This document shows, piece by piece, positions 1 to 64,000 of a DNA stretch of 64,000 bases. Position 1 is the stretch's first letter, and the number at the start of each line of letters is the position of its first letter. Made by a program: the position numbers and the translations under genes. The stretch is from Oligoflexia bacterium (GTDB lineage Bacteria > Bdellovibrionota > UBA1018 > CAIPTA01), in contig JAMLID010000015.1 in NCBI GenBank assembly GCA_023954355.1, forward strand, positions 1 to 64,000, in the 5' to 3' direction. The notes under the pieces are model-generated. The model made no database searches. It was not told the origin of the DNA and was given only the letters and a program-made list of their open reading frames with translations.

Positions 1-1
1 A

Positions 2-1585
2 AGAGAATCTAATATTAACTTTGAATATCCGGTAGAAGTAAAGAGAGTTCATGTAATTACCGGTCAAAAAGTAAAAAAAGGTGACCTCTTATTAGAGCTA
101 AATCAATTCGACATAGACACACGCATACGCCAACTCAACGCTAGTATTACAAAACTACAAGCTGAGAAAAGCGTAAGAGACCAACTAAATACTGCCATTG
201 GAAATCAATATGAAACTAAAGCAGATCCGCTAACTCTAGAAATTAAAGATCTTCAGTTAGAATTAAGTTACCTAGAAAAACAAAGAAAAAATTTACTCGT
301 ATTTTCTGAAATTGACGGAATAGTTGGGAGCGTGAACTTTAAAAGAGGCGAAAAAGCACCCAACTTTTCATCTCTAATCACAATATCCTCTGAAAGCCCT
401 ACTTTTGTTCAAGGGTTCGTGCATGAAAAAATGCACTCCAACATTAAAACGGGAGCTCTAGTAAATGTAGAGTCTCTAGCTACAGGTGAAGCAACCTCTT
501 ATGGCAAAGTAGTAAGCGTTGGCTCAAGAATTGTGGCTATGCCTGATCGTCTAGCTAATAATCTTGGTCAAATTAGTTACGGCAGAGAAATTATCGTTGA
601 AATTCCCTCGAATACCCAACTACTTCTTGGAGAGAAAGTTCAAATCTCACCGCGATCACGAATTTTATCAGCCTTTGTTGCAATGGCGAGCTCAAAAGAA
701 AATAAGAATTCAATAGAAGAGCCACAGTTATTCACCGTGCCAGCCGCTTTATCTGAAAGATCAAGCTTTGAGAGTTCTGGCGCTATTTATTTAGCTGATC
801 TAAATAAATACTTAATCGTTTCTGATGATACAGATAATTTAGATACCCCTTGGATGTTTTATTCATCTCCAGAGGGTGAAATTGACGATGAGCCCGTGCA
901 GATTCCAGGAGTTAAAGAAATTATAGATATGGAATCTATCAGTAGCGATGGAAATTATATTTACGTAATGAGCTCACTAAAGAGTTCAAAAAAAGGTAAA
1001 TCTAAAACAGAAAGGAATCTTTTAGTTCAACTAGAAAGAAAAGGATTTGATTTTCAACATATTAAAACAATTAATATAGGAAAAATTTTAAGAGAAAAAC
1101 TGAGCACATCAAATAATGAAATATTAAAAAGTTTTCGAAATCAAGATTTGAATAATTTAGAAGTAGAAGGTCATGCAGTAAAAAACAACACCTTATATAT
1201 AGCAATAAAATCTCCATTAACTAGTGAAGGAAGATCGCTAATTGTAGCCCTACCAAAGTTAAATTCAGATATGCCAGGCGATCTAAACGTAATTGCAAAT
1301 GTTGCGTTCAATCATAAGAAAGAACAGCAAATTTCAGATTTCGTTTTTAGTGGTGAGCAAATTTTTATAGCTACTACTTGCGTAGACGGCAGTAAATGCG
1401 GAGCCCTATGGGAAGCCAAAGAAAAAACTCTGCCTACCCCATCTCTAATTCGATACTTTGACAGCGATAGACCTGAAGGAATCGCCTTAAATCGTGAAAA
1501 ACAAAATCTTTTTATTACGTTTGATGGTGGAGACAAAAAGAGCAAATTTTTAAGAATACCGAAAACACTAGACCCTATAAAATAA
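2..1585 (+). CDS. HlyD-family periplasmic adaptor with C-terminal propeller-like domain (5' end outside window)
   Basis: The frame is open from the first bases of the window, so the N-terminus is missing; an internal GTG at 332 is unlikely to be the start. The first part reads as a membrane-fusion (HlyD) adaptor: a lipoyl-like half with the phrase GQKVKKGDLLLELNQFD, a coiled-coil hairpin, then the returning strand EIDGIVGSV and a beta-barrel region. From about residue 255 of the visible part the protein changes to a domain with SSGAIYL, LEVEG and RPEGIAL phrases, like DUF3616 or SdiA-regulated beta-propellers. A TolC-like gene follows 4 bp downstream, so the pair probably forms the periplasmic and outer-membrane parts of an exporter whose inner-membrane pump lies upstream. 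The adaptor call is firm; the propeller call is tentative. Confidence 0.75.
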   Translation, partial: RESNINFEYPVEVKRVHVITGQKVKKGDLLLELNQFDIDTRIRQLNASITKLQAEKSVRDQLNTAIGNQYETKADPLTLEIKDLQLELSYLEKQRKNLLVFSEIDGIVGSVNFKRGEKAPNFSSLITISSESPTFVQGFVHEKMHSNIKTGALVNVESLATGEATSYGKVVSVGSRIVAMPDRLANNLGQISYGREIIVEIPSNTQLLLGEKVQISPRSRILSAFVAMASSKENKNSIEEPQLFTVPAALSERSSFESSGAIYLADLNKYLIVSDDTDNLDTPWMFYSSPEGEIDDEPVQIPGVKEIIDMESISSDGNYIYVMSSLKSSKKGKSKTERNLLVQLERKGFDFQHIKTINIGKILREKLSTSNNEILKSFRNQDLNNLEVEGHAVKNNTLYIAIKSPLTSEGRSLIVALPKLNSDMPGDLNVIANVAFNHKKEQQISDFVFSGEQIFIATTCVDGSKCGALWEAKEKTLPTPSLIRYFDSDRPEGIALNREKQNLFITFDGGDKKSKFLRIPKTLDPIK

Positions 1586-1589
1586 CATC

Positions 1590-2756
1590 ATGATATATTT
1601 ACTCGCTCTAATAATACTTAAGTCTAGCTGGGCATACTCGCCTAACGAATTTCTACTAAAAATTTCGCAAAGAGAATCTAGCAATCAGTTAATTAAGGAA
1701 GTTTCTGGCGTTAATAAATTTAACCCATTTAATAATGTTAGCGCTGGACTTGAAAAATCTGATTTAGAAAAAGACAAATACAAAGCTGAGCTTAAATTAG
1801 AAATAAAAGGTATTTTCGAACACTTTAAATACCACTCCGCCAGCAATGCACTAAATCAGAATATCGAAACTTCTAATTCTTATTTTCAAGCGAAAAAACG
1901 AGCTGATGAGCTTAAGCTATTAATATTAACTGCATTTGCCAAAGAACAATTGCTTCTTATCAATGAAAGCAGAAGGGTATTAGAAAAAAATCAGAAAATT
2001 AATGCAATCGAAGCTAATCGCACGAGCTACGACATTAAGAATCTATTTAAGGCCAATAAAGAAATTGAAAGTATGCGAGAAGATGCCATTACCTCTCAAA
2101 CTGAAATTTCTAGTCTTTCTGAATATATCAGAGAACATGGATTCAAAATAGAAGATTTAGAAACCAATAAACTTATTGAACCAAATTCTATTTTTAATCT
2201 ATTGAATAAAATTAGTATAAATTCAGGCTCTTTAACCAAAGACTATCTAGAAAGTACAGCGCAAAGAGAGCAAAAAATATACGAGCTAGAAAAAGCAAAA
2301 AATAATAAAATCATTGATGAAGTTACTTTTTCTCTTGAATCTGACAAAGGCAAAAAAAATGTTTATGGCTTAGGTGTTTCTATAAATTTGCCATTTTTAA
2401 ACGCCACTGACTTAAAGCAAAAAACTGACGAGCTCAAACAAATAGAAAATGCAGAAAAATATAGAACGGCAGCAATAGAAGAATCAGGAAAAATTCCAAG
2501 AATTGTAGAAATAGCAAAGCAGAAAATTGAACTCTATAGACATATAGAAACCAGTCTGGTCATTGAACAAAATGCCGAAAAAACAAAAAATGCTGACCCC
2601 TTTCTTATTATGGAAATCAAAAGAAGCATTCTTAAGAGCAAGTTCAATAAAGCAAAACTTCTCGCTGAAATTCGCACAGCCTATATAGACGCTCTTTTTG
2701 AACAAAATTCTTTACCGTTTGAAAAAAATCCGCTTATGATAAGTGAGCAACAATAA
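1590..2756 (+). CDS. TolC-like outer-membrane efflux protein
   Basis: 388 residues with a short signal peptide (hydrophobic residues 2-14, AYS). The body is almost entirely charged helix and coiled coil, interrupted near residue 255 by a strand segment containing YGLGVSINLPF. That phrase is typical of the inner beta strands of TolC/OEP proteins. It is shorter than usual TolC proteins (about 430-470) and only one of the two repeats is easy to see. It follows the HlyD-like adaptor by 4 bp and its stop overlaps the start of the VTC gene (TAATG), so all three are probably co-transcribed. Role inferred: outer-membrane duct of a type I or RND-like exporter. Confidence 0.65.
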   Translation: MIYLLALIILKSSWAYSPNEFLLKISQRESSNQLIKEVSGVNKFNPFNNVSAGLEKSDLEKDKYKAELKLEIKGIFEHFKYHSASNALNQNIETSNSYFQAKKRADELKLLILTAFAKEQLLLINESRRVLEKNQKINAIEANRTSYDIKNLFKANKEIESMREDAITSQTEISSLSEYIREHGFKIEDLETNKLIEPNSIFNLLNKISINSGSLTKDYLESTAQREQKIYELEKAKNNKIIDEVTFSLESDKGKKNVYGLGVSINLPFLNATDLKQKTDELKQIENAEKYRTAAIEESGKIPRIVEIAKQKIELYRHIETSLVIEQNAEKTKNADPFLIMEIKRSILKSKFNKAKLLAEIRTAYIDALFEQNSLPFEKNPLMISEQQ

Positions 2757-3577
2757 TGAGCACAGTAAAAGCAGTATCTCCACTTACTCTAGATAGATAC
2801 GAACTAAAATACCTTATTCCCTATGAAATGGTAGCGCCAATATCTAAATACGTAGAACAGTTTTGTGAAATGGACTATTACTCTCAAATCTCACCTAACC
2901 ATGCGTACGTAATCAATAGCCTCTATTTAGATACGCCATCGCTTCAATTACTGAATCGTAAAGAAAATGGTGACCCTGGCTACTTTAGCCTGCGCATCCG
3001 TTCTTACGGAACAAATCCAAAGCTCCCTCTTTTCTTTGAATCAAAACAAAAATATCGTGATTTCTCTAGAAAGCGTCGTGCTAAAGTATATGTAGAAAAC
3101 TTTGGTGATCTCATTGAAAGTCCTGAATCCGTAGCCGATTACAAACAGTTAATGCAGGAAAAAAATTTTGCTGACTTCATGAATAAAGTAAATCTCTACG
3201 GAGCACGCCCCGTAATATTCACTCAGTATAGTAGAATAGCATATCTTTCTACCTTAGATGATTATGCTAGAGTCACTTTCGACATGGATCTTAAATATAT
3301 GGAAGAGAGAAATTTTAATGCTGTTCCTAACGAATCTATTATGTCTCATTACGATCACTGTGATTCATTCCAATATCCTGGCAGTGGCTATAACGTTATT
3401 TTAGAATTGAAATGTGAAAGAAAAATTCCTATATGGATTGTCCAGCTAGTAAAACACTTTGGACTTACTCAAAGAAATTTTTCTAAATTTGGAAACTCTA
3501 TGCTCGAATGCTATGGCAGAGCAGTTGAAGATTTTGCCTTTGACAGGTACTCACCCGTTCATCATCGCACTATTTAG
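2756..3577 (+). CDS. VTC-domain polyphosphate polymerase
   Basis: 273 residues matching the VTC domain (PF09359), a tunnel-fold enzyme that makes polyphosphate from nucleoside triphosphate. Characteristic basic and acidic tunnel motifs appear in order: RYELKYLIP near the N-terminus, SLYLDTP, LRIRSYG, FFESKQKYRD and LELKCERKIPIW near the C-terminus. There is no signal peptide or membrane segment, so it should be cytoplasmic. Its ATG overlaps the TolC-like stop, giving translational coupling to the export genes. Why a VTC protein sits in an exporter operon is not clear; bacterial VTC genes more often accompany CotH or DUF4956 genes. It meets the MFS gene tail to tail with an 8-bp overlap. Confidence 0.85.
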   Translation: MSTVKAVSPLTLDRYELKYLIPYEMVAPISKYVEQFCEMDYYSQISPNHAYVINSLYLDTPSLQLLNRKENGDPGYFSLRIRSYGTNPKLPLFFESKQKYRDFSRKRRAKVYVENFGDLIESPESVADYKQLMQEKNFADFMNKVNLYGARPVIFTQYSRIAYLSTLDDYARVTFDMDLKYMEERNFNAVPNESIMSHYDHCDSFQYPGSGYNVILELKCERKIPIWIVQLVKHFGLTQRNFSKFGNSMLECYGRAVEDFAFDRYSPVHHRTI

Positions 3578-4787
3578 TTGCTAAAAAATCCCAATCTTTG
3601 ACAAAAAACAATACAGAATAAGCAAAAACTGTGATTATCGGTAATGCGTATAAAGTAGCAGTTGTTCCATATGCCATTAATGCAACAGCTATAAGATTCC
3701 CAAAAATAGTAAAAGCATCAATAGCTAACCCACGAAATGCAGCTACTCTACCTCTAGTTTCTTCAGTTAATCCCCCCATAACAGCTGCTCTGTTCATAGG
3801 AACAAGAATAGAATTTCCTATTTGCTGAACTCCAAAGAAACAAATAAATATCCAAAAAGTAGAGTAAAAGCACATCCCTAAATATCCAAAAAACATGAGC
3901 AAGAAAGCTGTAAGCGCTAATTTTTTGGGAGAAAAAAAGCGCGAAACTTTATAATTTGTAAACGCGCCCGCTAAGAAAAATGCACGCAAGCTAGGAGCTA
4001 AATACGCATAAGTTGGCGCAGGAACTTTCAGCGTTCCTATTAAATGCGCTCTCACACTACTTGATGAAACGCCAAAAGCCATTCCTACTATAGATTGAGA
4101 CAATATATGACATACAGTATCCCTATGGGAAAATGCTAACTTTAAGCCACTTAACCACTCATTTGTTGTTTCTTTGATGTGCTCCATTAAAGTCATTTTA
4201 ATTTTTGCAGCTCTTTGTTTCATACTATTTTTCATATTTTTTAAGACTAAAAGTACCAGCGCACTAGATACAACAAACGAAACTGCGTCCACGATTAATA
4301 GATAAGAAAAATTAAAAGATTTTATAGCTTGGGACGCTGTTAATCCTCCAATAACTGCAGCAAAAGATAATATTAAATGTAACCTAGAAAAAATAGAAAT
4401 AATGGGTCTTTTTTCTTCTTGTAAATAGTCGGCAGTAATCGCATCAAGGGCTGATAAATGATAGCTATGCACAGCTCTTAAAAGAAAATAACCAGAAAAT
4501 AGTAAAGGTAGGTTTGCATAAAAAGAGCCCGTAATTAATATTGCACTACCAATAAGTGATAAAAAATCCGCTAGAAACATTGATTTTATTTTCGAAAAAC
4601 GATCAATAAAAAATGGCGTAACTAAAGAGCCTAGAAACATTCCCGTGGTACCAAATGTTTCCGCTAGCGCCAAATCCATAGGATTATCGCGAATACCAAT
4701 CACAATGAGTGGAAAAGCAACAATCCGAAACATATCCCCAAAATCACTAATAGCTCTTGCTAGGGCGATTTTTTTACCTGTTGTCAT
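3570..4787 (-). CDS. MFS transporter
   Basis: About 405 residues with roughly twelve hydrophobic segments and the loop DRFSKIK after the second helix, as in major facilitator superfamily permeases; it resembles the MFS_3/enterobactin-exporter-like group. An upstream in-frame ATG at 4829 exists, but the start at 4787 is preferred: it has a strong GGAGGAG ribosome site 4 bp upstream and forms an ATGA overlap with the stop of the regulator gene. Translational coupling to that regulator suggests that the regulator controls this transporter or senses its substrate. The substrate cannot be told from sequence. Confidence 0.85.
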   Translation of the reverse strand: MTTGKKIALARAISDFGDMFRIVAFPLIVIGIRDNPMDLALAETFGTTGMFLGSLVTPFFIDRFSKIKSMFLADFLSLIGSAILITGSFYANLPLLFSGYFLLRAVHSYHLSALDAITADYLQEEKRPIISIFSRLHLILSFAAVIGGLTASQAIKSFNFSYLLIVDAVSFVVSSALVLLVLKNMKNSMKQRAAKIKMTLMEHIKETTNEWLSGLKLAFSHRDTVCHILSQSIVGMAFGVSSSSVRAHLIGTLKVPAPTYAYLAPSLRAFFLAGAFTNYKVSRFFSPKKLALTAFLLMFFGYLGMCFYSTFWIFICFFGVQQIGNSILVPMNRAAVMGGLTEETRGRVAAFRGLAIDAFTIFGNLIAVALMAYGTTATLYALPIITVFAYSVLFFVKDWDFLATK

Positions 4788-5554
4788 TTCTCCTCCAGTG
4801 GAGTCATAAGCATCATATGTGCCTGCCACAGAGAAAACTTCTCTCCACCGGCATTATACCCACTGGCCATATTTTGTCTTTGAAAGCCTCTTAATTTCTG
4901 GTGTGCTCGCCACAAAAACTCTTCAACTTCTCTCATCTGAGACTGAGTGAAGTATTCGATCAATAAATAATTAAATCGATTCGCTCGATATGCTTTATTA
5001 TCTACTTGCTTTCTCCATAATTCCTGACAAATTCTGTGAATTTCTAATTGATATTGATCTCTTTTATAGCGATCCGCAGCCGTAGGTGCCATATAAGAAA
5101 TATTCACATGCTTTTGAACGTACTTTCCGTTGGCATTTTTAGATAACAAATCAATTTTTACAAGATCATCAAGAGCAACTCTTACCGACGCTAATGGAAA
5201 AACTGAATTCGCTATCTCATCAGCCGTAACTTGCCGATTAGCACTACAGTAACAAACAAAGTGCACAATGCTTTTTGAAAGTACTTTTTCTTTATCTGCG
5301 GGCATTGGCCGCCGCTCAGTTAAACCTGATTCTGCTTCAGCAATTAACTGCTGTGGGCTCTCTCCAACTAGAGCAGTTAATTCTAAAAATTGCTCTAAGC
5401 TTAATTTTGTTTTTCCTTTTAAGAGATAGGATACGGCAGATTGTTTAATCCCTAAGGCACTTCCAATCTCAGCTTGCGTGAGCTTTTGCTCCTGCATTTT
5501 AATTCGTACTCTCTCTAAAATAGCTTCATACAGTCTTGGTGTTACATTTTTCAT
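4784..5554 (-). CDS. HTH regulator, XRE N-terminus with TIGR02147/DUF4423-like body
   Basis: 256 residues. Residues about 13-70 form an XRE/Cro helix-turn-helix (LTQAEIGSALGIKQSAVSYL, then KGKTKLSLEQF). Residues about 90-145 read as a winged helix (TADEIANSVFPLASVRVAL, LLSKNANGKYV), followed by a helical region ending in a mostly helical tail. This order resembles the TIGR02147/DUF4423 regulators that are expanded in Bdellovibrio and relatives, although those usually lack a canonical XRE domain. It overlaps the downstream MFS gene by 4 bp (ATGA). Probably a cytoplasmic transcription regulator, perhaps autoregulating; the 113-bp gap to the divergent small secreted gene is the likely target. 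Confidence 0.7.
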   Translation of the reverse strand: MKNVTPRLYEAILERVRIKMQEQKLTQAEIGSALGIKQSAVSYLLKGKTKLSLEQFLELTALVGESPQQLIAEAESGLTERRPMPADKEKVLSKSIVHFVCYCSANRQVTADEIANSVFPLASVRVALDDLVKIDLLSKNANGKYVQKHVNISYMAPTAADRYKRDQYQLEIHRICQELWRKQVDNKAYRANRFNYLLIEYFTQSQMREVEEFLWRAHQKLRGFQRQNMASGYNAGGEKFSLWQAHMMLMTPLEEK

Positions 5555-5605
5555 ACAAAAAAGCTAATACTATGAATTTTATCGATAATAAAACGAAAAA
5601 AATCA

Positions 5606-5634
5606 TTGAATCAAAAAAAGCATCGGTATAAATC
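5606..5634 (+). promoter_or_regulatory. Possible sigma70-type promoter
   Basis: TTGAAT at 5606-5611, with TATAAA at 5627-5632 (15-bp spacer) or TAAATC at 5629-5634 (17-bp spacer), ahead of the small secreted gene at 5668. The region is very AT-rich, so chance matches are easy. Confidence 0.35.
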
Positions 5635-5667
5635 CTATGTCATCAGATTAATTCATACGGAGGGACG

Positions 5668-5937
5668 ATGAATTCAAAAAATAAAAGAAAAAAAGGCTTC
5701 CAAGCCTTTCTCATAATGTTTCTTATGGCAGTAACTATAAGCCTAAGTGCTTATGCAAGCGGTGGAGATGAAAATGGTGAGCCCAAAGGCGGAGGAAGCA
5801 ATCCACCACCACCACCACCAAAAACAGAGCTAATAAAAGAGTTTAACGCTCATGGGACCGATGAAATTGGCCCAAAAAGCGCACCTTACTTATTGAATCT
5901 AAAAGATCTGCAAAAGACTTTACCTTCAATTAAGTAA
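5668..5937 (+). CDS. Small secreted proline/glycine-rich protein
   Basis: 89 residues: a basic N-terminus (KNKRKK), a hydrophobic stretch at about 14-28, and a probable signal-peptidase site after AYA. The mature part begins with a Gly/Pro linker including six consecutive prolines and ends with about 35 ordinary residues (from ELIKEFNAHG to LPSIK). A good ribosome site (GGAGGGACG then ATG) supports it as a real gene. No family recognised. It may be a periplasmic or surface peptide. It could belong with the downstream secreted operon, but the long structured leader starting at about 5980 suggests separate control. Confidence 0.6.
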   Translation: MNSKNKRKKGFQAFLIMFLMAVTISLSAYASGGDENGEPKGGGSNPPPPPPKTELIKEFNAHGTDEIGPKSAPYLLNLKDLQKTLPSIK

Positions 5938-5979
5938 AAAGATTTTAAAGCTTGAGAGTAGAGTAAAAAAACAAAAAAA

Positions 5980-6171
5980 GGCCCACCTTTGGATCCACCG
6001 TTGAAGCGATGGAAGGAGAGCCCTGAGCTAGGTTTCTTGTAACATAGAACCATTCTTTCTCCAAATCCAAAAAAGCCAAACTGTTTTCCCCCTCAAAGGG
6101 ATAGCTACGCCCTCAATACCGCTTAGGCATATCGCCTGAGCAAACACATAAAGGAGGAAAGAAACAATGGT
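5980..6171 (+). promoter_or_regulatory. Structured 5' leader with two competing folds (candidate translational riboregulator)
   Basis: The gap before the gene at 6167 can form a multibranch fold. GGC 5980-5982 pairs with GCC 6075-6077, and TTTGGAT 5988-5994 with ATCCAAA 6065-6071. These enclose a hairpin at 5995-6012 and a stem GGAGA 6015-6019/TCTCC 6058-6062 that itself encloses a GGTTT/GAACC hairpin (6031-6051). A separate 8-bp hairpin, GCTTAGGC/GCCTGAGC, lies at 6121-6141. In an alternative fold, 6049-6062 can pair with 6153-6171, covering the Shine-Dalgarno sequence and the ATG. The folds were paired by eye. I do not recognise a known riboswitch class. Confidence 0.45.
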
Positions 6172-7189
6172 TTCTAAAAAACTATTTGTAATCATCGCAC
6201 TCGCCCTGATTACAACTTATAAACAAGCGCTTGCATTGCCTTTACTGGCAGAAAATGCTGGCATAACCGTCAATGAAGTACTCACTCTCTACCCAGATAG
6301 CGACAATCCAAACGTCATGTATTTCATGCCTAACTCATCGGGTATCACGAAAAGCTCAGAAACTGGATTGCCTTTGTTTGGACTCACCTATTGGGGACTC
6401 TCTAACGGCTCTTCACTAGACGATGCTGGAGCATGGTTAACCTTTACTATGCACCTCAAGTCTAATGAAATTCAGAAGAAAGCGCTGCAATCTCTACTAG
6501 ATGAAGGCAAAAGAATTGCTGTTCTTCCGGTCCAAGAATCTGCTGTGAGCATTAACACCACTAATGAAGGTCAAGTTCCCTCTAAAAAGCTTTTTGATGA
6601 AATCCATTTCGGCAAAAAAGCAGGCGTGATGGAAAGTGAAATCGGCGTAAATGCCGTTTTAACAGGAGTTGGTGCAAAGGTTTTCAAAAGCGGTATTGAG
6701 AATCCTCAGTTGCTGAAAATGGACTATTGCTTTAAATCAACCGGTCTAGGGCCAAATATGAAAGGCACTATTCATGTAAAGTGGGATAGGGTCTATGACT
6801 ATTTCAGTGCTAGTTATAGCGCCGGCGGTTTTTTTAGCAAAAAAAGTATTTCTGTTGAAATTGAAAAATTAAAACAGAAAAACCTTGTATACATCAACTT
6901 AGATGGCGGCGATGCTACCGAGTTTGAAAAACTGCAAGAACTAGCAAAAATCATTATCAATCGCTTGTTTGTTCCTGAGCTTAGCGCTAGCCCAGGCAAT
7001 GGTGGTGGAGGCGGCGGTTGGTCGTTCTCTCGCTACTCTTTAAAAATTGTTCATAAAGAAGAGCTTAAAGAAGAAACCTGGACAATTAATAAAAGAGACC
7101 TAATCGATAGAGAGTTTTGCCTAAATTTAGGTTTAAGCGATCTCAACAAATACAAAGACAAAATTATTATAGATGCAGATAAGGAGTAA
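6167..7189 (+). CDS. Secreted protein of unknown function, paralogue 1 of the local family
   Basis: 340 residues with a signal peptide (basic MVSKK, hydrophobic 6-16, ALA cleavage near residue 24). The mature part starts LPLLAENAG and has the family phrase YPDSDNPNVMYFMP, shared in weaker form with the products at 7192 and 8276. A Gly-rich stretch (GNGGGGGGW) lies near residue 280. No enzyme motif recognised. The ribosome site AAAGGAGG is very strong but lies within the region the leader RNA can mask. It heads an operon of four exported proteins with 2- to 14-bp spacings or overlaps. The mature protein looks like an extracytoplasmic beta-rich structural or binding protein; this is inference. 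Confidence 0.8.
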   Translation: MVSKKLFVIIALALITTYKQALALPLLAENAGITVNEVLTLYPDSDNPNVMYFMPNSSGITKSSETGLPLFGLTYWGLSNGSSLDDAGAWLTFTMHLKSNEIQKKALQSLLDEGKRIAVLPVQESAVSINTTNEGQVPSKKLFDEIHFGKKAGVMESEIGVNAVLTGVGAKVFKSGIENPQLLKMDYCFKSTGLGPNMKGTIHVKWDRVYDYFSASYSAGGFFSKKSISVEIEKLKQKNLVYINLDGGDATEFEKLQELAKIIINRLFVPELSASPGNGGGGGGWSFSRYSLKIVHKEELKEETWTINKRDLIDREFCLNLGLSDLNKYKDKIIIDADKE

Positions 7190-7191
7190 AA

Positions 7192-8010
7192 ATGAAATCA
7201 CTATTTTTCACTATTATATCACTTGTTTTACTTTCCCAAGGGGTTGCGCAAGCAACCTCTTTATGGAAGTCAGAAGAAGAAAAGAAGATCTACTTTGTGC
7301 CCAACCCAATACTAAAAATCAGCGTGCAAGAAATCGCCGCAGATCAAAATAATTGGTATTTGTTAGGTATCGATCTTAGTTATCCATATGAACATACGAA
7401 GTCGCAAATCAAGAGAATAAAAAACGATTATCCAACATACGAGGTTCAAAAAGTTATTTTTGAAAATAGTACGGATTATTTTTTACAAATTCCAGATCTT
7501 GGTATTTCGGACAAAGTGAAACCAAAGCCTGGAGTAGATGGTCCTTATATTGGATTGACGTATTTTCTCCCAAAAAGCGCAGGGATAAAACTCAAGAAAG
7601 GCTTAGAGAATATCGATGATTTTCTAAACTTGAGCGGCTCTCTCACTGCAAATGTTCCAACGCTACAAATATTAGAAAGTGTAGAGGTACCCAAAAACAT
7701 CTGCAGAGACTTATTTAGTGGAAACGAAGAAGAAACGGTTTTTTCAATAGTTAAAAACTTTTCTCTAGTATCCAAACAAATTGAGTCACTATCTAAGTAT
7801 GAAAAAAACCAAGAGATCTTGAAAAAAGAAATCTTACGCTCTTGTGTTGAGCTTGATCGAATGAAGGCTCAAAGCTTTTCTGATCTACTTCAAGCTAGCG
7901 TACACATGCTTTATCCAACTACAGATTTTAAAGTTGTATTAAAGCATACTGTACTCGAGCGTAAAGAGTTTTTTCTAACTGCAGATAAGACCATTCATGA
8001 AGAACTTTAA
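7192..8010 (+). CDS. Secreted protein of unknown function, paralogue 2
   Basis: 272 residues with a signal peptide (hydrophobic residues 4-17, cleavage near AQA). It lies 2 bp after the previous gene, with GGAG upstream of its ATG. Early in the mature part it repeats the family layout (KIYFVPNPILKISV, then ISYP-like strands), aligning loosely with the products at 6167 and 8276. The C-terminal third is helical and charged and contains two cysteines. No enzymatic motif is visible. Its last 14 bases overlap the small lipoprotein gene, which implies translational coupling. Function unknown. Confidence 0.75.
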   Translation: MKSLFFTIISLVLLSQGVAQATSLWKSEEEKKIYFVPNPILKISVQEIAADQNNWYLLGIDLSYPYEHTKSQIKRIKNDYPTYEVQKVIFENSTDYFLQIPDLGISDKVKPKPGVDGPYIGLTYFLPKSAGIKLKKGLENIDDFLNLSGSLTANVPTLQILESVEVPKNICRDLFSGNEEETVFSIVKNFSLVSKQIESLSKYEKNQEILKKEILRSCVELDRMKAQSFSDLLQASVHMLYPTTDFKVVLKHTVLERKEFFLTADKTIHEEL

Positions 8011-8272
8011 GTGGATTGTACTATCATTCTTCTTCATATTTTCATGTGGATCTAATCAAGGCAATGTTCAGCAACCAATCCAAGATAATCCCACTGAACT
8101 TATTCAAGAAGAAATCCCTACGGATCGAACACTAGATGAGATTGAAACCATAATCTTAATTAGTGAACTTGAAATCGTAAAAAACAAACCAAACTTAGGC
8201 AGACTTGCTCAAGCTTTGGATCAAAAATGGACTATTAATTGTAATCAAAAATGTATTTTTAAAAAGAGGTAA
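7997..8272 (+). CDS. Small lipoprotein
   Basis: 91 residues. A basic N-terminus and hydrophobic core lead to FIFSCGSN, a plausible lipobox with the lipidated cysteine at residue 17. The mature part is acidic (Gln/Glu/Asp-rich), then helical, and ends in a small segment with two cysteines (NCNQKC). It overlaps the upstream gene by 14 bp and precedes the next by 3 bp, inside the secreted-protein operon. It probably anchors to the inner or outer membrane as a partner of the secreted paralogues (inferred from position only). Confidence 0.65.
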   Translation: MKNFKWIVLSFFFIFSCGSNQGNVQQPIQDNPTELIQEEIPTDRTLDEIETIILISELEIVKNKPNLGRLAQALDQKWTINCNQKCIFKKR

Positions 8273-8275
8273 AAA

Positions 8276-8959
8276 ATGAAAATTTTAATTATCACAGTCA
8301 TAATGTTGTTAAACGCAAATGCATGGGCACTCCCTGTATTGAATAAAAACACTCCAGGAGCAGAAGATGTCACTGTTTTTCCTGATCACGCAGATCCAAA
8401 CTTATTTTATTTGGCTCCTAAAGCATACGTAATTTCAAAAAACGATGCTGGGATTCCCAATTTTAGTTATTTTGAGTATCGAGTAAAAGGTGTTCGCCAT
8501 GGATTTATCCAGACCACAATCACGGCTAAATTCGATACAGCTCAACTGGAAGAAGCTAAAAATAGAATCCGTGCAATATTTCCCTCAGCACAGTTCACAG
8601 CACTAGCGTTTGATTCATCCAGTGTTGAGTTTAGTGACACGCTAAAACCATTAATCGTTGCAAATGATTGTAATCACCAAGCAGGATTAGTGGGAGACGA
8701 ACAAGTGTGTTCGTTTGAAATCAGCAGAAAAGGCATCAATGTATTTCGCCCAATGCTTAAAAAAGGCATCACTATTACTACGCAAATCGCTTTTAGTATT
8801 AGCGGAGTCAAACAACAAGCTGACGGCACATATATAAACCACACAAATTCTTACAATGTGGCCGGAAGAATTGGAGATAAAGAGCTGGCTAATTACCCAG
8901 AACTTTTTATTGACGAGTACGGTAAAGTCATCAAAGCAGAATTCAACGAAGAATTTTAA
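8276..8959 (+). CDS. Secreted protein of unknown function, paralogue 3
   Basis: 227 residues with a signal peptide (hydrophobic 3-13, AWA cleavage) and a mature start LPVLNKNTPG that closely parallels LPLLAENAGI of the product at 6167. The family phrase FPDHADPNLFYLAPK is clear and is followed by beta-strand-like alternation. Two cysteines about 15 residues apart (DCNHQ and QVCSF) may form a disulfide. It is the last gene of the operon, with a strong hairpin just downstream. It is probably an extracytoplasmic beta protein; function unknown. Confidence 0.8.
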   Translation: MKILIITVIMLLNANAWALPVLNKNTPGAEDVTVFPDHADPNLFYLAPKAYVISKNDAGIPNFSYFEYRVKGVRHGFIQTTITAKFDTAQLEEAKNRIRAIFPSAQFTALAFDSSSVEFSDTLKPLIVANDCNHQAGLVGDEQVCSFEISRKGINVFRPMLKKGITITTQIAFSISGVKQQADGTYINHTNSYNVAGRIGDKELANYPELFIDEYGKVIKAEFNEEF

Positions 8960-8966
8960 TATCTTT

Positions 8967-8999
8967 AGTCAGACCCTTAAACGAATTAAGGGCCTGACT
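8967..8999. terminator. Strong hairpin, probable operon terminator
   Basis: AGTCAG 8967-8972 pairs with CTGACT 8994-8999 and CCCTTAA 8974-8980 with TTAAGGG 8986-8992, with one A.C mismatch and a five-base loop. The downstream side has only a weak T run (GTCTTATG), so termination efficiency is uncertain. Confidence 0.65.
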
Positions 9000-9081
9000 G
9001 TCTTATGCTTACAGCTTTTCTTTTTTAATAGCTTCTCTCTTATGAGTTTATTATCTTCAATCTCAAATCTTGGAGATCATT

Positions 9082-9843
9082 ATGGTAGCAATTTTTTTAT
9101 CAATCCTAATCCCTATTTTTTCTTTTTCAAATGAGGGCTTTATCGAAAAAACGATTCCCTACGGACAGAATAAATTTGAAGGCTATTATATTCGACCACT
9201 TAATAAATTAGCCCTCCCTGGAATACTAATGGTTCACAATTGGATGGGCATTACCGATGAAACTAAAGCACAAGCCAAGAGATATGCTGAGCTTGGTTAC
9301 GCTGTTTTTGCAGCAGACATATACGGCAAAGGTATTCGTCCTAAAAACACAAAAGAAGCTGCAGAACTTGCCACAAAATACAAAACGGATAGAAAATTAT
9401 TTCGCAAAAACTTAAAGCTAGCACTTACTACTTTAGAAAAAACAAATGGTATTTCTAAAAATAGAATAGCCGTTCTTGGATACTGCTTCGGCGGGACAGG
9501 AGCCATCGAGCTTGCTCGCACAGGATCCAGCGCTAAAGCCTTTATTAGTTTTCATGGTGGCCTTGATAGCCCAGAGCCCAAACTAGGAAAAAATATTAAA
9601 GGTAAAGTTGTCGCTCACCATGGAGCGATTGACCCCTTTGTTAAAGCAGATGATCTAAAGGCATTTGAAGCAGAAATGAAGACAAATAAAATAGATTATA
9701 AGATTATCCCATATGAAGGAGCCGTGCACTCTTTTACAGAAAAAGCTGCTGGGGATGATATTTCCAAGGGAGCCGCTTATAACGAGAAAGCAGATCTTCA
9801 GTCATTTCAATACACCAAAGACCTGCTCTCTGAATTGTTTTAA
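9082..9843 (+). CDS. Dienelactone hydrolase family protein, exported
   Basis: An alpha/beta hydrolase of the DLH family. The Cys-His-Asp triad is visible: nucleophile in GYCFGG, acid in AIDPF, histidine in AVHSFT near the C-terminus; the early HNWMG loop is also typical. The ATG at 9082 is chosen over the TTG at 9070 because GGAG lies 6 bases before it. The start VAIFLSILIPIFSFS is hydrophobic and looks like a signal peptide, so the enzyme probably works outside the cytoplasm, which is common for DLH proteins of Gram-negative secretomes. Substrate unknown (ester or lactone hydrolysis). It ends in a 4-bp tail-to-tail overlap with the transglycosylase gene. Confidence 0.88.
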   Translation: MVAIFLSILIPIFSFSNEGFIEKTIPYGQNKFEGYYIRPLNKLALPGILMVHNWMGITDETKAQAKRYAELGYAVFAADIYGKGIRPKNTKEAAELATKYKTDRKLFRKNLKLALTTLEKTNGISKNRIAVLGYCFGGTGAIELARTGSSAKAFISFHGGLDSPEPKLGKNIKGKVVAHHGAIDPFVKADDLKAFEAEMKTNKIDYKIIPYEGAVHSFTEKAAGDDISKGAAYNEKADLQSFQYTKDLLSELF

Positions 9844-10553
9844 CGTACTAGACAAATATCTTGATTCTGCGTCCACGAGCGAATGTTTGAGAGATGAGAA
9901 TCTTTTCTTAGCACTGCCCAGTAGCGTGCCCCACCTCTCCATGAACTACCAGATTTACCGCTAATGAGCCCATCTCTTCCGATCCAGCGATTCAATATTT
10001 TTAAACCACAGTCCAAATTTTTATATGGATCATGCAGTTCGCTTTCATTCTTAAACCCACACCCATACCCGTTACCACTTTCTATAGAAATCTGTAAAAG
10101 ACCTCTACTGATTACTGGCTTTCCCTTAGAATCATTAAAGGCCTCTTTATACTGTACCTCTGGCCTGTGACCGCTTTCCAATTGAGTCATAGATGATAAA
10201 AGATAGACCCAAAAGTTTTTCTTGTCGTTCTTACTTAAATTATCGTAATTGGCGCAAAACGAACGAATATCAGAAGGTCTTTTTGCTAATAAATCAGGAG
10301 CAGATTTCGTAATTTGATCAAAAACAAACTGACTCCACTTTGCTCCATCTCGTTGGCTAGCTTCCCATCGTGCGCGAATCACGTCAGGAGAAACATCCTC
10401 CGGTGGCTTTGGTGTTGGTTGACTAGGTGGTGGTTTAGTTGGTTCAGATGGTTTTCTCCCAAATCCGTAAGCGCTTTCATGAAGAAAGAACATACAGGTA
10501 AAAGTTAAAGTTAAAAGTGTAACAGCCCTATTTATATTAATTAAATTTCTCAT
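9840..10553 (-). CDS. Exported lytic transglycosylase-like protein (SLT fold)
   Basis: 237 residues. A signal peptide (hydrophobic 12-24) leads into a Pro-rich linker (PTKPPPSQPTPKPPEDV). The catalytic region has SSMTQLESGHRP, with Glu as the likely catalytic acid, then ISRGLLQIS and a YGCGF/DPYKNLDCGLKIL segment, the order seen in soluble lytic transglycosylases and lysozyme-like folds. Two cysteines (GCG, DCG) may pair. Such enzymes cleave peptidoglycan between MurNAc and GlcNAc. In a predatory lineage the target could be prey wall, but self-wall remodelling is equally possible. No ribosome site is evident before the ATG. Confidence 0.75.
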   Translation of the reverse strand: MRNLININRAVTLLTLTFTCMFFLHESAYGFGRKPSEPTKPPPSQPTPKPPEDVSPDVIRARWEASQRDGAKWSQFVFDQITKSAPDLLAKRPSDIRSFCANYDNLSKNDKKNFWVYLLSSMTQLESGHRPEVQYKEAFNDSKGKPVISRGLLQISIESGNGYGCGFKNESELHDPYKNLDCGLKILNRWIGRDGLISGKSGSSWRGGARYWAVLRKDSHLSNIRSWTQNQDICLVR

Positions 10554-10784
10554 TGTTAATAAATATTAACATAATGACGCGTCAAGCACAAATTATCTGA
10601 GCAATCAAGTTTAGTATTAAGTAATTGATTTTACTAATATTTTTAAAATGACAGATTTTTTAAGAAGCTGTGAGTCAAAAACCGCACTTAAAATGCGCCC
10701 CAATTACGTTAAAAGACGAAAAACACTCTTTCTGTACGACTCATAACAAATAAATCCATTAAACTAGAACCAAGGAGACTAAAA

Positions 10785-11210
10785 ATGCTTATCGCAATCT
10801 TACTAATCCCTTTTCTTTTCCATGACTCTTTCGCCTCCGTAGCCACCAAGAACAGCCCATTGGTCGTACAAGAATCTAGGCAAAAATTTAAAGTAAGCCT
10901 CAAGGTATTTGAAGAACAGTTTCAAAATCCAACAAAAGAATTAAAAACATTCTCTTTCTCGCCCTCAATGGAAAACGGTCCATTTTCAGGCATCAAAGTC
11001 AATCGGTTCTCAACGAAATGCAGACTTCCTCTATTCGGCATTCAAGAAGAAGACACCATTGAATCAATAAACGGCACCCCTTTAAGATTACCTACTGATA
11101 TTTATGAAATAGGAAGACAACTGCAAAAAGCCAAAGCAGGTCACAAGATACGAGTATCCATTTATAGAAACAGTAAGACCATCACAAACACTTACTTACT
11201 CACTAAATAA
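10785..11210 (+). CDS. Exported PDZ-domain protein, GspC C-terminus-like
   Basis: 141 residues: a short signal peptide (hydrophobic 2-13, SFA), about 40 residues of linker, then a PDZ-like domain (PLFGIQEEDTIESINGTPL, then AGHKIRVSIYRNSK). The carboxylate-binding loop is degenerate, as in the type II secretion protein GspC, and total length fits a stand-alone GspC-type PDZ module. A good ribosome site (AAGGAG) precedes the ATG. No secretion genes are adjacent. It probably binds a periplasmic partner. Confidence 0.6.
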   Translation: MLIAILLIPFLFHDSFASVATKNSPLVVQESRQKFKVSLKVFEEQFQNPTKELKTFSFSPSMENGPFSGIKVNRFSTKCRLPLFGIQEEDTIESINGTPLRLPTDIYEIGRQLQKAKAGHKIRVSIYRNSKTITNTYLLTK

Positions 11211-11211
11211 G

Positions 11212-11706
11212 CTAGTTCTTCATATATAAATAATATGGCCAGTCCGCACTAGATTGGTTATCAGAAATTTCGCTTAAACCTTCTGAAATCAAAGAACGAT
11301 CACTGGCGATTAAGGTTCCTGAATGAGACAACTGTAAAATAGCAGGTGTAATCTCTCTATAGATTCTCTCATCATGCTCTTTATCTTTTGTACCAATATC
11401 ACAATGAATTAAACATGCCCGACCCTGATTTTCAGCAGCAAAAGGCAAAAGGGTCTCTTGAGCATACCCAAGAAATAGATCTCCCTCAGGCGGCACACAA
11501 GTCGGATGACAATCGACTTCTAAATCGAAAACATAAATTTTTTTATTCGGTAAATACGTTCTTAAGTGATCATAAGTACGACCACTACCCAGACCGACCT
11601 CGACAACGAATCCCTCTAAGTTCGTTTTTTGGATTCTTTCAATCAACGCATCTAGTGACTGCTTTTGTGCACTCATTCGTCGAATTAACTTTTCTAACCT
11701 ACTCAC
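11212..11706 (-). CDS. Small SAM-dependent methyltransferase (Methyltransf_17-like)
   Basis: 164 residues starting with GTG; GAGG lies 7 bases upstream. The glycine-rich SAM-binding loop is VVEVGLGSGRTYDHLRTY, followed by acidic strand end FDLEVDCHP and later HCDIGTKDKEHD. This pattern matches the small family PF12692 (S-adenosyl-L-methionine methyltransferase), of usual length about 160. No signal peptide, so cytoplasmic. The substrate is unknown for the family. It stands alone, tail to tail with the PDZ gene. Confidence 0.75.
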   Translation of the reverse strand: MSRLEKLIRRMSAQKQSLDALIERIQKTNLEGFVVEVGLGSGRTYDHLRTYLPNKKIYVFDLEVDCHPTCVPPEGDLFLGYAQETLLPFAAENQGRACLIHCDIGTKDKEHDERIYREITPAILQLSHSGTLIASDRSLISEGLSEISDNQSSADWPYYLYMKN

Positions 11707-11790
11707 TGAACAACCTCACTTAGCGATAAATAACCAACCAAAGATATATATTTTTTTACCTTATTAAGAGCTAACGTATATGATACTAAG

Positions 11791-12102
11791 ATGAAAGTTT
11801 TTCTTCTATGCATACTTGCTACTAGCACTATAACCACTCAGGCATTCGCAGCTTATACGGAAACCTGCACAATAAAGGCCAAAGTGCTATCCGTAATTGA
11901 GAAAAAACCAAAAAAAGAGCTCTTTATTCAGGTTTTTGAATCCATGCGCGAAGAAGACAGTAACGGAAGCAAACATTGTGAATCAAAATTAAATAAAAGT
12001 ATTCGTATCCAATTAGAAAAAACAGCAAAAAAAATCTCAGTAGATGAGGTCGTTTTTTTCTTTACCTTTATTCCGAGGAAACCACTAAAAAAAATAATTT
12101 AA
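11791..12102 (+). CDS. Small secreted protein, unknown
   Basis: 103 residues with a clear signal peptide (hydrophobic 3-17, AFA). The mature part has one cysteine pair (ETCTIKAK, KHCESK) and alternating strand-like segments ending KPLKKII. No family recognised and no strong ribosome site (ATACTAAG). Its 3' end is 30 bp from the convergent serine hydrolase gene. The signal peptide makes it a likely real gene. Confidence 0.5.
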   Translation: MKVFLLCILATSTITTQAFAAYTETCTIKAKVLSVIEKKPKKELFIQVFESMREEDSNGSKHCESKLNKSIRIQLEKTAKKISVDEVVFFFTFIPRKPLKKII

Positions 12103-12132
12103 AAATTACTGAGCTATGGGAACTAAAATAAT

Positions 12133-13083
12133 CTAAAGCGAATTCCCAGCCACTAGGTCTCTATATATTCCGCCCGCAAGTACAGCAGCAGACTCATCCG
12201 AACCCGTATCTGCTAAAATTGATAACCCATACTGTCTACCATTTAGGAAAAACACAATTACTTGATGTCTCACATTTACTCGATACGGACTTCCATCTGG
12301 ATTTCGTGGACTACCTGTCTCTGGATCAACCGTTTCTCCACTATAGGTGCCTGTTTTGCCCCCTACGTATAAATTCGCAGGCAGATATTTCTTTGCTCTC
12401 GAGCTTCCAGTTCGAGATGTGTGCATTACCTTCCATAAAATCTCAGCTCCCGGATATCGCTCATTGTACGTATCAACTAAAAAATCTCCCAACTCTTTAG
12501 GTGTCAGCTCATTACCGTGAATGTCTCCCCAGTACCCCTGAAACCCTCTAGTTCTTAAATATCCCATTCTCTGAGTAAAGCCCTGAATATACTCTCTACC
12601 TCGATCAGAATTACCCTCTCCGATCTGCCTCTGTAAGTCTACCCAAGCAGTATTACTCGAAACCACAAGCATATTACAAAACAACTGTAGCTGAGACGCA
12701 CTAAGCTCACCTTGCTTCTTATCCACAAGAGCAGCACCAACAAAAACTTTAGAGACTGAAGCCCCAAACTGCTTTCTATTAGATTCCAGACTTTCATCAA
12801 TGAGAGCACCAGAACTTAAATCTCGAAGAGTCCACTGCACCGGATATCCAATCATCGACTTAGATTCACTTTTTAGTTTTTGATATGCCTCTTGCTGACT
12901 TGTCCCAAAACTTTTTCCCGAGCCCACGCTCAAAGATAGTTTTGAGCCAGAAACTTTTATAGATTTTAAGTCACGACCATCAGAAAGTTTTAAAAAATTT
13001 GGATCAGAACTTGGGTCAGAAAACTGGGCTAGCACAATTGCAGGGCAAAGAAATAGGATAGAAAAAAAGCTGAAAGCATTCAT
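12133..13083 (-). CDS. Exported class A beta-lactamase-like serine hydrolase
   Basis: 316 residues with a signal peptide (hydrophobic 3-19, LAQ). The three active-site motifs of the PBP/beta-lactamase fold are present in order: SVSK (S109 to K112), SSN (S142-N144) and KTG (K243-G245). The Glu166 omega loop of true class A enzymes is not obvious, so a wall-modifying transpeptidase or carboxypeptidase-like role is as likely as antibiotic resistance. A strong AAGGAGGAG ribosome site supports the start. It is divergent from the L,D-transpeptidase operon, which suggests a shared wall-related regulatory region. Confidence 0.78.
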   Translation of the reverse strand: MNAFSFFSILFLCPAIVLAQFSDPSSDPNFLKLSDGRDLKSIKVSGSKLSLSVGSGKSFGTSQQEAYQKLKSESKSMIGYPVQWTLRDLSSGALIDESLESNRKQFGASVSKVFVGAALVDKKQGELSASQLQLFCNMLVVSSNTAWVDLQRQIGEGNSDRGREYIQGFTQRMGYLRTRGFQGYWGDIHGNELTPKELGDFLVDTYNERYPGAEILWKVMHTSRTGSSRAKKYLPANLYVGGKTGTYSGETVDPETGSPRNPDGSPYRVNVRHQVIVFFLNGRQYGLSILADTGSDESAAVLAGGIYRDLVAGNSL

Positions 13084-13163
13084 AGAGCTCCTCCTTGAGC
13101 AAATTGAATATTAGGCTAAGTTTAGGATATCTTTGCAGAGCATAAAGAGCGAGTTAGTTTTTT

Positions 13164-13218
13164 AATGCATTGCGAAATAAAACCACACTCCACCTCTCTC
13201 GATTAAATAATGCATTGC
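13164..13218. promoter_or_regulatory. Pair of AATGCATTGC elements in a divergent control region
   Basis: AATGCATTGC occurs at 13164-13173 and again at 13209-13218, 45 bp apart, between the serine hydrolase and L,D-transpeptidase genes. The second copy sits in TTAAATAATGCATTGC; a one-mismatch copy of that 16-mer occurs at 24613-24628, upstream of the lipase-like gene. The core is palindromic (ATGCAT). Candidate binding site of an unknown regulator. Confidence 0.4.
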
Positions 13219-13286
13219 AATATACGCCTTACGGTATAAAATTACGCCTCACATTAACCACCTGCAATATTTTTTACTCTCTCTTA

Positions 13287-13315
13287 TTGACATACCGGAT
13301 AAAAATCTCTAATTT
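13287..13315 (+). promoter_or_regulatory. Probable promoter of the L,D-transpeptidase operon
   Basis: Perfect -35 TTGACA at 13287-13292, a 17-bp spacer and a weak -10 TAATTT at 13310-13315. The ATG at 13353 has a GGGGGA ribosome site. Confidence 0.5.
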
Positions 13316-13352
13316 GCATCGCATCACAACTTAAATCTTTGGGGGATGTCAA

Positions 13353-15164
13353 ATGTTCCGTTGGGCACAAATTTTCGCTTTTTTTGCAATCACACTATTC
13401 GGTTTTAATTCTTACGCTAATTTTACCATCCAAAACTATAACGAATCTCTTCCTATTTGGGGCACAACATGGAAGCCTGGCTCAGATTCTGTAAATGGCT
13501 ATTACCCAAGTTTTTACACTGGATTCGCCATTCGATCTGCTTCTGCCGAACGCATTCACATCAAAACCGCAAGAGGCAACCAAACTCGCGTATCAATCAT
13601 CGTTGATGATACAAATATGAAAGATTATATTTTTGATCTAAGCAAAAGATATACATTTTACAAAAAGGCTGAACAAGCAGGCTTAATTAATACTAAGCCC
13701 AAGAATGCAAGCTTGACCCCACACCTTGAGTACTTTAACAAAATTATTGAATCAAACGATTACGGAATTTTATCTTTTGTAAGTTCAACAGCAGCCAATA
13801 ATGAAGTTCTAAACTATAAAAAAAGCCTAGAGGTATTAGAAAAGTTAAACCCTGGACGCGTATTCAAGCTAAACATAGATCTCAGCCAAGAGTTCTTAAA
13901 GTGGAAATCATATATTAGAGCAAATCTAGCAAAAGATACTAATACGAATACCTACTTCACTAGCAATCCCGATAAAGCCGTAACTGCCCTAAGCAATATT
14001 CTTTTTGGAAGAATCACGGTTGAAAAAAAGCCAAGTGATGCGACATTAAAACAGCTAGCATATGCTTCGCAACTAGCACTTCAATCCGATGATAACGAAG
14101 TGTTTGTTCAAGAAATGGCAAAATTACTAACTCTGGTCAGTGGAAATAAATTCAACTTTAAGACCTTAAATGCCTACGACCAGTTTGTATCTCCCATTCA
14201 GTGCAACTCTGTAAGTAATTGCTGGCTTTCCTATATTGAGTTTACTGCTATATACCCAACCGGATCAGTTAAAGCGTCTACTAAAGACAAATTCGGTAAT
14301 TCAATTCCCACATTCGCCACTCCAGGTCTATGGCAATTTTTATCGAGAAGCAGCCATGAGGTAGATAATATTCGATCTGAACCTTACTACGGATGGATTC
14401 CAAAAATGGATTTCGAAGCCGCAGGAAATGGCTTCCACAATCCAGCAGTGCGCTTCTATGGAGTAAGTAGCTCTGTTAAGTCATCATTGAACATTGATTC
14501 ATCACATAATACTTTGTGGACTGTAAAACGTGGTGGAGTGTCTCACGGCTGCTTACGTTTGCCAGTTGGACATGCATGGGAACTAAGAAATATGTTTCCT
14601 GTAGCCAACGAAGATATGACGAAAATTTTCTTTTATGGCTCTAATCCAAAAGACTTTGACCTATATGATATTGATGGCGACGGAAGCCTTGAGCTAATTG
14701 GTGTCGAATACTTAGTTTCTTATGGTCTTCAAGGCGATAGCGGTCTTCCAAGCAGAGAAGGTAGCGATCTAAAAATAAGCAAAGAAGATAAGTTGAACTT
14801 TTACAAAAACCTTTACGGTTCGCGTGGAGTTTTTGAACTTAACTCATCCAATCAATACATTTTTTCAAATCCTTCTGTTTCCCTACCTTCTTATTTAGAT
14901 TTTAAGAAAAAATCTATCTCAAGCCGCGTAGAAATTAAGGGTGAATATGCTCTCTATGAAATGCCATACGAGCAAGATAAAGTTCAATTCTACGCTCCCT
15001 ATACGACTGCAGGTCTAACCGTTAAAGGTAGTTCGCCTCTCTCTAAGAGAATTGTTCGCCTTATGGGAAGAGTCAGAGGCTGTTCTCCAACCACAAATAA
15101 AGACATCTGTGGTGAATCAGCGTTTGATAAAGAAATGAACAGTCTTTTGCGTGAGGTAAGATAA
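13353..15164 (+). CDS. Exported L,D-transpeptidase (YkuD domain)
   Basis: 603 residues with a signal peptide (hydrophobic 5-19, SYA). The YkuD active-site motif GGVSHGCLRLP lies near residue 400, with the nucleophilic Cys and the usual His and Arg. Upstream are GLWQFLS and NPAVRFYGV strands of the catalytic fold. About 350 residues precede the domain and about 150 follow, much longer than standard YkuD enzymes; the C-terminal part includes DIDGDGSLELIG, like a calcium-binding or FG-GAP phrase. Such enzymes form 3-3 crosslinks or attach proteins to peptidoglycan. First gene of a three-gene operon of exported proteins; TAATG overlap with the next gene. Confidence 0.85.
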   Translation: MFRWAQIFAFFAITLFGFNSYANFTIQNYNESLPIWGTTWKPGSDSVNGYYPSFYTGFAIRSASAERIHIKTARGNQTRVSIIVDDTNMKDYIFDLSKRYTFYKKAEQAGLINTKPKNASLTPHLEYFNKIIESNDYGILSFVSSTAANNEVLNYKKSLEVLEKLNPGRVFKLNIDLSQEFLKWKSYIRANLAKDTNTNTYFTSNPDKAVTALSNILFGRITVEKKPSDATLKQLAYASQLALQSDDNEVFVQEMAKLLTLVSGNKFNFKTLNAYDQFVSPIQCNSVSNCWLSYIEFTAIYPTGSVKASTKDKFGNSIPTFATPGLWQFLSRSSHEVDNIRSEPYYGWIPKMDFEAAGNGFHNPAVRFYGVSSSVKSSLNIDSSHNTLWTVKRGGVSHGCLRLPVGHAWELRNMFPVANEDMTKIFFYGSNPKDFDLYDIDGDGSLELIGVEYLVSYGLQGDSGLPSREGSDLKISKEDKLNFYKNLYGSRGVFELNSSNQYIFSNPSVSLPSYLDFKKKSISSRVEIKGEYALYEMPYEQDKVQFYAPYTTAGLTVKGSSPLSKRIVRLMGRVRGCSPTTNKDICGESAFDKEMNSLLREVR

Positions 15165-16519
15165 TGCATTTATTTCTTAGTATATTTCTCACATTTTCTA
15201 CATTTGCTTCCATGACGAGCGACTTCAGCTCAGTCATGGAGCAAAGAAAAGGCCCTTTTGATCTCAATGTTCTACAAGGTGAATTTGAGCGTATCGTAGT
15301 CACAGAAGGACGATCACCTAAAAATTTACAATTCCAAGCAGCATTTAGAAACCCTCGTGCACAAAATTTTGCTCTAGACCATGGCGTATACTTAGGCAAC
15401 TTATTCACAACTAATTATTACGAACTGATGGGAGAATTTGTATACAACAACACTTACGGAAGCCACGCAGTTGACCACCAGGCTCTTTTATCACTAGCTT
15501 CGCAGGCAATGCCCAAAGCATCTCTCATGGTTAGAAATTGGGTTTTAGAAAAATCCTACCTGACGTATTTCCCTACTTCGAAGCTTGCAAGGGTATTTGC
15601 TCTTCGTGGAATTAGTGGAGCAGAATTTGAATTAGAGTATGCAAATTATTTTTTTAACTTTTATCTAAACTCTCTAGAAAATACCTATCAATATCTTCCA
15701 GCATTTTTGCTGGCAGTTAATAGCCCTATTATTGATTCAGCGTCTTTAGCAAAAGCTAGAAATCTAATCTCAGAAAGTTACGATAGCCTATTACTATCTT
15801 ATGGAAAAACACATCCAATGATTGTTGATCTCTATAAAATTAGAAATACCATTCACAATCAATTATCCATTAGAGTCATTAGCGAAATTGATCGATTCTT
15901 ATCTAAATACAGTGAATACCGATATAGCGGTGACCAAAATCTATATGAGATTAGAAAAATTCTTGTTTCTTATTACAATTTTTCTGCCTCTGGTATTAGA
16001 AAGCAAGCAAAAGCTATTGGCTTAAACAACATTCAAGCTGCCGCAGAGAAAATAGAAAAAAGCGGCGTCAATGAATCTTCTTTATTGGTGCTAGCGCAAG
16101 AAGCCGCTAATCTAAGAACGAATATAAGCAATGCTAGCTATATAGCTTTTCATAATAAAGCAAAAGCAATTGCTCTACTGGCTGACGTATCTAGATATAT
16201 TAATAAAGAAGTTTTAAACCTTAGTAGAGGAAATGCAAAAACAATAACAGAAATCTTACTACACACTATTTATGTAGAGGGATTCTTAATCAAAGACAAT
16301 TGGGAATACTACGTAGAAGAAATTCGTAATGGAAGCTCGTCGAAAGAAAACTTAAGCGAAGTAATTGATCTAGCAATAAGTACACTTGAAGAAAGCTTTC
16401 AACCAACTTTAGGCTCGTGGATCAAAATAGAACCTAAAATGCAATACTTTTTGGATAACACAATTAAATCATCAGCTGTAAACTCTGCAGCTTATGTTTT
16501 AGAAAATATGGGAAGATAA
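15164..16519 (+). CDS. Exported helical protein of unknown function, partner of the flanking wall genes
   Basis: 451 residues. A short signal peptide (HLFLSIFLTFSTFAS) precedes an almost wholly helical protein without cysteines or recognisable catalytic motifs. Its ATG overlaps the stop of the L,D-transpeptidase gene (TAATG) and it ends 3 bp before the dikinase-like gene. The tight coupling suggests that the three products work together, for example as a periplasmic complex with this protein as scaffold or inhibitor. That is inference from order only. Confidence 0.7.
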   Translation: MHLFLSIFLTFSTFASMTSDFSSVMEQRKGPFDLNVLQGEFERIVVTEGRSPKNLQFQAAFRNPRAQNFALDHGVYLGNLFTTNYYELMGEFVYNNTYGSHAVDHQALLSLASQAMPKASLMVRNWVLEKSYLTYFPTSKLARVFALRGISGAEFELEYANYFFNFYLNSLENTYQYLPAFLLAVNSPIIDSASLAKARNLISESYDSLLLSYGKTHPMIVDLYKIRNTIHNQLSIRVISEIDRFLSKYSEYRYSGDQNLYEIRKILVSYYNFSASGIRKQAKAIGLNNIQAAAEKIEKSGVNESSLLVLAQEAANLRTNISNASYIAFHNKAKAIALLADVSRYINKEVLNLSRGNAKTITEILLHTIYVEGFLIKDNWEYYVEEIRNGSSSKENLSEVIDLAISTLEESFQPTLGSWIKIEPKMQYFLDNTIKSSAVNSAAYVLENMGR

Positions 16520-16522
16520 AAA

Positions 16523-18085
16523 ATGAAATGCGGACTATTTGTAGTACTCTTTACTCTATTTACACCTAACTTTGCTCAAGCAGATGCAAAAGTTATGAAT
16601 GCAGGAGAAGCGTTCGGTCAACTCATCTATCTTTCTGTAGAAGATGTGCAAGGCAGATCTGAAAAGTTTCAGGCACTTTCACCACTATCTATCCCTGTTT
16701 TTGCTGAGCTACCGATGGAGCTCTCTGTAGTTGCTGGAGCAATCACCTTAAAACAACAAAACATGTTGTCACATGTTCAAATCAAATCTAGAGCTAGAAA
16801 AACGCCAAATTTAGATATTTCTGGACTGGAAGGGCAACTAAATAACCCTTTAATGAATCAATTTTCAGATGGAGACTATGTTCATATGCTGCTTGGCCGC
16901 GACGGCAGTATTTTACTAGAACCCTCAACCGAAGAAGCAGCAATTGAATTTTCGAAACGAAAAAATCAAGAAGAAGTAAAAATTGAATTTGATTTAGGCC
17001 CGAGTGATATTTTCAGCACAAAAGATTTAGGTTCTAAAGATTTTCGCATTGTCGGCTCTAAAGCTGCTAATTATGCAGAATTAGCAAAAATTTTGAACAC
17101 ACCTGAAAGAATCATTGTTCGTGAGGGATTTGCTCTTCCCTTTTATTTCTACCAAGAGTTCGTTGACTCAAACCCAAAGATTTCTGATTCTATACAGAAA
17201 ATCCTAAGAGATCCGCTGATGAAAAAACTCACTAAGGTTAGCTATAGAGACAAAAAGCTTATGGATCTGCGAACTTTGATGATGGATGAATCTTCTATTG
17301 TTAGCGATGAATTATTAGTCAGACTTTTAGAAAAAACCTCACAAATCAAAGATGCAAAGGGCAAACTTGCAAAAATGAAATTTAGATCTTCTACTAACTC
17401 AGAAGATCTACCTAATTTTAATGGAGCAGGACTATACACATCTGCTAGCTTCAATCCCTACAAAAAGAAAAACGAATTAGGTTATGATGAGAAAAAGAAA
17501 GAGCTCGCCAACACTCTTCGAGAGGTTTGGAGCTCAGTATGGAACCTTCGTGCTTTTGACGAAAGAACATATTTTGGAATCCCACATAAAGACGTAAAAA
17601 TGGGCATGCAAATCAATCCTTCATATAAAAACGAAGACGTAGATGGTGTTGTTGTTACTAAAGATGCATCTGGCAGGCCGGCACTGCCTGAGAATAGAAA
17701 AGGTGTTTATATAGAGGCTCAAAGAGGAGACGATTTTAGCGTTGCTAATCCAGAACCAGGAACAAGACCAGAACAAATTCTTGTAAGCGTTGATAGAAAT
17801 AATCCATTAGACAAATCGAAATATGAAATCGTTATTATACAAAAATCTAATATTTCTGATAACGGTAAAGAAATTTTGCCTAATGACAACCCAAATCCAA
17901 TTATGAGCGATTTAGAAATTAAAGACTTAGCCTTTCAGTGCTTAAAAGCCGAGAACCACTTCAAAACAGTTTTTAGCACTAACGACGATGACTCATTTGC
18001 CTTAGACCTAGAGTTTAAAGTTGATAGCGAAAATAGCGGACAAAGACAGGTCTATCTAAAGCAAGCAAGGCCCTATATAGACTAA
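16523..18085 (+). CDS. Exported dikinase-like protein: phosphohistidine domain plus PEP/pyruvate ATP-grasp domain
   Basis: 520 residues. The signal peptide is clear (MKCGLFVVLF, cleavage near AQA). Residues about 60-105 carry VVAGAITLKQQNMLSHVQI then KTPNLDIS, matching the swivelling domain of PEP synthase and glucan water dikinase; the phosphorylatable His would be H84. From about residue 165 an ATP-grasp domain (PF01326) follows: VGSKAANYAELAKIL, MKFRSSTNSEDLPNFNGAGL, EVWSSVWNLRAFDERTYFGI. The order is swivel first, ATP domain second. No C-terminal PEP barrel. An ATP-using fold outside the cytoplasm is odd; it may act where ATP is available, such as inside prey, or may have become a binding protein. 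Confidence 0.8.
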   Translation: MKCGLFVVLFTLFTPNFAQADAKVMNAGEAFGQLIYLSVEDVQGRSEKFQALSPLSIPVFAELPMELSVVAGAITLKQQNMLSHVQIKSRARKTPNLDISGLEGQLNNPLMNQFSDGDYVHMLLGRDGSILLEPSTEEAAIEFSKRKNQEEVKIEFDLGPSDIFSTKDLGSKDFRIVGSKAANYAELAKILNTPERIIVREGFALPFYFYQEFVDSNPKISDSIQKILRDPLMKKLTKVSYRDKKLMDLRTLMMDESSIVSDELLVRLLEKTSQIKDAKGKLAKMKFRSSTNSEDLPNFNGAGLYTSASFNPYKKKNELGYDEKKKELANTLREVWSSVWNLRAFDERTYFGIPHKDVKMGMQINPSYKNEDVDGVVVTKDASGRPALPENRKGVYIEAQRGDDFSVANPEPGTRPEQILVSVDRNNPLDKSKYEIVIIQKSNISDNGKEILPNDNPNPIMSDLEIKDLAFQCLKAENHFKTVFSTNDDDSFALDLEFKVDSENSGQRQVYLKQARPYID

Positions 18086-19614
18086 GAGAAAGAATCGGCT
18101 CGATAATTAATGATATTTTTTTCGAGCCATTTTTTAATTTCAAGAAACTCAAACTGAATAATTTTGACTTTTTTCTCATCAGGTACTTTTTTAGTATAGC
18201 TACCTTTTGCATAGTTCTCTAAAAAATATTCTGCGTCGAGCAATACCGTTGCGATAAATTCTTTAGGAGTTAGAAGAAGAAAATTTTCACTAGAATCTCT
18301 ATTATGTCTAAATATTGTTTTAGTGTCATTTCGCACAAATACCCTAAAGGCTTCTTCTAATTCTGAAAAATCATCTTCTCTTCCTAGAGAATCCCATCGC
18401 TTTAAAATGATTCCGAGTGTATTCCACTCATCTTTTGTTCTTCTATGAAAATCAAATATTGGGGTAATATCTTCTTGATTCCAGGTTGAAATAATAGATT
18501 TCTTTAAATCTCCAAATATACCAGGCGGATTCGACTTTAGGCCATCTTTCAGCCACACAAGCCTTAAGTCATCTACGTCGCTAGAAACCTGTCTGCCTTC
18601 TTTGACAGTAACCGCTTCTTTTAAAAAATCGAGAATAAATTTTTGAAATTTGAATGATAAAAATACCTTATCTAGAGTTTTAGAATTTCGAGTAATATAG
18701 CCTAATTGATCCAACTGATAAAGTAGCCTTGGTGCAATTTTCTCCAATACACCTTGTAAATTTCTATTACTATTACGATCTACTTTTTCACCCTGACTTG
18801 AAAGAACCTCTATTCCAAAATGAACAAATGAAGATACATCTGTATTTTCATCAAAATACAATTTCTTACCCTCAACTTCTAAAATCGGTTTTCCGTCTAT
18901 GTTTTTTGTATACGTAGCAATTTTCGTATACGAATATTTCAATCTTCGAAACATATGCATAAACTCATCACTCATATTTTTTAAATGATGAATGGGAATT
19001 TTTATTAAGGCATTTACCTCTTCAAATTCTTTCTGCCCTGGAATAAGCTCTTTCTCGCTTCTAATGGTTTCAATTTTTTTAACTCTTTCATACATCTCTT
19101 GGCTTGTTAAAATCCTTGCACGATTCAGTATTTTATATAGCTCAAGATAGGCGATGAAAAAATTTTTATCGTGATTTGTCGTCTTTGGATCTGGATAATA
19201 TTCTCTAAGTAATTTTTTCGCTTTTTCTATATTTTCAACTTCATGCTCAGGGATTTGCCGTAAAATTCGACTCATCATACATGCAATTGATTTATCTTTT
19301 AAAGAATCCCACTCTTCTTTTCCACAATCTAACTTTGCTAGCACCTCTGGTGGTGGTGTATTTTGTTCACTCACTACTTTCTGCAGTAAACTAAAGAGCT
19401 CTGCATCTACTTCACCTACGTACGCCATAGACAATAAATAGGCTTTTGTTTTATTGGTAGGATCTTTCGCAAGAGCTTCTTCTAAAGTGTGCTTGGCCTC
19501 AGAATATTTTCTCTGATTTAACAAAGCCATTGCTCTATCAGCACGACTATCTTCTGTTTGATTTGCCGTGCATGAGCAAAGAGCTATAAAAACTAAGAAA
19601 AGAAGCTTTTCCAT
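18082..19614 (-). CDS. TPR-containing lipoprotein
   Basis: 510 residues. The N-terminus ALCSCTANQ is a plausible lipobox with the lipidated cysteine at residue 15. A TPR-like repeat follows (ALLNQRKYSEAKHTLEEAL), then a large helical body. It is a diverged paralogue of the product at 22543: the N-terminal repeat, and further on REYYPDPKTT against RSAYPNPEHT, align over about 170 residues; this copy is longer. TPR lipoproteins often serve as periplasmic scaffolds. It meets the dikinase-like gene tail to tail with a 4-bp overlap. No ribosome site is evident before the ATG. Confidence 0.75.
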   Translation of the reverse strand: MEKLLFLVFIALCSCTANQTEDSRADRAMALLNQRKYSEAKHTLEEALAKDPTNKTKAYLLSMAYVGEVDAELFSLLQKVVSEQNTPPPEVLAKLDCGKEEWDSLKDKSIACMMSRILRQIPEHEVENIEKAKKLLREYYPDPKTTNHDKNFFIAYLELYKILNRARILTSQEMYERVKKIETIRSEKELIPGQKEFEEVNALIKIPIHHLKNMSDEFMHMFRRLKYSYTKIATYTKNIDGKPILEVEGKKLYFDENTDVSSFVHFGIEVLSSQGEKVDRNSNRNLQGVLEKIAPRLLYQLDQLGYITRNSKTLDKVFLSFKFQKFILDFLKEAVTVKEGRQVSSDVDDLRLVWLKDGLKSNPPGIFGDLKKSIISTWNQEDITPIFDFHRRTKDEWNTLGIILKRWDSLGREDDFSELEEAFRVFVRNDTKTIFRHNRDSSENFLLLTPKEFIATVLLDAEYFLENYAKGSYTKKVPDEKKVKIIQFEFLEIKKWLEKNIINYRADSFS

Positions 19615-19749
19615 GACACACTAAGTGCAAACTCCCTGCCACTACTCAAAGCCATTTAAATTGAATTGACACACTAAGACTGTAGATGTTTTAGACAGAT
19701 GCGAAAAAAGTCTGGCAGCATCATATGAAACATAACCACCGCGTTAATA

Positions 19750-19779
19750 TTGACATTGGTTCTCAATGAGACCTATAAA
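19750..19779 (+). promoter_or_regulatory. Strong sigma70-type promoter
   Basis: TTGACA at 19750-19755, an 18-bp spacer and TATAAA at 19774-19779, about 40 bp upstream of the start at 19818. Both boxes are near consensus, which predicts high expression of the small secreted protein. Confidence 0.7.
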
Positions 19780-19817
19780 AAAATCTTAAACAACAATTGT
19801 AAGAAAGGACAACAATT

Positions 19818-20090
19818 ATGAAAACATTATTTGCTGTATTAGCCCTACTAGGTGTAGCTGCCACTGCTGACGCTGGAGTTCCTGTTGCCAACGATATGAC
19901 TTGTGCACAGACACTAGCTTACTCTGCCAGACATGGAAGAGTATACATCAGAACATATAGCGGTGATGTGATCCCGATCTACGGCTACAACAGAGCATGT
20001 GACTCTCACGATGAAGCAGTAAGTTACTGGGTAAGAACGTTAGACAACCCTACATGCGTAATTGGCCATAGATGTGTTAGCAGAAGATAA
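19818..20090 (+). CDS. Small secreted cysteine-containing protein
   Basis: 90 residues with a textbook signal peptide (MKTLFAVLALLGVAATADA). The mature part of about 71 residues has four cysteines (MTCAQ, RACDSH, PTCVIG, HRCVSRR), likely two disulfides, and many Tyr/Arg residues. It has a good ribosome site (AAAGGAC), a near-consensus promoter and a clean terminator, so it is a monocistronic, probably abundant exported protein. No family recognised. The compact disulfide-bonded form fits a secreted inhibitor, toxin-like or surface peptide, but the sequence does not decide. Confidence 0.7.
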   Translation: MKTLFAVLALLGVAATADAGVPVANDMTCAQTLAYSARHGRVYIRTYSGDVIPIYGYNRACDSHDEAVSYWVRTLDNPTCVIGHRCVSRR

Positions 20091-20110
20091 AATTTTGCAT
20101 AAACATTAAA

Positions 20111-20140
20111 AAAAGAGGCTCTTATAGAGCCTCTTTTTTT
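20111..20140 (+). terminator. Rho-independent terminator
   Basis: GAGGCTC 20115-20121 pairs with GAGCCTC 20127-20133 around a five-base loop, followed by seven T at 20134-20140. A preceding A run makes it potentially bidirectional. It ends the small secreted protein gene at 19818. Confidence 0.9.
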
Positions 20141-20175
20141 ATGCGCAACTTTCATCAGAATGTTAAAGTAAGCAT

Positions 20176-21384
20176 GTGAGTAAGCAAAAAAAAATTTTAT
20201 ACCTATGTTACGATGGATTAAATCAGCCCATTGGACAATCCCAGGTTCTACAACTACTCATAAACTTAAGCGAAAACTCACAACATTCTTTCACGATAAT
20301 TTCATTAGAATCAAACTCTGATCTTAAAAACATAAGACATAGAAATACGGCTCAAAAACTCAAAGAAAAACATATTGACTGGCACTACCACGCATTTTTT
20401 TATAAGCCTAAACGAATAGCCACTCTACTTAATTTATTTAAGATGCTCTTAAAATCAATAGAAATAGTTTATAATAAAAAAATCGACTTAATACATGCCA
20501 GAGCATTTTTTCCTACCTTGATCGCCTTCATCATAAAACTCTTATTCAAAACTCCATATATATTTGACATGAGAGGCTTTTGGCCCGATGAAAAAGCTGA
20601 CTTGGGCGCTATATCTAGAACTAGTTTTTTATATAAATTAATGAAAAAAATGGAACTCATGTTTATCAATCATGCAGCTGCTACCATCTCTTTATCTGAA
20701 GCGGCAATTCAAGAAATAAAAACATGGAAACATATAAACGCAAAAGAAGACCGTTTTTATAGAATTTCTACTAATGTAGATTTATCGCTATTTAAGTGGA
20801 ATCAAAAAATTAAAAACGCCCACGCGCCAGTAATTGGACATATAGGTTCAGCACACAGCTGGTATTTAATGGATGAATTTTTTCTAGCGGCTAAAGCTAT
20901 TTTAAAACACTCCCCTGACTCGAGAATTAAAATACTAAACAGACACGACCATACTTATATAAAAACCCTTATTTCAAAACACCAAATACCAATTGATAAA
21001 GTCGAATTAAAAGATATTGAACATAATTTAATTCATGAAGAAATTTGCTCTATAGACTTAGCTATATTTTTTATCAAACCCGCATATTCAAAAATAGCAT
21101 CGGCACCTACTAAATTTGCAGAACTACTCGCTTGTGGTGTTCCCTGTCTAACCAACGAAGGCATTGGTGATATTGCTCCGCTAATTCGAGAATCAAAAAT
21201 AGGAGTCGTTGTTCAAGACCTAAAGCAAACTGCTATAGAGAGTGCCGCACTAGAGATACTTTCCCTATTGAACGAACCAGACCTATCTAGAAGAGCAACC
21301 AACTTAGCCGAAAAAGAATTTTCTATGCGTACTGGGGCCTTAAAATACCTCGAAATATATAATAAAATAAATAATATCAAATAG
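20176..21384 (+). CDS. Glycosyltransferase, GT4-like (GT-B fold)
   Basis: 402 residues starting with GTG. N-terminal Rossmann half with ILYLCYDGLNQPIGQSQV (acceptor-side loop), a middle FDMRGFWPDEKADLG phrase and a C-terminal nucleotide-sugar site including SAPTKFAELLACGVPCLTNE, where the Glu is the usual donor ligand. Length is normal for the family. No signal peptide; probably peripheral to the inner membrane. It stands alone behind the terminator, without other sugar genes, so its acceptor (LPS, exopolysaccharide or a glycolipid) is unknown. Confidence 0.85.
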   Translation: MSKQKKILYLCYDGLNQPIGQSQVLQLLINLSENSQHSFTIISLESNSDLKNIRHRNTAQKLKEKHIDWHYHAFFYKPKRIATLLNLFKMLLKSIEIVYNKKIDLIHARAFFPTLIAFIIKLLFKTPYIFDMRGFWPDEKADLGAISRTSFLYKLMKKMELMFINHAAATISLSEAAIQEIKTWKHINAKEDRFYRISTNVDLSLFKWNQKIKNAHAPVIGHIGSAHSWYLMDEFFLAAKAILKHSPDSRIKILNRHDHTYIKTLISKHQIPIDKVELKDIEHNLIHEEICSIDLAIFFIKPAYSKIASAPTKFAELLACGVPCLTNEGIGDIAPLIRESKIGVVVQDLKQTAIESAALEILSLLNEPDLSRRATNLAEKEFSMRTGALKYLEIYNKINNIK

Positions 21385-21434
21385 TTACAAATATTTCCCA
21401 TACTCACCCCTCACCCACATCCTAGCTAAAATCA

Positions 21435-21463
21435 TTGACTAAGATGCAGTGCAGTATTATAAC
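21435..21463 (+). promoter_or_regulatory. Strong sigma70-type promoter
   Basis: TTGACT at 21435-21440, a 17-bp spacer and TATAAC at 21458-21463, 27 bp before the GTG start at 21491. Five of six consensus bases match in each box. Confidence 0.7.
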
Positions 21464-21490
21464 GCATAACATTATTTCTTGGGGAGAACG

Positions 21491-22546
21491 GTGAAACTTA
21501 CTACACTAAGTGCGATATTTACTCTTTTTAGCATCATCTTATTAGGTGCCGAAACAAAGGCAGCAGATTTATCGCTCTCTCTTTCGTACGCTCAAAGCCG
21601 AGACTTTTGGAAAACCGTTCAAAGCATTCAAGACAAAACAGGAGATATTGGAGCCATTCATCAAGTTATAAAAGATAAATATGGCAAACCTGACTTATTA
21701 TATTCTCGTTTTTCTGCAAGCTATTCATTTGAACAAAATGGTGATTTTCCAGAATTTATCGACAATTTTTTTGTCGGAACGAACGCTGAGGCATTAGCAG
21801 GAGGCGGTGTACAAAATCCCATTTCGCCTGAAGTGCACGCTTACGCAAGTACTATGGGAATAGGCTCGGCTGGCTTTCTTTCTATATCGGACTCAAAACA
21901 ATCCATATTTTCTATGCAAACACTTTTAGGTCTTGGTAAGCAAAAACAACTTGATGCAAAAGGTGCAGAATTTATAGATGCCATCCCTGTACGAAACGGA
22001 ATTTTAGCTTTAGGTGGTGTCGACTTAGATTATGTCTATAGAACTAGCTTTGGTGATAATTTTTGGACTACAAATTCTGTAGGAATTAGGCCAATTTATT
22101 TTTTTTCAAATATTGATCCTCCACTTTCAGAATCTGAAACAAAATATTCTTATCTTGTACTCCGCTGGCGCTTAGAGTCTGAGTGGCTTAAACAATTCTC
22201 TTCAGATTATTTCGACTGGTCTTTAGGAATTCATACTATTGCCGGCCAAAGCCCCTATCCGGGTCTAATACTGCCGATAACCTGGGACTATCATAATAGA
22301 CTTCAGTTACTACCCAGTCTAGGCTCTGTTAGTGGAATAGGTTTAGTGGCTAAGCTTTTTGGAGATGGTAGCTATGCAAACCTTACCTCACATGCAGGCA
22401 TATACGGTGGAGAAATTGGTGGCGGCCTTGGGCTACATATCAAAACATTTTCATTAAATGCATCGACCTACTCTATAGAAAACTACTTTCACCGCTCAGA
22501 AGGAAAAACAAGAATATGGAGTGCCTCTATTGGAGTTGTTCTATGA
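21491..22546 (+). CDS. Outer-membrane beta-barrel protein, unknown
   Basis: About 351 residues from the GTG at 21491, which has GGGGAGA upstream; an in-frame TTG at 21479 is within that ribosome site and is rejected. The signal peptide ends near TKA. The mature protein shows alternating polar and hydrophobic strands with many aromatic residues (RFSASYSFEQ, YSYLVLRWRLESEW, FSLNASTYSI) and ends in WSASIGVVL, like a barrel-terminal strand. It overlaps the following lipoprotein gene by 4 bp (ATGA), so the two probably form an outer-membrane complex. No family recognised. Confidence 0.7.
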   Translation: MKLTTLSAIFTLFSIILLGAETKAADLSLSLSYAQSRDFWKTVQSIQDKTGDIGAIHQVIKDKYGKPDLLYSRFSASYSFEQNGDFPEFIDNFFVGTNAEALAGGGVQNPISPEVHAYASTMGIGSAGFLSISDSKQSIFSMQTLLGLGKQKQLDAKGAEFIDAIPVRNGILALGGVDLDYVYRTSFGDNFWTTNSVGIRPIYFFSNIDPPLSESETKYSYLVLRWRLESEWLKQFSSDYFDWSLGIHTIAGQSPYPGLILPITWDYHNRLQLLPSLGSVSGIGLVAKLFGDGSYANLTSHAGIYGGEIGGGLGLHIKTFSLNASTYSIENYFHRSEGKTRIWSASIGVVL

Positions 22547-23409
22547 AAACTTTCTATTTTATTGCTTTATTAATTTGTTTTTCGTCCTGCGCACCTAGCA
22601 CTTCTGAAAAATACAACAGCGCCTCTAGTGAGGCAGAAATTCTAACCCTACTCAATGAAAGAGAATACCATAAAGCAATCTGGTTAATAGAAGCTCAATA
22701 TACAAAAAACCCAAAAAAGACTGATATTAAATTTTATTTAGCCCAAGCCTATCTAGGAAAAGCAGGTTTTGAGCCTCTAGAATTTATAGATAAAATTCAC
22801 GGAGACCAAAATAAAACTCAATCTAACCTATGGAATCAATTTTTTAAAAACTGTGAAACAAGAGCGATCTTTAAAAACGAATCTATTTCTTTACACTGCC
22901 TATTTAAACGAATCTATTTTAATACACCAGAAGTAAGTTCCGGCGACTTTGCGACCGCACGATCGTTAATGAGATCTGCCTACCCGAATCCTGAGCATAC
23001 TAGCACCTGGAATAATACTTTAATTGGAATGGTAGAGCTAGTAAGCCTCATTAAGCGAAGCGGTGATTTATATATGTATGGAAAAAATATTTTAACCACT
23101 ACTGAAATGAAAAAAAATGCTTTAAATATTCAGTGGCTTAAAGCTCAATTCACACAGGCGCTTATAGAAACCAACGAATGTGCAATTCGAGGGTCTTACT
23201 CTGGAGATAAAATATCAAAATTTATACTAAAATATAAATCAGAGAGCCTTTATGAGGCCCTAAATGATAGATTTCAACTTTCTCAAAGATTAGGAACACT
23301 AAAGTTACTTTCCATAGAACATAACTTAAAAAATAATCCTGACTTAACCATCAATCAAATTAGAGAAAAAATTCTCGCCGCCCTAGACGATGAAGAGCGA
23401 CAGCACTAG
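22543..23409 (+). CDS. TPR-containing lipoprotein, paralogue of the product at 18082-19614
   Basis: About 288 residues from the ATG at 22543, which overlaps the preceding TGA; an ATG at 22516 lies inside the barrel gene and is rejected. The lipobox is LLICFSSCAPS, cysteine at residue 16. A TPR-like helix pair (TLLNEREYHKAIWLIEAQY) begins near residue 35. The N-terminal 170 residues align with the longer paralogue upstream, including the FYLAQAYLGKAG phrase. Translational coupling to the barrel gene suggests that this lipoprotein assembles with it on the inner face of the outer membrane. Confidence 0.75.
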   Translation: MKTFYFIALLICFSSCAPSTSEKYNSASSEAEILTLLNEREYHKAIWLIEAQYTKNPKKTDIKFYLAQAYLGKAGFEPLEFIDKIHGDQNKTQSNLWNQFFKNCETRAIFKNESISLHCLFKRIYFNTPEVSSGDFATARSLMRSAYPNPEHTSTWNNTLIGMVELVSLIKRSGDLYMYGKNILTTTEMKKNALNIQWLKAQFTQALIETNECAIRGSYSGDKISKFILKYKSESLYEALNDRFQLSQRLGTLKLLSIEHNLKNNPDLTINQIREKILAALDDEERQH

Positions 23410-23903
23410 TTAATACAGCTGAACTCTAATTTATTTTTCTTTATAAGCCCATCATTAACCACCAGAGAAACACTAGATTCCTGAGGTTGAATTTTTTTGC
23501 TACCTACTTTTTTAGGAACATAATTGAACAGAGATTTTTTATTAATCTTATGGATACTTATTGCAGCAAGCTCTCCATTTTCATCTTCAACGGCTGTAAA
23601 TATATAAGTGCCATTTAATAGTTCAATACGATTCTTCAGGCCTTCATGACTATCGATTCCATAATATTTACCTCTTTTTGCATTTTTCTTAATATAGTTT
23701 TCTATATCATTACTTTCTAAATCTGCAATTTGAGCATTAGGTAATACATAAATAACACTGCCAGTACTTAAATTTATATTGTAAGAAAAGCTTCTTCCAC
23801 TTTCAGCAGCATCGCCTCTTATTTTACAGCTAACATTCATTGCTATAGCGTTATTATGAATCAAAAGAATCAAGGCACATAATGTGAAACTAAAAATTTT
23901 CAT
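23406..23903 (-). CDS. Secreted protein, unknown
   Basis: 165 residues with a signal peptide (hydrophobic 4-15, IAM/NVSC region) and an AGGAGATG ribosome site. The mature part is strand-rich with two cysteines, one near each end (NVSCKIRG and EFSCIN), suggesting a closing disulfide. No family recognised. It follows the lipase-like gene by 10 bp on the same strand and is likely co-transcribed. It ends in a 4-bp tail-to-tail overlap with the TPR lipoprotein gene. Confidence 0.65.
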   Translation of the reverse strand: MKIFSFTLCALILLIHNNAIAMNVSCKIRGDAAESGRSFSYNINLSTGSVIYVLPNAQIADLESNDIENYIKKNAKRGKYYGIDSHEGLKNRIELLNGTYIFTAVEDENGELAAISIHKINKKSLFNYVPKKVGSKKIQPQESSVSLVVNDGLIKKNKLEFSCIN

Positions 23904-23913
23904 TGTTCATCTC

Positions 23914-24558
23914 CTAATCTAAAATCAATTTCTTTGCTAATTTTTGCACACTTGAATGGGACGGCAGCGCGGCGTGATTAACGCCCTTTAATTCAATATT
24001 TTTTGCGCCCTTTACCGCATACCCAGGCAACCCACCTTTTTGATAGAAATTATAAAAAGCTCCTATTCTCACAGTGTTTGGTTTGCTATAGATATTTTCT
24101 GACTTTGAGAGCATAAACCTTGCCTCACTATCCATAGACCTAGGATCTAGTGTGATAACATTGTCTACTTGCATTCCATTCATTCGATCAAGAAGATTAA
24201 AAATGGCAATACCACCACCAAAGCTATGACCAATGACCATAAGATTTAAATCTTTTCCTAAAACATTTTTAAAATCTTTTATGCATTCAAACGCCTTAGC
24301 GTCTTCAGTATAAGCGTAGTTCTTTGAGACCATTATACGTCCGACATCGTTCTCAATTCTTTTCAATAGACCGTTTCTCACAAAGCCCGCTTGCTTTGAC
24401 CCTAATCCCTCAAAAGAAACCACCAAGTGATTAGCGCCCGATTGTTTTGCTTCTTGTGCTTCTCGTAAACAATCCTCTGCAAAGGCTAAATTTAGTACTA
24501 GCAGACTACTTAAAAAGACCACTAGCAAAAGTGGAAAGCTTATATTCTTTCTGCTCAT
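23914..24558 (-). CDS. Exported alpha/beta hydrolase, lipase-like
   Basis: About 214 residues from the ATG at 24558, which has a strong GGAGGTGA site; the ATG at 24579 is rejected for lack of one. A signal peptide (hydrophobic 9-24, AFA) precedes an alpha/beta hydrolase with nucleophile elbow VIGHSFGGG, a likely acid in ITLDPRS and catalytic His in KGVNHAALPSH near the C-terminus. Probably an extracytoplasmic esterase or lipase; the substrate is unknown. A near-copy of the element found before the L,D-transpeptidase operon lies 55 bp upstream of this start. Confidence 0.78.
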   Translation of the reverse strand: MSRKNISFPLLLVVFLSSLLVLNLAFAEDCLREAQEAKQSGANHLVVSFEGLGSKQAGFVRNGLLKRIENDVGRIMVSKNYAYTEDAKAFECIKDFKNVLGKDLNLMVIGHSFGGGIAIFNLLDRMNGMQVDNVITLDPRSMDSEARFMLSKSENIYSKPNTVRIGAFYNFYQKGGLPGYAVKGAKNIELKGVNHAALPSHSSVQKLAKKLILD

Positions 24559-24761
24559 AACTTCACCTCCTAAGAACATCCGTTAGTGGCGATGAACTCT
24601 AACACTGACCAGTTAAATAATGCAATGCGCTGTATTTTTTACAAAATTCTTAAATATCAATTACTTAGAAATAAATTGGATTATTTTTGTCAAACAAAAT
24701 CTGCCTTTAGTTAGCCACTACTCTTTTTCAATAATTTCCCAAAAATATCCGATAGATAGAT

Positions 24762-26363
24762 ATGCACGCAAAGAGCATTTATTCAAAACATAGTTTGGGC
24801 TTAAAGCATAAGCTATGCATTCTATTTGTCTTTTTCGTGATATTTTATTCCTTCCCATCTTTTGCTGAATCTGGCGCTATGGACTATGCTTCTACTGAGG
24901 AAGCTCTTTGTACGATTCCTACTTATCTCAAACCATCATTTGCTAAATCAGATATTCAAAAAAGCATCTGTAAAGACACGACAGATTGTTCTGCAACATT
25001 GCTCGCCTACTGGGACGGGTACAATAAATACACAAAGTCAGCGACTCAGGCCTGCAAAATCACCAAGAAAAATTTTAATCTAAATTCTATCAAACACTTA
25101 GGATTAGGAAATGCCGTAAAATTATTTGGCAAATCTGGCAAAGATCTTGAGAGTTTATTAAAAATTCGAGAACAAGTGCAAAAAGATGCTAAAGAAAAAA
25201 TAGAACAAAATTTAGTCAATATAAGAAAATATAGCAAAGACAGTCCTAGTAATATTTCTGTTTCACAAAAATTTGAGCACGAAATTCGTGAAACTCTAAA
25301 AGGTGAACTAAAGCCAAATGAAGCAAAACAAAAATCAAATAAAATGATAAATTCAAAAGAGATGAGCACCATCTCAGGCACTAACAAAGATAAATTACAA
25401 AGAAATATTGTTGCTGCTATTTACGGATCAGAATTTATCAATAATTTACAATACGACTTAAGTGAAAATAAAAATGCCTCGAAAAAGCTTAATGACATGA
25501 CAAATACTATGAATGCAAGCCTTCCAGATGATGATGTAAAAGATGCTACTTACACTCCCCCCACCCCAATCATGGGTGACTCTGGACTAACACCTGCACT
25601 CTCGGGAGCCGCTATGTTTGCATTGCAAAAATTGGGATTGGGAGATTCTTCTAATAGTGATATTAGCGGCACAGAAACTATTAGTAAAACACCAGAAGAA
25701 CCGAATTCACAGTTTGCAAAAGGAAATGATCTAAAGCAAAACTCCAATCAAAAGAATGAAGTCCACTTTCAAATAGAAGAATCTACAAATATTGACAAAA
25801 CAACTGAAAAAGAAAAAATTAAAGAAAGTGGAATCACAAATCGCGAAAGAGCCCCTACACTCGATGCAATCGACCAAATGGCTGCTGTCATGAAAGAAAT
25901 CGACAGCGATGGCGAAATCAAAATAAATAACGAGATAGAAAATAATACTTTTTTAGCAGCTAATAATGTAAGCAAATCCAATAGCGAAGAAAATCATAAA
26001 CAAAATCCTTCATTTAATATCGATAGTCAGTTTGATCCATTTTCAACAGCCTTTAATGGCTCAATTCGTAGCGATGACCCCTTTGCAACAGATAGTAGAA
26101 CGCCTGCTCAAGATGAAAATGAAGAATTTATAGAGCCCGACTGGGAAAGTAGTGAATACTCTAGCATACCAAAAAATGATAATGAACAAGCCCAAGCCTT
26201 TTACGATGCCTACACGAGAGAGCATTTAGAGAATCCTCAATTTTTAGAAATGCAAAGCAATATGGTAAATAGTCAGTCTGTAGATGAAGCTTTAAAAGAT
26301 ATTAATATATTTGCTAGAATACACGAGTGTTATCGAAGAACAACCAGAAGACAAAGCTTATAA
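24762..26363 (+). CDS. Large exported low-complexity protein, unknown
   Basis: 533 residues. A long N-terminus with a hydrophobic segment at about 16-35 (CILFVFFVIFYSFPSFAES) fits a signal peptide. The next 120 residues hold five cysteines (EALCTIP, KSICKDTTDCSATL, TQACKI). The rest is Ser/Asn/Glu/Lys-rich and probably disordered, ending in a short helical segment with HECYRRTTRR. No domain is recognised. Its amino-acid bias and lack of conservation motifs suggest a fast-evolving secreted or surface protein. No ribosome site is evident; the start is the first ATG. Confidence 0.6.
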   Translation: MHAKSIYSKHSLGLKHKLCILFVFFVIFYSFPSFAESGAMDYASTEEALCTIPTYLKPSFAKSDIQKSICKDTTDCSATLLAYWDGYNKYTKSATQACKITKKNFNLNSIKHLGLGNAVKLFGKSGKDLESLLKIREQVQKDAKEKIEQNLVNIRKYSKDSPSNISVSQKFEHEIRETLKGELKPNEAKQKSNKMINSKEMSTISGTNKDKLQRNIVAAIYGSEFINNLQYDLSENKNASKKLNDMTNTMNASLPDDDVKDATYTPPTPIMGDSGLTPALSGAAMFALQKLGLGDSSNSDISGTETISKTPEEPNSQFAKGNDLKQNSNQKNEVHFQIEESTNIDKTTEKEKIKESGITNRERAPTLDAIDQMAAVMKEIDSDGEIKINNEIENNTFLAANNVSKSNSEENHKQNPSFNIDSQFDPFSTAFNGSIRSDDPFATDSRTPAQDENEEFIEPDWESSEYSSIPKNDNEQAQAFYDAYTREHLENPQFLEMQSNMVNSQSVDEALKDINIFARIHECYRRTTRRQSL

Positions 26364-26368
26364 AATAA

Positions 26369-26386
26369 GGGCGAACGATTTCGCCC
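26369..26386. terminator. Hairpin between convergent genes
   Basis: GGGCGAA 26369-26375 pairs with TTCGCCC 26380-26386 around a CGAT loop, in the 51-bp gap between convergent genes. There is no real T run on either side, so a terminator role is likely from position but unproven. Confidence 0.5.
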
Positions 26387-26414
26387 GCCCTTAGACACTT
26401 TAATTAAAATAGAG

Positions 26415-26885
26415 TTACTTGCTTTCACCTAATAGCTTTTTCAATAACCCCTTATTCTCTCCCACTCTAAGTTCTTTAGGTTTTTTTGCCTCTACTTTTG
26501 GTATTACTATAGTTAAAAGCCCATCCTCAAGACTGCTTTCTACTTTTTCGAGATCTGTTTCTTTTGGTAGAGTAAATGAGCGTAAAAACTTTCCATGGCT
26601 TCGTTCGCTATAAAAATTATTTGCCTCTTTTTGTTCTGCATTTTTCTCACCAGAAACCGTCATCACTCCATCAAAAAACTCAATCTTTATTTGATCTTTT
26701 GGCATTCCCGGAATTTCCATATTTATTAAATACTTGTCTTCAAGCTCATAATAATCAATTTTAGGCGACCAGTAAGTAGACTCAGTACTTCTTGTTTGGC
26801 CTCCATAAAATAAATGATCAAACTCTCTCTGAAAATCATTCCAAGGATTCAAAGATCTCGTTCTATATAAGTTAATAGATTTCAT
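26415..26885 (-). CDS. Small heat-shock protein, Hsp20 family
   Basis: About 156 residues from the ATG at 26885, which has an AGGAGG site; an upstream ATG at 26909 has none. Starts RTRSLNPWNDFQREFDHLF, then an alpha-crystallin domain with YLINMEIPGM, the FDGVMTVSGEK turn and the closing strand motif GLLTIVIPK. ATP-independent holdase that binds unfolding proteins. Cytoplasmic. It stands alone, with its own promoter-like sequence and an unusual tandem repeat upstream. Confidence 0.95.
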   Translation of the reverse strand: MKSINLYRTRSLNPWNDFQREFDHLFYGGQTRSTESTYWSPKIDYYELEDKYLINMEIPGMPKDQIKIEFFDGVMTVSGEKNAEQKEANNFYSERSHGKFLRSFTLPKETDLEKVESSLEDGLLTIVIPKVEAKKPKELRVGENKGLLKKLLGESK

Positions 26886-26918
26886 ACGATACCTCCTAAA
26901 ATTATCCATTATATTTAA

Positions 26919-26946
26919 ACAATAGTTCTGATTAATATATTGTCAA
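26919..26946 (-). promoter_or_regulatory. Probable promoter of the Hsp20 gene
   Basis: On the minus strand, TTGACA (26946-26941), a 16-bp spacer and TATTGT (26924-26919). A tandem 10-bp repeat AGCGAACACG lies further upstream at 27031-27050 and could be a heat-shock operator; it is not a CIRCE element. Confidence 0.4.
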
Positions 26947-27121
26947 GTAACGACTTTTCTTCGTCTTAAACTAAAAATGGAATCTATCAAAAAATTGTCA
27001 AGAGACCTTTTTAAATTTATTCACCCCTTCAGCGAACACGAGCGAACACTTTTGCCACACAAATAATTGATGAATATTTTTTCGTAAATAATTCTATTGC
27101 TAACAATTTAGCGAGGTTTTT

Positions 27122-27972
27122 ATGAAATTCTTTATTTATTTGTTACTGCCGTTACTAAATACCTATTCTACTCAAGCTGCAAATATGGCATGGCAACAAC
27201 AATCAGTGGCGTGCTTTAAAACTGAGCAGGACTCTGTAGATGTATCTAACACACAGAAAAGCACCACTATAATCTGCGAAGTCTTTATTCAAAATAAAAC
27301 TACTTTATATAAAGTAACATTCCGAGACATTTATGCTGGGCCACATAAAGAACTTATTTTTATTTCAAAGGAAAATTCTTTTTACGGCCATTCATTGATC
27401 AAAAGAGAAGCCAAATTTAACACTCAATTAAATCTAGGCCTATTAACAGAACAAAAAATCTTATCGAATGAGGATATCTCTTATTTCAAAAAAACATTTC
27501 TCATCAAACATAAAACTTCTTTTATGGAAAACGTTATTACACAAGCAATGACGATCCAAAAGATATAAGCCCAGCTCTTTTTCATCAAGTTCTTGTTCAT
27601 TACCTAAGAGACCAGAAAAAGCCTGTTGTCTTTGACATTAAACCCTTAGAAGAAGTTTATAACCATGTAATTTCGGCTGCTACATTTACCATTCGCGAAG
27701 GAAGTCCTTTGAGAGTGACTGTAAAAGTTAAACTTCATTCTTATGATAGTAACCTTACAAATAGCACTGGAATCGCTCCTAGCGAAACACGTACTTATGA
27801 ATATTTACTGCCTGTAGAAGACAACTCAATTCAAGGCGAGGGAACATGGATAAGTACTAATCCCGATTTCATCTGGGTGCCTATTGCAACAAAAGATTGC
27901 AATAATGGCAGAGAAAATCCCCACATAAAAGATTCTTTGGTTAAGCAAATAATGGCTCTGCCAAGGGAGTAA
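27122..27972 (+). pseudogene. Frameshifted secreted gene, C-terminal half like transglutaminase elicitor family
   Basis: The first frame gives 148 residues with a signal peptide (STQA cleavage). A second frame is open from 27514 and continues to 27972 without a start or ribosome site of its own. Joining them near 27512-27530 (KHKTS into FFYGKRYY) gives one protein of about 280 residues. The second part, ISPALFHQVLVHYL, then VVFDIKPLEEVYNH, resembles the transglutaminase elicitor family (PF16683), in which a similar AFHLAL, VIDV and EVWNQP order occurs. The shift needs one base change near a CTTTT run; no classical slippery heptamer is in frame. The N-terminal part of that family (CHGWA region) is missing, so activity is doubtful even without the shift. 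Confidence 0.6.
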
Positions 27973-27993
27973 CAAACAAAAAAAGGAGAAAAA

Positions 27994-28191
27994 ATGAAAT
28001 ACTTAATTTTAACAGCAATACTTCTAGGATCTACTATAGGCTACGTAGAAGCTAAGTCAGAAAACAGTAAAATGGTACCTAATGTAAATTCTGATTTCGG
28101 CGGCGGAGACCCAGGTCAAGACCCAGGTCAAGATCCAGGTCAAGATCCAGGTCAAGATCCTGGACAAGATCCTGGACAAGATCCTGGATAA
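27994..28191 (+). CDS. Small secreted DPGQ-repeat peptide
   Basis: 65 residues with a clear signal peptide (hydrophobic 3-17, EAK) and an excellent ribosome site (AAAGGAG). After about 18 unique residues the rest is a perfect DPGQ tetrapeptide repeat of six full units plus DPG. The acidic, Pro/Gly-rich repeat should be extended and disordered. Such tails occur in surface stalks, wall-spanning linkers or ion-binding peptides; none is indicated specifically. It lies 21 bp after the frameshifted transglutaminase-like gene and may share its transcript. Confidence 0.7.
   Translation: MKYLILTAILLGSTIGYVEAKSENSKMVPNVNSDFGGGDPGQDPGQDPGQDPGQDPGQDPGQDPG
28108..28191 (+). repeat. 12-bp tandem repeat, seven units
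   Basis: Seven exact-length 12-bp units encode DPGQ. Third-position variants change in order along the array: two GACCCAGGTCAA, two GATCCAGGTCAA, two GATCCTGGACAA, then GATCCTGGATAA. The last unit differs from its neighbour by one base that turns the Gln codon CAA into the stop TAA. Confidence 0.98.
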
Positions 28192-28229
28192 AAGTGATAA
28201 CTATTTAATATTATTAAACATTTAAGCAC

Positions 28230-28272
28230 AAGACCCCTCAAGAATTGGACGATAAGACTCTTAGGGGGTCTT
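28230..28272 (+). promoter_or_regulatory. Hairpin covering the ribosome site of the next gene
   Basis: AAGACCCC 28230-28237 is perfectly complementary to GGGGTCTT 28265-28272, which holds the Shine-Dalgarno sequence directly before the ATG at 28273. It could repress translation of that gene or end the upstream transcript; no T run follows. Confidence 0.45.
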
Positions 28273-29115
28273 ATGCTTTTTAAGCAATCTATTCTTTCTG
28301 TTTGTCTTTTAGTAGCTGCCACTTCAACAGCACTTGCTATTGCCTATAGCTTTTATCATCTAGACTTCAACCAAGTGATCATTAGGGAAGCAACGAATCG
28401 TTCTTACGATCTTGAGCTATACGACCAAAAGACTAGAAAATCGCACGAAGTAAAACTAACGGGAAACGGTCAAGTCCCCATTGTTTTTCACTACAGAAAT
28501 TACGGAAAAAAAGTGCTGTGGTTTGAAAGCTCAGGAAACATCGATAGCACTAAAGATAGATCCGAAATACGAGTCATAGGGCAAAATGTTCCGTTTAATA
28601 AAGTTGTATACACTAGCTTTAAAATTTACTACCCATCATGGGCAGACAAAATCCCAGAAAGTGATTGGTCACTTATCTGGCAATGCCCACAAATCAAACA
28701 AGAATTTTCATATTCCGTATCTCCACCAATAAATATACAGCTAAGAAACGACAATCTTTATGTAAGAAGTATTCAAGACTATAAACTTAGCAAAAACTCT
28801 AGCTCACCATATAAAAATAACGAAGAAAGCCTAGGACCGATCACAAGAAATAAATGGACAAGAGTATTATTAAGATTTCGTCTTGGTGAAAATGGTGGCT
28901 ATAAAGTTTGGATAGACGGTCAAGTAAAAGCAGAAAAGAGCATCCCCATCGGTTATAAAGATGGATATAGTCCATTCTACCCTGGACAAAAAGTTCAAGA
29001 ATGCTCTGCACGTTTTGGTATTTACAAAAAAAGCCAGAAAAATACCCGTCATGCTATTTTATTTGATGATTTTAAAATTGGTGACTCTTATTTGCTTGTA
29101 AAGCCAGAGCGCTAA
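28273..29115 (+). CDS. Exported polysaccharide-lyase-like protein (PF14099-like)
   Basis: 280 residues with an N-terminal hydrophobic segment (about 6-26) that is a signal peptide or anchor. The body reads like the jelly-roll Polysacc_lyase family (heparin lyase I/PL20-like): RSEIRVIG early, a VYTSFKIYYPSW strand, WSLIWQCP, WTRVLLRFRLGENGGYKVWIDG and final RHAILFDDFKIG. Such enzymes cleave uronic-acid polysaccharides by beta-elimination, but many homologues are carbohydrate-binding only. Catalytic residues cannot be assigned here. Translation may be limited by the hairpin over its ribosome site. Confidence 0.65.
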   Translation: MLFKQSILSVCLLVAATSTALAIAYSFYHLDFNQVIIREATNRSYDLELYDQKTRKSHEVKLTGNGQVPIVFHYRNYGKKVLWFESSGNIDSTKDRSEIRVIGQNVPFNKVVYTSFKIYYPSWADKIPESDWSLIWQCPQIKQEFSYSVSPPINIQLRNDNLYVRSIQDYKLSKNSSSPYKNNEESLGPITRNKWTRVLLRFRLGENGGYKVWIDGQVKAEKSIPIGYKDGYSPFYPGQKVQECSARFGIYKKSQKNTRHAILFDDFKIGDSYLLVKPER

Positions 29116-29128
29116 TTTTTTAGCTAAA

Positions 29129-31066
29129 CTACTGAGCCAACTTAATATTATAGAGTCCTTCTAAGCCTCTTCTAATTTTGTAGTTTAATAAAAAAACTAA
29201 ACAGGATGGAGTAAAATAGCCTCCAAAAAAATCCTCTGATGCACTTTTTGACTTTAACGCTCTTTGAAGCATTGTTGAGTCTGCTATTGATATTACTTTC
29301 GGTGTATATCCTTTTTCTTTAGCTCGTCTAAGTCTTTCAAAAAATACATCCAAGCGCTTATCAATTAAATCTAGTTCTGTAATCCCAACCTCAATACGGC
29401 CATCTGTTTCATTACTTTCTTGATGACTACCGTGAGGCCTAGCGTTAACTCCTTCATGGTGTATAGTTCGACCAAAACTAATAGGCTCAGCTTTATTCGA
29501 TTCTCTACCCTCTGAAGCAAAAGCATCTAAATCAATATCTAGAATAAAGCCTTCTTGTTTAGATTTATCAGGTAAGAATTCTGAAAAATCGGGTAGTTCT
29601 CTGCTTTTTTCTTCATTAAAGTTTACTTGCCCAGAAAGACCCAAGCTTTCTTCTGCAAAGCGCCCCACTTTAAAATCAACTTTTCGAACAATTTCAACAT
29701 CACTATCACTAGGTGAAATGATTCTTAAATACGAAGCAGCATAATCAGCTTTGGTATATTCTCCTAATTCGCCGTCCTTTGCGCCCCATCGTATATCGCC
29801 CTTACTCGCATACAAATAAGAGTTATAGGGGGCTATTTTTCCATTTGATAGTCTCTTTGTCGTTTCTCTTTTTTGTTTATTCCATACTGGTAAGATAAGT
29901 GTAACATCTTCGCTTACCCCACTGGCAACGGCCGCAGTAAGTGGTTGAGCTATTTTATGTGCATTTCTCTCGGCAGCCTCAATAATAGTTGATTGTATTT
30001 CAGAAAAACTTGCTCTAGAGAAAAAATCATATACTTTGTCTTTCTCTTCTTTTTTCCTCTTACTCTTATCGTTTTTTGGAAGATGAGCCTCTGAAACTAC
30101 AGACAAAATTTCATCGCGTTTACCCTTTTGAGCAAGTTCTAATAATTTTCCATATTGTGAGAGTGGTATTGTTCTTAGGCCAGATTGTTCTGAGTAGACG
30201 TGAACATGCTCTACATCCGTATGCGTATCAACATGAATGATAGGCAATCCATTTGCTGGAATACTCCCCTTAGCTTTTTCCTGCATCCAAAACTTATAAG
30301 AAGTATTGTGTGGATTCACATTATAAAGAGGAATTTTCGCTCCACTTTTTGCTACTGTTTCTGTATTTATTTTATCGTAAAACGACGACCATAACGAATA
30401 TGTCTTCATTAAAACTTTACAATCATCCTCTGTAAGAGATTTTTTATCTTTTTTTATTTTGTCAGTAAAATTGCGATATACAGAGGCAAAAAAATCATTT
30501 GCTAAACTTTCGATTTTTTGAAAACTCGAATCATCCCCTCCCTCTATGCAAGAACTAATTAAACCAATTTTTTCTAAAAATTGCTTATGCTCTGGAAGCT
30601 TAAGTTCAGAAATTTGTTCAGAAACTTCTTTTTGAAAGATACAAAGTCGTCTCTGCTTCATATATTCGTATTCAATATTAAACTTTTTCTCTCCCTCATC
30701 GATAGCCTTTTGAATGTCTTCTTTTTGTTGATTACTTAATTTTTCAGACTGAAGGTTTATTTTTAATAATTGAATATTCAGTTTCAATCTTTCAAATCGA
30801 TCTTTTGAATCATACTCTACTTTCACATTGGAATGAGAGCTACTTGGCCTACCTGGGAGATTCTCAAATATTGCATCTTTAAATTCTGAACAGTCTCTAA
30901 ATGTATTCACTTTAAAGCTATGAACTGCGTTCATAGGCAATACATAATCTAGATCATAATATGTTTGCTCTGCGTATAAAGACGGGTCATCTGTCAATTT
31001 GATTTGCTCTGATGCAAAACCGGTAGAAAGTGAAAAAAAGAGAAAAAATGCGATAGTATTTTTCAT
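29129..31066 (-). CDS. Exported UPF0489-type protein (arginase/deacetylase-like fold)
   Basis: 645 residues with a signal peptide (hydrophobic 4-17, FAS). After a helical N-terminal region of about 250 residues comes LPIIHVDTHTDVEHVHVYS, with a D-x-H-x-D metal-binding pattern, and later GFILDIDLDAFAS, which together match UPF0489 (PF12640), a family predicted to share the arginase metal site. Most UPF0489 proteins are about 300 residues and cytoplasmic; this one is exported and twice as long. Its likely reaction is hydrolysis of a C-N bond, unproven. A GGGGAC site precedes the ATG. It meets the lyase-like gene tail to tail. Confidence 0.7.
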   Translation of the reverse strand: MKNTIAFFLFFSLSTGFASEQIKLTDDPSLYAEQTYYDLDYVLPMNAVHSFKVNTFRDCSEFKDAIFENLPGRPSSSHSNVKVEYDSKDRFERLKLNIQLLKINLQSEKLSNQQKEDIQKAIDEGEKKFNIEYEYMKQRRLCIFQKEVSEQISELKLPEHKQFLEKIGLISSCIEGGDDSSFQKIESLANDFFASVYRNFTDKIKKDKKSLTEDDCKVLMKTYSLWSSFYDKINTETVAKSGAKIPLYNVNPHNTSYKFWMQEKAKGSIPANGLPIIHVDTHTDVEHVHVYSEQSGLRTIPLSQYGKLLELAQKGKRDEILSVVSEAHLPKNDKSKRKKEEKDKVYDFFSRASFSEIQSTIIEAAERNAHKIAQPLTAAVASGVSEDVTLILPVWNKQKRETTKRLSNGKIAPYNSYLYASKGDIRWGAKDGELGEYTKADYAASYLRIISPSDSDVEIVRKVDFKVGRFAEESLGLSGQVNFNEEKSRELPDFSEFLPDKSKQEGFILDIDLDAFASEGRESNKAEPISFGRTIHHEGVNARPHGSHQESNETDGRIEVGITELDLIDKRLDVFFERLRRAKEKGYTPKVISIADSTMLQRALKSKSASEDFFGGYFTPSCLVFLLNYKIRRGLEGLYNIKLAQ

Positions 31067-31125
31067 ATCCAGAGTCCCCTCAGCCCTAACTATTTTACTA
31101 TCGCGTCTTATTTTTTGTACATTAT

Positions 31126-31818
31126 TTAATGAGACAAATCTCCTAGCTCTAAATAAACCTCTCTTTCTACCCTAATTCTCGTCATTTCAATGCCGCCTGC
31201 AACATATGCCTGAAATAAGCCAGATGTGATTGGTCGATTTTTAGCCCCAACTAACTCTAAGGTTAAAAAAAGAAAGTCCTCTTTTTTATCTCCACCTATA
31301 TTTTTAACCTCTAAAACCTGGTCAAAACTAGGTTTTTGCATAATCTTATGAATCAAAAACTCTTCCATGCCATATTTTAAATAGTAATAGCTACTACCAT
31401 CTTGAAACTGTTTTTCTTCTAATTTTTGAAATAATAATACGTCTTCAATTTCTACCAAAAACTCCGAGATTTTTTCTCCACCTCTCTCGAAATGACCTCT
31501 ATATAAGCTTGCAGAAAAACTTTTTTTCCAATTTATTTGATCTGGCAAAATAAAGATTTCATTTGGAACAAGTGTAAAAATCTCGTTAGAATTTTTTCTT
31601 TTTTCTAAAAGGTAGGCTGCATGACTTTTTTTATCAATTTTAACCCTTACTATCGCTTGATAATCATGGGGACTGTGAAACATGGGTAAATGTGATAAAA
31701 AAATTTCCTTTTCTCCAAATACCAACATTCCATGTACGGCTACTGGATCGTGCTTAATCGTTGCTGCAAAAGCACTTTGCCAAAAACAAAGTGCTGATAA
31801 GTAAATAATTCTAATCAT
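31126..31818 (-). CDS. Secreted protein, unknown
   Basis: 230 residues with a signal peptide (hydrophobic 3-18, AFA) and a GGAGATATT ribosome site. The mature part is strand-rich (VHGMLVFGEKEIFLSHLPMF, then HDYQAIVRVKI) and contains no cysteines. The early phrase resembles a recurring Bdellovibrio secreted family of unknown role, but I cannot name it. It follows the gene ending at 31827 by 8 bp on the same strand, so the two are co-transcribed. Confidence 0.65.
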   Translation of the reverse strand: MIRIIYLSALCFWQSAFAATIKHDPVAVHGMLVFGEKEIFLSHLPMFHSPHDYQAIVRVKIDKKSHAAYLLEKRKNSNEIFTLVPNEIFILPDQINWKKSFSASLYRGHFERGGEKISEFLVEIEDVLLFQKLEEKQFQDGSSYYYLKYGMEEFLIHKIMQKPSFDQVLEVKNIGGDKKEDFLFLTLELVGAKNRPITSGLFQAYVAGGIEMTRIRVEREVYLELGDLSH

Positions 31819-31826
31819 AATATCTC

Positions 31827-32264
31827 CTAGATCTCAGAACACATAAGATCATGCTCTGACTTAGTTCCATCGGAATTTTGATAGATCAACTTAGATCTAG
31901 TAAAGCCGCCTCCACATACATTGCCAAAATCTGCATAAACAAAACTAAGCTTGCTACCACCTTTCAGCTCTGCACTTTTATGAATCTGCACGCCGCATCT
32001 TGTACTAAAATTGAGAAGACTAAAATTAACCTTTTCTTGAGCCAAATACCTAGGCCCATTTAGCGTTACAATCGCAGGCACCTTCATCTCAAACAAACTA
32101 TCATTTGCTAGATTGTGTAACTTTAGCCAATTGATATGAACCGAACTAATGGGAACATACTTTTCTGGCTTTTCAAGCAAACAAACAGTTTCAGCCGAGT
32201 ACCCAAGCACTGGAAGCAATAGCAAACCATAAACCATCATTTTTAATTTTAAACTCTTACTCAT
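31827..32264 (-). CDS. Secreted protein with four cysteines, unknown
   Basis: About 145 residues from the ATG at 32264, six bases after GGAG; the ATG at 32270 directly abuts that site and is rejected. A signal peptide (hydrophobic 8-20, YSA) is followed by a beta-rich domain with cysteines at ETVCLLE, TRCGVQ, NVCGGG and LMCSEI, probably two disulfides. No family recognised. First gene of a two-gene operon of exported proteins, divergent from a LysR gene 97 bp away, which may regulate it. Confidence 0.65.
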   Translation of the reverse strand: MSKSLKLKMMVYGLLLLPVLGYSAETVCLLEKPEKYVPISSVHINWLKLHNLANDSLFEMKVPAIVTLNGPRYLAQEKVNFSLLNFSTRCGVQIHKSAELKGGSKLSFVYADFGNVCGGGFTRSKLIYQNSDGTKSEHDLMCSEI

Positions 32265-32284
32265 AACCATCTCCTTTATTTGTG

Positions 32285-32313
32285 TTGACGCAGAAATAGC
32301 CCCTTCCTAAATA
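32285..32313 (+). promoter_or_regulatory. Probable promoter of the LysR gene
   Basis: TTGACG at 32285-32290, a 17-bp spacer and TAAATA at 32308-32313, about 50 bp before the ATG at 32362. The stretch after it is extremely AT-rich with ATTAAT-type dyads (32334-32361) that could hold an operator. Confidence 0.5.
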
Positions 32314-32361
32314 TAAGTAAAATTAATTGATTTAATTTTATTATTAATATAATTAATATAT

Positions 32362-33237
32362 ATGAGTCTTACTTCTATTAACTTAGATGCATTTTTAGCT
32401 GTGGTTCGAGCACAAAGCTTTTCAAAAGCTGCTAAAGCACAATACATCACCCAGTCAGCACTCTCACAAAGAGTTGCCAAACTAGAAGCTGAACTAGAAG
32501 GCAGTTTATTTATTCGAGATCGAAAAGGATTAATTCTGACAGATATGGGCAAAAGTTTACTCCAGTACTGTCAACAAAAAGAGGCTTTAGAAGAGAACTT
32601 CCGCATGCAAATTCATGAATCCACGAGCTCTCATGGCAATATACGAATTGGCGGATACTCAAGTATTAATCAATCAGTTATCATTCCTCTACTAGCGCAA
32701 TTAGCAAAGAAAAAACCCAATACAAAGATAGAACTACAATCACTAGAGCTTCACAGCTCAGCTAAAGCTTTACATTCTGCTCAGGTAGACTTTATATTTG
32801 TCAATGAACCCTTAAGAAAAGAAAATGTTTATGACCTTCTGATCGGTTACGAAAGCAATGTTATGATTGAACCGATTAAAAGTGTAGGCAATGAGCATAT
32901 CTACCTTGACCATGATAGTGAAGATCGAACTACTATAGATTTCTTAACTAAAAATTCTGCTCTAAATAAAAAAACTATAATCCAACGATCTTATTATGAC
33001 GAAATTTATTCAATTATTCGGGCTGTAGAACTTGGTTTAGGCCGAGCCGTAGTACCCTTGCACTTAATAGCTAAAAATAAAGAAATTAGAATTTTAAATC
33101 AATATAAAGAACTTAAAACTCCAGTCTACCTTTCTTACTATAAACAGCCCTACTATACAGACGCACAAAATGCATTTATTGAAAGTATTAAAACTGAATT
33201 CAGAAAACAGATCTCTACCTTATTGAGCCCTGCATAA
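32362..33237 (+). CDS. LysR-family transcription regulator
   Basis: 291 residues. The winged HTH spans about residues 4-63: FLAVVRAQSFSKAAKAQYIT, then QSALSQRVAKLEAELEGSLF, and FIRDRKGLILTDMG. A LysR substrate-binding domain follows (RIGGYSSINQSVIIPLL near its start, ELGLGRAVVPLHLI near its end). Length is normal. Divergent from two secreted-protein genes; the glycosyltransferase gene downstream is 54 bp away. LysR proteins usually control a divergent neighbour, so the secreted pair is the best candidate target. The effector is unknown. Confidence 0.93.
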   Translation: MSLTSINLDAFLAVVRAQSFSKAAKAQYITQSALSQRVAKLEAELEGSLFIRDRKGLILTDMGKSLLQYCQQKEALEENFRMQIHESTSSHGNIRIGGYSSINQSVIIPLLAQLAKKKPNTKIELQSLELHSSAKALHSAQVDFIFVNEPLRKENVYDLLIGYESNVMIEPIKSVGNEHIYLDHDSEDRTTIDFLTKNSALNKKTIIQRSYYDEIYSIIRAVELGLGRAVVPLHLIAKNKEIRILNQYKELKTPVYLSYYKQPYYTDAQNAFIESIKTEFRKQISTLLSPA

Positions 33238-33291
33238 ATACAGCGTAATTGCTTGCAAAAAAAGACACTTACGATAATCTCTTCAACAATC

Positions 33292-34824
33292 ATGATAGAA
33301 AAAAAACAAAACACATACGAATACTTATTACTCTTTACTGCCTTACTACTTATAGCATTTCGCTTCTTCTATCTATCCTACGCTTCATACATTACTGACG
33401 AACCTGCAACTCAAATGATTGTTGACAAAGTTTTTGCATCCGGTGAATTTCCTTTCACTTTATTTCGAGGTAGCCAAGTACATGTTCCCTATGGTGCTGG
33501 TGCGCTGTGGTTCTATATGTTTTTACGGTTATTTACATGGAATCCACTACACATTGCCTACGCCCATACAACTCTTTTTTGTATGGGATTTTTATTTCTC
33601 TACTTAGCGATGAAAAACAGTGCTGGCAAAAAAGTAGCCATCTGGTCTCTCTTATTTGCTTCATCATCCCCTTTCTTATTTGATTTATCTAGGCATACAT
33701 GGGACGTAACATTTTTTATTCCGTTTGGCGGCCTTCTGCTCTGGCTAGTTTCACTATTAGACACAATAAAAGCCGACACAATTCAAAATAAAAATAAAGG
33801 CCGTATTCTCATCATCGCCATTTCTATAGTAGCAGCCTATCTCGTTAATATTCATCTCATGGGAATACCCCTAGTCGGTGCTGCTGGCTTAGTCGTATTT
33901 TGGTTTCTTTATAAAAGCCCAATTTACTCAAACGCAGAGAAAATCAAGTGGGCTTTTTTATTCTGTCTTACTTTTGTAATCCTTATCGCTCCCTATACTT
34001 ATGCCGCTTGGAAGAGGTGGGTTGAAGAACCAATGAATAGTAATGTCGTTAGAAATAAAGCTTGGGGCGACAGTAGAAACTTATGGTGGTTATTTATTCG
34101 ATCTACAATGTACTCTTCTACTTGGTTTACCAAATTTTATTTTGATCCGTATGTAGCGGATTTTCGTGCTTTCACTGATCCTGTTTTTGCCTTTTTTCAC
34201 AAAACAGATATTTTTGGATGGTTTGCAAAGATTGCAACTTATGGGTACTTAATTCGAAAAAGTTATCACTTTATTATTGGTAAACAATCTACACACGTAT
34301 CTTTATTTGCTGTACTAATCTTTCTTATTTTTCTCACAATGATGCAGTACTCGAATATTCCCACAGATGCACACCACTATGCGATTTTGTGGTGGATTGT
34401 TTTCTGGGCATCAACACGCGTCCGCAATATTCTTCCCGGAATTTGGAAGCGGCTTTACTCAGGAATACTATTAGCAAATATTTTTATAAATATTGCCTTC
34501 TGCGCATACTACATCGGATTTATCAAAAAGAACCACGGTGTACGCAATCCAGTTATAAGCACCGCCTTAAAAGATCAAATAGAAAAAATTGAAGAAGGCT
34601 GCAATTGGATGAGCAAAAACGACATGGCCGTAGCAACTTGGGATGTTTCAAAAGTTGGATTAGTACAACATCCTTTTATTTATATGGTTAAACATATCCC
34701 TGCTTGCGCAGGCAAGTCTGTTACGATCTCTACTTGGAATGACCCACAGACATCCTTGGTACTAGACTATAAAGACAAAGTATCATCACCTTCTGCTGAG
34801 CTAGAATGGTCATTTATTTTATAG
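33292..34824 (+). CDS. Integral-membrane glycosyltransferase, GT39/PMT-like
   Basis: About 510 residues from the ATG at 33292 (a TTG at 33253 is an alternative; neither has a clear ribosome site). Around ten to twelve hydrophobic segments. After the first segment an acidic YITDEPATQ phrase resembles the catalytic Asp-Glu loop of PMT_2/ArnT enzymes, which transfer sugars from polyprenyl phosphate donors to lipid A, protein or wall polymers in the periplasm. A C-terminal soluble part of about 90 residues (from residue about 420) contains two cysteines. Acceptor unknown. Confidence 0.7.
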   Translation: MIEKKQNTYEYLLLFTALLLIAFRFFYLSYASYITDEPATQMIVDKVFASGEFPFTLFRGSQVHVPYGAGALWFYMFLRLFTWNPLHIAYAHTTLFCMGFLFLYLAMKNSAGKKVAIWSLLFASSSPFLFDLSRHTWDVTFFIPFGGLLLWLVSLLDTIKADTIQNKNKGRILIIAISIVAAYLVNIHLMGIPLVGAAGLVVFWFLYKSPIYSNAEKIKWAFLFCLTFVILIAPYTYAAWKRWVEEPMNSNVVRNKAWGDSRNLWWLFIRSTMYSSTWFTKFYFDPYVADFRAFTDPVFAFFHKTDIFGWFAKIATYGYLIRKSYHFIIGKQSTHVSLFAVLIFLIFLTMMQYSNIPTDAHHYAILWWIVFWASTRVRNILPGIWKRLYSGILLANIFINIAFCAYYIGFIKKNHGVRNPVISTALKDQIEKIEEGCNWMSKNDMAVATWDVSKVGLVQHPFIYMVKHIPACAGKSVTISTWNDPQTSLVLDYKDKVSSPSAELEWSFIL

Positions 34825-35362
34825 GCTCTAAGGACTGTATGAATTTATTTACTTCTTTTGGATTTCGTAACTGAATAAAGCGAATATGTTCATACTTCTT
34901 ATCCCTTTTTAACTCTAGATATCGATTTCTCATTTTTTTATAATTTTTAATGCTGTATAAAATAATAGAATTTTTTGAAAAAAAAGACTTTCGAAAGCTT
35001 TCTTTATTGCCTGTGCCTTCCCATAGCTCTTTTTTATGTAATGCTCTTATAAAAGCTCGCTGAAACGCTTGCAGAAATGTTCGAAAAAACGAATAGTCTA
35101 TCCAAACAATCGCTTCTACTCTTTGCCATTTAATATTAAGAGTTCTGTTATAGTTACCATCCAGCACCCATTCACTTCCTTCAATTGCTTTACTAAGCCT
35201 TGAAAAAAAGACCTCATCTTTAGGTTCTTTCCAGTTTGGTTCCCAAAATAGTTTATCCATTTCAAGGTATGGCAATTCTAGTTTTTTTGCGATCAGTTGA
35301 GCTATAGTCGATTTTCCAGATGCGCTAGAGCCAATAACGTTTATTCTTCGACCTATTTTCAA
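34814..35362 (-). CDS. P-loop NTPase, adenylate-kinase-like (FlaR/topology-modulation type)
   Basis: 182 residues with a Walker A loop VIGSSASGKSTIAQLIA at the N-terminus, a nucleotide-kinase layout including LEMDKLFWEPNW, then WVLDGNYNRT and an arginine-rich lid (FRTFLQAFQRAFIRALHKK). This matches the small AAA_17/AAA_18 kinase-like proteins often labelled DNA topology modulation FlaR-related. Phosphate acceptor unknown. It overlaps the glycosyltransferase gene tail to tail by 11 bp. Cytoplasmic. Confidence 0.75.
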   Translation of the reverse strand: MKIGRRINVIGSSASGKSTIAQLIAKKLELPYLEMDKLFWEPNWKEPKDEVFFSRLSKAIEGSEWVLDGNYNRTLNIKWQRVEAIVWIDYSFFRTFLQAFQRAFIRALHKKELWEGTGNKESFRKSFFSKNSIILYSIKNYKKMRNRYLELKRDKKYEHIRFIQLRNPKEVNKFIQSLEPIK

Positions 35363-35495
35363 AATATCTGCCTCTAGCTATTTTTGTGAAAAAGAAAGTA
35401 TTCTTACCATATATAACAATCACACACGCCACCAATTAAAATATTTATTCAGTAATTTCAAATATTTACAGTTTAAATTTTAGTCACCACATTAC

Positions 35496-35524
35496 TTGAC
35501 TTTTTTAGTATGTTTTAATATCCT
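35496..35524 (+). promoter_or_regulatory. Probable promoter of the carboxyltransferase gene
   Basis: TTGACT at 35496-35501, a 17-bp spacer and TATCCT at 35519-35524. It would give a leader of about 45 bases before the ATG at 35575. Confidence 0.5.
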
Positions 35525-35574
35525 GACAGCGCCTGGAGAAGCATCATTTCTTCTTATTTTGGGCTAGAATAAAC

Positions 35575-37182
35575 ATGCCGTTATTCGAAATGCGAGACGT
35601 TAGAAATACGAAGGACCCCATGAAGAATACGCCAGAACTATCTCTACTATCCGCTGCAAATAAACCAACTGAACACTGGCTCTCTGTTCGCATTTCAGAG
35701 CATCGATTTTTATCTTGTCTATCTCATTTATTTACTAGTGATGAACTTGAGATTTTTTCTCCTGATAATGAAACCTTCGATAGAATTCAGTCTAATGGAA
35801 TCATTGTAGGAATAGGAGAAATCGAAGGAAAAAAAGTAGGTTTCTTGTATAACGACTTTCGAGTCAATGGTGGTGCCTTTTCTATTTCTGCATCACAAAA
35901 AGCGAATCAGTTTTTTACCAAAATCAAAGAATCTCACATCCCTTTAGTTATGGCTTTTCAATCCATTGGTGTTGGCATCATGGAAGGTAGAAACGTATTT
36001 ATGGATTCATTTGCCACAATGCCATCACTCTTTGACTTACGAGAAAAGAATATCCCTATATTCAGCGTGGCACTTGGACGCTGTCTTGGGCTAAGCTCTA
36101 TTCTATACCAAATGGGACATATGAGAATCGCTGTAAGTGAAAAATCTAGCTTCAATCTTACAGGGCCAGAAGTGATCCGCTTATTCTTCGGAAACGACTC
36201 AAATTTCGATATAGAGTCTTCAGCAGAAAAACAAATAGAAGAAAATGACCTTGTACAAGATATTGTACAAACACCTGAAATAGCATTTGCAAAAATCAAA
36301 GCAGTATTAAGTTTTTTATTTTCTCAATCACAAAGTGGAAATCACAATTTAAGAACACACGAGTCGTTTGGAGAACATCCAGAGATTAGTAACTTATGTA
36401 AATCAGAAGAAAAAATTCAAGAAGTTTTAAAACAAGTAGGTGAATCAAGTCTAGAGGTCTTTGATCAACTAAACCCAGTTGTTAGAACTTTTTTAGTAAA
36501 ACGTGACCAAAAAACAATTGGTGTTTTTATTAATCCCCCAGGACATACAAACAATTTAATTTCTCTAAACACACTAGAAAAATACCAGGCAGCTCTATCA
36601 CTTTTCAAAGCCCTAGGTATACCAATCATCAGCTTTTTGGACACACCAGGGATTGACCCTAGATTCTCACAACAATCACAAGACATTATTCGCTCCATCG
36701 TATCTGTTGGAAAAAGAATCATTCAATACCCACATGGACATATGGGATTCACTCTTGGCCGATGCTTTGGTGGAGCGACCACACTAGCTTTTCCTAAAAA
36801 CTTTCGCTCACTACGGTGCTTTGCTGTTAAAGGCTGCCAATTCGGAATAATGAGCGAATCAATTTTAGAACAAATCCTTGCAAACTCACCTCGACTGCTA
36901 GAAAAACGGCAAGAAATCAAAAAGAGTGAAAAAGATGATTTCCAAGATCTCATTGATAGCGGCGTAATTGATGGCTTAATTGAATTTGAAGAAATTGGAA
37001 AGCAAGTAGAGGTTTTTCTATATCAGGCAGAAGAACTTAACATGCACGAAGAAGAGCACAAGCCGCGAGCCCCCCTCCACCAGCAGAAATCAAGAGAACA
37101 AAACTTCCCTCGCTTACGCCCACGTTATCGTAAAGATGAGAAAGAGCAATCCCTACACTTGCCCCCGAAGTATTCCCAGTAA
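35575..37182 (+). CDS. Two-domain carboxyltransferase-like protein (malonate decarboxylase/acyl-CoA carboxylase type)
   Basis: 535 residues with two crotonase-like halves. The first (about 65-245) has GIGEIEGKKVGFLYNDFRVN and SSFNLTGPEVIRLFFG, close to the beta subunit of biotin-independent malonate decarboxylase. The second (about 305-470) has IPIISFLDTPGIDP and HMGFTLGRCFGGATTLAF, like carboxyltransferase C halves. No biotin carboxylase or biotinyl carrier lies nearby. It probably supplies or decarboxylates malonyl units for the adjacent KAS III genes. The ATG at 35620, with AAGGA upstream, is an alternative start. The last 49 residues are basic, low-complexity and antisense to the KAS III gene, probably a read-through tail. 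Confidence 0.75.
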   Translation: MPLFEMRDVRNTKDPMKNTPELSLLSAANKPTEHWLSVRISEHRFLSCLSHLFTSDELEIFSPDNETFDRIQSNGIIVGIGEIEGKKVGFLYNDFRVNGGAFSISASQKANQFFTKIKESHIPLVMAFQSIGVGIMEGRNVFMDSFATMPSLFDLREKNIPIFSVALGRCLGLSSILYQMGHMRIAVSEKSSFNLTGPEVIRLFFGNDSNFDIESSAEKQIEENDLVQDIVQTPEIAFAKIKAVLSFLFSQSQSGNHNLRTHESFGEHPEISNLCKSEEKIQEVLKQVGESSLEVFDQLNPVVRTFLVKRDQKTIGVFINPPGHTNNLISLNTLEKYQAALSLFKALGIPIISFLDTPGIDPRFSQQSQDIIRSIVSVGKRIIQYPHGHMGFTLGRCFGGATTLAFPKNFRSLRCFAVKGCQFGIMSESILEQILANSPRLLEKRQEIKKSEKDDFQDLIDSGVIDGLIEFEEIGKQVEVFLYQAEELNMHEEEHKPRAPLHQQKSREQNFPRLRPRYRKDEKEQSLHLPPKYSQ

Positions 37183-38047
37183 ACTGTACAGTTTCAACGA
37201 CCTTGTTTTGAGGTACATTTAATCTTCTTGTAACATCTCTTACTAGATGTAAGTTTGCCTGATGAGGCACAATCCATGAAATATCATCTAGTGTCTTACC
37301 AATTCTATTCATAAAAATCGTAGCACATTCTGCCATGCCTTCAGCGGCTTTAATGAAAAGTGTTGCTCCTTTTTTCATCTTTAAATACTGATCTTCTTCT
37401 GCTTTCATCTCATGATAAGGCATGCGTGAACCACCTGCTTGAATGGCAATAATGTCTGCAACACTCCCCTCTGAAAATGTCTGAGATGCAATATACTCAA
37501 AACAGGCATCACTTGCATTTAGCGAAATAATACAAGAAGCCGCACCATCACCAAAAAGAGCTGTTGCCCCTAAATCATCTTTTGCTAAAAATTTTGATCT
37601 AATTTCAGATGCAATTAAAAGCTGATCCTCTTCTGTAGCTACACAAAACTGTGAACATGCATGTAGTCCAGTCACAAACCCTGCACAAGCCGCAGTTAAA
37701 TCCACTGCACCTATGTTCTCTAAACCCAATCTATGCTGAACTAATGGGGCCGTAGGTGGGGTAGGATAATCGCCAGAAATAGTAGCTAAAACTAAATTTC
37801 TGATTTTTTCTTTTTGCTCTGGATACTTAGTAAAAAGTTTTTTTGCCGTTGCATCTGCTAAATCAGAACAAGATTCATTCTCCTTTACCCAATGCCTACT
37901 TTGAATACCTGTTCTATGCTCTATCCAAGAAGCTCGAATATCTCTTCCCATCCATCTTACTAAATCTTCGTTAGATACTTTTTTTTCAGGCAAACATGCC
38001 ACTGGTCCACGAATAAAAATTTTTTTATTCGGTTTATGAAAGCTCAT
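37037..38047 (-). CDS. 3-oxoacyl-ACP synthase III (FabH-like), first copy
   Basis: 336 residues of KAS III type. The full triad is visible: C121 in LTAACAGF, H262 in IVPHQANLH, N292 in FTGNTSGAS; the C-terminal SAGGGGLAACALL is conserved. KAS III condenses an acyl-CoA with malonyl-ACP by Claisen condensation. It overlaps the upstream SDR gene by 4 bp (ATGA), which itself overlaps the ACP gene, so ACP, SDR and KAS III are translationally coupled. This is not the usual fab cluster order and a second KAS III sits nearby, which points to secondary lipid synthesis rather than housekeeping. Its 3' end overlaps the convergent carboxyltransferase gene by 146 bp. Confidence 0.9.
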   Translation of the reverse strand: MSFHKPNKKIFIRGPVACLPEKKVSNEDLVRWMGRDIRASWIEHRTGIQSRHWVKENESCSDLADATAKKLFTKYPEQKEKIRNLVLATISGDYPTPPTAPLVQHRLGLENIGAVDLTAACAGFVTGLHACSQFCVATEEDQLLIASEIRSKFLAKDDLGATALFGDGAASCIISLNASDACFEYIASQTFSEGSVADIIAIQAGGSRMPYHEMKAEEDQYLKMKKGATLFIKAAEGMAECATIFMNRIGKTLDDISWIVPHQANLHLVRDVTRRLNVPQNKVVETVQFTGNTSGASVGIALSHLYDNVGVSEGSFVLLISAGGGGLAACALLRAC

Positions 38048-38793
38048 ACCCCTAGCAGCCCTTCTGAACGCAATAAAGGTAAGCCACCAGAGACGGTAAC
38101 AACTGATCCATTCATATATGTGGTCTCTGATAAGAGTGGATCAGTAGCTTCTGCGATTTGGTCAGGATATCCCAACATTCTTGCAGGAACAATTTTTTCT
38201 ACTTGATCTAAGTAATGAGATCTTTTCCAGAATTTTTTTGTTCGCTCTGTGGCAATTACTCCAGGACGTAAAATATTTGAAAATATATTTAAAGGTCCAT
38301 AATCAACGGCTAAGTTAAAAAACAAACCTTCCATAGCAGATTTACTTGCACAGTAATAAGGAAATCTACTAGTTCCTTGAGACGCAGACAAAGAAGAAAT
38401 AAAAAGCAAACGTCCAAATTTTTTTTCTATCATACCTTTAAGAACAGCTTCTAATAATCTTATGTTCCCATTAATATTTGTTTGAAGATATTTTTCACCT
38501 TCGGACAAGCTCCATTCATGAAATTTTCTTAACTTTATGTTTCTCGATGCCGCATTTAAAATTAAAATATCAAATGAAGCAGACTCAATTTCATTAAGAT
38601 TAGCTGTGGGATTCTCTAAATCATAGACAAACCCTTTTACGTTTAAATCTAACTCTTCTTTATATTTTTTTAAGGTCGAATCTAAGCTACTAGCAGTAGA
38701 GGATGTAATGAAAACTTCATCTCCTAATTGCTTTCTTCTTTCCACTATAGATTGAGCTATTTCAGATGACCCTCCAGTAATTAAAACCTTCAT
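38044..38793 (-). CDS. Short-chain dehydrogenase/reductase, FabG-like
   Basis: 249 residues. N-terminal cofactor loop VLITGGSSEIAQSI, the LNAAS strand (usual NAG replaced by NAA), catalytic Ser in FISSLSASQG, and Y147-x3-K151 in YYCASKSAMEG. The arrangement fits an NADPH-dependent 3-oxoacyl-ACP reductase acting on the KAS III product carried by the neighbouring ACP. Overlaps both neighbours by 4 bp. Cytoplasmic. True substrate unknown. Confidence 0.88.
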   Translation of the reverse strand: MKVLITGGSSEIAQSIVERRKQLGDEVFITSSTASSLDSTLKKYKEELDLNVKGFVYDLENPTANLNEIESASFDILILNAASRNIKLRKFHEWSLSEGEKYLQTNINGNIRLLEAVLKGMIEKKFGRLLFISSLSASQGTSRFPYYCASKSAMEGLFFNLAVDYGPLNIFSNILRPGVIATERTKKFWKRSHYLDQVEKIVPARMLGYPDQIAEATDPLLSETTYMNGSVVTVSGGLPLLRSEGLLGV

Positions 38794-39020
38794 TTTGCTC
38801 CCAAAGATATAATCAATTTTTCAATTGCCAAAATACTCAAAAAAGACTCTTCATCAACTTTATTACCAGGAATCTTAATAGAGAATTCATTTTCAAGTGC
38901 AGAAATAGATAATACGATCAGTAAACTATCGAACCCATAATCAGCTAGAGCCTCATCATCATTTTCAGGAACAGACGGTAACCCTACTGAAAGTAAACAT
39001 TTTTTTATTCTTTCTTTCAC
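38790..39020 (-). CDS. Acyl carrier protein
   Basis: 76 residues starting with GTG. The phosphopantetheine site is YGFDSLL, Ser at residue 32, instead of the DSL-preceding LGxDSL of housekeeping ACPs. Four-helix ACP length and acidic middle are typical (VPENDDEALADYG). It is the first gene of the ACP-SDR-KAS III set and would carry the growing acyl chain as a thioester. No evident ribosome site before the GTG, so expression may depend on upstream translation or another start. Confidence 0.85.
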   Translation of the reverse strand: MKERIKKCLLSVGLPSVPENDDEALADYGFDSLLIVLSISALENEFSIKIPGNKVDEESFLSILAIEKLIISLGAK

Positions 39021-39173
39021 TGAAAAATTATTTCATGATTCTCTCGTTTCACTAAGAAAAATCATTACACCGCACTGAGCTGCGTGCCTACCACTAGATT
39101 ATAGGTATTTTATAACAATTCGCAGATCGTAAGCTGCCATCCTACAAATGCACTCTGAGCTCGAAAAGACTCT

Positions 39174-40457
39174 TTAAACTATTTTTTTTGAATTTTTAAG
39201 CGTCTCTTTAAGTTTTTTACGTAAAAGCTTACCGTTTGCTGTTTTTGGTAACTCTTCTACCTGGTAATACTCTTGTGGGATTTTATGTCCTGATAATTTT
39301 GTTTTTAAACATGCTAAAAGTTCTGATTTTTTTATTGCTTGTTTTAGAACCAATAAAGCTTTTATTTTTGTACCATAAAGTGCATCTTCTTCTACATAGA
39401 TGGCCACATCATCTACTTGTGAAATGTGATTGAGAGCCTCTTCTATTTCTATTGGGCTTACTCTTTCACCACCAATATTAAATATATCATCTTCACGGCC
39501 TAATATATATACGAGTTGATCTTCTGTGATTTTCGCTAAATCTCCGGTTCTCAACCATCCTTCATAGATTTTTTCTTTCGTCAGATTGTCATCACCTACG
39601 TAACCCAACATCACTTGTTTACCACTCACCTCTAAAATACTCTCAGCATTTACTCGTACATTTAGCCCTTTCACGGGATAACCAACACTACCCTCCTCTA
39701 AAAACTTTTTGCTTTTAGATGATAATGATAAAACTCTAGGAGAACATTCCGTTAATCCATAATTATTGTAAATGACAGCACCACTGAAATGAGACAGCAA
39801 ACGATTGCGTAAATCCAATGGCAACGGCGCACCAGCAGATATTACATGAGTAACATTTAAACAGTTTTTTGAATCTGTAAGACGTAAAATTGCTTCCCAG
39901 TGAGAGGGAACTCCGCTATACATTCCTCGAGCTTTTCCCTCTATAAAATCATTTCTTAGATCTAGAAATTTTCCATAAATGACGGTTTCTATCCCTACAA
40001 ACAAGGCTGGTAATAGCTGACCAAACAAACCATAAGAATAGGATAGAGATAAAAACAATCCCTGCTGCGTAGTTCGAGAAAACTCTAAAGATTCTACGAC
40101 TGCTTCGATATTGGCCAATATATTTTCACGTGATAATTCTACGCCTTTAGGCGCACCTGTGCTTCCAGAAGTAAAAACAACAACTGCGGTATTCTCTCTC
40201 AATGGCTTTTTTAAAACCTCTAATCTCTGATTTTTTTCTTTTTCTGATAAGCCTTCGCTAAATATGCAAACGGGCACTTTCATTTTCCAAAAAGCTAAAA
40301 ACTCAACAATAAAATCTACTGAGTTTGATGCGGTTAATATTTTATTTGTGCTTAATGATTCGGTTTTTTTAATAACAGATTGTGTTAATTCATCATAGGT
40401 AAGTGAGCCCCACTCCCCTCTTAGTGCAATTCCGGATTTATTTTCCCAAAAATCCAT
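39174..40457 (-). CDS. Acyl-AMP ligase (ANL superfamily)
   Basis: 427 residues, compact for an ANL enzyme (usual 500-550). The adenylation motifs are all present: VVFTSGSTGAPKGVELS (P-loop), YNNYGLTECSPRV, GWLRTGDLAK, GREDDIFNIGGERVSP, and C-terminal PKTANGKLLRKKL with the catalytic lysine. The short N-terminal region explains the size. It probably loads a fatty or aryl acid onto the ACP or CoA as starter for the KAS III enzymes. It lies 153 bp upstream of the ACP gene on the same strand. GGAGG is only one base from the ATG, so the exact start is uncertain. Confidence 0.9.
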   Translation of the reverse strand: MDFWENKSGIALRGEWGSLTYDELTQSVIKKTESLSTNKILTASNSVDFIVEFLAFWKMKVPVCIFSEGLSEKEKNQRLEVLKKPLRENTAVVVFTSGSTGAPKGVELSRENILANIEAVVESLEFSRTTQQGLFLSLSYSYGLFGQLLPALFVGIETVIYGKFLDLRNDFIEGKARGMYSGVPSHWEAILRLTDSKNCLNVTHVISAGAPLPLDLRNRLLSHFSGAVIYNNYGLTECSPRVLSLSSKSKKFLEEGSVGYPVKGLNVRVNAESILEVSGKQVMLGYVGDDNLTKEKIYEGWLRTGDLAKITEDQLVYILGREDDIFNIGGERVSPIEIEEALNHISQVDDVAIYVEEDALYGTKIKALLVLKQAIKKSELLACLKTKLSGHKIPQEYYQVEELPKTANGKLLRKKLKETLKNSKKIV

Positions 40458-40549
40458 GCCTCCATATTGTCTGACTTACTTAAAAAAATCAAACTACACG
40501 CACGCGTGTGGCTATGGCATTCGACTAAAGCACTTGGTAGAATTTTCTT

Positions 40550-41590
40550 ATGAAAATATTAAAACCGAACTTATTGATACGAATAGAAGGCGCTTCTCGT
40601 TCTTGGCCCGATAAAGAACCAATTTCTAATCATGAAATATTAGCCAATCACCCAGAAACCAAAGATAAGCCTGAAGCCGTTCTTCAGGAGTTTGGCGAGA
40701 GAATTTATCGTGGCTATGGTTTTCGAAAACGCTACATGACTCGACTACCTTGGAAAAAAGCAGATCCCACAAAAGAAGAAAATTCTGAATCTCTATCGAT
40801 TAAGGCAATTAAAAAAATTTTTTCCAAAAAGAAAACCAAAAAACCAGATGCATTTATCCTCGGTAGCACTACAACAAGAAGATACACAGGCTCACAAGCC
40901 ACATCAGCGCTTGCTCCTTTTGACTTAGAAATACCTGCTTACGAAATTAAAGCCGGCTGCTCAACATCTTTGGCCTCTCTACATTTAGCACAAGCCCTCA
41001 TGAAGCAAGGCTACGAAACTGTATTAGTTTCATGCGCAGAAACGCTCTCTAAAGTAGCACATCCAGAAATTCGCGAAACTTGGTTTGGATTAGCGGATGG
41101 TGGTGCCGCCCTTCTTCTACATAAAGTTAAATCAAAGGGTCATTTTAAAATTTTACGCTCTACTTACTCAACTGATGGCAAATTAGTAGACCTATATACA
41201 ACTCCGGGTGAGCTCCCTCCCAACATTCAAACAATAGAAGAACATGGTTTTTCTTTAGTAGGCGATGGAAGCAAACTAAAAGACGCAGCTAAGATTCGTT
41301 ATATGCAAATGATCAATGGCCTCTTAAGTAATAAAGAAAAAAAATCGATTCGCTGGATTGTGCCCCATCAAGTGAATCGAGCTCTCACAGAAGAAGTTAT
41401 TCGTGAAAGTGGACTAAAGGGTACCGTATTATGGGATGCTGAAGATTTTGGAAACATTGGTGGAGCCTCTGTATTATTTTCTTTTGCAAAAGCCATAGAA
41501 GAAAATCGGTTTAAAAAAAATGACCTTATCTTTTTTATGAGCGTAGGTGGTGGGCTTTCATTTGCAGCACAACTATGGAAGAAACTTTAA
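40550..41590 (+). CDS. 3-oxoacyl-ACP synthase III-like enzyme, second diverged copy
   Basis: 346 residues. The KAS III triad is intact: C137 in EIKAGCSTSLASL, H273 in IVPHQVNRAL, N302 in FGNIGGAS; the C-terminal SVGGGLSFAAQL closes the fold. The N-terminal 100 residues are unusual, with a basic loop (KKIFSKKKTKKP) and a YGFRKRYMTRLP segment. It is only distantly like the copy at 37037, so the two probably do different condensations, perhaps chain initiation against chain joining as in OleA-like or alkyl-ketone pathways. It is divergent from the acyl-AMP ligase gene. Confidence 0.85.
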   Translation: MKILKPNLLIRIEGASRSWPDKEPISNHEILANHPETKDKPEAVLQEFGERIYRGYGFRKRYMTRLPWKKADPTKEENSESLSIKAIKKIFSKKKTKKPDAFILGSTTTRRYTGSQATSALAPFDLEIPAYEIKAGCSTSLASLHLAQALMKQGYETVLVSCAETLSKVAHPEIRETWFGLADGGAALLLHKVKSKGHFKILRSTYSTDGKLVDLYTTPGELPPNIQTIEEHGFSLVGDGSKLKDAAKIRYMQMINGLLSNKEKKSIRWIVPHQVNRALTEEVIRESGLKGTVLWDAEDFGNIGGASVLFSFAKAIEENRFKKNDLIFFMSVGGGLSFAAQLWKKL

Positions 41591-41616
41591 TAAATCTTTA
41601 CTTACGGCTTTCGCAC

Positions 41617-42300
41617 TTAAGATTCGCTCATTTCACCATCATGCATTTCAAATCGTCTTTTTACGCGATTCACCAATGTATGATCGTGAGTAGAAAATAA
41701 AAAAGTCACACCAAATTTTTGATTGAGTTCCTCAAAAAGCTCAATCAACTGTAGCGCAGTTTTTGAATCTAAGTTTGCTGTTGGTTCATCGGCAAAAATA
41801 ATATCAGGCTTTGTACAAAGGGCTCTTGCTACCGCAACTCTTTGCTGCTGCCCACCAGAAAGCTCAGTTGGGTAACGATGAAAGTAATTTTTCAACCCTA
41901 CAGCGATAAGTGCATCTTCTGCCTGCTTTCGTGCTTTGCTTGGCGATTCACCTCGGATAATACACGTATATTCTGCGTTCTCTACTGCTGTAAGAACTGG
42001 AAACAAATTATAAGATTGAAAAATAAATCCAATGCGATTTCTTCTCAGCTTACACAGGTCTGCCTGAGACAATCCGGTGGTTTTTTCTCCTCCAATATAT
42101 ACTTGACCTTTTGTTGGTTGGTCTAAACCTGCCGCTAGATTTAAAACCGTAGATTTACCGCTACCAGATGGACCAATAAGCGCCGCAAAATCTCCTCTTT
42201 CAACTTTTAAGGAAAGAGATTTGACTGCCCGCACAGGAGGACTACCAGGAAATGTTTTATTTACGTTTTTAAACTCTAAAACGGCTTCAGATTTTCCCAT
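41617..42300 (-). CDS. ABC transporter ATPase, LolD/MacB type
   Basis: 227 residues: Walker A LIGPSGSGKSTVLNLAAG, Q-loop in FIFQSYNLFPVLTA, signature ELSGGQQQRVAVARAL, Walker B IIFADEPTANLD, and H-loop STHDH. Typical length for LolD/MacB/FtsE-like ATPases that power mechanotransmission ABC systems. Encoded divergently from its presumed partner permease (42386), a split arrangement. With the LolA-like carrier and outer-membrane barrel nearby it should drive transfer of a hydrophobic product from the inner membrane. Confidence 0.93.
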   Translation of the reverse strand: MGKSEAVLEFKNVNKTFPGSPPVRAVKSLSLKVERGDFAALIGPSGSGKSTVLNLAAGLDQPTKGQVYIGGEKTTGLSQADLCKLRRNRIGFIFQSYNLFPVLTAVENAEYTCIIRGESPSKARKQAEDALIAVGLKNYFHRYPTELSGGQQQRVAVARALCTKPDIIFADEPTANLDSKTALQLIELFEELNQKFGVTFLFSTHDHTLVNRVKRRFEMHDGEMSES

Positions 42301-42348
42301 AAAAAAATTCTAATGCGGAAGATAAGTTTTAACAAATACTTCCTTTGC

Positions 42349-42377
42349 TTGCTGCATCTACTAGATGCACATATAAT
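42349..42377 (+). promoter_or_regulatory. Promoter with palindromic operator for the export genes
   Basis: -35 TTGCTG 42349-42354, a 17-bp spacer and consensus -10 TATAAT 42372-42377. The 17-bp dyad TGCATCTA-C-TAGATGCA at 42353-42369 fills the spacer, the classical repressor position. Predicted transcription start at about 42384 is two bases from the ATG at 42386, so the message would be almost leaderless; no Shine-Dalgarno sequence is present, in agreement. Confidence 0.65.
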
Positions 42378-42385
42378 TTAGGCCA

Positions 42386-43624
42386 ATGTCATTACTGCTT
42401 AGAATTGCTACCAGAAACCTGTTTCGTAACTTTCGTCGCTCAGCCATAACAATGCTTACTATTTCTTTTGGGTTAGCAGTCATTCTATGGCTACAGTGCG
42501 TTTTAGAAGGCAGAAATCGTCATATTATTGAATCTATTACGACTTCATACACGGGCAACCTGCAGCTATTTCATAAAAATTATTTAGAGGACCGACTCAT
42601 TAATCTTTGGTTCAGCCCTGATAGAAATCTAATTGAAAGTACTCTTCCAAAGGGCACTTATTCAGCAGAGCGCGTACACTTGCCCTCGTTAGTTTCCAGT
42701 GGTGAAAACTCTGTTCCTATTTTACTAGAAGGTATAGAACCCGCAAAAGAAGCAGAAGTAACTAATGTTCGTAAAAATCTAATCGCTGGAAAATACCTTG
42801 AAGACGACCCTTCAGTAGATTGTGAGTCAAGGCAAATATATATCGGCAAAAAGCTCTCAGACCTATTAAAAGTTTCAGTTGGGAATAAAATCGTTATCCT
42901 TGCACAAGCCGCAGATGGCTCTCTTGGGAATGACCTTTTTCGTATTAGCGGAATTTTTGATTCAGGCTCACCAGACTTTGATAAATCTTTTGCTTTTGCA
43001 CCAATCAATTGTGTGAAAAAAGTAGGAGCCCTTTACGGCATTCATGAAATTAGCATCCGTATTCCCAACCTCAGCGATGAGCCTAAAATAAAATCTGCAC
43101 TTAAGAAAATTTTGCCAGAAAATATTGAGATTAGCTCTTGGAGAGAAAGCTTACCCAGTATGGCAACAATGGTTAAATATAACGATGCTACACTTGTTAT
43201 GATTTCTTCCATGTTGTTAATTGTTATTACATTAGGAATTGTAAACACTCTACTAATGAGCGTTTTTGAAAGAACACGAGAGTTCGGTGTGATGATTTCA
43301 CTTGGAACAACTCCAACTCAAGTGAGAATGTTGATCGTATTTGAATGTTTAGTGTTAGGAGTAATCTCTTCTATACTTGGTATCATTATTGGGTTTGTCG
43401 CTGTAATTTATCACCAAAAATACGGTTTTGATTTAAGGCCATTTTTAGGAGATCACTCTTCTCTTGATCAATTTCGCCTCGATTTAACTATTTATCCAGT
43501 ATTTCAATTTATTCCCTTCTTAAAGGCAGTGCTTTGGATGATGTTTTTTATTATATTAGCAGGAGTCTACCCAGCATGGAGGGCTTCTAAACTTGAACCA
43601 GTTGAAGCAATGAGGTCTGTATGA
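42386..43624 (+). CDS. ABC transporter permease, LolC/LolE/MacB (FtsX) type
   Basis: 412 residues: one N-terminal membrane helix (LRIATRNLFRNFRRSAITML then FGLAVIL), a periplasmic MacB-like domain of about 200 residues, then three membrane helices with the FtsX phrase EFGVMISLGTTPTQVR and the final YPAWRASKLEPVEAMRSV. This is the classic four-helix mechanotransmission permease. Family members move lipoproteins, lipids or peptides to periplasmic partners rather than across the membrane. Its stop overlaps the next gene start (ATGATGA), and the partner ATPase is divergent. Confidence 0.92.
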   Translation: MSLLLRIATRNLFRNFRRSAITMLTISFGLAVILWLQCVLEGRNRHIIESITTSYTGNLQLFHKNYLEDRLINLWFSPDRNLIESTLPKGTYSAERVHLPSLVSSGENSVPILLEGIEPAKEAEVTNVRKNLIAGKYLEDDPSVDCESRQIYIGKKLSDLLKVSVGNKIVILAQAADGSLGNDLFRISGIFDSGSPDFDKSFAFAPINCVKKVGALYGIHEISIRIPNLSDEPKIKSALKKILPENIEISSWRESLPSMATMVKYNDATLVMISSMLLIVITLGIVNTLLMSVFERTREFGVMISLGTTPTQVRMLIVFECLVLGVISSILGIIIGFVAVIYHQKYGFDLRPFLGDHSSLDQFRLDLTIYPVFQFIPFLKAVLWMMFFIILAGVYPAWRASKLEPVEAMRSV

Positions 43625-44421
43625 TGAAAACCGTAGCTTTAGTAAGTATTTTTATTACATCTTTATCGTTCGCAGCGAAACCAATAAATACAAAAAAAAC
43701 TACCACTAAGAGCAATAAAGCAACCTCTTCTCTAGCCACAACTCTTATAGAAAAATCAGAAGCGCATATACGTGGAAAAAGTTTCCGCGGAAAAATGACC
43801 ATGAAAGTTGAAAATAATGGTCAAACAAGAACCCTAGTCTTAAGAAATTGGTCTATAGGAAATACAAAATCTTTCGTAAAAATTTTAACACCTAAGAAAG
43901 ACCGCGACACTGGAAACTTAAGAATTGATATGAACTTATGGCAGTACCTGCCGAATGTAGAAAGAGTTATAAAAATTCCTCCAAGCCTGATGTTACAAAG
44001 CTGGATGGGTTCTGACTTTACCAATGACGATTTAGTAAAGACAAGCTCTTTAAGTAGAGATTATACTCATAAAATTCTCGCCAATGAAAAATATGGTACT
44101 TATAAAGCAGTAAAAATTGAATGCATACCAAAACCAAATGCACCTATTGTTTGGGGTAAAGTAATTGCATGGGTAAGAGAGGGTGATGGAGTTCCTTTAA
44201 AGCAAGAATTTTACTCTGAAAACGGTGAACTGCTGAAAGTTATGGAAGGTAGCGAAGTAAAAACTTTTGGCAAGAGAACTATTCCCACAGTTCTTGTAAT
44301 GAAAAACTTAAAGCGTGAAAACTCTAAAACTACTTTAACTTATGATGAAGTGCATTTTGATGAAAATATTCCCAATAATATTTTCACTCAAGAAAATCTT
44401 AGAAGCCCTGTAAAGGATTGA
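43621..44421 (+). CDS. LolA-like periplasmic carrier (outer membrane lipoprotein-sorting family)
   Basis: 266 residues with a signal peptide (hydrophobic 4-16, SFAAK). The mature part matches the LolA-like family PF17131: RGKSFRGKMTMKVENNG, NLRIDMNLWQYLPNVERVIKI, SWMGSDFTNDDLVK and a VIAWVREGDGVPL strand. The open half-barrel fold binds acyl chains. Following the FtsX-type permease with overlap, it probably receives a lipid product and shuttles it to the outer membrane, rather than serving general lipoprotein sorting. Confidence 0.88.
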   Translation: MMKTVALVSIFITSLSFAAKPINTKKTTTKSNKATSSLATTLIEKSEAHIRGKSFRGKMTMKVENNGQTRTLVLRNWSIGNTKSFVKILTPKKDRDTGNLRIDMNLWQYLPNVERVIKIPPSLMLQSWMGSDFTNDDLVKTSSLSRDYTHKILANEKYGTYKAVKIECIPKPNAPIVWGKVIAWVREGDGVPLKQEFYSENGELLKVMEGSEVKTFGKRTIPTVLVMKNLKRENSKTTLTYDEVHFDENIPNNIFTQENLRSPVKD

Positions 44422-44422
44422 T

Positions 44423-45493
44423 TTGGAGTTTTTTCTATACTTTCTCTCCTTTTTCTTTAATTTCACCTATGGTGTGCTTCTTCCGATAATCCCACACCTC
44501 GACACAGAACATGCTGGCTGGGCATTTACCGCTTTTCTTTTAGCAAAGCTTGTATGGTTTATCCCTGCAGGTTTTATAAGCGACTATATTGGACACAAAA
44601 AGGGATTATTACTAGCGCTCTTTGCACAAAGCATCGCCTTAATTTTCATAGCAGAATTCTCTTCTCTACCTTGGTTAGGTAGAATATTTGAAGGTATTGC
44701 CTTAGCTCAAGGAACATTATCTACCTTTGCCTTTTTAAGAGTAATAAAAAAAGAAGCCCACAGTTTTCAAAAATCAATTTCTCATCTGCTTGCTCTAGGT
44801 GGCCTAGGGATGATTTTTGGTCCAACAATAGGATATATCGCTCTAACATGGAACGCGAACTTGATTCTCTGGATATTAGCAATATCAAGCGCTCTACTAT
44901 TCCTATTTTGCTTTTTTCTAAAAGAACTAAAAAAAATAAATCAAACTCAAAGATCCGAAAAAAACATTCAAGGCCGCGAATTCTACTGCCTAGTTATTGG
45001 ACTAACTGCCGCAAAAGCGATCGGAGTTGGCTGGGAACCTAATCTAGCATGGTGGGCACAGAGTTCTTTACATCTCTCTGCAACGTTGGCTGGTCTAAGC
45101 TTTTTAATTCTAGGTCTTTCTTTTGTTCTAGGTAGTATATTCGCCAATAAAATTTTTATCCCAATTGTGTTCTTAGGCTTTATGGCACTAGAGCTCAGCC
45201 TGGGGGGCATCAAATGGCTTTGGTGGCCTGCTATGTTTTCTTTCGGCTTGTGGTATGGGATATACATTACTATTTCCGTGGCAAAACTAGGATGGAGTGA
45301 ACCAGATCGTATAGGCAAGCATAATGCTATATGGATGCTTTTAACCGATGTTCCTATGACTTTTATACCAGCTATTTTATGGAACTGGAGAGAAATGCAC
45401 TACCAAATCCCCAGAGCCTCTTTAGGTTTTATTCTCTTATTTATTAGTATGGTTTTTTTATTTGCTAGCCAGTGGAGAAAAAAACTTATTTAG
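44423..45493 (+). CDS. MFS transporter in the lipid locus
   Basis: 356 residues starting with TTG; AAGGA lies six bases upstream. About eleven hydrophobic helices and the loop DYIGHKKGLLL after helix 2 mark a major facilitator permease. It follows the LolA-like gene by 1 bp, so it is part of the export operon. It may export a precursor or take up a starter acid. Its 3' end overlaps the convergent acyltransferase gene by 8 bp. Confidence 0.82.
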   Translation: MEFFLYFLSFFFNFTYGVLLPIIPHLDTEHAGWAFTAFLLAKLVWFIPAGFISDYIGHKKGLLLALFAQSIALIFIAEFSSLPWLGRIFEGIALAQGTLSTFAFLRVIKKEAHSFQKSISHLLALGGLGMIFGPTIGYIALTWNANLILWILAISSALLFLFCFFLKELKKINQTQRSEKNIQGREFYCLVIGLTAAKAIGVGWEPNLAWWAQSSLHLSATLAGLSFLILGLSFVLGSIFANKIFIPIVFLGFMALELSLGGIKWLWWPAMFSFGLWYGIYITISVAKLGWSEPDRIGKHNAIWMLLTDVPMTFIPAILWNWREMHYQIPRASLGFILLFISMVFLFASQWRKKLI

Positions 45494-46205
45494 CACTACG
45501 CTCAGGATTCCCATGCTCCCACTTAAAGTTATCCAGTTTTGATCCCTCAGTAATATTTTCTGAAATTAAATTACCCATTCCCACCCATGCTCCAGCACCA
45601 ATTTTTGTCTTTGGTCCTAAAATACAGTTCATACCAATGAATACATTTTCACCAATCTCTACAGGAGACACAAATAAGCGGTCGCCAACAAAGGTGTGAC
45701 AAGCTATGTGCACACCTTCCGATACTGTTGACCCTTTACCTATTGTAATCATAGAGAGGTCTACAAAACTTACTCCTATAGAAGTATTCACACCATAAGC
45801 AATCTTCATTCCGAGAGCACGCCAATGTAAATACTTTGTTAAATAAAATGCATTTAACAACGGAGAGATACCTGCAATGATAGAAGACCGAGACAATCCC
45901 AAATGACAAAACCAAGTCAAAGTTCCTTTATTTATTCCCATTGGATACACGCCTCTTTTTTGCTTCGGAATAAACAAACGTAGAGCCCATAAAACAAATA
46001 TAAAACTAAAAATTAATAAAAAAGGAGCAAGCAAAGAATAAAGAAAGAATTTTGCTGCGGAGAAAGTCCAAATACTATGTAAATAAGTCAGAGCAATCGA
46101 CCACGCAACTATGCCAGGCCCCAAAGACAGAAAAATGCCCAAAAAGTCGATAATTCCATATGCATACCAAGGTAATCCTGTAGATACTCTCGCTTTTTTT
46201 TCCAT
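45486..46205 (-). CDS. Membrane-anchored hexapeptide-repeat acyltransferase
   Basis: About 239 residues from the ATG at 46205, which has AGGA upstream; an ATG at 46262 lies inside the divergent GH3 gene and lacks a site. Two membrane segments (about 15-40 and 50-75) are followed by a left-handed beta-helix: GKGSTVSEGVHIACHTFVGD, VEIGENVFIGMNCILGPKTK, IGAGAWVGMGNLI. It resembles the C-terminal beta-helix domains of Pls/PosA-type peptide synthetases. It probably acylates, or acetylates, a membrane-bound product of the locus. Confidence 0.75.
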   Translation of the reverse strand: MEKKARVSTGLPWYAYGIIDFLGIFLSLGPGIVAWSIALTYLHSIWTFSAAKFFLYSLLAPFLLIFSFIFVLWALRLFIPKQKRGVYPMGINKGTLTWFCHLGLSRSSIIAGISPLLNAFYLTKYLHWRALGMKIAYGVNTSIGVSFVDLSMITIGKGSTVSEGVHIACHTFVGDRLFVSPVEIGENVFIGMNCILGPKTKIGAGAWVGMGNLISENITEGSKLDNFKWEHGNPERSAK

Positions 46206-46251
46206 TTTTCTTTTCCTAAATCTATTTTTCTGAAAAAATTGTATCATTCTT

Positions 46252-47751
46252 ATGGCATTCACGACAAAAATCGTTCAATCTCTAACTTATTTTCCTTATC
46301 GATCATTCGTTCGAGACTGTAAAAATCCGGTTGCGGCTAAAGCACGCCTATGGGCTGAAATTAGTCTACTCATTAATAAGGGAGACTTTTGGAAAACTCC
46401 CCACAAAAATCTTGATCAGTTTCCCATCAGCGATTACGAAGACTATCGTCAAACAATAGAAACTGCCTACAAAAATAGCAATATTTGTCCAATCACAGGA
46501 GAACCTATTTTATTCTGGTCTGAAAGTGGTGGAACAACAGGAAAGTCAAAAAAATACCCTATTACAGAAATTTACAAAAAAAGCTTTCAATCCACAACAC
46601 CACCCCTACTACATAGCTTCTGTAAGCGTTTTCCAAAGTTTTTACAAAAACCTGTGCTTTACTTTGCCTCTACCTTACCTGAGAAAATATCGCCTCAAGG
46701 TATCGAGTTAGGATTCATTAGTGGTTATAACTACAGAAATATTCCCCCGCTTCTAGCAAAAAAATACGCCTTTCCCATAGAGGTTTTTAAAGATCGTGAA
46801 ACTTTTTTTCGTTGGGGACCGCTTTATGCTCTTTGCACTGACCTGTCAGCCATGATTGCGATTACTCCCTCTATTATTGAGCAATTCGCAACTGAAATAG
46901 AAAAAAACAAAAACCTATACTTGCGTTGCCTGAAAAATGATAAAGAAGTTCCTGCACACTTACCCAAAATTCATTGCTCTTTAGAAAGACAAAAACTCTT
47001 GGAGCATGAACTATCTATAACCCCTATAGACTTTAGTCGCATATGGCCTTCACTCTCTTTTATTTGCTGTTGGAAATCTGCCACCTGTGGGCTTCAGTTA
47101 CCTAGAATAAATAAGTGGGTTAAAAAGATTCCTATCATTGATGCTACCTACTCTGCAACAGAGGCTTGGATGACGGTGCCTATGGAGACTGAACAAATAG
47201 GTGGCCCTTTTCATCCGAATGCTCTCATTTTAGAGTTTTTTCATTCTGATAAACCTGAAAAAATACTGCAAGCATGGGAACTTGCTATAGGTGAGCAATA
47301 TGAAGTTCTTTTAACTACAAAAATGGGCTTCATTCGGTATAGACTTTACGACATCGTTCGCTGTAATGGTTATTTCCATAAATCTCCTATTTTAGAATTT
47401 GTAGAGAAAGCAGGCAATACCGTAAGCCTGGGACAATGTAGAATTAGTGAAACACATATCTTAGCTTCGCTTGGCTCTCTAGACTTTTCTAATTCTTGGC
47501 TCATTGCTCCAGCAGTAGATGGTAGTGGATTAGTGTTTTATATTGAAACCACTGAAGATCAACTAGAGAAGAAAGTTGCATTGCTTGATCTACAATTACA
47601 AAAAAACAACTCTGACTATGCAGAGGATATACGAGATGGTTTACTAAAACCTATTAGAATTAAAGTGCATTCGGATTATTTTAAAAATTTCGAAACGCAC
47701 GCGCAAAATAAACCAAAAGTTATTCAAAAAAATCCAATTGAAACCATCTAA
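46252..47751 (+). CDS. GH3-family acyl-adenylating enzyme
   Basis: 499 residues of the GH3 family (PF03321), known from plant auxin-amido synthetases and scattered bacterial clusters. Motifs: FWSESGGTTGKSKKYPIT (phosphate-binding loop), ICCWKSATCGLQ, DATYSATEAWMTVP and LLTTKMGFIRYRLYD. Such enzymes adenylate a carboxylic acid and join it to an amine or thiol. With a second adenylating enzyme in the locus (39174), it could conjugate the finished acyl chain with an amino compound. It starts 46 bp from the divergent acyltransferase gene and overlaps the barrel gene tail to tail by 4 bp. Confidence 0.85.
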   Translation: MAFTTKIVQSLTYFPYRSFVRDCKNPVAAKARLWAEISLLINKGDFWKTPHKNLDQFPISDYEDYRQTIETAYKNSNICPITGEPILFWSESGGTTGKSKKYPITEIYKKSFQSTTPPLLHSFCKRFPKFLQKPVLYFASTLPEKISPQGIELGFISGYNYRNIPPLLAKKYAFPIEVFKDRETFFRWGPLYALCTDLSAMIAITPSIIEQFATEIEKNKNLYLRCLKNDKEVPAHLPKIHCSLERQKLLEHELSITPIDFSRIWPSLSFICCWKSATCGLQLPRINKWVKKIPIIDATYSATEAWMTVPMETEQIGGPFHPNALILEFFHSDKPEKILQAWELAIGEQYEVLLTTKMGFIRYRLYDIVRCNGYFHKSPILEFVEKAGNTVSLGQCRISETHILASLGSLDFSNSWLIAPAVDGSGLVFYIETTEDQLEKKVALLDLQLQKNNSDYAEDIRDGLLKPIRIKVHSDYFKNFETHAQNKPKVIQKNPIETI

Positions 47752-48929
47752 TAAGAAACAGTAAGTTGCAAACCTATTTGTGAGGGTGCCCCTATACTCT
47801 GATTTTGCATTACCTTTGGGTACTCAAAAGTTCGTTTTGAAAATTCTGTTCCTGGCTTACCTACCGGAAATCTAACATCCATAGCAATATCCCAATTATC
47901 GCTCAGTGAACGCGATAGTTTTATCATTGGGTAAAAGCTTCCATCTACAAAATTAGTCATCGACGATATATTCAAAAGCCAAAACGAAGTTAACTGAGCA
48001 GATGCCTGAAAAAAACCATATCCCTTTGCTCGCAGCGCTCTAAACCTAGAACTTGTATCTAATGCATAATCAGCTGAGCTTGATTTACCCTTTTCGTAAT
48101 ATAATCCCTCGAACAAAAGTGTCCATATTTCATTTAAGGCATACTCAACACCCACACCAAGCTGAAGCTCTCTTTGTTCTCGTTTGTTATCAAAATCAAT
48201 CCATAAGCTTTCGAGACGTAAAGTTGCACCAAGCAAATCTTTAGCTAAAGCAAAACCAAGAGAATTATTTTCCCACCAACGTGAGGCCATGAGGTGAAAT
48301 TCTATTTCAGGATGATAGGCAATTGCTTCTAACCAACGAACAGCATCATAAGAACGAAAATCTCTACCCTCAATATCTATTGCTTGAAATGCATAAATAT
48401 CTTTTTGATAGCGAATTGTTAATGAGTCTTGGCCATAGATAAAATTTGGACCTGCCGAGTTCGGTAATGGGCGAGAAAATTTATTCCAAATAGGGATCAC
48501 TTTCAGCGTACCGACTCCTATAGGCTTTCTACCGATTTGCATTTCTAAACGCCCTAGATAAGAGGTATATGTAAGTCTTTCAATATCTAAAAGCATTTCT
48601 TGCTTAGATTTGTCTACCACCTTCCACTCTAGATTCATTAATCTTCTTGGACTTTCTACAGTAGCGTAGCCAATGGAATTTGCGCTTTGATCTCTAAAAG
48701 CACTATAAAATGCTCGTAACTCTGGAGTAAGCTCTAGTCTAAAATAAGGATTCGTATATCTGGCGGCATAAGATGTTTTAAAAATGGTTTCAAAGCTTGA
48801 ATCTAGGGTACCGAAGCCTTCATTGGGAAATTCTCGATATCCAGTTTGAAAAAATACATCACCCTTGCCAGAAAAGGTGGCCTGAGAAACCGCAGGTAAC
48901 AAAAATATGAAACAGAAAATCTTAAACAT
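47748..48929 (-). CDS. Outer-membrane beta-barrel protein of the export system
   Basis: 393 residues with a signal peptide (hydrophobic 2-15, SQA). It is dominated by amphipathic strands with aromatic girdles (YFRLELTPELRAFYSAF, LTIRYQKDIYAFQAIDI, WTLLFEGLYYEKG) and ends LQLTVSY, a barrel-terminal strand. It resembles DUF1302-like or alginate-export-like porins that often lie beside LolA-like/FtsX permease genes. It follows the hydroxylase gene by 9 bp. Likely the outer-membrane acceptor or exit pore for the product. Confidence 0.78.
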   Translation of the reverse strand: MFKIFCFIFLLPAVSQATFSGKGDVFFQTGYREFPNEGFGTLDSSFETIFKTSYAARYTNPYFRLELTPELRAFYSAFRDQSANSIGYATVESPRRLMNLEWKVVDKSKQEMLLDIERLTYTSYLGRLEMQIGRKPIGVGTLKVIPIWNKFSRPLPNSAGPNFIYGQDSLTIRYQKDIYAFQAIDIEGRDFRSYDAVRWLEAIAYHPEIEFHLMASRWWENNSLGFALAKDLLGATLRLESLWIDFDNKREQRELQLGVGVEYALNEIWTLLFEGLYYEKGKSSSADYALDTSSRFRALRAKGYGFFQASAQLTSFWLLNISSMTNFVDGSFYPMIKLSRSLSDNWDIAMDVRFPVGKPGTEFSKRTFEYPKVMQNQSIGAPSQIGLQLTVSY

Positions 48930-48938
48930 AAAAATAAC

Positions 48939-49793
48939 CTACCGTTTTTTTCTAATTAATGGATACAGAACAACCTCAAAGAACTGTGTAGGCGTATACG
49001 GATGATCATCTTGTAGCCCTGTCTGTTCAGGTGCAGGTCGATCTTTAGGTAAGTAAAATGTTCCAAATACAAGATCCCAAATGCTCGTAGCTACACCAAA
49101 ATTTTTATCAGCTTCCGCGGCAATAGTTGAATGATGCCATCGATGTAGGTGATTAGTAGAAAAAACATAATTCAAATATTGAAAGTTAAAATTTGCTCTT
49201 GAGTGAGAAAATACCCCTCCAACAGTTACAAATGTTGCCGCTAATAAAACAGCATTAGGATCAAAGCCAAGCATTAAAATAAAAGGGAAAGCAATTGCAT
49301 TGCGCAAAAAATAGTCAAAAGGATGTGAGTAAAATGTATTTAAAGAATAAATTTCTTTTACCGAGTGGTGAATAGAATGAAACTTCCATAAAATAGGAAT
49401 TTTGTGTTGAGCAAAGTGTATCCAATAACGAATAAACTCATTCAATAAAAGAGCAACAACTGCTTGAAGCCATAAAGGTCCTAATACACTACTTGAAAAT
49501 AAAACCTTATCCGAAAAAAAGTGAGTTGTAAAAAGAGCTAATAAATATACAACTAAAAGATCACCTATTCCCGCTGTTATAAAAATATTAAATAAACTAA
49601 AGCTAAAATCTCTCCCTACAGGTCTAGCTGGTGCGTTTTGATGAAAAGGTATTTTCGACTCAACAAAAAGATTAAACCCTACCGTCACGACTATTAAAGG
49701 CAAAATAATAAATATTTTAGGCCATGATAAATATACAGCCAACACTGAATACGAAAGAGCAATAAATAAAAAATAGATAAACGAATTTTTCAA
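48939..49793 (-). CDS. Fatty-acid hydroxylase/sterol desaturase family protein
   Basis: 284 residues starting with TTG; GGAG lies seven bases upstream. Several membrane helices and the three histidine clusters of the di-iron family: HFAQHK, HSIHHSVKEIYSLNTFYSHP and HLHRWHHST, ending DLVFGTFYLPKD (PF04116). These integral enzymes hydroxylate or desaturate lipid chains using O2. As first gene of the hydroxylase-barrel pair it probably tailors the lipid made by the KAS III enzymes. Confidence 0.92.
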   Translation of the reverse strand: MKNSFIYFLFIALSYSVLAVYLSWPKIFIILPLIVVTVGFNLFVESKIPFHQNAPARPVGRDFSFSLFNIFITAGIGDLLVVYLLALFTTHFFSDKVLFSSSVLGPLWLQAVVALLLNEFIRYWIHFAQHKIPILWKFHSIHHSVKEIYSLNTFYSHPFDYFLRNAIAFPFILMLGFDPNAVLLAATFVTVGGVFSHSRANFNFQYLNYVFSTNHLHRWHHSTIAAEADKNFGVATSIWDLVFGTFYLPKDRPAPEQTGLQDDHPYTPTQFFEVVLYPLIRKKR

Positions 49794-49822
49794 AATTTTC
49801 TCCAGTAGATAAAATATAATTC

Positions 49823-50116
49823 TTACTTTTTACTCTGACAGTACTTATATAGTACTGGTTGTGAACAACCAGCTAACTTACAATGTTCAGAGTTTTTTAC
49901 TTTTTTATCTTCTTCTCTAATTTTTTCTAGCGAATCACCTTTTTCTTTATATAGACACTTTGTACTTTGTTGGGTCACATCACTCACACAGCATCCACAC
50001 CCACAGGATATATATTCATCAATACTCAAATTTTCTTTTGCACTGATGATTGCTGGATACAGTGTAATCAAAAAAACGAAAATATTTTTTAATCTTCTAA
50101 AATTATTAATAAACAT
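49823..50116 (-). CDS. Small secreted cysteine-rich protein
   Basis: About 97 residues from the ATG at 50116; a TTG at 50128 is an alternative. A signal peptide (FVFLITLYPAIISA) precedes a short mature protein with a dense cysteine cluster ISCGCGCCVSD and further cysteines at TKCLYK, EHCKLAGC and YKYCQ, nine in all. This fits metal binding or a disulfide-knotted peptide. No family recognised. It is 29 bp upstream of the hydroxylase gene on the same strand and may be co-transcribed. Confidence 0.6.
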   Translation of the reverse strand: MFINNFRRLKNIFVFLITLYPAIISAKENLSIDEYISCGCGCCVSDVTQQSTKCLYKEKGDSLEKIREEDKKVKNSEHCKLAGCSQPVLYKYCQSKK

Positions 50117-50181
50117 AAATCTACTCAATTAAACTCCAAAAAATTCATAAAAAGAGTATAACTGAAAGAAAGGAGAGATTC

Positions 50182-50397
50182 ATGAATATAAGTACCAGTA
50201 CGATACTCTGTGGGATTATTTTTGGCTCTCTGGGTCTGTATTTTTTAAAGGTGGGAAAAAGTTTAGCTAAAGTTGACCTACTACTCTACGGTCTAGTTTT
50301 ATTGGTGTATCCATATTTTACTGAAAACGACTGGTTACTTTGGGGGATAGGAACTGTTACTACAGTACTTTGTTTTCGCTCAATTCGACGACCATAG
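50182..50397 (+). CDS. Small two-helix membrane protein
   Basis: 71 residues with an excellent ribosome site (AAAGGAGAG). Hydrophobic segments at about 6-22 and 33-62, separated by a basic loop KVGKSLAKV, and a short basic tail (SIRRP). No family recognised. Divergent from the cysteine-rich gene. Probably an inner-membrane accessory protein. Confidence 0.6.
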   Translation: MNISTSTILCGIIFGSLGLYFLKVGKSLAKVDLLLYGLVLLVYPYFTENDWLLWGIGTVTTVLCFRSIRRP

Positions 50398-50417
50398 CTT
50401 TTCTAAAAATAAAAAAA

Positions 50418-50439
50418 GGGCTTAGCATTCACTAAGCCC
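50418..50439 (-). terminator. Rho-independent terminator for the minus-strand gene at 50458
   Basis: GGGCTTAG 50418-50425 pairs with CTAAGCCC 50432-50439 around a six-base loop. On the minus strand the hairpin is followed by a run of seven T, then ATTTTT. It also lies just after the convergent gene at 50182 and may stop both. Confidence 0.85.
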
Positions 50440-50457
50440 AGTTCGAACTTATGATAA

Positions 50458-50778
50458 TTATTTTTTACAGCCAAAAAGCTCGCCTTTGTCAAACTGCAAT
50501 GTCATTTGACCTATGCTCATAAATTCTCTTTCATCGCTTGATTTAGAAACAGCAGCGAAGCCTTTAATTGTTGTTTCTCTAACGCCATTTTCACCTTGGC
50601 GAAAATATCTATGAACTTCAAGAAATGGCACAGATTCTCCAGCAACATTCACAGTATTAATTCTGTATGTATTATCTGGTAAATCTTTAAATGCATTTTT
50701 GCAGTTATAGGTGCCATCGTTATATGCAAATGCAGATACACTCATTAAAAATCCAAGACCGAAAATTACGTTTTTCAT
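50458..50778 (-). CDS. Small secreted protein, unknown
   Basis: 106 residues with a clear signal peptide (MKNVIFGLGFLMSVSAFA) and an AAGGAG ribosome site. The mature part begins YNDGTYNCKN and has a second cysteine in the final GELFGCKK, so a disulfide could close the domain. Strand-rich in between. No family recognised. Its own terminator indicates a monocistronic unit. Confidence 0.68.
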   Translation of the reverse strand: MKNVIFGLGFLMSVSAFAYNDGTYNCKNAFKDLPDNTYRINTVNVAGESVPFLEVHRYFRQGENGVRETTIKGFAAVSKSSDEREFMSIGQMTLQFDKGELFGCKK

Positions 50779-50903
50779 ATGTGACTCCTTTATAGCTTAT
50801 TTAAATCGAAGATATTTATCCCAGATCATCTGTCGATAAACAAGTTTTACACAACGCACAGAGCTCGTTAATTTACTAAATTATTGAATAATGCGGCGCG
50901 ATT

Positions 50904-51782
50904 TTAGTCTAAGGCGGACCATAGCTTATTTAGCCATGAAAGCGCTTTGGGATCTTTTGCCACAACACGAATTTTTTGGTGACAACTATAAGGGCAGCCT
51001 TGAACGCTTAATGGAATCAAATCAGAAGAAGTAATAAAGTGATCTGGTAAATAAGCTAAGGCGATCCCCTCTCTTACCATATTCTCTAAAAGTTTAAGGC
51101 CACATACTTTATACGATATTTTTCTTGGAAACTTATCATCTCTCCAACCATCAATACTGTCTGACTTTGCAATTTTTCCTAAAATCGCCTGATCAGGAGA
51201 AACAAATCCATACTCTAATACTTCTTGAATTGTAACTTCACGATTATTTTTTTTCTTTTTTAAGATGGGATGATTTTTTGAGGCGCAGGTTTGAAACTCC
51301 ACTTGTCCAATTACTTTATGAACCATTTCAAGGGGAGGATCTTGCGTTATAATAGCCAAATGTGCTTCCCCATCAAATACTTGCTGTATAGCCGTTGCCT
51401 CTGATCGAATAAAAAATTGAACTGTAGCGTTAGGAATTAGTTCATTTATTTTTTTTGCAATTTTGATCCCATAGGAGGTTTGTAAAATTTCTTCAGACGA
51501 TATAAATATATTTACACTCCCCTTTTCTCGACCTTGAAATTCATACCTTAGGTCTTCCTCTAAGGCTAATAACTCAGTAGCTCTATTTTTCAATCGAACT
51601 CCAGCTGGTGTTAGGCGAATACCTCTACCAGATTTAAAAAATAAAGGGGTTTGTAGCTCTTGTTCGAGCCTAGAAATTGCCTTACTTAAAGAACCAGCAG
51701 AGACGTGTATTTCGTCTGCAGCTCGATTCACATTTTCTATTTTTGCTACCGCCATAAAGTATTTCAATTCGAATATTTCCAT
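50904..51782 (-). CDS. LysR-family regulator of the adjacent oxidoreductase
   Basis: 292 residues. N-terminal winged HTH: ELKYFMAVAKIENVNRAADE, then SLSKAISRLEQELQTPLFF and GIRLTPAGVRL. Effector domain begins VNIFISSEEI and ends with LENMVREGIALAYLPDHFI. It is divergent from the Old Yellow Enzyme gene with 63 bp between the starts, the standard LysR arrangement. It probably senses an electrophile or the substrate of that enzyme. Confidence 0.93.
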   Translation of the reverse strand: MEIFELKYFMAVAKIENVNRAADEIHVSAGSLSKAISRLEQELQTPLFFKSGRGIRLTPAGVRLKNRATELLALEEDLRYEFQGREKGSVNIFISSEEILQTSYGIKIAKKINELIPNATVQFFIRSEATAIQQVFDGEAHLAIITQDPPLEMVHKVIGQVEFQTCASKNHPILKKKKNNREVTIQEVLEYGFVSPDQAILGKIAKSDSIDGWRDDKFPRKISYKVCGLKLLENMVREGIALAYLPDHFITSSDLIPLSVQGCPYSCHQKIRVVAKDPKALSWLNKLWSALD

Positions 51783-51786
51783 AATC

Positions 51787-51800
51787 GAAACATATATTTC
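51787..51800. promoter_or_regulatory. Possible LysR binding site
   Basis: GAAACATATATTTC is a short dyad (GAAA...TTTC) placed just upstream of the LysR start and within the 63-bp divergent gap. It is compatible with a LysR half-site pair but contained in very AT-rich DNA. Confidence 0.35.
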
Positions 51801-51845
51801 ATTTTTGTTTCTTTTTAAAGAATAAAATAAAGGTATAACTCCCTA

Positions 51846-52877
51846 ATGGAAAACAATACACTCAATAGATGGTCTAAATATTTCTTTAAAAATGGCAAGA
51901 TAGCCAATAATAGGGTTGTTGTACCTCCTATGGCCTCACAAACAGCAAGCAATAAGGGCTATGTAACACTAAAGACTCTAGAACATTATAAAAAATTATC
52001 CCAAAGTGGAGCTGGAATCCTATTTGCAGAATATAGCTATATACATACAAGTGGCAAAGGTGAAATCAACCAGCTGGCAATAGATAGCGATCATAAGATT
52101 CCTGGTTTAACTGAATTAAGAAAAAGTATTCAATTTTCTGGAGCTCTAGCTGGCATTCAAATCGTTCATACAGGAGGTAAAACTAGCTCTAATCTTACTG
52201 GGCAAAAATTATTAGGCGCTAGCGAAATCTCTATACCTAGTAAAAATACTTCACTAGAAGCCCCAAGGAGTATTGATCAAAATGAAATTACAAAAATGAT
52301 CAATTGGTATCTTGATGCTACTAAGAGAGCATATCTATCTGGCTTTGATATTGTAGAACTACATGCGGCCCACGGCTATGGGCTCAACCAATGGCTCTCC
52401 CCCATTACAAACCAGAGACAAGATCTATATGGTGGCTCTTTAGAAAACCGAGCTCGGCTATTATTGGAAGTTTCTAGTAAAATAAAAGAACTCTACCCCT
52501 CTCTTCTCTTAGCCGTTCGTTTGCCTGGCCAAGACCACTACGAAAATGGTCTACAGTCTTCCGATATGCAGTGGGTAAGCAAAAAGCTAAGCCATATAGG
52601 TGTTGATTTGATAGATATATCATCAGGTATCGGTGGCTGGATGAGACCAAATAATATTCAAGGGCAAGGTTATCTTGTGCAAGATGCCTCAAATATTAAA
52701 TCATCGCTCTCTACTCCCGTTATTGGTGTCGGTGGAATCGAAAAAGGTGACTTTATTGATTCTATTCTCTTAGAAGAAAAAGTAGATTTCGCAGCCGTTG
52801 GAAGAGCTATACTTAAAGAGCCACTAAGCTGGGGTTTACGTGAACTCAATTGTAGTTGCGAAAAAGCTATCGTTTAA
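51846..52877 (+). CDS. Old Yellow Enzyme family NADH:flavin oxidoreductase
   Basis: 343 residues in the FMN-dependent TIM-barrel family: RVVVPPMASQTASNKGYVT near the N-terminus, IQIVHTGGK, the GFDIVELHAAHGYGLNQWLS block with active-site His and substrate-binding residues, ITNQRQDLYGGSLENRARLL, then VGGIEKG and FAAVGRAILKEP for phosphate binding. Family members reduce activated double bonds such as enones and electrophiles. Cytoplasmic. Controlled most likely by the divergent LysR protein. Confidence 0.95.
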   Translation: MENNTLNRWSKYFFKNGKIANNRVVVPPMASQTASNKGYVTLKTLEHYKKLSQSGAGILFAEYSYIHTSGKGEINQLAIDSDHKIPGLTELRKSIQFSGALAGIQIVHTGGKTSSNLTGQKLLGASEISIPSKNTSLEAPRSIDQNEITKMINWYLDATKRAYLSGFDIVELHAAHGYGLNQWLSPITNQRQDLYGGSLENRARLLLEVSSKIKELYPSLLLAVRLPGQDHYENGLQSSDMQWVSKKLSHIGVDLIDISSGIGGWMRPNNIQGQGYLVQDASNIKSSLSTPVIGVGGIEKGDFIDSILLEEKVDFAAVGRAILKEPLSWGLRELNCSCEKAIV

Positions 52878-53018
52878 GATTTCTAATTTTCGCTCTAAGA
52901 TTTTTATTAAAAAACTTCATAAGAACGTCAATTAAATGTCACCGTGAAAAGAAGACCTTATCTTTTTTTCCTAAAAAATGGTGCTTACTTTCTTGTTTTC
53001 TGAAAATCCTAAGAAGAT

Positions 53019-53078
53019 TCACCCCCTTTACAAAATAAAACTTATGGCATTATCCTTGCCATAAGTTTATAGGGGTGA
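53019..53078 (+). promoter_or_regulatory. Nested hairpin that can mask the ribosome site of the protease gene
   Basis: Perfect 9-bp stem CTTATGGCA 53041-53049/TGCCATAAG 53057-53065. Outside it TCACCCC 53019-53025 pairs with GGGGTGA 53072-53078, which contains the Shine-Dalgarno sequence before the ATG at 53081. On the minus strand the inner stem is followed by TTTTATTTT and could also act as a terminator. Confidence 0.5.
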
Positions 53079-53080
53079 TT

Positions 53081-53686
53081 ATGAAGTGCCAAGGTAGGCT
53101 ATTCATAGGATTAATAAGTTCTGTTCTACTTTTCTCATGTGGAACAAAAGAAGAAAAAAAAGCAGCATCCAAGCAGTGGGCTTCTTTTCCTGTGGCCATT
53201 TATGCTGACTCGGCCATTTTAGCGGACGGGAATGCTCAATCTGACTTTTTTGATGCCATAGACTTTTGGGACTCTCATGCCGGGAGAAAAGTATTTGACT
53301 ATAGGGGCGCGTGGGATACGCAAACATCTCCCTATGTAGGCGATGCCTTGAATCCATCAGCAATTATTGCCAATGTCGTTTTTCTTCAAAGTCCTTGGAA
53401 TTTTTCTTCAAATATTGCTGGGCAAACCGTAATTCTCTTTAACTCTTCAGGAATTCACGGATCAATGATTATGATCAATCCGAATGTGCCATTCTGTACA
53501 GGTGATTGCCCTGGTAATTTTGGTACAAGCAGAAGAAAAGTTTTTGCCCATGAGCTAGGGCATTTTATTGGGCTTGACCACAACAGTAATGACCCATCAA
53601 ATATTATGTACCCACAAATCCAGCCAGGTGGTTCGCTTAATGCGCTTCAAATTGACTCGACTTCACTACAAAATCTTGTTCGTTAG
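53081..53686 (+). CDS. Lipoprotein metalloprotease, matrixin-like
   Basis: About 201 residues from the ATG at 53081; the GTG at 53075 overlaps the ribosome site and is rejected. Lipobox SSVLLFSCGTK with cysteine at residue 20. The zinc site is HELGHFIGLDHN (HExxHxxGxxH) and the Met-turn is PSNIMYPQ, so it is a metzincin of the M10/M12-like type. Catalytic Glu and all three His are present. Two cysteines flank CTGDC. It should act at the outer membrane or in the periplasm. Tail to tail with the S4 gene, sharing no overlap. Confidence 0.88.
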   Translation: MKCQGRLFIGLISSVLLFSCGTKEEKKAASKQWASFPVAIYADSAILADGNAQSDFFDAIDFWDSHAGRKVFDYRGAWDTQTSPYVGDALNPSAIIANVVFLQSPWNFSSNIAGQTVILFNSSGIHGSMIMINPNVPFCTGDCPGNFGTSRRKVFAHELGHFIGLDHNSNDPSNIMYPQIQPGGSLNALQIDSTSLQNLVR

Positions 53687-54319
53687 CTACGGACGAACTT
53701 TCGAATAATATTCGATCACTAGATTTTGTTCTAGAGAGAATGGAATATCCTCAAAGGTAGGTAGTGCATCTATAGACCCTATATCTCCCTCACTAGATTC
53801 ATCTCTAGACAAATACGTTGCTAGTGGAAGCCTAGGATTTTGCTTTGACTGTAAATATACAGTCCCTTTATAAGCCTCTACAGTTAGAGTAATTTTATCT
53901 TTTGGCTTAGTAATATAAGAAGGGATATCAACAGTTTTACCATTTACTTTCACTTTGCCATGTCGAACCATTTGCCTGCTAGCTAAAATGCTGGATGCAA
54001 ACCCTAAGCGAAATACTAAATTGTCTAAACGAAGCTCTAAATCTTGCACCAAAGTATTCATCCAGTTCGAAGATTTACCTCGCTTTGCTTTGATCACAAA
54101 TCGACGAAGCTGCTCCTCGCGCAGGCAATAATGAAACATAACTTTTTGTTTTTCTCTTAAGCGCAAAGCGTATTCAGAAATTTTTCTTCTACGAAACCCG
54201 TGTTGACCAGGTGGGTAGGCTCTTCTCTCGAGCGCTCCAGGCTTACCTAGACCGGGTAGTTCGACATTTAGTGCTCTTTGAATCTTAAACCTAGTTTTTA
54301 ATTTTCCTAATTTTGGCAT
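53687..54319 (-). CDS. rpsD: 30S ribosomal protein S4, stand-alone zinc-ligand-free copy
   Basis: 210 residues: basic N-terminal domain with YPPGQHGFRRRKISEYALRL, then the S4 RNA-binding domain LELRLDNLVFRLGFASSILA, SRQMVRHGKVKVNGK and VDIPSYITKPKD. The N-terminal CxxC zinc motif of the C+ form is absent. S4 nucleates small-subunit assembly. It lies outside any ribosomal operon and has a strong Fur box in its upstream region, which suggests a second copy used under metal limitation. Whether a normal copy exists elsewhere cannot be seen. Good AAGGGGG ribosome site. Confidence 0.93.
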   Translation of the reverse strand: MPKLGKLKTRFKIQRALNVELPGLGKPGALERRAYPPGQHGFRRRKISEYALRLREKQKVMFHYCLREEQLRRFVIKAKRGKSSNWMNTLVQDLELRLDNLVFRLGFASSILASRQMVRHGKVKVNGKTVDIPSYITKPKDKITLTVEAYKGTVYLQSKQNPRLPLATYLSRDESSEGDIGSIDALPTFEDIPFSLEQNLVIEYYSKVRP

Positions 54320-54354
54320 ACCCCCTTATTCCATAGGTCAAAAACACTGTCAAT

Positions 54355-54373
54355 GATATTGATAATTATTATC
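54355..54373. promoter_or_regulatory. Fur box
   Basis: 19-bp site matching the Fur consensus GATAATGATAATCATTATC at 17 of 19 positions (mismatches at positions 5 and 13). It is placed between the divergent S4 and small-protein genes, 34-36 bp from each start, so it can repress both when iron is plentiful. Confidence 0.8.
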
Positions 54374-54406
54374 ATTTATGAAATAGTAAAAATAAGGAGG
54401 TATCTT

Positions 54407-54622
54407 ATGACTTTTACAGATTCTATTTTGAATAAAATTCAAAATACCCCTATCTACCTTGACGCTGACTCTATTCGCTTACATAAAATCCACGGTGAGC
54501 TTTGGGAATTAACCATCGATGGACAACCAATGCTATTTTCTTATGACGCCGGGGAAGCCTTAGCCACCAAGCTGACTTGTTTTCTTAAAAAGCTACGAGA
54601 ATCTAAAGACGTTCAAATTTAG
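54407..54622 (+). CDS. Small Fur-box-associated protein, unknown
   Basis: 71 residues from the ATG at 54407, which has AAGGAGG; the frame's upstream ATG at 54353 lies in the Fur box and is rejected. Sequence is soluble, with no signal peptide: DADSIRLHKIHGELWELTID then MLFSYDAGEALATKL. It is not HemP/HmuP. The Fur box and the heme genes that follow at 55 kb suggest an iron- or heme-linked role, but the sequence does not show it. Confidence 0.7.
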   Translation: MTFTDSILNKIQNTPIYLDADSIRLHKIHGELWELTIDGQPMLFSYDAGEALATKLTCFLKKLRESKDVQI

Positions 54623-54675
54623 TACTGCCACTGAAATTACTAGCCTAACCCTAATGGGCCACATATATTTCCAAT

Positions 54676-55020
54676 ATGATCAAATCTATCTCTCTTTTAC
54701 TCATCGCTAACGTATTTATGACTATAGCTTGGTATGCGCATCTTAAAACCATGAGTACGAAACCGCTTTGGATTGTTATTCTTTTTAGCTGGATGATCGC
54801 CTTACTAGAATATTGTTTTCAGGTTCCCGCAAATCGCATTGGCTACCAATACTTTAGTCTTCCACAATTAAAAGTTATGCAAGAAATACTCACCATGAGT
54901 ATTTTTGCTATTTTTTGTGTTTTATATATGAAAGTACCTTTGACGAAAAATTTTTTATACGCTTCAGCCTGTTTGATTCTAGCGGCATTTTTTATTTTTC
55001 GAGACTTGCCTAAACACTAA
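54676..55020 (+). CDS. DUF486 family small membrane protein (DMT-like)
   Basis: 114 residues with four membrane helices and the family signature EYCFQVPANRIGYQYF, QLKVMQEILTM (PF04342). Typical length. The family resembles half-size drug/metabolite transporters and its substrate is unknown. It stands alone, tail to tail with hemB, without an obvious ribosome site. Confidence 0.88.
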   Translation: MIKSISLLLIANVFMTIAWYAHLKTMSTKPLWIVILFSWMIALLEYCFQVPANRIGYQYFSLPQLKVMQEILTMSIFAIFCVLYMKVPLTKNFLYASACLILAAFFIFRDLPKH

Positions 55021-55031
55021 AACAATACCCT

Positions 55032-56006
55032 CTATTCTCTCCAAAGTTTCGCTAAATCTAAAGCAAAATACGTAAAGATCAGGTCGGCCCCTGCTCTTCG
55101 AATGGATAAAATACTTTCTTCCATGGCTTTTTCTAAAGAGAATAAACCATGTTTTGCTGCTATTTGAATCATCGAGTATTCTCCACTCACTTGATAAGCA
55201 GCAACAGGTACAGATGAAATTTCTTTCACTTGGTGAATTACATCTAAATATGCACCGGCTGGCTTTACCATAACAAGATCGGCTCCCTCTTGAAGATCAA
55301 GCTCAACTTCTCGAATCGCTTCTCTTACATTACGTATATCCATCTGATAGGTTTTTTTATCTCCATTGCGAGGGGCAGAATCTAAGGCATCACGAAAAGG
55401 CCCATAAAAACTAGAAGCATACTTTGCCGCATATGAGAGGATTCCTGTTTGAGTAAATCCATTCTCGTCTAGGGTAGAGCGAATTGCACCTATGCGACCA
55501 TCCATCATATCAGAAGGGGCAACAAAATCTACACCAGCTTCGGCATGAAGCAATGCCATTTTCGTCAATAGTTTTACCGTTTCATCATTTACAATTTCTC
55601 CGTTTTTAACGATTCCATCGTGCCCATCTGAAGAATATGGGTCAAGCGCTACATCTGAGTATAAGATAAGTTCTGGAAAACGTTTTTTACTTTCTCGTAT
55701 CACTCGAGGAATAAAGCCTTCCGGGTTAAGCGACTCTTTTGCCGTAGAATCTTTTTGGTTCTCAGGAATTTTTGGAAAAAATGCGACAGAATAAATTCCT
55801 TTTTCTAAACAATTTTCTAAAACTTTAAAAAGCTGTTTCTCACTCCAGCGCGTAACTCCTGGCATGGAACGTATTTCTTCATCTTTATTTTCTTCTTGTA
55901 TAAAAAGTGGATAAACCAATTGAGAAAGAGAACAACGTGTTTCAGCAAGAGAATTACGAAGCGATTCGGTGCGACGTAATCTTCTTGGGCGATGCGTGAT
56001 TTTCAT
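55032..56006 (-). CDS. hemB: Delta-aminolevulinic acid dehydratase (porphobilinogen synthase)
   Basis: 324 residues. Condenses two 5-aminolevulinates to porphobilinogen, step two of heme synthesis. The two Schiff-base lysines are visible in SYAAKYASSFYGPFRDA and DLVMVKPAG. The zinc-site cysteines are replaced: VALDPYSSDGHDG has Asp where zinc-dependent enzymes have Cys, so this is the magnesium or metal-independent type. Divergent from hemA, with a direct-repeat regulatory element in the 64-bp gap. Confidence 0.97.
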   Translation of the reverse strand: MKITHRPRRLRRTESLRNSLAETRCSLSQLVYPLFIQEENKDEEIRSMPGVTRWSEKQLFKVLENCLEKGIYSVAFFPKIPENQKDSTAKESLNPEGFIPRVIRESKKRFPELILYSDVALDPYSSDGHDGIVKNGEIVNDETVKLLTKMALLHAEAGVDFVAPSDMMDGRIGAIRSTLDENGFTQTGILSYAAKYASSFYGPFRDALDSAPRNGDKKTYQMDIRNVREAIREVELDLQEGADLVMVKPAGAYLDVIHQVKEISSVPVAAYQVSGEYSMIQIAAKHGLFSLEKAMEESILSIRRAGADLIFTYFALDLAKLWRE

Positions 56007-56023
56007 TTTCTACTCCTCACTCA

Positions 56024-56041
56024 TGACAATGTGGTGACAAT
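56024..56041. promoter_or_regulatory. TGACAAT direct repeat, OmpR/PhoB-type box, between hemB and hemA
   Basis: TGACAAT at 56024-56030 and again at 56035-56041, a perfect 7-4-7 tandem repeat with 11-bp period. Read on the other strand it is ATTGTCA-N4-ATTGTCA, similar in design to PhoB boxes. It is centred between the divergent starts of hemB and hemA. The operon encodes an OmpR-family regulator. Confidence 0.6.
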
Positions 56042-56070
56042 TGTAAATCTTTTTCCGTTAAACTGCAGTT

Positions 56071-56895
56071 ATGTGGCAAAACCTCAGCATACTCCATTGT
56101 AAACCAGACTCACTATCCAATGATGGTTTACTCTGGAAAACCTGCTTAAGGCAAATTCAATTTTTACCTCCTGGGACTGAAAAAGGTAGAGTTGTTTCTT
56201 TTGGCGAGTACTATAAGGGCATAGAACTTCATCGCTTTTTAGTAGAGATTTGCTGTGGATTGCACTCACCCTTATTAGGCGAGACAGAAGTTTTTGGTCA
56301 ATTTCGAAATTTTCGCATTGAACAGAAATGGCCAAAACAATGGATACCCTTTTTAGATGCTATAGAAGAAGATGTTAAAAAAATCCGCAGAAACTACCTC
56401 TTGCATTTAGGCACACAAAGCTACGGCAGCCTTGCTAGAAAATATTTACAAAATAAAACGACTCTTATTATTGGTGGTGGGCAGTTAGCAGAAGAAATCA
56501 TCCCCTGGCTAGAGGGTGAGAAGCTTCAATTTGTTCGAGACCCGTTAAAAATAAAAGTACATGAAAATGTTAAACTCTTTTCACTGCAAGAAGAATCCAA
56601 AATTCCCTTGAATGCGCAATGGATTATCGCTGCTCCACTAACAAATATAGAGCTAACTAAACTCTGGACAAACAAAGAACCTGCACTAGTTTTAGATTTT
56701 CGTGGAGAAGAAAAATTTCAAGAACTTTTATTTCCTTACAAACCACTATCCCAACTCTTTCAAGAATTAGAATCTGTTCGAACAATACTTAAAGAAAAAA
56801 AAGAACAGGCTAGAAAAGCCATACAAGAATTATCTATACGAAGAGAGTCTGAAATCCAACACCGCCCTTACGGCTGGGAAGATGTTTTTGCATGA
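56071..56895 (+). CDS. hemA: Glutamyl-tRNA reductase-like protein, short and diverged
   Basis: 274 residues against about 420 for normal HemA. The catalytic block survives in altered form: LLWKTCLRQIQFL aligns with the usual LLSTCNRTEIY, giving Cys25 as the nucleophile. The GluTR signature is clear: CCGLHSPLLGETEVFGQFR. An NADPH loop LIIGGGQLAEEI follows. The first about 25 residues and most of the C-terminal spinal/dimerisation helix are missing or reduced. First gene of the heme operon; its stop overlaps hemC (ATGA). It probably supplies glutamate-1-semialdehyde for HemL. Confidence 0.8.
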   Translation: MWQNLSILHCKPDSLSNDGLLWKTCLRQIQFLPPGTEKGRVVSFGEYYKGIELHRFLVEICCGLHSPLLGETEVFGQFRNFRIEQKWPKQWIPFLDAIEEDVKKIRRNYLLHLGTQSYGSLARKYLQNKTTLIIGGGQLAEEIIPWLEGEKLQFVRDPLKIKVHENVKLFSLQEESKIPLNAQWIIAAPLTNIELTKLWTNKEPALVLDFRGEEKFQELLFPYKPLSQLFQELESVRTILKEKKEQARKAIQELSIRRESEIQHRPYGWEDVFA

Positions 56896-58349
56896 TCCTT
56901 CGAATAGGCTCTCGAAAAAGTCCACTTGCTCGATTGCAAGCCTATAAAGTAGGAGACGCGCTTCTTGCCTATTATCCTGAACTCAAAATTGAATATTTTT
57001 TTAAAGAAAGCCTAGGAGATAAAAATCTTACAGACCCGCTTTGGAAAATGCCTGAACGAGGTGTATTTACCGAAGACTTCGTAGAAGATCTTCTCAATGA
57101 AAAAGTAGATCTAGTTATTCACTCCTGGAAAGATCTGCCCGTTGAAGATAGACCGGGCCTTAAAATCTATGGATGCCCCAAAAGAGCCGATCAGCGAGAT
57201 CTTTTTCTTTTTCGAAAAGAAAGCATAGGAAAACAGCACTTACAAATATTAACTTCTTCGCCACGCAGAGAATTTTCAGCAAAATCTTTTTTAAAAAAAT
57301 TTCTTCCGTTTACCGTAAAAGACTTAGAATTCGCTCCAGTACGAGGAAATGTAAACACTCGTATGAGAAAGCTATGTGAAGGACAAGGAGATGGACTTTT
57401 TTTAGCAAAAGCAGCGCTAGATCGATTGCTCACCGACGAGAGAGAAGAGTTTTTAGATACAAAAAAAGAAATACGAAATTTTTTAAAAGAACTAAATTGG
57501 ATGGTTCTACCTCTTTCTTATTTCCCTACAGCCCCCGCACAGGCTGCTCTTGCAATTGAAGGCCGCACGAATAGAACCGAACTTGAAAAAATATTAGCTC
57601 CAATACTATGCAAAAAATCAGAAGACGCCGTAAAACGCGAACGCACCCTATTTCGCACCTATGGTGGTGGCTGCCATCAAAAGATCGGCATCTCTTGCAA
57701 AGAACATCCTCGTTTGGGGATCTTACAATATTTTTACGGCACCTCTGAATCAGCGGGCATAGAGCATTGGATCAAAACAGATAACGTTATGAAACCACCA
57801 AAGCATCGATGGCCTGAAGAGAGCTCACCGCAATTTTTTAATCGAGAAGCAATTTATACAGAACACCCAAGAACAGATTTGTTTATCGCAAGATCCGAGG
57901 CACTCCCTGATTGGAAAATGAAAGATGAAATTCTTTGGGGAGCTGGTACAGAAACATGGATGCGATTAGCAAAACGTGGATTTTGGGTACATGGCTGCCA
58001 AGAAGGTTTAGGAGAAGAGCAACCACCTATTGATGCATTGCTAGGAAGAAAAGCACAATTCACCAAACTAAGTCACGATAGTTCATGTAATAATGCAGTT
58101 TTTCCTGTCTTACCTACGTATAAATTGACACCAAAAGAGATTCACCTACCCAAGGTAGATGCCTATTTTTGGATGAGTGAAACAAGCTTTCTACGCGCCT
58201 TAGAGATTTACCCAAATATTCGAGATGCAGAGCATGCCTGTGGCCCCGGACATACCGCCGCAGCATTGGAAAAAGTTTTAGGAAAACCCGTGTCGGTGTA
58301 TATCAATTATCGGCATTGGAAAGAGGGAAACCCTCTCAGAATGGAGTAA
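56892..58349 (+). CDS. hemC: Porphobilinogen deaminase fused to a HemD-like domain
   Basis: 485 residues; normal HemC is about 310. Residues 1 to about 290 are Hem[31 protein letters not shown] (catalytic Asp), [26 protein letters not shown] and GGGCHQKIG (cofactor cysteine). From about residue 320 a second domain follows with [34 protein letters not shown] and [19 protein letters not shown], the pattern of uroporphyrinogen-III synthase (FTS then IGxxTAxAL). No other hemD is seen in the operon. The fusion would make and cyclise hydroxymethylbilane in one protein. Confidence 0.9.
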
Positions 58350-58350
58350 A

Positions 58351-59634
58351 ATGAGCATACATACTGATTTATTTGACCGATCTAAAAAAGTTTCCCCTGG
58401 GGGTGTTCACTCTCCAGTGCGATCTTTTAAAAACTTAGGAATGGATCCACTCTTTTTTCGTTCTGCCAATGGCGCTTATATCACAGATATGGAAGGCAAA
58501 GAATATATAGACTTTTGCCAAAGCTTTGGCCCCTTACTATTAGGCCACAGAGATGCTGATGTAGAAAAAGCCGTGATCGAACAAATTCATACCGCTTGGA
58601 CTTTTGGCGCACCTGAACCTTATTCACTCGAACTCGCTGAATGGATTACCAAACGAATTTCTTGGGTAGAAAAGTTGAGATTTGTTTCATCTGGTACAGA
58701 AGCCGTAATGAGTGCTATACGTATTGCACGTGCAGCAACTGGCAGAGATAAGGTTTTAAAATTTGATGGCTGCTATCACGGACACATGGATTCACTATTG
58801 GTACAATCAGGCTCAGGACTAGCAGGCGAATCTTCTTCAACTAGTGCTGGAATTAGCGAATCAACAGCTGCACAAACTCTAGTTTGTAATTTAGATGACG
58901 ATACCATGCTTGAAAAAATATTTTCAGTACACGGTAAAGAGCTTGCCTGCTTAGTGATTGAACCCTTACCGGCAAATTATGGCCTACTCATTCAACGACA
59001 AGATTTTATAGAAAAAGCCGTCTCTCTAGCTAAAGCTCACGGTACATTAGTGCTATTCGACGAAGTCATTTCTGGCTTTCGTGTAGCTCTTGGTGGAATG
59101 GCTGAACTTTTAAATATTCGTCCCGACCTAGTTTGTTATGGAAAAATTCTTGGTGGCGGGTTCCCCGTTGGATGCTACGGAGGCCGTAATGATCTTATGG
59201 ATTTAGTAGCACCAGCTGGCCCAGTTTACCAAGCAGGTACGTTAAGTGCTAATCCTATTGGTATGAGAGCTGGACTAGCCAGTTTACAGAAATGTGAACG
59301 ATTAAACGTTTGGGAAAAACTTAAAACACGTACGCATTCTTTTGTATCTGCCTTGAGCGAAGGGCTCAATGAATTAAATTTATCTGTTAGCTCTCACAAC
59401 TCAATTTTTTGGATTCATACAAAAACCCAAAAACCTATTCGATCTATTACAGAAATCCCCTCAGAGCACGGTAAAAATTTCGCTCCTTTTTTTCGTTCGT
59501 GTTTAAAAAGGGGAATCTATTTAGCACCAAGTGGATATGAGGTAGGATTTCTTTCACTAGCGCATAGTGAAGAAATCTTGCAATCTTCAGCAAAGAAAAT
59601 TATTGAGGCCGCCTATGATGGGAAAAATTCTTAA
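58351..59634 (+). CDS. hemL: Glutamate-1-semialdehyde 2,1-aminomutase
   Basis: 427 residues, normal length. PLP-dependent class III aminotransferase: [59 protein letters not shown] and [16 protein letters not shown] with the PLP lysine. Converts glutamate-1-semialdehyde to 5-aminolevulinate. One base after hemC; its last codons overlap the histidine-kinase gene by 20 bp. Confidence 0.97.
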
Positions 59635-60469
59635 TCGCTGGCGATTTCTATTAGCACTAGTCTGGCTTGCATTAACCCTCTCGCTCTCTGCTTGGTGGTT
59701 AGTACTTGGCCTTAGGCAGTCTACGCTTTTAGAATCAAATCAAGCTGCAGCAAAACAACAACGAATGCTCTTTTGGGAGGGGTCGTTTCTATTAGGTTGC
59801 GTACTCATTGGAGGCGGTGCCTTAACTTATTTTGCTTATAGTGATCAAAAACGCTATGAAGAAGTTCGAAGATTTTTTTCAACTTTTACGCATGAGCTCA
59901 AAACTTCTCTAACAAGTTTAAGACTACAGGCTGAGATCTTAGAAGAAGCGCACGCAAAAAATGAAAACTTACGCCGCTTGCTTCGTGATGTAGTTCGACT
60001 TGAACTACAATTAGAAAATGCTCTTATCTTAGCTCAAGAAGAAAAAACTAATCTTATATTAGAAGAAATCTCTTTAAGTAAAATGATTCAATCACTTGCT
60101 GTACATTGGCCACAGCTGCAGTTAAAAGTTGAGTCAGAGGCTAAGTTACGCGCTGATCATCGTGCACTAGAATGTATTTTTCGTAATCTTTTTCAAAACT
60201 CTGCAGTTCACGGTAAAGCAAAAAATATTTTCATCAAACCCAAGGCATCTTCTAACGGAGTGAATCTATGGATCGCCGATGATGGAAAGGGTTTCTCTGG
60301 AGAAAACTCACAATTAGGCAAATATTTTGTACGTCATACAACACGTTCGGGAACAGGCTTAGGTTTATACCTATCTAAAAAATTAGCTAAAAGAATGGGT
60401 GGAGAACTTTCTTTCACTAAAGACAAAGAAGGCTTTCATGCTCACCTACACCTAGGAGGTAGAGTATGA
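59615..60469 (+). CDS. Sensor histidine kinase, minimal, in the heme operon
   Basis: About 284 residues from the ATG at 59615, with GAGG upstream. Two membrane helices (about 11-33 and 56-76) enclose only about 20 residues outside, so there is no real sensor domain; it may sense within the membrane or through a partner. H-box [13 protein letters not shown] with phospho-His 93, N-box [14 protein letters not shown]-boxes IADDGKGFS and [18 protein letters not shown]. Its gene is inserted between hemL and the regulator with 4-20 bp overlaps. It phosphorylates the next gene's product. Confidence 0.95.
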
Positions 60470-61131
60470 AACAACTTCTTTTAATTGAAGACGACCCAAC
60501 GCTGGGGCTCACTTTAAAAGAGCGACTTGAAAATGAACAGTATTCTGTAAAATGGGCATCAACTGCTGAAGAAGCAAAAAATCAACTTTGTAAAGACCAT
60601 TGGGATCTAATTATTTTTGATGTCGGCCTACCTGATGGTTCTGGCTTTGATTTAGCAAAAACATATAGAAAGCAGGCACCTTTTCTTTTTGTAACAGCCC
60701 TTTCTGACGCCGAACATCGATTGCGTGGCTTCGAATTGGGTGCCGAAGAATATATTCCAAAGCCTTTTCATCTTAAAGAACTTCTCATGCGCGTAAAGCA
60801 TGTCTTAGAAAATCACGCTAAAAAGAAAATTCTAACCGCTGGAGATATTCAGTTAGACTTAGATGCTCTCATACTACGGACGAACGACGGTAAAATTCAC
60901 CGTCCAGCTTTGAAAGATTTTCAACTCCTTTCGTTACTAATTGAAAAGTCTCCTAAAGTGGTCAGTAGAGATGAAATTTTAGATTCTATCTGGAGTACAG
61001 ATCACATGGGCAATCAAAGAACAGTAGACAATGCTATCGTTCGATTGCGAGCATATTTTCCCAACTCAAACCCGATTCGCTCCATTCGTGGAGTAGGTTA
61101 TCAGTGGACACTGGAGGATGAACTAAAATGA
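60466..61131 (+). CDS. OmpR-family response regulator in the heme operon
   Basis: 221 residues. Receiver domain with acidic pair LLIEDDPTLG, phospho-Asp D52 in IIFDVGLPDGSGF, T77 and K99 in YIPKPF. C-terminal OmpR/PhoB winged helix: ALKDFQLLSLLIEKSPKVVS, NQRTVDNAIVRLRAYF and IRSIRGVGYQWT. Paired with the preceding kinase (ATGA overlap) and overlapping hemE (ATGA). It is expected to bind direct repeats with 10-11 bp period, such as the one before hemA. Confidence 0.96.
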   Translation: MKQLLLIEDDPTLGLTLKERLENEQYSVKWASTAEEAKNQLCKDHWDLIIFDVGLPDGSGFDLAKTYRKQAPFLFVTALSDAEHRLRGFELGAEEYIPKPFHLKELLMRVKHVLENHAKKKILTAGDIQLDLDALILRTNDGKIHRPALKDFQLLSLLIEKSPKVVSRDEILDSIWSTDHMGNQRTVDNAIVRLRAYFPNSNPIRSIRGVGYQWTLEDELK

Positions 61132-62144
61132 ACCAAAAATTTCAAAATGCATTAAATAGAAAAATTCAGAGTACACCGCCGATTTGGTTTATGAGACAGG
61201 CTGGCAGATATCATAAGCACTACCAAGCACTTCGACAAAAATATAGTTTTGTTGAACTTTGTAAGACCCCCGAGCTGGCTGCCGAAACGGCACTTGGCCC
61301 TATCCGTGATTTTGATTTTGATGTTTCTATTTTGTTTAGTGATCTCTTATTTCCTCTTGAAGCTTTAGGAATGGGACTTTCCTATGCAGATGGACCACCA
61401 AAGTTAAGTTTTTCTTTAGATGAAAGTACTATAAAAAAATTGCGGCCATATTCTGATGCTTGCCCTGAGCTAGACTTTCAAGGAGATGCGGCAAAGGCGA
61501 CTCGACACCTATTACCCAACGACAAAAGCCTTATTGGTTTCATAGGAGGTCCATGGACTTTATTTGTTTACGCAGTTGAGGGTAGTCACCATGGCTCACT
61601 TATAAAATCGAAAAAACTATTACCCCTTTTTCCTGCATTTTGTGAAGCCTTATTACCTCTTCTTCAATACACAGCCAAGAGACAATTAACATCTGGAGCA
61701 GAGTTAGTAATGGTTTTTGATACTGCTGCTGGAGAGCTTTCTCCTACTGAATATAAAACGCATATAGCTCCAGCTCTAGAAAAATTAGCTGCTTCATTTT
61801 CTGGGAAGTTAGGCTACTACGGAAAATCTCTCACAGAAGCGCATTTGCCTATTATTGAAAAAATGCCTTTCGCAGGTATTGGCATAGATCATCGATTCTC
61901 AATGGCTAAACTTTTACCTGATTGGAAAAATGGCTTTTTACAAGGTAACTTTGATCAGGCTCTTTTACACTCAAACTTAGATGATTTTTTGTCTGCCTCA
62001 AAAAGACATTTTGACCCTATAAAAAAACTATCGAAAGAAGAGCGTACAGGATGGGTTTCAGCTCTAGGTCATGGTGTATTGCCTGCCACTCCTGAAGACC
62101 ACGTAAAGCGACTAGTAGAATTGATTCGGGAGACATTTCGATGA
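61128..62144 (+). CDS. hemE: Uroporphyrinogen decarboxylase
   Basis: 338 residues, normal length. Signature PPIWFMRQAGRYHKHYQALR at the N-terminus with the substrate-binding Arg residues, FDFDVSILFSDLLFPLEALG, IGFIGGPWTLFVYAVEGS and C-terminal GHGVLPATPEDHVKRLVE. Decarboxylates uroporphyrinogen III to coproporphyrinogen III in the cytoplasm. Overlaps the response-regulator and hemN genes by 4 bp each. Confidence 0.97.
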   Translation: MNQKFQNALNRKIQSTPPIWFMRQAGRYHKHYQALRQKYSFVELCKTPELAAETALGPIRDFDFDVSILFSDLLFPLEALGMGLSYADGPPKLSFSLDESTIKKLRPYSDACPELDFQGDAAKATRHLLPNDKSLIGFIGGPWTLFVYAVEGSHHGSLIKSKKLLPLFPAFCEALLPLLQYTAKRQLTSGAELVMVFDTAAGELSPTEYKTHIAPALEKLAASFSGKLGYYGKSLTEAHLPIIEKMPFAGIGIDHRFSMAKLLPDWKNGFLQGNFDQALLHSNLDDFLSASKRHFDPIKKLSKEERTGWVSALGHGVLPATPEDHVKRLVELIRETFR

Positions 62145-63493
62145 GTCCTATAAGTCAACTATTGAAGAAATACGACGTGCCAGTTCCACGCTATACAAGT
62201 TATCCAACTGTTCCATATTGGGAATCAGCTCCAAATACAGATCAGTGGCTAAACGCTCTGCGCCACAGTATAGAAAAAGAAAATTCAACTTGGTCTCTTT
62301 ACCTTCATATACCTTTTTGTGAAACACTTTGCACCTATTGTGGTTGTAATACATCAATTACTAAAGACCATTCGAAGGGAGCTCCCTATATACAAAATCT
62401 TTTGAAAGAGTGGAGCATTTATCGTGAGCGCTTACCTATTTTAACTAAAAGAAAATTGCAACACGTACATCTAGGTGGAGGTACGCCTACCTTTCTAAGT
62501 GGCCAAGAGCTACTTTCACTCTTAAGTCCATTGCTAGAAAGTGCTGGATGGGATCCTCAATCTACTCAGGGCTCAATTGAAATAGATCCAAGAAGAACTA
62601 CAAAAGAGCAGCTGCAGGTATTGCGTAAATTAAATTTTCAACGTGTTAGCCTTGGAGTTCAAGATTTTAATCCAGAAGTACAAAAGCTCATCAATAGAAT
62701 TCAACCTGAAGAAGTCACTAAACGAATCACAGAACAATCAAGGGAGTTAGGTTTTTCTAGTGTAAATTTTGATTTAATTTATGGGCTTCCAAAACAAACA
62801 CTTAAAATTTTTTCTGAAACAATTGAATCTACGTTACGACTAAGACCAGATCGTATTGCCTTATACAGCCTTGCTCTTGTACCATGGATAAAACCGGCAC
62901 AACGCCTATTTAGTGATGATGACTTACCAAATGCGAATGAAAAACGCGCACTATATGAATTAGCGCGTTCTGCATTCTTAGATAATGGATATGTAGAAAT
63001 TGGAATGGATCACTTTGCTCTTAAAGACGAACCTTTAGCAATAGCACAAAAAGAAAACCGCCTTCATCGAAATTTTATGGGTTACACTGAATTTCGTACA
63101 GACTTGCTATTAGGCTTAGGGGTTAGCTCTATTAGTGAAACCCCAACTGCATTTCATCAAAACGAAAAAGTATTGCCATTATGGGAGCAAAAAATACAAA
63201 ATAATGAATTTGCTACGCATCGAGGCCACTTACTAACAAAAGAAGATCAAGAGCAAAGAGAGCAAATACTCCGCTTTATGACAAAAGGGGAAACCACATT
63301 AAGTGCCCAAGAAGAAACGGAAGCTAAAGATTTCTTAGGCGCTATGATTGGTGATAATTTACTACAACTTGAACATGGAAAAATGCGAATTACAGAAAAA
63401 GGACGTCCATTTTTAAGAAATGCCTGTGCATTTTTTGATCGTAGACTTCGTAGAGCTAAACCCTCTACTCGTATTTTTTCTCAATCTATATAG
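62141..63493 (+). CDS. hemN: Oxygen-independent coproporphyrinogen III oxidase
   Basis: 450 residues. Radical-SAM cluster motif FCETLCTYCGCN (CxxxCxxC), preceded by LYLHIPF, and the N-terminal VPRYTSYPTVPYW segment typical of true HemN rather than HemW. Later motifs VHLGGGTPTFLS, RVSLGVQDFNPEVQKLINRI and the HemN C-terminal domain. Makes protoporphyrinogen IX without oxygen. Overlaps hemE (ATGA). Confidence 0.96.
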   Translation: MSPISQLLKKYDVPVPRYTSYPTVPYWESAPNTDQWLNALRHSIEKENSTWSLYLHIPFCETLCTYCGCNTSITKDHSKGAPYIQNLLKEWSIYRERLPILTKRKLQHVHLGGGTPTFLSGQELLSLLSPLLESAGWDPQSTQGSIEIDPRRTTKEQLQVLRKLNFQRVSLGVQDFNPEVQKLINRIQPEEVTKRITEQSRELGFSSVNFDLIYGLPKQTLKIFSETIESTLRLRPDRIALYSLALVPWIKPAQRLFSDDDLPNANEKRALYELARSAFLDNGYVEIGMDHFALKDEPLAIAQKENRLHRNFMGYTEFRTDLLLGLGVSSISETPTAFHQNEKVLPLWEQKIQNNEFATHRGHLLTKEDQEQREQILRFMTKGETTLSAQEETEAKDFLGAMIGDNLLQLEHGKMRITEKGRPFLRNACAFFDRRLRRAKPSTRIFSQSI

Positions 63494-63495
63494 TT

Positions 63496-64000
63496 ATGAA
63501 ACAAATACAAATTATAGGCGGTGGATTCTGTGGCTTAGCTCTTTCTTATTTTTTTATAAAACGTGGCTTTAAAGTTTACCTTGTAGAAAAAAATGAACAG
63601 CTTGGTGGATTAATTTCTACACACAAAACACCTTATGGGCTCGTTGAAAGCGCAGCTAATGCCACTTTAAGTAATGCTGTCATCGAGAATGTAGCGAATG
63701 ATTTAGGTATTACCCTCATCCCTACTCTACCTAGCGCAAAAAAAAGATTTATCTTTCGTAAAACCCTAAAGCGCTGGCCCTTGTCTTACAGAGCATCCAT
63801 TAAAATGCTCGTCACTTCTACTAAATACTTATTGAATAAAAAACAATTTTCACCAATGCCTAAAGAAAGTGTTCGAGCCTGGAGCGAAAGAGTTTTAGGA
63901 AAAGAAGCTACAGATTATTTACTTATACCAGCGCTTGCTGGTATTTACGCAGGGGACGCAGAACATCTAAGTGCTTCCCTTATTTTAGGAAAATTTTTTA
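63496..64000 (+). CDS. Protoporphyrinogen oxidase, HemY/HemG-type (3' end outside window)
   Basis: Open from the ATG at 63496 to the window edge, about 168 residues visible. FAD-binding start QIIGGGFCGLALSYFFIKRG then VYLVEKNEQLGGLIST, and the family phrase LIPALAGIYAGDAEHLSASL. It follows hemN by 2 bp and completes the step to protoporphyrin IX. HemY-type enzymes use O2, so with oxygen-independent HemN the pathway mixes both modes. Ferrochelatase is not visible and may lie beyond. Confidence 0.9.
   Translation, partial: MKQIQIIGGGFCGLALSYFFIKRGFKVYLVEKNEQLGGLISTHKTPYGLVESAANATLSNAVIENVANDLGITLIPTLPSAKKRFIFRKTLKRWPLSYRASIKMLVTSTKYLLNKKQFSPMPKESVRAWSERVLGKEATDYLLIPALAGIYAGDAEHLSASLILGKFF

Follow-up and report, generated by a model that had tools for sequence, protein, structure and literature searches.

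The fourteen genes between positions 35575 and 49793 of the window (the 64,000-nucleotide stretch of DNA analysed here, from a bacterium of the Bdellovibrio phylum) are, on the evidence of their sequence, a genuine lipid/polyketide-type gene cluster. We put at roughly 60% the probability that this locus encodes a lipid/polyketide pathway of the legionellol type, in a Bdellovibrionota variant that is joined to a module for Lol-like export. Its predicted product is probably a hydroxylated, GH3-amidated lipid. This reading makes the legionellol locus, which has received little study, part of a broader family of clusters found in Legionella, Myxococcaceae and Bdellovibrionota, groups in which many members are predatory or live in and on other cells. 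It reduces the minimal core to a pair of KAS III enzymes plus an ACP, a ligase, an SDR and an acyltransferase. The same reading would put a bacterial amide synthetase of the GH3 family, for which a lipid function is a recent finding (PMC12493201), in a legionellol-type pathway. Finally, it points to a quartet of LolA, FtsX, ABC and barrel genes as a candidate for bringing lipids to the cell surface, still an unsolved problem of the Gram-negative envelope.

Gene content and relatives of the cluster

The gene list of a preliminary description of this DNA was borne out, as every family is matched well above chance in Pfam (Table 1) and the Cys-His-Asn triads reported for both KAS III enzymes are complete. 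The triad is kept in 16/16 and 17/17 of the cluster KAS III copies compared. Alignment with cluster relatives shows the catalytic motifs of the GH3, AMP-ligase, ACP and SDR proteins all intact: the DSL motif of the ACP is conserved in every cluster compared, and the short acyl-AMP ligase, presumed to be an acyl-ACP loading enzyme, carries its P-loop, TGD and catalytic Lys motifs. The GH3 protein, whose closest PDB structures are the plant enzymes GH3.12/JAR1, keeps nucleotide motifs I-III (SGGTTGKSK, YSATE and RYRLYD; motif list from PMC12493201). The hexapeptide enzyme partially matches the Pls/PosA terminal domain TIGR02353 and is found in nearly all cluster relatives. The protein first described as a two-domain carboxyltransferase is indeed a PF01039 member, but a strongly divergent one: the first oxyanion-hole motif of the cluster CTs reads CLGL or TLGA instead of the CAGGA of canonical enzymes. 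Its conserved part stops at about 37033; beyond that point the reading frame overlaps KAS IIIa, which is encoded on the opposite strand. Identity is 37-41% with the cluster CTs of two relatives (G014 and G169), 28-33% with that of a third (G229) and at most 20% with the Legionella CT. A relation to anti-phage systems was rejected on the absence of a PADLOC match for the three proteins tried.

Table 1. Genes of the cluster, with coordinates in the window, strand and supporting matches
Feature	Position	Strand	Evidence
CT, divergent two-domain carboxyltransferase-like protein	35575..37182	+	PF01039 E 1.2e-23
KAS IIIa, 3-oxoacyl-ACP synthase III	37037..38047	-	PF08541/PF08545 1e-22/1e-10; triad C121-H262-N292
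SDR ketoreductase, FabG-like	38044..38793	-	PF00106 2.8e-30; Tyr-x3-Lys + Ser motif aligned
Acyl carrier protein (ACP)	38790..39020	-	PF00550 2.8e-7; GFDSL attachment site
Short acyl-AMP ligase, ANL superfamily	39174..40457	-	PF00501 1.2e-32; PF13193 5.6e-11
KAS IIIb	40550..41590	+	PF08541/PF08545 6.4e-18/3e-16; triad C137-H273-N302
LolD-like ABC ATPase	41617..42300	-	PF00005 2e-35; LolD among best PDB matches
LolF/LolC/E-like permease	42386..43624	+	FtsX 3e-18 + MacB_PCD (Pfam)
LolA-like periplasmic carrier	43621..44421	+	LolA_like PF17131 2.8e-55
MFS transporter	44423..45493	+	PF07690 7.1e-19
Membrane-anchored hexapeptide acyltransferase	45486..46262	-	PF00132 3e-8
GH3-family acyl acid amido synthetase	46252..47751	+	PF03321/PF23571/PF23572; N-terminal/middle 1e-20/1e-15
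Outer-membrane beta-barrel, apparent signal peptide	47748..48929	-	AlphaFold model + Foldseek; no Pfam hit
Di-iron fatty-acid hydroxylase family protein	48939..49793	-	FA_hydroxylase PF04116 3e-27

The core (KAS IIIb, acyl-AMP ligase, ACP, SDR, KAS IIIa, hexapeptide acyltransferase, GH3 and CT) recurs in four other genomes among the 291 sampled in the phylum and in 30 of 45 Legionella genomes, and the FA_hydroxylase family is also present in the loci of G229 and Legionella pneumophila. Myxobacteria have the core in reduced form, with KAS IIIb in 9/117 genomes. The Myxococcaceae loci do without GH3 and CT and the gene sets of the window and Legionella differ, which speaks against the legionellol-type reading. 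The KAS IIIa protein groups with the Legionella, Myxococcus and Bdellovibrionota cluster copies in one clade and the KAS IIIb copies form another, each with an SH-aLRT of 100 and apart from housekeeping FabH; these sequences give each KAS III one common origin across three phyla. Within the samples searched, relatives of KAS IIIb are confined to Bdellovibrionota, Legionella and Myxococcaceae, and we take the enzyme as diagnostic of the cluster family.

In L. pneumophila, the cluster locus (L059/L060) has as its neighbour a gene that is nearly identical to PDB 6deh. This entry is titled ‘TPR repeat protein, protein-protein interaction’, a name that it shares with LPG2222 (lpnE). The published positions of lpg2228 (a KAS III) and lpg2233 (an ACP) agree with this locus to within one gene. 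The L. pneumophila counterpart is the locus beside lpnE (lpg2222), inside the lpg2223-41 interval to which the literature, as known at second hand, assigns the polyketide surfactant legionellol; it is because of this position that we read the window locus as a variant of that pathway. The term ‘undescribed’, used in the preliminary description, does not hold for the biosynthetic core, which is homologous gene for gene with the locus adjoining lpg2222. Searches of the literature on Bdellovibrio KAS III clusters and on PF17131/LolA-like-FtsX lipid export found nothing on the window locus itself. A link between carriage of the cluster in Legionella and autofluorescence was considered and abandoned, since the carriers include non-fluorescent species.

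The Lol-like module and the proposed route

What is new here is a module of LolD, LolF-like permease, LolA-like carrier and porin-like barrel embedded in the cluster. That a Lol-like export module lies within the locus had been proposed before and is confirmed, with one correction: the permease, then called FtsX-type, belongs to the FtsX family, but its best PDB matches are LolF, LolE and LolC, ahead of MacB. A LolC/E/F-type permease thus stands together with a LolD ATPase, the pairing that we used to recognize a Lol system; two further LolC/E-like permeases are encoded in the genome. The PDB matches of the carrier are LolA-superfamily proteins (3buu and 9tp6). Structure prediction of the barrel, a check suggested at the outset, returned an all-beta barrel (AlphaFold2, from seven sequences, pLDDT 73.8), whose best Foldseek matches include AlgE, OccAB2 and OccK7/OccK at TM 0.5-0.57; in this model the barrel appears closest to AlgE/Occ porins, a type defined by an 18-strand barrel fold.

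In the proposed pathway, the acyl-AMP ligase would activate a fatty acid and load it onto the cluster ACP. Decarboxylative condensation would be the task of KAS IIIa and KAS IIIb, and for one of these steps the CT-like protein probably provides or processes the unit that is used. The SDR would reduce the beta-keto group. Because the locus has no dehydratase or enoyl reductase, the hydroxyls would be retained in the product. GH3 would then join the released hydroxy-acid to an amino acid or amine, with O-acylation by the hexapeptide enzyme and a further hydroxyl from the di-iron hydroxylase. The MFS protein may flip this amphiphile, the LolF/LolD-like pair may take it up, and the LolA-like carrier may receive it and bring it to the barrel, where it would reach or cross the outer membrane. 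The hydroxylated and/or amide-linked product predicted in the preliminary description is compatible with the GH3, SDR and FA_hydroxylase genes.

Alternative readings

Each of these families is common by itself, and the genes could be housekeeping genes, or otherwise scattered lipid genes, that came to lie together by chance. The data refute this, and we give it next to no probability. A search for the same gene order in other genomes found content and much of the order kept across three phyla, so the grouping is not due to chance. A separate plsX-fabH-fabG-acpP-fabF operon is present in the same genome (G000:C56) and therefore the KAS III/ACP set of the locus is not the housekeeping FAS; moreover, FabH falls outside the cluster KAS III clades. 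Neither scattered homologues nor a sole housekeeping KAS III/ACP set, the two outcomes named beforehand as refutations, was found. It is unlikely that the locus is instead an amino-lipid pathway of the OlsH kind, in which GH3 would couple a 3-hydroxy acyl chain to an amino acid such as ornithine, the hexapeptide enzyme would act as O-acyltransferase and an OlsE-like enzyme as hydroxylase, and whose product would be a structural lipid of the membrane instead of a surfactant that is secreted. The intact GH3 motifs fit such a pathway, as the bacterial GH3 enzyme OlsH makes N-acyl ornithine (PMC12493201), and so do export machinery directed to the outer membrane and a hydroxylase nearest to OlsE among NCBIfam models. 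Yet the OlsE score (NF052566) is 109.4 bits, far under the cut-off of 475, Pfam finds no OlsI-type alpha/beta hydrolase in the locus, two KAS III enzymes and a CT exceed the needs of an ornithine lipid, and the Myxococcaceae clusters lack GH3. We regard as quite improbable a mycolate-like logic, whereby the CT-like protein would carboxylate an acyl chain, a KAS III would condense it with a second chain on the ACP, and the SDR would yield an alpha-branched beta-hydroxy acid. CT, acyl-AMP ligase, ACP, condensing enzyme and SDR do parallel AccD4-FadD32-Pks13-CmrA in their logic, and every Bdellovibrionota cluster on a contig long enough to include the CT position has the gene; on the other hand, the altered oxyanion-hole motif, the lack of a biotin carboxylase near the locus and the Myxococcaceae clusters without CT argue against it.

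The earlier claim of a ‘dedicated’ export route stands in part. In three genomes the quartet is interleaved with the cluster genes and lies between those for KAS IIIb and the acyltransferase, but it is also portable and found in relatives that lack the cluster. The barrel is linked to LolA/FtsX/ABC genes in relatives, and it co-occurs with a close LolA in 7/7 cases among 58 relatives (Fisher p 3e-8, uncorrected for kinship); distant barrel matches in G040 and G048, which have no LolA/FtsX/ABC neighbours, were excluded from the module count. The quartet has no lipid-synthesis neighbours in G089, G150, G208 and G252 and only an acetyl-CoA-synthetase-like gene in G006. It lies beside another KAS III/OleD-like/AMP-ligase cluster in G023 and encloses a GH3-like gene in G070, which has no KAS IIIb; in G031, LolA and barrel genes alone lie beside a hydroxylase and a desaturase. 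The cluster loci of G169, G229, Legionella and Myxococcaceae lack the quartet. Its occurrence alone or beside other lipid genes in the phylum supports Lol-like lipid export while weakening exclusive dedication, and its absence from these clusters means that the main argument for coupling exporter and cargo is their adjacency in three genomes. It is conceivable, at rather less than even odds, that the quartet is unrelated to the lipid pathway (e.g. a lipoprotein or general export module) and merely inserted alongside; the copies without lipid neighbours and the clusters without a quartet favour this, and the interleaving and the lipid-gene neighbours in G023, G070 and G031 oppose it. Tentatively, the quartet may be a separate and portable machine that exports free (non-lipoprotein) lipids at the outer membrane, paired in the phylum with different lipid-synthesis genes and here carrying a legionellol-like amidated hydroxy-lipid to the surface.

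Comparison with known systems

The Ole (OleABCD), Dar/Stl and aryl-polyene systems resemble the window locus in having condensing enzymes, of the KAS III type or another, that are accompanied by ligases and reductases in accessory roles. As the preliminary description had stated, no known marker set is present: no NCBIfam model comes near its cut-off, the DarB/StlD-type models NF053539 and NF005293 giving 25 and 37 bits against 550 and 450, and these assignments were rejected. With the OlsH pathway of Singulisphaera acidiphila (PMC12493201) the locus shares a bacterial GH3 with three nucleotide-binding motifs and possibly an N-acyl amino acid product, but it contains no OlsI alpha/beta hydrolase or OlsG methyltransferase and its GH3 sits in a KAS III/ACP cluster. 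Relative to LolCDE/LolDF-LolA, the permease and ATPase (nearest LolF/LolE/LolC and LolD) and a LolA-superfamily carrier are shared; in contrast, the window has a single permease gene, a carrier of the LolA_like PF17131 family, a porin-like barrel in place of LolB and linked lipid-synthesis genes.

The closest comparison is with L. pneumophila. The Legionella locus has a FAAL-type ligase, an acyl-CoA dehydrogenase and a second ACP, none of which was found at 34814-50778 of the window, and for this reason the window locus is filed as a variant and not as the legionellol pathway itself; conversely, the LolD/LolF/LolA-like proteins and the large barrel are extras of the window. Both loci consist of small discrete genes, with identities of 50% for KAS IIIb, 47% for KAS IIIa and ACP, about 48-54% across Legionella for the SDR, 41% for the hexapeptide enzyme, 39% for the AMP ligase, 37% for GH3, 27% for FA_hydroxylase and 20% for CT. 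Orthologous KAS IIIa and KAS IIIb thus occur in one locus with ACP, SDR, AMP ligase, GH3 and hexapeptide enzyme, the combination by which we define the legionellol-type family.

Gene content and proposed product

Fourteen genes between 35,575 and 49,793, in a part of contig C7 from a draft assembly totalling 3.15 Mb, match the gene list of the preliminary description, and the Cys-His-Asn triad it reported is complete in both KAS III proteins. Catalytic motifs are also retained in the AMP ligase, ACP, SDR and GH3 proteins. The two-domain carboxyltransferase-like protein (CT) is divergent: its first oxyanion hole reads CLGL in the window and TLGA in Legionella (canonically CAGGA). The convergent CT and KAS IIIa genes overlap at their 3' ends in the window and in two other loci. 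The conserved CT alignment excludes the CT tail within this overlap, and the tail looks as if it arose by loss of an ancestral stop.

Read from sequence, the enzyme set combines a loading ligase and a carrier protein with two condensing enzymes and a single ketoreductase. It further includes an enzyme of the amide-forming GH3 family, an acyltransferase and a hydroxylase; neither a dehydratase nor an enoyl reductase was found by sequence in the window locus. A ligase-primed chain would be extended, and its reduction would give a hydroxy-acyl product; after release, this product could be amidated by GH3 and then decorated. The amidation step is proposed by analogy, because a bacterial GH3 enzyme is known to make N-acyl ornithine (PMC12493201).

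Coordinates of features (those of the window genome's main locus in window positions, others in their own locus)
Feature	Position	Strand	Remark
CT	35575-37182	+	
KAS IIIa	37037-38047	-	
KAS IIIb	40550-41590	+	
Hexapeptide acyltransferase	45486-46262	-	
CT/KAS IIIa overlap, window	37037-37182		146 bp
CT/KAS IIIa overlap, locus L022	12841-12926		86 bp
CT/KAS IIIa overlap, locus L055	4367-4417		51 bp
Compact Myxococcaceae cluster, L024	~9240-14440		also at other loci
Second possible lipid locus, L065	4878-7348		G000:C1 (window genome), ~22.9-25.3 kb
Quartet and different KAS III cluster, L075	3528-14592		G023:C6
Quartet with GH3-like gene, L105	9158-15602		G070:C24
GH3-like gene in L105	11178-12863		between barrel and ABC genes

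A cluster family distinct from housekeeping synthesis

Two results rule out a housekeeping role for the locus. Contig C56 of the same genome bears a canonical plsX-fabH-fabG-acpP-fabF operon, and other KAS III genes are present in the genome as well. In a tree of 53 KAS III proteins, moreover, cluster KAS IIIa and KAS IIIb form two separate clades (SH-aLRT 100 each) apart from the housekeeping enzymes, each with Bdellovibrionota, Myxococcaceae and Legionella branches. The same genome holds a second possible lipid locus, where an AMP ligase gene comes immediately after a further KAS III gene and an SDR gene lies alongside.

A collection scan found KAS IIIb in many Legionella species, Myxococcus, Pyxidicoccus and two Bdellovibrionota MAGs. 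In sampled surveys at strict thresholds, it occurs in 30 of 45 Legionella genomes, 9 of 117 from the myxobacterial order and 5 of 291 from the window's phylum (window genome counted); across the Legionella class, just 2 of 321 sampled genomes gave matches, both belonging to the Legionella set. KAS IIIb, AMP ligase, ACP, SDR and KAS IIIa co-occur wherever the contig extends far enough to show it, the hexapeptide enzyme is present with nearly all KAS IIIb clusters, and the Legionella and Bdellovibrionota loci additionally have GH3 and CT. The scattering of homologues that the preliminary description named as a refutation is therefore not what these surveys show.

Accessory oxidation differs by locus, with a hydroxylase in the window, a hydroxylase and a cytochrome P450 in G229, and a desaturase beside the G169 locus. 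The G229 cluster (contig C96; L056/L062), which also encodes an FAAL-type ligase and a phospholipase-D-like protein, looks intermediate in character between the Legionella and window types. The compact Myxococcaceae cluster holds the hexapeptide enzyme, KAS IIIb, ACP, SDR, KAS IIIa and ligase, without GH3 or CT.

A portable Lol-like quartet

The export quartet consists of an ABC ATPase (LolD among its best matches), an FtsX permease (nearest matches LolF, LolE and LolC), a carrier matching LolA-superfamily structures and a barrel that models as AlgE/Occ-type. The set is additional, because the genome has two other LolC/E-like permeases. In G001, G014 and the window, genes for the ABC, permease, carrier and MFS proteins lie in among those of the biosynthetic core; the G169 cluster runs KAS IIIb-acyltransferase-GH3 and has none of them.

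Among 58 relatives, 7 carry the barrel, all 7 with a close LolA-like gene nearby (Fisher p ~3e-8, kinship ignored). The full quartet also occurs in G006, G023, G070, G089, G150, G208 and G252, and its neighbours vary; in G031, a hydroxylase and a desaturase adjoin the LolA and barrel genes. This marks the quartet as a portable module that frequently, though not invariably, lies close to lipid genes. In G070, which lacks KAS IIIb, it encloses a gene for a GH3-like protein 21% identical to that of the window (E 4e-14). In G023, it adjoins a different cluster, with a PRK07204-type KAS III, an OleD-like reductase, a TIGR02304 ligase, and beta-lactamase fold and ATP-grasp proteins. Versions at L107 and L110 have two FtsX permease genes (LolC/E-like) with LolA, ABC and barrel genes, and no lipid synthesis genes nearby.

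Relation to the legionellol locus

The cluster of Legionella genome G326 sits ~9 kb away from a gene for a near-identical counterpart of PDB 6deh, and the name of that entry matches LPG2222 (lpg2222 is lpnE). The published labels lpg2228 (3-oxoacyl-ACP synthase III) and lpg2233 (ACP) agree with the G326 gene order to within one gene. The literature assigns the unusual polyketide legionellol, which has been tied to sliding motility and may act as a surfactant, to lpg2223-41; the link to the Legionella cluster is drawn from a secondary source and synteny. In amoebae, lpg2228 is upregulated at the late stage, and in water it belongs to the LetS-regulated list.

The preliminary description was thus right in its observations and largely right about the kind of locus, a lipid or polyketide cluster with Lol-like export, but not in calling it undescribed: the locus belongs to a known cluster family, of which it is a new version. 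Its freshest part is the embedded export quartet, whose role in carrying the product is putative, and the family it joins includes the Legionella cluster linked to legionellol.
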